From Desulfobacterales bacterium (GTDB lineage Bacteria; Desulfobacterota; Desulfobacteria; Desulfobacterales; C00003106), in NCBI GenBank assembly GCA_030613165.1, contig JAUWMN010000001.1, forward strand, positions 1 to 21,427: a stretch of 21,427 nt of DNA, in the 5' to 3' direction. The translations under genes and the position numbers were made by a program. The notes under the pieces were generated by a model. The model was given only the letters and a program-made list of their open reading frames with translations. It did no database searches and was not told where the DNA came from. Below are positions 1-21,427 of the stretch, piece by piece (the first letter of the stretch is position 1; the number at the start of each line of letters is the position of its first letter).

Positions 1-908
1 TCCAATTTTATCAGAATATCTCCGAAAAACTGTCTCTGGCCGATATCGACCTGTTCGATTATTCTTTGCACTTCGCCGGAAAGGGTCTCGGAGATCTTCG
101 CGTAAGAAAGGAACCCCTTTTTCGTCTTTGGATTGTATATCCTGTCAGTCAGATACTTCAGTCGAAAGCTCGAGACTTCACTTCCCAAATAGTTGGTCGC
201 GACATCCTCGATCAAATGGGCCTCATCAAATACAATAGCGTCATATTTCGGAAGCACGCGATAGCCGGAAGCGATGTTTGCAAAAAAGAGATGGTGGTTG
301 ATGACTAATATCTGCGCGTGTTGTGCCTTTTTCCGGGCATGCGTATAAAAGCATCGTTCAAAATAGGTACACTTTTTCCCCATGCAAAGCTCTGTCTGCC
401 GGCAGAGTTCATGCCACATGCCCGATGGAACTTCAAAGTCGAGTTCAGACCGTATGCCCTGTTTCGCGGTAACCGACCATTTGAGGATTCGGTCCAACGT
501 ACGGACCTGTTCCTTGCTGTCAAAGAGCCCCGCGTTTGCCGACCGATAAAGCCTCCTTAAACACAAATAGTTCTCACTCCCCATAAAAAGGGCGTACTGA
601 AAATCGATGCCAAGCACCTTTTCCAAAAAAGGGAGATCCTTTCGGACCAACTGCTCCTGGAGCGTTTTTGTGTAAGTGGAGACGACCACCTTTTTTTGCG
701 CATTTTTCGTCCATGCGATAAAGGGGATCAGATAGGCAAGACTCTTGCCCACGCCGGTGCCCGCTTCCACCACCAGGTGACGTTCGTTTTCAATTGCCAG
801 AGTTATCGCCTCTGCCATGGCGATCTGCTCATGGCGCACTTCGTACGACTCAAAGTGCTTTGAAAGGAGCCCGTCAGGGCCCATTATGGACTGGATGTTT
901 GGTTTCAT
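1..908 (-). CDS. dinG: DinG/XPD-type ATP-dependent helicase, N-terminal part (runs off left edge)
   Basis: An open frame runs without a stop from ATG at 908 to the left edge, giving 302 residues; the C-terminal half is outside the window. Superfamily 2 helicases of this type unwind DNA with 5'-3' polarity and carry an iron-sulfur cluster between the Walker motifs. Visible landmarks are Walker A EAGTGVGKS at residues 48-56, motif Ia STYTKTLQEQL at 77-87, the DEAH box VFDEAH at 226-231, and a cysteine group (C116, C169, C175, C180, C186), four of which would hold the cluster. INHHLFFAN at 203-211 is also typical. The start is chosen because MGPDGLL near residues 9-15 matches the usual N-terminus of the family; no strong Shine-Dalgarno is visible. 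It is separated from the cargo genes by 259 bp with repeats, so it is probably a neighbour and not part of the secretion locus. It could instead be a YoaA-like paralogue. Confidence 0.9.
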   Translation of the reverse strand, partial: MKPNIQSIMGPDGLLSKHFESYEVRHEQIAMAEAITLAIENERHLVVEAGTGVGKSLAYLIPFIAWTKNAQKKVVVSTYTKTLQEQLVRKDLPFLEKVLGIDFQYALFMGSENYLCLRRLYRSANAGLFDSKEQVRTLDRILKWSVTAKQGIRSELDFEVPSGMWHELCRQTELCMGKKCTYFERCFYTHARKKAQHAQILVINHHLFFANIASGYRVLPKYDAIVFDEAHLIEDVATNYLGSEVSSFRLKYLTDRIYNPKTKKGFLSYAKISETLSGEVQRIIEQVDIGQRQFFGDILIKL

Positions 909-969
909 TTCGTGGAAGGGTATCAAAAAAAGAGGGGTATGTAAATATGCCGGTTTTTAGGCAATGAAG

Positions 970-1041
970 TGCGGTATCGCATAATTGTCAAGTTGCTGCG
1001 GTTGTTGTTGAGTTTCGTTCCTCAACCCAACCTACCAACTT
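970..1041 (-). repeat. REP-like repeat, copy A
   Basis: This 72-bp copy differs from the copy at 2574-2645 at about six positions. Read on the minus strand it contains GTAGGTTGGGTTGAGGAACG, followed by AAACTCAAC, so it can fold into a hairpin with a GTTGGGTT stem (one mismatch in this copy). It lies in the 259-bp gap between the lipase-like gene and the helicase gene, and could act as a transcription attenuator between them. That role is inference. Confidence 0.75.
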
Positions 1042-1119
1042 CCATAGTCGAGACTACATTGACCTCGATTTTTCCAAATGAGATTGGTTTTGACATTACA
1101 ATATCTTTCCAGGCTTATT

Positions 1120-1164
1120 ATTGGGTTTCTTTTCCCCGATCCGGAGGCCTCAACCCAACCCACA
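1120..1164 (-). repeat. REP-like repeat, divergent copy A2
   Basis: On the minus strand the copy reads GTGGGTTGGGTTGAGG and then AAAGAAACCCAAT, the same stem sequences as the other copies but with a longer, different loop (CCTCCGGATCGGGGA). It starts a few bases after the stop codon of the lipase-like gene, where a hairpin could stop or slow transcription. No clear poly-U tract follows, so I do not call it an intrinsic terminator. Confidence 0.55.
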
Positions 1165-1167
1165 AAA

Positions 1168-2280
1168 CTATAGCAGGCTCAGCAGATTATTAAATTTGGT
1201 GCGATACTTTTTAGATTTTTTAGATTTTATTTTTATCCAGTCTTTAACAACATTAGCTGCTTGCGGATTAGCTGTTTTAAGTTGATTATATGATAATTGA
1301 AACGGCATCGTTACGCTTGTCAAATTTACCGTTTTGTCGTCAGCTAAGACTTTTCGGACAACCGCCCATCTATTGAACAGCCCATAATCTTCGTCATTGA
1401 GAAAAAACTCTGTCCCTTTCCATAGCTTACCATTTTTATAAGTCTTATAATACCCCTTTAGCCAGTCCCTTTTGCACTTGTTGAATTGCCAACTCCCCTT
1501 GTTTAAGCGTCTCTTCTTAAAATCAGCATAAGCGTTCATTTTTATCATGTCATTAGTTGCGGTCAAGTGCGTTAAGCCGATCGAAAGACCGTGATCAGAA
1601 TTAAACTTCCTTGCAGCCATATCTCCAAGTTTCCATATGTCACCATACGTTCCGGCAGTTCTGTGGGTTGGGACTGAATTATGCACACCCGGCAGATATA
1701 TCCTGTCCACACCTTCACGCACATTCGGATATGGCGGGTAAATACCCGATGAACCTTTTTCATGCAGGGCATAAACTTCCGAGCATCTGGCAGGAAGGAC
1801 TTCCTGCATGGCTTTTTTAGTATTAGATTTATAGGTAGACGGTCCATAGCAGGGATCAAAATTCAATACATAAAGGCGCGCATTAAAGCCCGCGGATTTT
1901 TTCGCCCTAAGACGATATATCTGATACCATGTAGTGATACAGCCTCGGCTCCATCCTATGAATATTATCTTGCCGATGTTGGCCCATCCGGTTATCCCCC
2001 ACTTTCCCATATTGCTTTCTATATCTTTTATCAACCACATGCTTGTTGTTTTCATAAAAGTTTTGGCTTCTAAAACCGCAGTCTGAGGGAGATAAACTGT
2101 CGATCTTTCTAATATCGGTGTTTTCCACCACCTGGAATTAAAATCGCTGTGAGAAAACCCTGCGTAACACAATGTTTTCAGTGTACCTCCCTTATTGCTC
2201 TCAAATAATTTTGTAATAATATTTGTTGCTTCATCGTTACCCGCCAACGTTCCGTGATTCAATACTAATATGTCAGCCAT
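1168..2280 (-). CDS. Putative T6SS lipase-type effector (alpha/beta hydrolase with GWSRG nucleophile elbow)
   Basis: The 370-residue protein has an alpha/beta-hydrolase pattern. HGT (9-11) follows the first predicted strand, a GxSxG elbow GWSRG is at 109-113 (Ser111 nucleophile) after the hydrophobic strand KIIFI, an aspartate lies in LNFDPCYG (Asp142), and a histidine lies in PGVHNSV (His200). The FDP and PGVH surroundings resemble DUF2235/Tle1-type T6SS phospholipases, although the elbow is GWSRG and not the common GFSRG. The C-terminus is lysine-rich. There is no signal peptide, as expected of T6SS cargo. The start is fixed by AAGGAGA seven bases before the ATG. The 3' third is visibly AT-rich compared with the structural genes, suggesting transfer. 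It follows clpV and another cargo-type gene. The hydrolase fold is likely; phospholipid as substrate and secretion by this system are inference. Confidence 0.7.
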   Translation of the reverse strand: MADILVLNHGTLAGNDEATNIITKLFESNKGGTLKTLCYAGFSHSDFNSRWWKTPILERSTVYLPQTAVLEAKTFMKTTSMWLIKDIESNMGKWGITGWANIGKIIFIGWSRGCITTWYQIYRLRAKKSAGFNARLYVLNFDPCYGPSTYKSNTKKAMQEVLPARCSEVYALHEKGSSGIYPPYPNVREGVDRIYLPGVHNSVPTHRTAGTYGDIWKLGDMAARKFNSDHGLSIGLTHLTATNDMIKMNAYADFKKRRLNKGSWQFNKCKRDWLKGYYKTYKNGKLWKGTEFFLNDEDYGLFNRWAVVRKVLADDKTVNLTSVTMPFQLSYNQLKTANPQAANVVKDWIKIKSKKSKKYRTKFNNLLSLL

Positions 2281-2308
2281 TCTGTCTCCTTATCATGTTT
2301 GTGATTTG
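2264..2308 (-). repeat. 45-bp direct repeat, copy 2 (start region of the lipase-like gene)
   Basis: 43 of 45 bases are identical to 3669-3713, in the same orientation. This copy covers the ribosome binding site AAGGAGA and the first six codons (MADILV) of the 370-aa gene, plus 28 bp upstream of its start codon. The other copy lies just downstream of clpV, so the pair brackets the 315-aa gene and its flanking repeats. Confidence 0.9.
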
Positions 2309-2427
2309 TTTGGGCTATAAAGGGGACAGGCCGTGGAACGTTCTTAACTTTTCAGTATGACAGAAAATTTTCTTTATTCTGTATGTGACCACCCTAAAAA
2401 ATATGTGCCGTCCTCTGTTCGTGCTCT

Positions 2428-2569
2428 GAGACCTTTGCATAACTGCCATTTCCCCGTGATGCGGCGTCAGGCTGCAAATTTTAATCCTCGAAATACCTAA
2501 TGTATTCCTCCGGTTAACTTTTTTGCCTTCCTTGCCTGACGAAAAAATGTCGCGTTATGCAAAGGCCTC
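2428..2569. mobile_element. 142-bp MITE-like element with 16-bp terminal inverted repeats and 5-bp target duplication
   Basis: The left end GAGACCTTTGCATAAC (2428-2443) and right end GTTATGCAAAGGCCTC (2554-2569) are inverted repeats with one mismatch in 16. The element is flanked by direct repeats GCTCT at 2423-2427 and 2570-2574, the signature of a transposition event with 5-bp staggered cuts. Inside, CGTCAGGC (2465-2472) and GCCTGACG (2534-2541) form a second inverted pair. It is too short to encode a transposase, so it would have been mobilised in trans by an insertion sequence with matching ends. It sits between the two cargo genes and abuts REP copy B. The parent family is not identified. 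Confidence 0.75.
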
Positions 2570-2573
2570 GCTC

Positions 2574-2645
2574 TGCGGTATCGCATAATTCTCAAGCTAC
2601 TGCGGTTGTTCTTGGGTTTCGTTCCTCAACCCAACCTACAAACTT
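2574..2645 (-). repeat. REP-like repeat, copy B
   Basis: This 72-bp copy is about 91 percent identical to copy A. On the minus strand it reads GTAGGTTGGGTTGAGGAACG followed by AAACCCAAG, giving a stem of GTTGGGTT with AACCCAAG. It begins at the edge of the MITE target duplication and ends 9 bp from the stop codon of the 315-aa gene. It is therefore in the same relation to that gene as copies A and A2 are to the lipase-like gene. Confidence 0.8.
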
Positions 2646-2654
2646 TTTTCCACC

Positions 2655-3602
2655 TTAATACATCCTTTGGGTATTTTGCGTACATTCACATTTACGAGTT
2701 CTTGTTATGGTGCCCCAAAACCCAAACGGCAGTAAATGTTTACATTCCCGGCAATAGTTGCGATGGCAATGGGTGCATTCACGCCATCGCGAAGTTCCAG
2801 CGTCAGCCCGGCTGTTCACGTACCGCCGACAGTGACAACAATATAATCTCCCCGGGTGTTGGCTTTGAATTGCCATTTGCCTGTAATACCCAACCTCAAC
2901 CAACCTGGATTTTAGGCGGGTTCGGAATACATTTTCATTGACCATGTCCTCAATATGAATGTTTATACTTGGGACTGCACTGCCTTCATCATCACCACCA
3001 AATCCTCCATGTCCTGCCCGGCTTAGCCTGTTTACTCCAGCTCTCCGTTCCATAAAATCATCCGATAGAAGCCACCCGAGTGCCTCTCGGGCCCGTGTGC
3101 GGGTAGGACGCGAATTGGGTACCCGTGGGACTCCAAGCGAGTCGGGCTCCTCCACCACACTCCGGTGAAAAAGATAATACGATAGGTTCGCCGGGTTTCC
3201 GCCTGCCCATGCCTCAAATGATTCTATCCGATCATGACCGCCTGTAAGCAACACAAACGAATGCGCGCCGTACTTGACCCAAATCGCTTTATTGTTCTGC
3301 ATAACGGCAAGTTTCGCTGGGTTGACATGATTATCACGGGCCGCATCACCAACTACTTGGTCGGCAGGCGTTTCGTCATTTGCGTAATTGGCTTGACTCA
3401 CCAAATTCATGAACATAATGGCGTTGGGATGGCAAGACGCCTGCGAAGCTTCAGTGCTTACTAAGAGATAATTCAGACTGTGGTCATTCCTATCGAAGTT
3501 GTTTTTCATGGTATTGCGATGTAACGATACGGTGAGTAATCCGTGAGGCCATTTGCCTTGTTCTGCCACAGCTCTCATTGCGGTTGCATATATTCCCGGC
3601 AT
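2655..3602 (-). CDS. Putative T6SS-linked cargo protein: Cys/His domain plus C-terminal FYVE/RING-like zinc finger
   Basis: I do not recognise the family. The 315-residue protein has two visible parts. The N-terminal half contains Cys57 in QASCHPNAIMF and His114 in YGAHSFVLL, followed by acidic residues in RIESFEAW (Glu127, Glu130). That spacing is seen in papain-like cysteine hydrolases, so a catalytic role is possible but unproven. A linker rich in Pro, Arg, Gly and Asp (about 150-215) leads to a cysteine-rich tail with pairs C255/C258, C276/C279, C284/C287 and C305/C307. The stretch RWRECTHCHRNYCREC (272-287) resembles the core of FYVE-type treble-clef fingers. No signal peptide or membrane segment is seen. 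The start is ATG 3602, preceded by GGAGG at five bases; an upstream in-frame TTG at 3620 is less likely. It lies 114 bp after clpV with no immunity-type gene beside it. The cargo role is inferred from position. Confidence 0.6.
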   Translation of the reverse strand: MPGIYATAMRAVAEQGKWPHGLLTVSLHRNTMKNNFDRNDHSLNYLLVSTEASQASCHPNAIMFMNLVSQANYANDETPADQVVGDAARDNHVNPAKLAVMQNNKAIWVKYGAHSFVLLTGGHDRIESFEAWAGGNPANLSYYLFHRSVVEEPDSLGVPRVPNSRPTRTRAREALGWLLSDDFMERRAGVNRLSRAGHGGFGGDDEGSAVPSINIHIEDMVNENVFRTRLKSRLVEVGYYRQMAIQSQHPGRLYCCHCRRYVNSRADAGTSRWRECTHCHRNYCRECKHLLPFGFWGTITRTRKCECTQNTQRMY

Positions 3603-3607
3603 TTTAT

Positions 3608-3612
3608 CCTCC
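3608..3612 (-). promoter_or_regulatory. Ribosome binding site that fixes the start of the 315-aa gene
   Basis: GGAGG lies five bases before ATG 3602. It overlaps the alternative upstream TTG frame and so favours the ATG as the start. Confidence 0.75.
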
Positions 3613-3644
3613 AGTCTCAATACGGTAAACTAAATACAGACAAG

Positions 3645-3670
3645 ATTGTTGTTGGATTTCGTTAACCTAC
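3645..3670 (-). repeat. REP-like repeat, shortened copy D
   Basis: On the minus strand GTAGGTT is followed directly by AACGAAATCCAACAACAAT. This matches copies A and B, but about nine bases (GGGTTGAGG) are missing from the middle. It joins the 45-bp repeat downstream of clpV, so that the stub reading frame there runs straight into REP sequence. Confidence 0.6.
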
Positions 3671-3685
3671 TAATATGTCATCCAT
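3662..3685 (-). pseudogene. Seven-codon stub of a lipase-like gene start
   Basis: ATG at 3685 has a strong AAGGAGG site at six bases and reads MDDILVG before a TAA at 3662-3664. The real lipase-like gene begins MADILVL with the same leader. The stub is best read as the remnant 5' end of a cargo gene that once followed clpV directly and was cut off by REP sequence. It could alternatively be a translated leader that couples clpV to the next gene, although nothing else supports that. Confidence 0.55.
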
Positions 3686-3713
3686 TCTGCCTCCTTATCA
3701 TGTTTGTGATTTG
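3669..3713 (-). repeat. 45-bp direct repeat, copy 1 (behind clpV)
   Basis: 43 of 45 bases match 2264-2308. This copy starts 3 bp after the clpV stop codon and carries a ribosome binding site and start codon but no full gene. It has the better Shine-Dalgarno (AAGGAGG against AAGGAGA in copy 2). Confidence 0.9.
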
Positions 3714-3716
3714 CAT

Positions 3717-6359
3717 TTATTTGACGTCAAACACAAACCCCTCATCCCCCACTGACACCTTAACCTCTTCAATCTGCTCTCCGCTCGCCATCCTGCCAAG
3801 CAACTCTTTTGACATCTCCGGCAGCAAAGTATTAGTAAGAATATGGTCCACGTTTCTGGCGCCGCTGTCTACTTCGGTGCAGCGGCTTGCGATGGACTCG
3901 ATCACTTCTTCCTCATAGATGAAGGAGACATTTCTGTTTTCCAGCATACGCTTTGCAACACGATCCAATTTGAGTTTTACTATGAAGCGCATGTTCTTGT
4001 CCGTGATGGGAAAATAGGGAACGACCTTTAAACGCCCCAGAAAGGCGGGCTTGAACTGCTTCTGCAGCTCGGGTCTCAGCATTTCCGTGAGGGCCGGCGC
4101 GTCCGGCATGGTCTCTTCGTCGGCGCATACCTTCATGATTAGGTCAGTGCCCAAATTGGATGTCAGGATGATCAAGGTGTTCTTGAAATCGATTCGCCTG
4201 CCTTCGCCATCTTCCAGAGTCCCCTTGTCAAAGACCTGGTAAAAGAGTTCCATCACATCCGGGTGGGCCTTTTCAACCTCATCCAGGAGGACGACACTGT
4301 AAGGCTTCCTCCTGACTGCTTCGGTCAGGACTCCTCCTTCCCCGTATCCCACATATCCCGGAGGAGAACCTTTCAACCCTGATACTGTGTGCGCCTCCTG
4401 ATATTCCGACATGTTGATGGTTATCACATTCTCCTCGCCGCCGTACAGGAGTTCGGAAAGAGCCAGGGCTGTTTCGGTCTTTCCGACACCGCTCGGCCCT
4501 ACGAACATAAATACCGCTGTTGGTTTGGACGGATCGTCAATGCCTGCGTGAGCCGTCTGGATCATCTGGGCCACGGCCGCCAGGGCATAGTCCTGTCCTA
4601 TAATCCTTTCGCTTAATAAATCTGCCATGTTAAGGACGGTTTCGATCTCATCGGTCAGCATGCGCCCAGTGGGAATACCGGTCCACCCGGAAATCACCTC
4701 GGATATAATCTCAGGCTCGACAGCAATCTGGACCAGGGGAGAATCTGCCTGGGCCTCGGCAAGCTCTTTTTCCAGTTCTTTCAGTGTATCCTGCTTTTCG
4801 GATAACGCTTCTTTGTCTGAGGGATCCTTTTCATGGATCTCATGGACCTCCTTCCGGACATCAATGATGCGGTTGGCGATTTCCATTTCCTTTTGCCACT
4901 TTTGAGTCAGATCATCGAGGCGGGCCTGGGCTGCTTCCCTTTCTTCGGCAAGAGACTGGAGCCGCTCCCCGTGCTCACGGCCGATCAGCTCTTCCTTTTC
5001 GAGGATCTTCGTCTCCCTGTCGATCTGACCAATGCGTCGAGTGGCTTCTTCAACCGCAGGGGGGCTTGTATTCAGACCTATGGCCACCCTGGCGCAAGCC
5101 GTGTCCAGAACACTCACGGACTTGTCCGGAAGCTGTCTTCCTATAAGATAACGATGGGACAGACGGACCGCGTCAAGCAAGGCATCATCTGTTATCATGA
5201 CATTGTGGTGATGCTCAAGAAACGGAGCGATCGCCCGCATCATCATCAGGGCCTTTTCCTCTTCGGGTTCTTCGATTTTGACCACCTGAAACCGCCGGGC
5301 CAGGGCAGCGTCCTTTTCAAAGTACTTCTTGTATTCCGACCAAGTAGTTGCCGCGATAGTGCGCAATTCACCCCGGGCCAGAGCGGGTTTGAGCAGGTTG
5401 GCCGCGTCCCCCGATCCTGCGGAACCGCCCGCGCCTATGAGGGTGTGGGCTTCATCGATGAAAAGAATAATGGGAATGGGGGAGGCTTTGACCTCCTCGA
5501 TCACGGATTTGAGCCGGTCTTCGAACTCTCCCTTTATCCCTGCCCCGGCCTGCAAAAGACCCAGGTCGAGTGTGTGGATCGCCACGTTTTTTAACGGCGG
5601 AGGGATGTCTCCCTCCACAATCCTCAGGGCAAACCCTTCCACCACCGCAGTCTTGCCCCCACCGGCCTCTCCGGTCAGTATGGGATTGTTTTGCCTGCGC
5701 CGTATCAGGATATCCACCATCTGCCTGATCTCAAAGTCACGCCCAAGAACCGGGTCTATCTCTCCCTTTCGCGCTTTTTCGGTGAGGTTGATCGTATACT
5801 GAGCCAGGGCCTGTGCCTTTCCGCCCGGCATCCGCCGCCCTGCCGCATCTTCAGGCAGCGCCGGCTGGGCCGCGCCGGTCTCTTCAACAGACCCGGAAGT
5901 CAGCTCAACTAAATGCTCTTTTAAGCTCTCCACGGAGATCTTTTTAAAACTTTGCGAGCTTGCCGTCAGCATCCGGGCCATTTCATCGTTGCTCATAAGG
6001 GCAAGGAGAATGTGGCCTGACCGGATACTCGGAACCTGGAAATCAACCGAGGCGACCAACCATGCTTCCTGGACCATGCGGGGTATACGGGGAGAGAGGG
6101 CCGGGGTGCGGGCGTTGCCTGTCTTAAACGCCTCCATGGCACGGGTGAGATCGGCCGTCAAATGTGCCTCATTGATCTCAAAGTGCCTTAGTATCTTCTG
6201 AACATCAATGTTCGATATCTCGAGGAGTTTTATGAGAAAGTGTTCGATATCCACCTCATAATGGGTTTGAGATAGGCAAAGGCCGGCAGCCGACTCAAGA
6301 GCGTTTCGGCAGGTGTTGTTCAATTTTCCTATCAGGGATTTAAGGTTTGATACGGGCAT
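3717..6359 (-). CDS. tssH: T6SS sheath-disassembly AAA+ ATPase TssH (ClpV)
   Basis: ClpV is a cytoplasmic hexameric ATPase that strips contracted TssB/TssC sheath and returns it for reuse. The 880-residue length is normal. Domains in order are the Clp N-terminal repeat region (about 10-150), the first AAA module with Walker A GEAGGGKT (230-237) and Walker B IILFIDEAHTL (297-307), a coiled-coil middle domain (about 445-540), and the second AAA module with GPSGVGKT (621-628) and VVLLDEVEKAHP (689-700). The C-terminal region continues to the end. The first Walker A has Gly where Val is more common (GEAGVGKT), which keeps the essential Lys and Thr. The start at 6359 has AAGGAGAG seven bases upstream. 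The gap to tssG carries a heptamer tandem repeat. A housekeeping ClpB is excluded by the T6SS context and the short ClpV-type N-terminus. Confidence 0.95.
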   Translation of the reverse strand: MPVSNLKSLIGKLNNTCRNALESAAGLCLSQTHYEVDIEHFLIKLLEISNIDVQKILRHFEINEAHLTADLTRAMEAFKTGNARTPALSPRIPRMVQEAWLVASVDFQVPSIRSGHILLALMSNDEMARMLTASSQSFKKISVESLKEHLVELTSGSVEETGAAQPALPEDAAGRRMPGGKAQALAQYTINLTEKARKGEIDPVLGRDFEIRQMVDILIRRRQNNPILTGEAGGGKTAVVEGFALRIVEGDIPPPLKNVAIHTLDLGLLQAGAGIKGEFEDRLKSVIEEVKASPIPIILFIDEAHTLIGAGGSAGSGDAANLLKPALARGELRTIAATTWSEYKKYFEKDAALARRFQVVKIEEPEEEKALMMMRAIAPFLEHHHNVMITDDALLDAVRLSHRYLIGRQLPDKSVSVLDTACARVAIGLNTSPPAVEEATRRIGQIDRETKILEKEELIGREHGERLQSLAEEREAAQARLDDLTQKWQKEMEIANRIIDVRKEVHEIHEKDPSDKEALSEKQDTLKELEKELAEAQADSPLVQIAVEPEIISEVISGWTGIPTGRMLTDEIETVLNMADLLSERIIGQDYALAAVAQMIQTAHAGIDDPSKPTAVFMFVGPSGVGKTETALALSELLYGGEENVITINMSEYQEAHTVSGLKGSPPGYVGYGEGGVLTEAVRRKPYSVVLLDEVEKAHPDVMELFYQVFDKGTLEDGEGRRIDFKNTLIILTSNLGTDLIMKVCADEETMPDAPALTEMLRPELQKQFKPAFLGRLKVVPYFPITDKNMRFIVKLKLDRVAKRMLENRNVSFIYEEEVIESIASRCTEVDSGARNVDHILTNTLLPEMSKELLGRMASGEQIEEVKVSVGDEGFVFDVK

Positions 6360-6372
6360 AACAACTCTCCTT

Positions 6373-6414
6373 GTTCAGGGTTCAGGGTTCAAGGTTCAAG
6401 GTTCAAGGTTCAAG
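6373..6414 (-). repeat. Six-unit heptamer tandem repeat between tssG and tssH
   Basis: Six 7-bp units lie head to tail on the plus strand, two reading GTTCAGG and four GTTCAAG. On the minus strand they are CCTGAAC and CTTGAAC. They cover the last codons and the TGA stop of tssG and end just before the clpV ribosome binding site. Each frame through the array meets a TGA within three units, so unit gain or loss would hardly change TssG but would change the tssG-tssH spacing. Confidence 0.9.
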
Positions 6415-7458
6415 GTTCTCACTTACTAAGATAAACAGCACGCTCGCTTCAAATGTCATGTAAGGATCCTCATGTAGCGTTACTTCCGGGGTCTTGACCC
6501 ACGTTGACCAGCCCAGCCTCGGCGAGGTCGGGGTTTCCACGCCTAATACACACGGTGGCACTTCTTCCCGCTTTAAAAAGAGACGAATCTCGAATTCGTA
6601 CTCAATCCCGACCATGTATCTCACTAAGGAGAAGAGGGGTTTGAGCAGGTCGCCGGTGGGCAAGAAACGAAGAAATTCATCGTAGCGCATCGGTCCCATC
6701 TTGATCCTGAATCGTGTTTGGCTTTCCCATGCATAGCTTCCACAAATCGTATCGATACCCAATTCCGCATTGGCCAGACCCAGTTGCGTTTGATCTTCCG
6801 GGCTCAGGGGAAACATGCGATCGATAAATTGCTCTACTTCTACCGTAGTGCCCGAAAAGTATTCTATTGCCGACTCAATAGCAACCGCGGATGGGACCTC
6901 CCTTGATAAAAGACCGGAGTAATGTGCCAGGCACTCCTCCGGCAACCCGAGCATCCCTACGAGTCCGGGAGTTCCCAGTCCCGTTAAGCTGAGCAGATAT
7001 CCGGACAGTCTGTCCCTGGCCCCGGGAAGATAATTCACGGGGAATTGGTGTTTCTTCCACGCAAGGTACAAAAGGGAAATAAGACGGTGATGGAACATGT
7101 CCAAAAAAGCGGTAAGGCTGAAATCCTTATTACGGACGCGCTCGATTGCCAGTTCATTATACCAGTACGGGAGGACACCTGATGGGCCGATCAGTCCCAT
7201 AAAGGTTACTTCCATGTCAACGGGACGTTCCTCATCCGTCTGCTCAATGTTCGCGATATCGCTCGGGGGAAAGCTGAAGCCGGGTTTTACCGAAAAGCGC
7301 ACTGCTTCTTCGCCCGGCACCAGCGTCTGTCCTAAACGCTTCTTGCCGGGAAAAAGAGACTCCAGTAGATCGACTGCCTTAAAAAAGGAAAAAGAGTACG
7401 ATTCCTTGAAAAGGCGGTCTTTCAGAGGAGTACCCGATTGCCGCTTCTGGGAGACCAC
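6403..7458 (-). CDS. tssG: T6SS baseplate wedge subunit TssG
   Basis: TssG (ImpH/VasB) sits with TssF, TssE and TssK in the baseplate wedge. Family landmarks are SYSFSFFKAVDLLE near the N-terminus, GLIGPSGVLPYWYNE in the first third, and FLDMFHHRLISLLYLAWKK soon after. From GTG 7458 the protein has 351 residues, the usual length. An upstream ATG at 7554 would add 32 residues unlike any TssG N-terminus and lie deep inside tssF. The GTG has AGAGG ten bases before it, and the frame from there reads VSQKRQSGTPLKDRLF, similar in layout to other TssG starts. The gene overlaps the end of tssF by 37 bp, implying coupled translation of the two wedge partners. The stop lies inside the heptamer array. 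Confidence 0.9.
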   Translation of the reverse strand: MVSQKRQSGTPLKDRLFKESYSFSFFKAVDLLESLFPGKKRLGQTLVPGEEAVRFSVKPGFSFPPSDIANIEQTDEERPVDMEVTFMGLIGPSGVLPYWYNELAIERVRNKDFSLTAFLDMFHHRLISLLYLAWKKHQFPVNYLPGARDRLSGYLLSLTGLGTPGLVGMLGLPEECLAHYSGLLSREVPSAVAIESAIEYFSGTTVEVEQFIDRMFPLSPEDQTQLGLANAELGIDTICGSYAWESQTRFRIKMGPMRYDEFLRFLPTGDLLKPLFSLVRYMVGIEYEFEIRLFLKREEVPPCVLGVETPTSPRLGWSTWVKTPEVTLHEDPYMTFEASVLFILVSENLEP

Positions 7459-9224
7459 TGTTTTAACGCCTCTTTGTTCTGTATAGTACGTGCAACCAAT
7501 TGGGAAAATGAATTGACGGAAACATACTGTCCTAAAAATCTCTCCAATACGCAAGCGAACAGGTAGAGACCTGTGCCCACAAACTTATTCTCGTCAAACT
7601 CTATGGTGACCTGGACGCCCCGGCAAAAGGACCGTCCGATTCTCTTTGTGACGTGTCGGGACTGAAGAGATACGATCCCGTTTATCTGCTGCCTGGTAGC
7701 AGGTGAATTGTCAAAATCATAAAGCGTAAGTATCTCCCTGAGCGCTTCTTCTCCTCCCTGCACGAGGGACATATAATTAAGTGACAGTTGCGATATCAAA
7801 CGCCACTGCAGTGTGCCGCCCAAAAAAGGCCTGCGGGTCGGCGTCGGTTTTATGAGGCTGTTTATGCGGGCAACAGGCGCGGCCGTTTCCATATCGAAAT
7901 CGCCTGCCGGGTCCCCGAAAGGAAGCCGCGCGGGCAGGTCGCGATTGGTGCACGTGGTATGGACCGTCACTATTTCCACCCCCGGATCAACCGGATTGAA
8001 ATCCAAGTCCGCAAAGGAGAGAAATACCTCTGACCCTTCATCCCCTTTCTTGCCCGAAGAACGCCGTTGGTTGTGCCAAAAAACCCGCCGGCCCCTGTCA
8101 TCTTCCTCTCCAAGATGGGGTCTTACGGAATAGAAGGGCCTAAGAACGACCTCTTTCCCCGGAGTAGTCGATAAGGCGGAAACCTTGTCTATGCTGAACA
8201 CTTCTGTTGCCCCCTGTCTTCTGATATCAGGGATGACACGATATTCGGTCTTTTGTTGTTCGACCCTAATCGGTTCGGCAATACGTTTGTACAGGTTGAC
8301 GGCAGGCGCGGCATTGAGGCAAAAGGTATCCTTGTTGATCACTATGTTCGATTTGGCGCTCCTGTTCAGGTAGATCCAGATATCCACGGTATCCGTAAGG
8401 TCCGCATGTTTCATGGCATCGAGACCCGTGAGATCAAAAAAGAGGAACTTCTCCGGAAAACAGAAGTATTCGAAAAGGAGAAGATAACCGGGAAAAGACC
8501 TTCGGGGATAGGGGAGCATACCCTCATCAGGGTTAAACCCTACAGGTCTTATGTCATCAGGGGTCAATGGTATCCCCGCTGTCACTCCGTGTTCCTTGAT
8601 AGACTCACATTCCACATGGCATACATTGTTGAACAAAAGTTCATAGAGATGAAAAACATGTTGGGAAGGGCCATTGAGGAAAAATCGCAGATGTTTCCAA
8701 CTAAGATCGGAAAGGGGCACGCCGTTATAGGTCTTCAATTGAATAACAATAGCCTGTTGTGCGCCTCGCACCGACATCTTTGGATCTCGAAGTCCTGCCG
8801 AGACCACCTCTACGGGCCAGAGCCGTGCGGGATAACATGTGGTGAACTCACACGGAGTCCCGCCGACGGGTTTGGAATAGAGGGTTGTATTCTTATCTAT
8901 TAGGTATCCGACCGGCGGTATATTCTGCTTTACCGGCTCGAACCTCACAATCGACATGGAAGGTATAGGATTGATGTAATGGGGGCAGATGATGCTGAGG
9001 AGTGATTGGGTTATTTCAGGGAAATCATCATCGATTTTTTTGTGTATTCGTCCGCTAAGAAACGCAAAGGCCTCTATGAGCCGTTCGGTATGGGGATCCT
9101 CGCATTTATCGGGCTCAAGCAGCAGCCTGCCGGCAATCTTGGGGTACTTCCGGGCAAATTCAGCCCCCATTTCTCGGATAAATGTTAGCTCTTGTTCATA
9201 ATAATGTAGTAGCTTGTCATCCAT
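7422..9224 (-). CDS. tssF: T6SS baseplate wedge subunit TssF
   Basis: TssF (ImpG/VasA) is the large wedge protein that pairs with TssG. The 600-residue length is typical. The N-terminus is diagnostic: LLHYYEQELTFIREMGAEFA and then KYPKIAGRLLL, with DPHTERLIEAFAFLSGRI and PEITQSLLSIICPHY further on. The start ATG 9224 lies 7 bp after the tssE stop and the 3' end overlaps tssG by 37 bp, so E-F-G form a tight wedge cassette. Nothing is missing or broken. Confidence 0.95.
   Translation of the reverse strand: MDDKLLHYYEQELTFIREMGAEFARKYPKIAGRLLLEPDKCEDPHTERLIEAFAFLSGRIHKKIDDDFPEITQSLLSIICPHYINPIPSMSIVRFEPVKQNIPPVGYLIDKNTTLYSKPVGGTPCEFTTCYPARLWPVEVVSAGLRDPKMSVRGAQQAIVIQLKTYNGVPLSDLSWKHLRFFLNGPSQHVFHLYELLFNNVCHVECESIKEHGVTAGIPLTPDDIRPVGFNPDEGMLPYPRRSFPGYLLLFEYFCFPEKFLFFDLTGLDAMKHADLTDTVDIWIYLNRSAKSNIVINKDTFCLNAAPAVNLYKRIAEPIRVEQQKTEYRVIPDIRRQGATEVFSIDKVSALSTTPGKEVVLRPFYSVRPHLGEEDDRGRRVFWHNQRRSSGKKGDEGSEVFLSFADLDFNPVDPGVEIVTVHTTCTNRDLPARLPFGDPAGDFDMETAAPVARINSLIKPTPTRRPFLGGTLQWRLISQLSLNYMSLVQGGEEALREILTLYDFDNSPATRQQINGIVSLQSRHVTKRIGRSFCRGVQVTIEFDENKFVGTGLYLFACVLERFLGQYVSVNSFSQLVARTIQNKEALKQWSPRSGNRVLL
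7469..7473 (-). promoter_or_regulatory. Ribosome binding site favouring the GTG start of tssG
   Basis: AGAGG on the minus strand lies ten bases before GTG 7458, inside the tssF coding region. The spacing is slightly long, so support for the start is moderate. Confidence 0.45.
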
Positions 9225-9231
9225 TCACGTG

Positions 9232-9708
9232 TCATTTTGAAATGATATATTCGCCCCTGCTCGCATCAAAATAGGTGTCAAAGGTGATAGGCTCTGACAT
9301 CGGTTCCACAACCAACATGCCGCTTATCCTGAACCTGATATTCCGCTCGTTTTGGGTCGGTGCCTCAAGATGTACCGTCACATTCTTTAACCTGGGTTCA
9401 AATCGTGCAATCGTTTTTTCCATGTCCTGGCGCAACTGCTGCTTTACCGATGGGCCTCTGGGATCTTGGGCGGTAAAATCTCGCAGGCCATAGACAAAAA
9501 GAGAGTTGTTCACCTGTCTGTATGCGACCGGAGGCGGCACTATGTGGCGCTTGGTATTAAGAAGGTTCTCCAAGTCCTTTACCACCGACGCCTTGATCTG
9601 TCCGATGTTGAGCAAGCCGTACCGGACAGGCTCGTGGGATACCCCGGGTTCATCATCCACAAGCCTGTCCAAGATGGATGCCTGTACATTGTGCCGGTTT
9701 TGCATCAT
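9232..9708 (-). CDS. tssE: T6SS baseplate wedge subunit TssE (gp25-like)
   Basis: TssE is the small baseplate protein related to phage T4 gp25, which helps nucleate sheath assembly. The protein begins ILDRLVDDEP within its first 25 residues and has RYGLLNIGQIKASVVKDLENLLNT, VYGLRDFTAQD and the C-terminal block RFRISGMLVVEP followed by ITFDTYFDASRG, all typical. The start is one of two consecutive ATGs (9708 or 9705); a TTG just before is also in frame. No strong ribosome binding site is seen. The start lies 20 bp after the hcp stop, and translation may depend on ribosomes from upstream. If so, the nonsense codon in hcp could reduce TssE through polarity. Length, 158 residues, is normal. Confidence 0.9.
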   Translation of the reverse strand: MMQNRHNVQASILDRLVDDEPGVSHEPVRYGLLNIGQIKASVVKDLENLLNTKRHIVPPPVAYRQVNNSLFVYGLRDFTAQDPRGPSVKQQLRQDMEKTIARFEPRLKNVTVHLEAPTQNERNIRFRISGMLVVEPMSEPITFDTYFDASRGEYIISK

Positions 9709-9728
9709 CAATTATAATCAAACAAGCA

Positions 9729-10217
9729 TCATATCGGTTTATTAGCCTGAAGATCCCAACCGGCCGGTACATTTCCCGCGCCGGCGCCGCCCTCACGCGC
9801 CTGCTTGATGTAATTCAAGTTGATCTTCCCGTAATTGAATGTAACTGACTCCGTAGCTTCGCCGCCGCCGCCACCACCGGTACTTACCGAACTGATAACA
9901 ACATTGTTCATTTTGTACTCCATGTATGTCAGTTTGTCACCTCCTGCACGGCAGAACTCAATCTTCACCTCTTTAATATGATTTCCTGTGGCGCACGCCT
10001 TAAACTACAACGGGGATGAACTGTCCAGAGTCTTTACAATGGAAATATCCTGGAAATCAGCCCGCTGCGATGTACCTCCGCCCGAAGTACTGGCCGACGC
10101 GGATGCCATTTGAGAGACCCCCCAACTATAGGAAAGTATCTCTATCCAGTCCTTGTGCTTGTCATCCGTGCTTTCTCCCTTTATCCCTTCGATTTTCAAA
10201 AAATTGTCAACTGCCAT
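9729..10217 (-). pseudogene. hcp: hcp (tssD) T6SS tube protein gene, interrupted by an in-frame TAG
   Basis: Hcp hexamers stack into the inner tube that is fired out of the cell. The frame from ATG 10217 to TGA 9729 would encode 162 positions, the right size. It has a strong leader (GGAGG nine bases upstream) and family features on both sides of the break: DNFLKIEGIKGES and WIEILSYSWG before, ACATGNHIKEVKIEFCRAGG and YMEYKMNNVVISSVS after. Codon 71 is TAG (10007-10005). Reading through gives SSPL*FKACATGNHI, where the family usually has SPxLxKACATG, so the stop stands where Leu is expected and one base change (TTG to TAG) explains it. A GTG at 9968 could restart translation, but with no properly spaced site and without the N-terminal half. 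Either this copy is dead, the stop is suppressed, or it is a sequencing error. Glycine-rich runs (GGGGGG) occur in the second half. Confidence 0.85.
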
Positions 10218-10294
10218 GATTTGTTCCCTCCTTCTAAATATGAATACAGGTTAAAACAAAAAATTAAGGAGAATTGCGATTGTTTATAAAACCG

Positions 10295-10310
10295 TCATTC
10301 TTAACTTTAG
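10295..10310 (-). repeat. 16-bp direct repeat, hcp side
   Basis: CTAAAGTTAAGAATGA on the minus strand. It is identical to 10466-10481, and the similarity extends about ten bases further with mismatches. The pair brackets the REP hairpin in the tssC-hcp gap. Confidence 0.75.
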
Positions 10311-10316
10311 TTTCAT

Positions 10317-10373
10317 GTAGGTTGGGTTGAGCCCAAAATGTTATGTTGGGTTTCGTTCCTCAACCCAACCTAC
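10317..10373. repeat. REP-like hairpin element, copy C (tssC-hcp gap)
   Basis: Arms GTAGGTTGGGTTGA (10317-10330) and TCAACCCAACCTAC (10360-10373) are perfect 14-bp inverted repeats. The inner part holds TTGGGTTTCG, so each half can also fold on its own (GTTGGGTT with AACCCAAC), as in a two-unit REP element. It is the most complete copy in the window. A half copy in the opposite orientation (CGAAACCCAACA) lies at 10412-10423. Between tssC and hcp it could set relative transcript stability; that is inference. Confidence 0.8.
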
Positions 10374-10465
10374 TAAATTCATGCGGTTACAAAAATATAA
10401 TTTCAAAGGGGCGAAACCCAACAAATCATTCGGAAGGGTTTTCGTTCAGATTTTTTACAAAATCA

Positions 10466-10481
10466 TCATTCTTAACTTTAG
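10466..10481 (-). repeat. 16-bp direct repeat, tssC side
   Basis: This is the second copy of CTAAAGTTAAGAATGA. Next to it, ACTTTAGGCACTT occurs twice with a 16-bp period at 10485-10497 and 10501-10513, so the whole stretch just after the tssC stop is low-complexity and repetitive. Confidence 0.75.
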
Positions 10482-10521
10482 CTCACTTTAGGCACTTTAA
10501 ACTTTAGGCACTTCTTCTTAC

Positions 10522-12018
10522 CTACCCTTTCGCAGGCGGCGGCAACTCCGCGACCAACCGCAGAGAGACGGTCAATTCATCTAACTGGTAATGCGGTTTT
10601 AGAAAGGCCACAGCCCTATATACGCCCGGTTTCCCCGGGACTTCACTCACATCAACCCTTGCTTCACGCAAGGGGAACTTAGCCTTCATGTCCTGTCCGG
10701 CATTGTCATCCAAAAGCACATAGTTGCTAATCCACCGGTTCAAGAAATCTTCGGCATTTTTACGGCTCATGAAACTGCCAACCTTATCTCTCATCATGGA
10801 CTTCAGATAATGGGCAAACCTTGAGACAGCGAGGATATATTGAAGTTGGGAAGATAGTCTCGCGTTGGCACTGGCGGCATCCGAGTCATACGCCTTAGCC
10901 TTATTGGCTGTCTGGGTGCTAAAAAAGGCAGCGTAATCCGTCCCCTTGCAATGGACCAACGGAATAAGGCCGAGATCGGCAAGTTCCTTTTCTCGCCTGT
11001 CCGTGATGGCTATCTCCGTGGGGCACTTGAGCGCTACATCCCCCTCGTCTGTCTGAAATGTGTGGACCGGCAGACCTTCCACCAGGCCACCGCCTTCCAC
11101 GCCTCTAATGGCCGCGCACCAGTGGTACTTGGCAAAGGCATCGGTCAGACGGGTTCCAAGCGCGTATGCCGCATTGCCCCACAGGTACTTGCTATGGTCG
11201 GTGCCGTCCACCCCTTCCTCGTAGTTAAAGGCTTCGACAGGAACATTCTCCTGCCCGTAAGGAAGCCGCATCAGGATATGGGGAAGGGCCAGGGCCACAT
11301 ACCTGGAATCTTCCGAGTCGCGGAAGGACTTCCATTTGGCATATTCCACGCTCTGGAAGATCTTGGCCATGTCTCGTGGACCGCCAAGATCGGTGAAGCT
11401 GTCCATGTTAAACAGGTCGGGGGACGCGGCCGAAATAAACGGGGCGTGGGACGCGGCGGCCACTTCGGATATCTTTTCGAGAAGGGCCATATCCTGAGGA
11501 TGGTTACCGAACTCATAATCCCCTATCAAGGCGCCATAGGCTGACCCGCCAAACATGCCGAACTCCTCTTCATATATTTTCTTGAAAAGGGCCGACTGAT
11601 CAAATTCACTCGCCTTTTCCATGTCCTTGAGAAGGTCCTTTTTGGACACATTCATCACCCTGATCTTTAGCCCTTCTCCTGTTTCACTCTGCTGTATCAG
11701 GTAGCTCAATCCTCTCCAGGAAGCCTCAAGCTTTTGAAAATCAGGATGGTGCAAGACCTCGTTGAGCTGCGTGGAAATCAGTTTGTCGATCTGGCTGATC
11801 CTGGCGTTGATCATGGCTTCCGTGTCCTTAGAGACCACCATGGTCCCTTCCATGACCTGGCCGACAAACTCGGCAATTACATCTTTTGCCCATCCTTTTT
11901 GACTTTCTTCACGGGCCATCCGGCCTTCTTCCAGGATCTGGTCTAAGACGCTTTTTTCTTCTTGAACTTCTTCGGCCTGAGCAGACTCCGGTTGGACTTG
12001 TTTTTCATTTTCAGCCAT
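10522..12018 (-). CDS. tssC: T6SS contractile sheath large subunit TssC
   Basis: TssC (VipB/ImpC, EvpB family) builds the contractile sheath with TssB. The 498-residue length is normal. Landmarks are KLEASWRGLSYLI (97-109), FGMFGGSAYGALIGDYEF, PRDMAKIFQSVEYAKWKSFRDS (in two parts here), VALALPHILMRLPYG, and the acidic, Gln-rich N-terminal extension that ClpV and TssB partners contact. The start ATG 12018 has AGGAG eight bases upstream and follows tssB by 12 bp. The gene ends with TAG; readthrough would add only five residues before TAA. After it comes a 304-bp repeat-rich gap before hcp, so hcp may have its own promoter, although I cannot point to one. Confidence 0.96.
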   Translation of the reverse strand: MAENEKQVQPESAQAEEVQEEKSVLDQILEEGRMAREESQKGWAKDVIAEFVGQVMEGTMVVSKDTEAMINARISQIDKLISTQLNEVLHHPDFQKLEASWRGLSYLIQQSETGEGLKIRVMNVSKKDLLKDMEKASEFDQSALFKKIYEEEFGMFGGSAYGALIGDYEFGNHPQDMALLEKISEVAAASHAPFISAASPDLFNMDSFTDLGGPRDMAKIFQSVEYAKWKSFRDSEDSRYVALALPHILMRLPYGQENVPVEAFNYEEGVDGTDHSKYLWGNAAYALGTRLTDAFAKYHWCAAIRGVEGGGLVEGLPVHTFQTDEGDVALKCPTEIAITDRREKELADLGLIPLVHCKGTDYAAFFSTQTANKAKAYDSDAASANARLSSQLQYILAVSRFAHYLKSMMRDKVGSFMSRKNAEDFLNRWISNYVLLDDNAGQDMKAKFPLREARVDVSEVPGKPGVYRAVAFLKPHYQLDELTVSLRLVAELPPPAKG

Positions 12019-12030
12019 GGGACTTCTCCT

Positions 12031-12555
12031 CTATTCTTTATCTTTTTCTTCTGATTTTTCTACACCGACCTCACCCCCGAGTTTTTGTAAGGAGTCAGTG
12101 CTTGTAATGACATCCTGAAGCAGTTCATCCAGTTTGTCATTGCCGTCCAATTTGTTGAGCAGCTCTGAAAGCTTGCCTCTCGCCTCTACCAATTTGCGCA
12201 CCGGGGTTACCTGCTTAGCCACCTGTTCCGGATGGAAATCGTCCATAGATTTAAAACGGAGTTCCACCGCCATTTTAGTATTTTCATCCGTCAGTTTGTT
12301 ATCCACCTTAAAGGCCAGCCTCGGTTTCATGCCCTCAAGCACGCCATTAAAATTGTCCCGATCTATTTCAATGAATTTTCTGTCTTTCAGCTTTGGAAGT
12401 GGTTCATCCGGATTGCCTGATAGATCTCCGAGTACCCCGACCACAAAAGGGATCTCTTTCATTTCAATAGCATCACCGATCTCTACATCGTACGTTATCT
12501 GGACCCTGGGGGCCCTCACACTATCGAGGGTATGCTGTAAGCTCTCTTTGGCCAT
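12031..12555 (-). CDS. tssB: T6SS contractile sheath small subunit TssB
   Basis: TssB (VipA/ImpB) pairs with TssC to form sheath protomers. The 174-residue protein has the family signature RAPRVQITYDVEIGDA near the N-terminus and then EIPFVVGVLGDLSG, FIEIDRDNFNGVLEGMKPRL and VELRFKSMDDFHPEQVAKQV. The start ATG 12555 has AAAGGAGAG six bases upstream. The tail is charged (SEEKDKE). Nothing is unusual. Confidence 0.96.
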   Translation of the reverse strand: MAKESLQHTLDSVRAPRVQITYDVEIGDAIEMKEIPFVVGVLGDLSGNPDEPLPKLKDRKFIEIDRDNFNGVLEGMKPRLAFKVDNKLTDENTKMAVELRFKSMDDFHPEQVAKQVTPVRKLVEARGKLSELLNKLDGNDKLDELLQDVITSTDSLQKLGGEVGVEKSEEKDKE

Positions 12556-12615
12556 AGTCTCTCTCCTTTCTGCTAAAAGTAATCAAACTCAAGACTTTTT
12601 ACGAATTCATCAAGT

Positions 12616-13935
12616 CTAAATTCTGTAACTCATCGCCTTTGTAACATCCGTGGTGCAGAGTCTCTGCAACAGCACCCTTGCCCTGCCGATATCGTCATCA
12701 GTCGGCTCTCCTGTTGTCAGGCATTTATAGAGGGTATCGAGTACCTCCGCAATCCACACAGGGGATTCCCAGCGCTCCAGTTGCAACTCCTCGATTAATG
12801 TGTTCAACTTCTCCGCGATCGGTCTGGCCAGGTCCGGTCTGTCGGCCCTCAGACAGAGTTTAGCCATAAGGAGCTGGTAGCGATTCTTTTCTCTCACGGA
12901 TGGTGCGCTGCAAGAAGCGTTAAAAAGCTGTCCCAGAGCCTTTTTAATGCCGGACGTCTTAAGTTTAGCAAGCGCGTCTTTCCACATGGCCTTTTCAAGG
13001 GACCCGGAATCTGAAACCCGGCCTGCCGGAAACGGCAGGACACCCTCGATCGAGGCGCCTTCCTCCTCTTCCACCTCATTGCCTTCCGCAGCCGCAACTT
13101 CTTCTGTTGCCGGCTCAGTCTCCTCGGCAGGTTCGAGATCCTTTTTCTCCTTGAAGATTTTCATAACGGGCCGGGCACACTCCTTAAGGGCTTCTCTCAA
13201 TTCCGCGAGTCTGGGGGCATCCGAGCCGAATTTTTCATCCACCGTCTCATCGAATCTCTTGAATTCTTCCAGGCATGCGGTCAGGTCTTCCGCCATGGAC
13301 TCGTAGTATGCTTTTGACGAACGAGCTGCGGCAGTGTCAAAATCCTCGCCGGTTATCTTGCCTTCGGCTATCGCATCAGCGCGAGCTTGCTTTTTATTTT
13401 CATCCACATCGCCGTATTGGTTCCGTGTATCGGCATCATAGCCCACCTGCCTCGACTCTTGCCATTGTAACCATGAATACCCTGGTGTTACACCATCGTC
13501 GGTCAATGGGGCCTGCTTCACGGCAAGCCAGAGCTTCTCATTCATGAACTCAATCGGGCCAACCCTAAAATCGAGGTCCCCATCCTCTACCTCCGGATAA
13601 ACATGCTCCCAGTAATCTCTCAAGAAGCCGGTAAGTATCTTAAGGCCCATGGCAAGTCCGCTAAAACCTTCGAGATGAACTAATGCTTCCGTAAGCCACG
13701 CGGCTATCTGCAAGTCTTTAGTCTTTTTGGTAAGAGCCTCAACAGAGGCAGTGATTGCCGCATCCCAGTCCGAGGTTTTGACTTCACGCTGCCAATCTCC
13801 TTGGTCAAGCAGGTCGTCAGATCTCCGTGCTTCCTTAATCTGATCATAAACCGGGCTGTAGCGAAGGTCCTCGCCTGCCGGATTATCGCCCGGAATCGGG
13901 GCCAATATGGCCTCTATGTCAATCTCTCGTTTCAT
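12616..13935 (-). CDS. tssA: T6SS assembly protein TssA (ImpA N-terminal domain type)
   Basis: TssA primes the baseplate and then caps the growing sheath and tube. The 439-residue protein opens with the ImpA domain (IEAILAPIPGDNPAGEDLRYSPVYDQIKEARR), followed by WDAAITASVEALTKKTKDLQIAAWLTEAL. An acidic linker (many Glu, about 280-305) separates it from a helical C-terminal part with ALAKLKTSGIKKALGQLF and REKNRYQLLMAKLCLRADRPDLA, which resembles the VasJ-like C-terminus of the short TssA class. That class usually caps the distal end without a separate TagA anchor; this is inference from domain layout. The start overlaps the 3' end of tagJ by 17 bp, suggesting translational coupling. Confidence 0.92.
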   Translation of the reverse strand: MKREIDIEAILAPIPGDNPAGEDLRYSPVYDQIKEARRSDDLLDQGDWQREVKTSDWDAAITASVEALTKKTKDLQIAAWLTEALVHLEGFSGLAMGLKILTGFLRDYWEHVYPEVEDGDLDFRVGPIEFMNEKLWLAVKQAPLTDDGVTPGYSWLQWQESRQVGYDADTRNQYGDVDENKKQARADAIAEGKITGEDFDTAAARSSKAYYESMAEDLTACLEEFKRFDETVDEKFGSDAPRLAELREALKECARPVMKIFKEKKDLEPAEETEPATEEVAAAEGNEVEEEEGASIEGVLPFPAGRVSDSGSLEKAMWKDALAKLKTSGIKKALGQLFNASCSAPSVREKNRYQLLMAKLCLRADRPDLARPIAEKLNTLIEELQLERWESPVWIAEVLDTLYKCLTTGEPTDDDIGRARVLLQRLCTTDVTKAMSYRI

Positions 13936-14740
13936 TACTCTCTTCTAACTCAGGGGAATTAAATAACGCCTCCCGGATCTCCAGGATGCCCATGTCCTCT
14001 TCACCGACCTGAAAAACATGTTGGCCGATGCCTTTTGCAAAGGACCCTCCAAGGGAGGTCCAGTCAGTCATTCTGCCAAGCTTCATCCGGTCGTCCTCGT
14101 GGAGAAATGAATCCGCATAGAGCACAGGAAGGTAACAGTTCACAGTGAGTCCGTCCCATGTGGTTATCCGGGCTGTAATCCAGAGGAGATCAAACAGCGT
14201 CTTGGGAGCCGAAACAGCAAGTTCTCTAATTGCCTCAAAAGGTATCCATACATACCGCTCATGGACAATCGTTTCGAGGAAAATGGACAGAAATGTGTCC
14301 GTGTCTTTAAAACCGGTAAAGCTCTTTCCATTTACTGTCCCGGATATGACGGGGCGCTTAGCATCTACTTGATCGAAAAGCGCCTTTGCCTCATCGATCT
14401 TTTGTTCACTTAGCTTTGCCCAGGCTGCGCAGTATGTTTCAAGATAGGGTGGAGTTTCCGGCAGAAATGAGGGGCGACGTTTGAGCTTGTAAACGTCCGT
14501 CCGCTCTCTCTCCGCGTGGATCAAGTTTTTGTAAACCTGGACTCCGACCTCGGCAGCTACATCCTGCGCGCCGATCGCGTCAAGATGCCGTTCGGCCTTG
14601 TCCCATTCACCGCAAAAAGCTAAGACTTGAAACAGAAGTATACGCCTGCCGCTATCACCGGGCTTCGCCTTGACTTCCCCGGTGAGCTGCTCGCGTGCCT
14701 CTGACAGTCTGCCCGCTCTGATAAGATCTTTTGCATCCAT
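13919..14740 (-). CDS. tagJ: T6SS accessory protein TagJ (ImpE family)
   Basis: ImpE/TagJ proteins bind the sheath subunit TssB and, in Pseudomonas HSI-I, the ClpV N-domain, and tune sheath recycling. The 273-residue protein starts with a TPR-like helical repeat region (DLIRAGRLSEAREQLTGEVK, LLFQVLAFCGEWDKAERHLDA). It then carries the ImpE core: ISGTVNGKSFTGFKDTDTFL, WIPFEAIRELAVSAPKTLFDLLW, VLYADSFLHEDDRMKLGRMTDW. The start at 14740 has GAGGG ten bases upstream. It lies 129 bp after tagF and overlaps tssA, placing it at the head of the sheath genes. Family assignment is firm; the exact mechanism here is inferred. Confidence 0.88.
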   Translation of the reverse strand: MDAKDLIRAGRLSEAREQLTGEVKAKPGDSGRRILLFQVLAFCGEWDKAERHLDAIGAQDVAAEVGVQVYKNLIHAERERTDVYKLKRRPSFLPETPPYLETYCAAWAKLSEQKIDEAKALFDQVDAKRPVISGTVNGKSFTGFKDTDTFLSIFLETIVHERYVWIPFEAIRELAVSAPKTLFDLLWITARITTWDGLTVNCYLPVLYADSFLHEDDRMKLGRMTDWTSLGGSFAKGIGQHVFQVGEEDMGILEIREALFNSPELEESNETRD

Positions 14741-14868
14741 GGAAAAAGGCCCTCGTTAAGCAATTCTTATTACACCATAAGCATTATAATATTGCAATCA
14801 AAAAATCATGCGCTAACCGCGTCTTATCCCTTACGCCGGTTCACTCCCGTCGGTCTCATCACTCTCCA

Positions 14869-15621
14869 TCAACCGGGGTTCGAGACCGCGGACCAGAGCC
14901 TAACAAAATCGGTTGGAACCAATGACCGTTTAAAGACAGCCAAATACGTCCTCTCGGGGACCCCGCCCATAAAGATCGCGTTCGGGGCGCCGGCCAGGCG
15001 AGCCTTCAAAAGAGAATGCCACAAAATCGCCAGCGAAAATACGTCACCGGACGGTCCGTGCTCGAACGGGACAAGGAACTCTGTCTTCTTTGACAGGCGG
15101 TCAATTGTCTCTGAAATCTCCCTGGAATCCCTCGCTAATAACGACGAACGCGCCTTTTGATCGTTAAACTCCGACCAGTTGGGGGAGGGCGGTTTTATGA
15201 TACGGACATCGTCCTCTAACTGTTTAAAATTGGCAAGCCGCCGTGTGCTCAGGTATTCTATTTGACTCCAGGTCTTTTCACAGGCAAGGGGCAAAAGGTC
15301 CCAGTAGTCCTCCCACCTTTCAAGAGGTCCGGTTCCCATAATAAGAAGGGGATATGGCCGGCCGATGCTGTCACTGCTATCCCTTCCAACACCACATATA
15401 AGGTTGTCTTTCTTGGCCCCTTGGGCCCAAAAGCGCCATGCATAGGGCTGAGAGGCAGGGTTCTGTTTTGATCTCAGCAATTGATAACCTTTTTCAACCC
15501 AACCAACAAACGCCTTTATCAAGGGCGCGTCTTCGCCCGCCCTAAAATAGTCCCTGGCCACTGGATGCTTGCCGTAAGCCGCCCAATGCCAATATTGTGC
15601 TCCTCTTCCTAATCCCAACAC
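14869..15621 (-). CDS. tagF: T6SS-associated regulator TagF
   Basis: TagF represses T6SS activity after translation; in Pseudomonas and Agrobacterium it acts at or near the Fha protein, and the Ppk/Ppp phosphorylation pathway opposes it or bypasses it. The 250-residue protein has the TagF opening AAYGKHPVARDYFRAG (the family's FGKLPxxGDF variant), then WRFWAQG, IGRPYPLLIMGTG (the conserved pocket region) and WEDYWDLL. The likely start is GTG 15621, overlapping the tssM end by 13 bp; no ATG lies near. No fha, ppkA or pppA gene is in the window, so the partners must be elsewhere or absent. Confidence 0.85.
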   Translation of the reverse strand: MLGLGRGAQYWHWAAYGKHPVARDYFRAGEDAPLIKAFVGWVEKGYQLLRSKQNPASQPYAWRFWAQGAKKDNLICGVGRDSSDSIGRPYPLLIMGTGPLERWEDYWDLLPLACEKTWSQIEYLSTRRLANFKQLEDDVRIIKPPSPNWSEFNDQKARSSLLARDSREISETIDRLSKKTEFLVPFEHGPSGDVFSLAILWHSLLKARLAGAPNAIFMGGVPERTYLAVFKRSLVPTDFVRLWSAVSNPG

Positions 15622-18600
15622 TTTGCGATATTTCCCGGAACCGTTCTTGGTATCCTAAGCAACTTAAGGGCCGGTTTGTGCCCACTGAATCGATATTCCA
15701 CGTTGATGTATTTGATCCCTAACCGTTTTAACGCGGACTGCTGTTTAGGAAATTCACGTCTGTAAAATGTGCGCTTCCCACTCTTGAAATCGTTCAAGAA
15801 TTTCGCGAAGCCAAGGTATCCTCTGTACTTCTTAATGAGAGTCAGGTCGCCTACCTCGATGCGCAACTCCACATCTTCGCAACTGTCAGGCGACCAGTCA
15901 AAGGTTTTGCTGCGACGAAACTGAAGATTCACGAGACTTTGGGTAGACCCGACGCATTCAAGTTCAAGGCGTGTGGCGTGTGGCTGTACCCGGGCCTTGG
16001 AATTGGCGCTTGTCGGTTTTGTCTGGATGCTCACCTTGTAATTACGTTTGCGTGCCTGCTTCGCTACCGTCCCCTTGGTCAAAAAGGACAAAAACGCGGG
16101 ATCAAAGGGTATCCTCCCGCCCAAGGCCTTAGTTGCGTAATATCCTTTTCGGCGATTCCAGTCTATAAACTGCGCGGCCGGACCTTTCAGAAAATTCCAG
16201 GCGTGACCATCTTGACCCAGGACCTGCTGCACGGCAGCCGCACCGGCAACCCCTTGAATCTCCGCCATAACCGTTTTTCTCCATTGCTCCTGGAGATGGC
16301 AGGCAGTCTCTGTACGCACAAGGGTCCATAAGTAGTCAAGTGGGCCGGCTACCATCGCCCAGAACATCTTATGTTCCGGACTACCGGCCCCCATGGCGCT
16401 CTTGAGGTTGGCGACAGCCGTGTGAGCAACGTGAACAGGGACCTTGCTCGTTGCCGGGTCTTCGCCATAGGTCTTGACTGCCGTCTCATATGCCGCTTTT
16501 CTCGAAGCTGATATAGACGCAATCTCTCTTAAGCTTGTTTCATAGTCCAGATAGGCCTTGGCAGCCTTTATTTGTTGTTCGAGACTCCTTGCGTCACCGG
16601 TTTTACTCTCAATCGTGCTGATAAACTTTATCCCCTTTTGGGTTGCCTTTGCCAGCAGTCCCTTCCCTTTTATGGCCGCTTGCTTGGCTGCTTGAGCCCT
16701 TGTGGTCTGAAATTCGTAAATCGGCTTTGCCCACGACGGTATCTCCTCTCCCGCCAGCGCTTCAACCTCCGAAGCCGTTCTGTTCAGAAGGGAAAAGTAT
16801 GGCCCTTCATCGGTCGGCATTTTGGCCGCCATGCTCTGCCACTCTTCTCTCCCCTTAAGCCGTTCAACGCCCTTCGCAAAGGTAGTTCCAAAATCGTGCC
16901 AGGCGTCAAGAGAGGTCTTTCGATACCATTCGTTAAATTCCAACTTTTGGCGGGCAATAATCGGAGGCCCGGGATCGGGAACCGCCGATTCGATCTCCTT
17001 AATAAAGGATTCTATTTCTTGCTTTCCCCTACTCGTAAAGGCCGGAACCACCGCGGGTTCACCCTCCACCGGCAGACCTCCTCCCCAAAACTCCTCGAGG
17101 TTTACCGGTGAAAGGGACTTCTGACCATTGGCCCAGGTAACGAGCCAATGAAGATCTGCCCCTTTTATGGTCAGTATCTTTTTCAACCACGGTTGGAGGA
17201 GGGTGATCTCCTGGTTGATTTTGGCGGAATCTACGCTCCAATCCAAGTAGTACAGGTATAAATTGCGAAACTTGTCGGAAATTTCAGGAATAATACCCCT
17301 CTCAACCATGAGCATAAGAGGTTCAAAGGATGGCTGCGGTTTCGTTTTAAGATCCTCAAGCTCTTGACCATCTAAACGTGCCTTCAAAAGATTGATCCGT
17401 CTGACAAGATGAGCTATGTAGTGACCTATGACATAATCGGGGGTGGAATGGGAAAAATGTGCCATTCTGGCTGTCATCTCTTCATCCAGGGAGACCAAAA
17501 AGCCTGTGTGAAACTGTTTCCAGTACTTCTCCTTGAGCTCAATCTCGACATCTTTGCTTTCACCCAACCCAAACCTCGGGATCCACCACCCCTCATTCTG
17601 GTCCTCCACCTTAAGGATGCCATGGAGAAACCGATCCATAATAACCACATCCGTCAGGACCTCTCCTTGCAACACGGGAGGCGTTGAAAATTCATGGGAG
17701 ATCTCCCTTAAGGTTTGCATATTCTTAACAAAGGAAAAGCTCAGGAGACCGCAAATGGCGACCCCAAGGGCAACCCAGGCCGTCAATCCGAGACTTTTGG
17801 TTAGTCGGTTCCATTCAAGGGCCCGCTGGGTGGGCGCAATCAATTTTCTGTCCTTGGGGAGAATCCGGGCAAAAAAGTCGTGAAGGAAGAGTCCCTTGTT
17901 TGTTCCCGCGAGGACTTCCTTTTCTTCAATGAGTCCGAGTTCCTTTAAAAAGTGGGAGTAAGGACTTCCCTCCTGGCGTCCACTGCTAAAGAACAGCCCC
18001 CGCAAAAGCGGGGTCTCCTGGTAAGGATTTTCCTCGAAGGCCCCCTTAATGAACGACCTGAGTCCTTCTTTCACACTTTCAAACTCTTCAGGGAAGAGAA
18101 GAAGACCCGGATCAGTAGTCTCGGAGCCGGATTCATGCATAAGGAGAAGTCGAAAATCCCGTAACCGATCGACCAAAGTGTTTACCGTCTGCGCTTGAAA
18201 CGCGTCCGCATCTGCCGAGAGATCATGTTTTATGGCCCCCATAGCCTGATCAAGGGTTTTCTCGGGAAGCCTGTCGCAGAATTGCGTCATCCCCTGAATG
18301 AGATCACACTTGGTAACCAGGATATAGACGGGTGGCTTTGTCCCCAACACCCGCATTAATTCATCGATCCGGCGGCGAATGGTGCGACCATCCTCTGCCA
18401 AGGCCTCGGGCCCGGCCTCAAGCAATTTATCGGCCGCGATGCTTACGATCAGACCATTGAGGGGCTCTTTTTTTCTGTATTTGGCCAAGAGATTGAGAAA
18501 CTTTTGCCATTCATCCTTGTCCCGTCCTTCATCTATCGGGATGGCATACCTTCCCGCGGTATCAAGAATAATAGCCTGTTCAAAAAACCACCAATCACAG

Positions 18601-19079
18601 TTCCGTGTCCCGGAAATCCCCGAGGTCTGACCAAGCTCCGCGAAGGAGGAGGAAAGACGGGCGCTCTTAATAGCGGTCGTTTTACCTGAACCGCTCTCGC
18701 CAATCACCAGGTACCACGGAAGTACATAGAGGGGGTTGCCATATTTTCTCAAATGGGAGCGCCTCAAGGCCTCCACAGCCTCCGTCCAACGATCCTGCAC
18801 CTCACGTACGTGTCCTCTCTCCTTTGCCGCAAGGCTTTTCACATAGGACTCATCCTGAGCTACGACCTGCTGTACAAAGAGCTGCTCTTGACGCTTCAGC
18901 CATATCTTCCGAAGGGCTATGAACGCAATACCCAGACCTACAAGTCCCAACAGGATGAAAAAGCTTACCCACCATGGCCAATCAAGGATCAAGACGATCC
19001 CAAAAAGGAGGAAGATCGCTAAAGCAACTATAGCGAGAATCAGAACGACCTTAGACATCTTTGAAAAAATCTGCTTCAT
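15609..19079 (-). CDS. tssM: T6SS inner-membrane complex protein TssM (IcmF)
   Basis: TssM spans the periplasm and links TssL in the inner membrane to the TssJ lipoprotein in the outer membrane. The 1156-residue protein has two N-terminal membrane helices (about 10-31 and 38-57) and a cytoplasmic NTPase-like domain with Walker A GESGSGKTT (127-135), ILDTAGRY (171-178) and TKCD (256-259). A third membrane helix lies at about 431-451, followed by a long helical periplasmic part with the ImcF-related region and a beta-rich C-terminal domain (VELRIEVGDL and following). Walker A is intact, unlike in many TssM proteins where it is lost, so ATP binding is plausible. ATG 19079 touches the tssL stop directly (TAG then ATG). 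Confidence 0.96.
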   Translation of the reverse strand: MKQIFSKMSKVVLILAIVALAIFLLFGIVLILDWPWWVSFFILLGLVGLGIAFIALRKIWLKRQEQLFVQQVVAQDESYVKSLAAKERGHVREVQDRWTEAVEALRRSHLRKYGNPLYVLPWYLVIGESGSGKTTAIKSARLSSSFAELGQTSGISGTRNCDWWFFEQAIILDTAGRYAIPIDEGRDKDEWQKFLNLLAKYRKKEPLNGLIVSIAADKLLEAGPEALAEDGRTIRRRIDELMRVLGTKPPVYILVTKCDLIQGMTQFCDRLPEKTLDQAMGAIKHDLSADADAFQAQTVNTLVDRLRDFRLLLMHESGSETTDPGLLLFPEEFESVKEGLRSFIKGAFEENPYQETPLLRGLFFSSGRQEGSPYSHFLKELGLIEEKEVLAGTNKGLFLHDFFARILPKDRKLIAPTQRALEWNRLTKSLGLTAWVALGVAICGLLSFSFVKNMQTLREISHEFSTPPVLQGEVLTDVVIMDRFLHGILKVEDQNEGWWIPRFGLGESKDVEIELKEKYWKQFHTGFLVSLDEEMTARMAHFSHSTPDYVIGHYIAHLVRRINLLKARLDGQELEDLKTKPQPSFEPLMLMVERGIIPEISDKFRNLYLYYLDWSVDSAKINQEITLLQPWLKKILTIKGADLHWLVTWANGQKSLSPVNLEEFWGGGLPVEGEPAVVPAFTSRGKQEIESFIKEIESAVPDPGPPIIARQKLEFNEWYRKTSLDAWHDFGTTFAKGVERLKGREEWQSMAAKMPTDEGPYFSLLNRTASEVEALAGEEIPSWAKPIYEFQTTRAQAAKQAAIKGKGLLAKATQKGIKFISTIESKTGDARSLEQQIKAAKAYLDYETSLREIASISASRKAAYETAVKTYGEDPATSKVPVHVAHTAVANLKSAMGAGSPEHKMFWAMVAGPLDYLWTLVRTETACHLQEQWRKTVMAEIQGVAGAAAVQQVLGQDGHAWNFLKGPAAQFIDWNRRKGYYATKALGGRIPFDPAFLSFLTKGTVAKQARKRNYKVSIQTKPTSANSKARVQPHATRLELECVGSTQSLVNLQFRRSKTFDWSPDSCEDVELRIEVGDLTLIKKYRGYLGFAKFLNDFKSGKRTFYRREFPKQQSALKRLGIKYINVEYRFSGHKPALKLLRIPRTVPGNIAKCWD

Positions 19080-19760
19080 CTACGGCACCATACTGAGAAA
19101 ATTTTCCCCTATTCCGTTCAAAATAAAGGCATAAATTATATAAAGCACTATGAAAAGGACAACCGGCCCTCCAAGGCAAATAAGCGTAAAGGGAGTGAGA
19201 CTGAACTTCTCTGTCGGCGCGGCGACCTCACCCGGCTCGGACGGATACGCTTCCGGAAAGATGTCGGTGCGTTCAAGCGAAGGGAGTCCTACTGAACTCC
19301 CTATGAGGAGTTTCAAGTTCGATGTCTTTACCTGATCGAGGAGAAACTTGTCTCCTTCACTGCAATATCTCCCCATGAAACCAAGGGCGAGACAAAGATA
19401 ATAGACCTCTCTCACATCGCGCTGATGCGGCCCCAGAGCATTTAAGCGCGAAAAAAACACTTCACCGGCATCGGCAATATTGTAATAGAACCGCTGTAGC
19501 TGTTCTCTCTGCCACTGATCTTTTGCATTCCACCCAGAGTTCAGAATGGCCTCATCAACCCAAGCACAAACCGCAAACCGTGCCAGATCATAATCATCTT
19601 GGGGGAAAAGTCCTCCCTTGAGACACTCTTCACTCTTTGACAGGAGACGGCGGATATCCGCCTTTACCTGTTCATACGGAGGTTGTTTTTGGGCCACGGT
19701 TTTCAGAAAATAGACCACATAGGCTATAACTCCCACAAAGCAATCGCTTAAGCGCACCAT
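19080..19760 (-). CDS. tssL: T6SS inner-membrane complex protein TssL (DotU type, no peptidoglycan-binding domain)
   Basis: TssL anchors the baseplate to the membrane complex. The 226-residue protein has the DotU hook domain (YEQVKADIRRLLSKSEECL, FAVCAWVDEAILNSGW, REVYYLCLALGFMGRY) and a single C-terminal membrane helix at about 189-214. Only about 12 residues follow the helix, so the OmpA-like peptidoglycan-binding domain found in longer TssL proteins is absent. Anchoring to the cell wall would need a separate protein (TagL/TagN/TagP type), none of which is seen here. The start ATG 19760 is 1 bp after the tssK stop, with GGGGAGG in the tssK end as its ribosome binding site. Confidence 0.94.
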   Translation of the reverse strand: MVRLSDCFVGVIAYVVYFLKTVAQKQPPYEQVKADIRRLLSKSEECLKGGLFPQDDYDLARFAVCAWVDEAILNSGWNAKDQWQREQLQRFYYNIADAGEVFFSRLNALGPHQRDVREVYYLCLALGFMGRYCSEGDKFLLDQVKTSNLKLLIGSSVGLPSLERTDIFPEAYPSEPGEVAAPTEKFSLTPFTLICLGGPVVLFIVLYIIYAFILNGIGENFLSMVP

Positions 19761-19761
19761 T

Positions 19762-21150
19762 TTACCTCCCCACCACCATCAGCTCGGTCTCTAAATCTTC
19801 CGGCGCGGTATCCCAGTAGAGCGCGACATTGTGTCCCTGTTCCACGTGGGCCCATTGGTCGCTGTGGCGGTCAATCTCGAAATAGATGCTCTGAGCTCGA
19901 CGGGGCAATTCCTGAGGCGGCACGGGAAGATGCTCCAATTTTATCCCCGGGAGAGCGCGTGCTATAAGAATGGGAAGAGATTCTCTCGAGCTCAGTTTTG
20001 CGATGGTCGCCAGGGACTGTACCACCACATTAGGATCCTCTTCGGTCTTAAGCACCAGATAGAAACGGTTACGACCTTCAAAAAGAGTCGGGTTCAGCTC
20101 GGCTGCATAGTATGTCCCATCATAGGCGAGACTGATAATATATTCCGGTCCCGCGGTAATTTCATCAAGGAGCTGAGTAACCAGGGTTTGCGCCGCTGAA
20201 AAGCATCCCCACAGATCTCGGTGATCATAATTGGGAAGAAGGCGAGATCCGTCTTCTCCTTCTCCCATATGATTGACCCTGTCCGAAAAAGAGGAGAGTT
20301 CCCCAATTAACTGCTTTAATGTTCCGTAGAGAGTCCAGGGGTGAATCCGCCGGGCCTCGACACAATGAAAAAGAAGCGGAACATAACGGTTCAATGACCT
20401 GAGAGCTAAGAGATATACCATATCCCTCGCTCCAAACTCGGCTGTATGAATTCCCCTCTGCTGCTTATATTCCTCAAGCTGCCGGCTTCGAGCTGAAAGC
20501 TGGTCTCTTATCTCTTTTATGATCTTCAGGAGCGACAGCGAACTTGAAATAGTAAGCGAGGGCGGGATGAAATCTTCAGACAGCCTTATCTCTTCGCCGA
20601 CCCTTATCAATTGAGCAATGGGAATGGTCACATAATCGCCAAGTTGGTCTCGTTCTGTCTCCCAAAATATCTTAAAGGCGTAATACAGCCTTTTCACTTC
20701 GGCCGGTGAACCGCCCTGATGCAGGTCGGTAACCGATTCAGGATCAGCGGTGGCAACAAATCTCGTAGTCACTTGCGAAATATTTTCTAATTGAGGAACT
20801 ACTGTTACGTTTTCCCCGGCATAATTCCATTTTTTCAGACCAATATAGACGTTAAGCGGCTTACCCCCTTCTACCCATGCTTCATCAAAAGAACGGCCTT
20901 CGATAAGCGCGTTGCCCGGGAAGACTCCATAAGTTCCGTCATGGAATAAAAATTCGCCCTTCAACAGATTAAACGACCGATTCCCCAAGCCGGCCTCCTG
21001 GATCTCGGTCTCGCCCACACCCCAAAAGTGCGGCTGTAGGAAATGATGAAACGGCGTTAAGAGAGATTGAAAGGAGAGATCGAGCAGCTGAAAATGCTGC
21101 GGTTGTAAAAAAAGGCCTTGCTGCCAGAAAAGAGGTCTCTGGATATCCAC
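19762..21150 (-). CDS. tssK: T6SS baseplate-membrane connector TssK
   Basis: TssK trimers join the baseplate wedges to the TssJLM membrane complex. The 462-residue protein opens with the signature RPLFWQQGLFLQPQHFQLLD and continues with LLTPFHHFLQPHFWGV. The mid-region ARDMVYLLALRSLNRYVPLLFHC and the C-terminal IYFEIDRHSDQWAHVEQGHNVALY are also typical. The start is GTG 21150, directly after the tssJ stop (TAA then GTG), with GGAGGGAG inside tssJ as its ribosome binding site. The -1 to +1 bp spacing of J, K, L and M suggests balanced coupled translation. Confidence 0.95.
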   Translation of the reverse strand: MDIQRPLFWQQGLFLQPQHFQLLDLSFQSLLTPFHHFLQPHFWGVGETEIQEAGLGNRSFNLLKGEFLFHDGTYGVFPGNALIEGRSFDEAWVEGGKPLNVYIGLKKWNYAGENVTVVPQLENISQVTTRFVATADPESVTDLHQGGSPAEVKRLYYAFKIFWETERDQLGDYVTIPIAQLIRVGEEIRLSEDFIPPSLTISSSLSLLKIIKEIRDQLSARSRQLEEYKQQRGIHTAEFGARDMVYLLALRSLNRYVPLLFHCVEARRIHPWTLYGTLKQLIGELSSFSDRVNHMGEGEDGSRLLPNYDHRDLWGCFSAAQTLVTQLLDEITAGPEYIISLAYDGTYYAAELNPTLFEGRNRFYLVLKTEEDPNVVVQSLATIAKLSSRESLPILIARALPGIKLEHLPVPPQELPRRAQSIYFEIDRHSDQWAHVEQGHNVALYWDTAPEDLETELMVVGR

Positions 21151-21427
21151 TTATTCTCCCTCCGATTCTTTAATTTCTTCAGGGCCAAAATAGAGATCGA
21201 TGGTCAGTAGCCCCGGCTTTCTACCCCATATCCACGATCTCACGACAGGGACTTCCAAGAGGCGCGTCATATTCTCTTTTTCGAAAGAATAATAGCCTGC
21301 CACAAGGCCCACGTATTTAGCGCCCTCGGCACGATCCAAGAGTTCGACCAGCTCTTCCCCGGGGTGGAGGGTCAAACTGCGAGAGCCGGCCACACTGGAG
21401 TCAAAGCGACTGCATTCCAACAGTTTG
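21151..21427 (-). CDS. tssJ: T6SS outer-membrane lipoprotein TssJ, C-terminal part (cut by right edge)
   Basis: Only the last 91 or so residues are in the window; the signal peptide and lipobox lie beyond the edge. The visible part has RSLTLHPGEELVELLDRAEG, AKYVGLVAGYYSFEKENMTR and WIWGRKPGLLTIDLYFG, matching the end of the transthyretin-like fold of TssJ, where PGE and the GVVAxY-like strand are conserved. In-frame codons continue upstream of TTG 21420 to the edge, so that TTG is not the start. TssJ binds the periplasmic end of TssM. Identity is inferred from this short stretch and from its position before tssK. Confidence 0.8.
   Translation of the reverse strand, partial: KLLECSRFDSSVAGSRSLTLHPGEELVELLDRAEGAKYVGLVAGYYSFEKENMTRLLEVPVVRSWIWGRKPGLLTIDLYFGPEEIKESEGE

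What the first reader, a model, noticed from the sequence alone, without database searches (positions are those of the whole stretch)
9729..10217. Amber stop inside the T6SS tube gene hcp, otherwise intact frame
The sequence shows ...TCA TCC CCG TTG TAG TTT AAG... in frame at codon 71, with Hcp-like sequence resuming immediately (FKACATGNHIKE). All other positions of the 162-codon frame are open. Hcp is essential for T6SS firing, so either this locus is silenced, another hcp copy supplies tubes, the stop is suppressed, or the base is wrong. A single TTG to TAG change explains it, which points to a recent event. The neighbouring structural genes look intact.
Basis: partly seen in the sequence, partly recalled or inferred. 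Interest (0 to 1): 0.72.

Follow-up and report, generated by a model that had tools for sequence, protein, structure and literature searches.

The report
Stop codon in secretion tube gene
In one incompletely assembled bacterial genome, the gene for the tube of a contact-dependent secretion machine carries a single stop codon not seen at that place in relatives; it looks like a fresh loss-of-function change or an assembly error, and not a new way of reading the code.

Summary
Window 10217-9729 (-) is an hcp (tssD) frame of 162 codons plus TGA, with one in-frame TAG at codon 71 (10007-10005), inside a T6SS cluster whose other genes match their families. The column is Leu/Ile/Met in the 120 listed of 1653 homologues and Leu/Ile in 102 of 102 aligned DNA stretches from 109 loci. 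The stop was seen nowhere else: one contig carries the 70-aa product, and none of 109 other hcp matches in the 291 order genomes searched has a TAG. Recoding is unlikely: TAG ends six other window frames, five of them T6SS genes, no PylS passes the cut-off in this genus, and no CUA anticodon was found, though the genomes are incomplete. The sequence past the stop is still conserved, so the change is recent or an assembly error; no reads were available to decide. The cluster looks horizontally acquired, beside a helicase gene shared with three congeners in which no Hcp, TssC or VgrG was found. Ordinary; low interest.

The parts
9729..10217 (-). hcp (tssD), T6SS tube protein gene, 162 codons + TGA, interrupted at codon 71
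10005..10007 (-). in-frame TAG, codon 71 of hcp; column is Leu/Ile/Met in relatives
9232..9711 (-). tssE, baseplate gp25-like, directly downstream of hcp
10522..12018 (-). tssC, sheath, ends in TAG
12031..12555 (-). tssB, sheath, ends in TAG
12616..13935 (-). tssA-like (ImpA_N), ends in TAG
13919..14740 (-). ImpE/TagJ-like
14869..15621 (-). tagF-like (TagF_N)
15609..19079 (-). tssM (IcmF), one open frame of 1156 aa, ends in TAG; only its N-terminal half matches the family models
19080..19760 (-). tssL (DotU), ends in TAG
19762..21150 (-). tssK
21151..21426 (-). tssJ, cut by the contig end
7422..9224 (-). tssF
6403..7554 (-). tssG (true start may lie further in)
3717..6359 (-). tssH (ClpV-like AAA+)
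3..926 (-). start of a DEAD-box helicase gene shared with three congeners (92, 91 and 74% identity); marks the edge of the T6SS island

Best explanation
A recent single-base nonsense change truncates Hcp to 70 of 162 residues. Without the second half of the barrel no tube ring can form (inferred from the known Hcp fold), so this T6SS cannot fire unless another hcp exists in the unassembled third of the genome. The rest of the cluster has not visibly decayed. Shown: the stop, its uniqueness in the searches made, the conserved flanking sequence, and TAG as an ordinary terminator here. Inferred: that the base is real in the cells, and that the system is off.
For: TAG at codon 71. Leu/Ile/Met at this column in 120 of 120 listed homologues, the best of 1653 found, and Leu/Ile in 102 of 102 aligned DNA stretches from 109 loci, with no stop in any. 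No second hcp in G000. TAG terminates six other window frames, tssC, tssB, tssA, tssM and tssL among them, and 30 of 130 long frames that reach a stop in 40 own contigs plus the window. All 43 columns conserved at 95% or more in the 120 homologues are kept. Against L103, dS is 0.307 before the stop and 0.312 after, dN 0.054 and 0.066.
Against: No reads, so the base itself is unverified. No second assembly of this species was found, but the protein database shows only cluster representatives at 90% identity, so one could be hidden. The other T6SS genes match their families, and a VgrG lies on contig C246, which a long-dead system would hardly keep; this favours a very recent change or an error.
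Confidence: 0.52

Rival explanations
1. Assembly or consensus error, or a rare strain variant picked by the assembler: the population's hcp is intact and the T6SS works.
For: The genome is a fragmented, 67%-complete assembly of 286 contigs. The stop is a singleton in the collections searched. No conserved column past the stop is lost, and the other T6SS genes match their families.
Against: A scan of 40 own contigs plus the window (245 kb before the window is added) gave no clear interrupted gene, but it is insensitive: it also missed hcp, and two of the four candidates checked stay open.
Confidence: 0.4
2. The stop is real, but a second hcp elsewhere in the genome supplies tubes and this copy is redundant.
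For: A third of the genome is missing. Some order relatives carry several hcp matches, for example 10 in G043, one of them interrupted by TGA. VgrG lies on another contig. This can hold together with the best explanation.
Against: One hcp match only in G000, so none on the VgrG contig C246.
Confidence: 0.15
3. TAG is decoded (pyrrolysine or an amber suppressor), so full-length Hcp is made.
For: PylS over the cut-off in 4 of the 40 genomes searched, all 4 outside the genus. Genetic code expansion with pyrrolysine is reported in marine Deltaproteobacteria (PMC8318568, passages seen).
Against: No PylS over the cut-off in G000 or its three congeners, which are 67, 80, 77 and 84% complete. No CUA anticodon at 19 of the 20 tRNA matches of G000; the twentieth, cut by a contig end, got no call. 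None at 30 of 83 congener matches looked at. TAG ends five other T6SS genes of this cluster. The column is a conserved aliphatic residue. No RNA family reaches its gathering score in the window.
Confidence: 0.03

Closest known systems
Hcp/TssD (Pfam PF05638, TIGR03344)
   Same: Sequence, length and gene position between tssC and tssE; 91% identity to the nearest listed homologue. An intact homologue, P0003, matches solved Hcp structures such as 1y12 (the window's own frame was not searched there)
   Different: Stop at codon 71
T6SS-disabling mutations in classical Vibrio cholerae (PMC8578542, passages seen)
   Different: There the stop is in vasK and classical alleles were tested in another strain; here it is in hcp and untested
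Citrobacter rodentium tssM1 transcriptional frameshifting (PMC4256274, abstract and outline seen)
   Same: T6SS gene with a premature stop
   Different: Rescue there uses a run of 11 adenosines before the stop; no such run lies here and the frame is unchanged after the stop
Pyrrolysine UAG decoding in marine Deltaproteobacteria (PMC8318568, passages seen)
   Same: In-frame TAG in a bacterium; some order relatives of the host carry PylS
   Different: No PylS found in this genus; hydrophobic column; TAG is a terminator here

Membership tests
Hcp/TssD tube protein | Profile match over the full family model | tested here: met
   PF05638, 160 bits, positions 1-129, with one TAG inside
Hcp/TssD tube protein | Encoded within a T6SS cluster | tested here: met
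   tssA-C, E-H and J-M around it
Hcp/TssD tube protein | Uninterrupted frame able to give a ring-forming product | tested here: not met
   TAG at codon 71
Pyrrolysine-containing protein | PylS in the genome | tested here: not met
   None over the cut-off in G000 (67% complete) or three congeners (80, 77, 84%)
Pyrrolysine-containing protein | tRNA with CUA anticodon | tested here: inconclusive
   None at 19 of 20 G000 matches (one got no call) and at 30 of 83 congener matches; genomes incomplete
Pyrrolysine-containing protein | TAG conserved at the position in homologues | tested here: not met
   0 of 102 aligned DNA stretches; 0 of 109 other hcp matches, some partial, carry an internal TAG
Pseudogene by nonsense mutation | Base confirmed by reads or a second assembly | not testable with these tools
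   No reads; no second assembly found

The most novel reading that the evidence does not exclude
The amber codon is a real, maintained site of low-level readthrough that limits the supply of Hcp and so sets how often this T6SS fires.
Probability: 0.02. Interest if true: 0.7.

Novelty: new member of a known kind. Interest (0 to 1): 0.12.

Why it matters
If real, it is a snapshot of a T6SS, probably acquired horizontally, at the first step of being switched off, in an unnamed lineage whose three sampled congeners show no such system. If an error, it is a reminder to check reads before calling a secretion system dead. Neither outcome changes how T6SS or the genetic code is understood.

Tried and rejected
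Pyrrolysine or amber suppression: judged unlikely from TAG use, lack of PylS and the conserved aliphatic column. RNA element for recoding: no Rfam family at gathering score in the window; one sub-threshold miRNA match at 10342-10429 is taken as chance. Frameshift or slippage: the frame is the same on both sides of the stop and no long homopolymer lies there. Mis-binned contig: base composition is odd, but the helicase at the contig's edge is 92, 91 and 74% identical to that of three congeners, so this is unlikely; a contig wrongly joined near position 975 is not excluded. Old pseudogene: no loss at 43 of 43 conserved columns and similar dN on both sides. A relative-rate count gave more window-unique changes past the stop (4-9, against 1-4 in relatives, over 12 non-independent comparisons) than before it (0-5 against 0-2); this hints at some relaxation but is too weak to date the change. 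Plasmid search with window 9000-10600: no match. Literature: two searches on hcp with a premature stop or nonsense mutation found 32 and 3 papers (listings of 20 and 3 seen), two others found 1 and 9. Four papers were opened in part. I make no claim that such a case is absent from print.

Full report
Observation. The minus-strand frame 10217-9729 starts with ATG behind a good ribosome-binding site, runs 162 codons to TGA, and holds one internal stop, TAG at codon 71 (10007-10005). Pfam T6SS_HCP matches along positions 1-129 with 160 bits and one TAG inside. The two pieces match TIGR03344 in consecutive ranges.

Surroundings. The window is the whole of contig C110 of G000, a genome of 1.77 Mb in 286 contigs, 67% complete (its length of 21427 is the longest contig listed for the window's own proteins). 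From high to low coordinates it holds tssJ (cut), tssK, tssL, tssM, tagF, tagJ/impE, tssA, tssB, tssC, hcp, tssE, tssF, tssG and tssH, then two frames without Pfam or NCBIfam match and the start of a helicase gene. Of 16 frames checked only hcp has an internal stop, but the other 15 were chosen as open frames, so their family matches are the real evidence. A VgrG gene lies on contig C246 without an internal stop.

Relatives. In the best 120 of 1653 homologues the column is Leu in 105, Ile in 14 and Met in 1; such a list of predicted proteins of near-full length cannot itself show stops. In 102 aligned DNA stretches from 109 loci the column is Leu in 62 and Ile in 40, and no aligned stretch holds a stop. 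A search with the first piece alone found 45 proteins; the 70-residue product occurs only on the window's contig, the other 44 are 88% identical or less, and when placed on an intact relative none of them ends at residue 70; one, P0140, aligns to residue 71 and ends two residues later. In 291 genomes drawn from the order, 71 have hcp matches, 110 in all by my count of the rows; four carry an internal stop: the window's TAG, one TGA, and two TAA in partial matches. The protein database is clustered at 90% identity, so a full-length copy from the same species could hide inside a cluster. For TssE the nearest other listed protein is 95% identical.

Recoding test. TAG ends six other window frames: tssA, tssB, tssC, tssL, tssM and 1168-2280. 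In 40 sampled own contigs plus the window, 158 stop-to-stop frames of 250 codons or more, a few of which may be spurious, end in TAA 51, TGA 49, TAG 30, and 28 run off the end. PylS passes its cut-off in 4 of 40 genomes searched, none of them among the four of this genus. ARAGORN gives an anticodon for 19 of the 20 tRNA matches of G000 and for the 30 of 83 congener matches looked at; none is CUA. A suppressor would also have to read past the ends of five T6SS proteins of the same cluster. Recoding is therefore unlikely, though incomplete genomes leave a small chance.

Age of the change. All 43 columns conserved at 95% or more are kept in the window; 71 of the 120 homologues also keep them all. 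Against L103, a Deltaproteobacteria MAG whose record title carries the label EthSRB1, dS is 0.307 before and 0.312 after the stop and dN 0.054 and 0.066. A relative-rate count gives a weak excess of changes in the second piece, which is against a pure assembly error but not significant evidence. The change is recent on this scale, or not real.

Real or error. A scan for same-frame interruptions in 40 own contigs (245 kb, 5.4 kb of it N) plus the window gave seven candidates. Three have a start codon within the first two codons after the stop and were set aside. Of the other four, two are plainly pairs of different genes (acetolactate synthase small subunit and ketol-acid reductoisomerase; PIN and nitroreductase); two have different domains on the two sides, one side weak (response regulator and STAS; histidine kinase and PilZ), and could still be interrupted genes. 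The scan missed hcp itself, so it is insensitive and says little on the error rate. I lean slightly to a real nonsense change (0.52) over an error or minor variant (0.40); this is a judgement, and reads would settle it.

Origin of the cluster. Window 1 to about 946-975 matches three congeners at 91, 90 and 75% DNA identity, and the match ends just upstream of the helicase start. The three congeners do not match each other in DNA upstream of the helicase either; frames were listed for two of them and differ. No Hcp, TssC or VgrG was found in the three congeners. Window GC is 0.498, against 0.453 for 38 of 40 own contigs, highest 0.480, and its tetranucleotide correlation to the own sample is 0.825, against 0.81-0.965 for the single own contigs, the longer ones being at the upper end. 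This fits a T6SS island acquired at a variable site; loss or non-assembly in three incomplete congeners, or a wrong join, is possible.

Known cases. Disabled T6SS structural genes are known, for example a premature stop in vasK of classical V. cholerae (PMC8578542, passages). A rescued premature stop is known in C. rodentium tssM1, through a run of 11 adenosines (PMC4256274, abstract and outline), which has no counterpart here. [quoted passage not shown] whether the host here is such an organism was not determined.

Noticed in passing
window 926-1168: Sharp edge of the T6SS island: identity to three congeners stops at about 946-975, just upstream of the helicase start, and the congeners do not match each other there, so this may be a variable insertion site.
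   Followed up: partly
window 1168-2280 and 2655-3620 (-): Two frames between the helicase and tssH without Pfam or NCBIfam match, in lower-GC DNA; the second ends in a cysteine-rich stretch. Possible cargo or accessory genes of the T6SS.
   Followed up: no
L190 (G000 contig C246) 1974-5695: VgrG of 713 aa followed by two further frames, GC about 0.50 like the window, so possibly part of the same acquired island.
   Followed up: partly
window 15609-19079 (-): TssM is a single open frame of 1156 aa, but only its N-terminal half matches family models and it stays below the NCBIfam cut-off.
   Followed up: no
L052-L055 (genomes G004, G010, G038, G009): PylS matches over the cut-off in 4 of 40 genomes searched, all outside this genus, so TAG readings in this order need care.
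   Followed up: no
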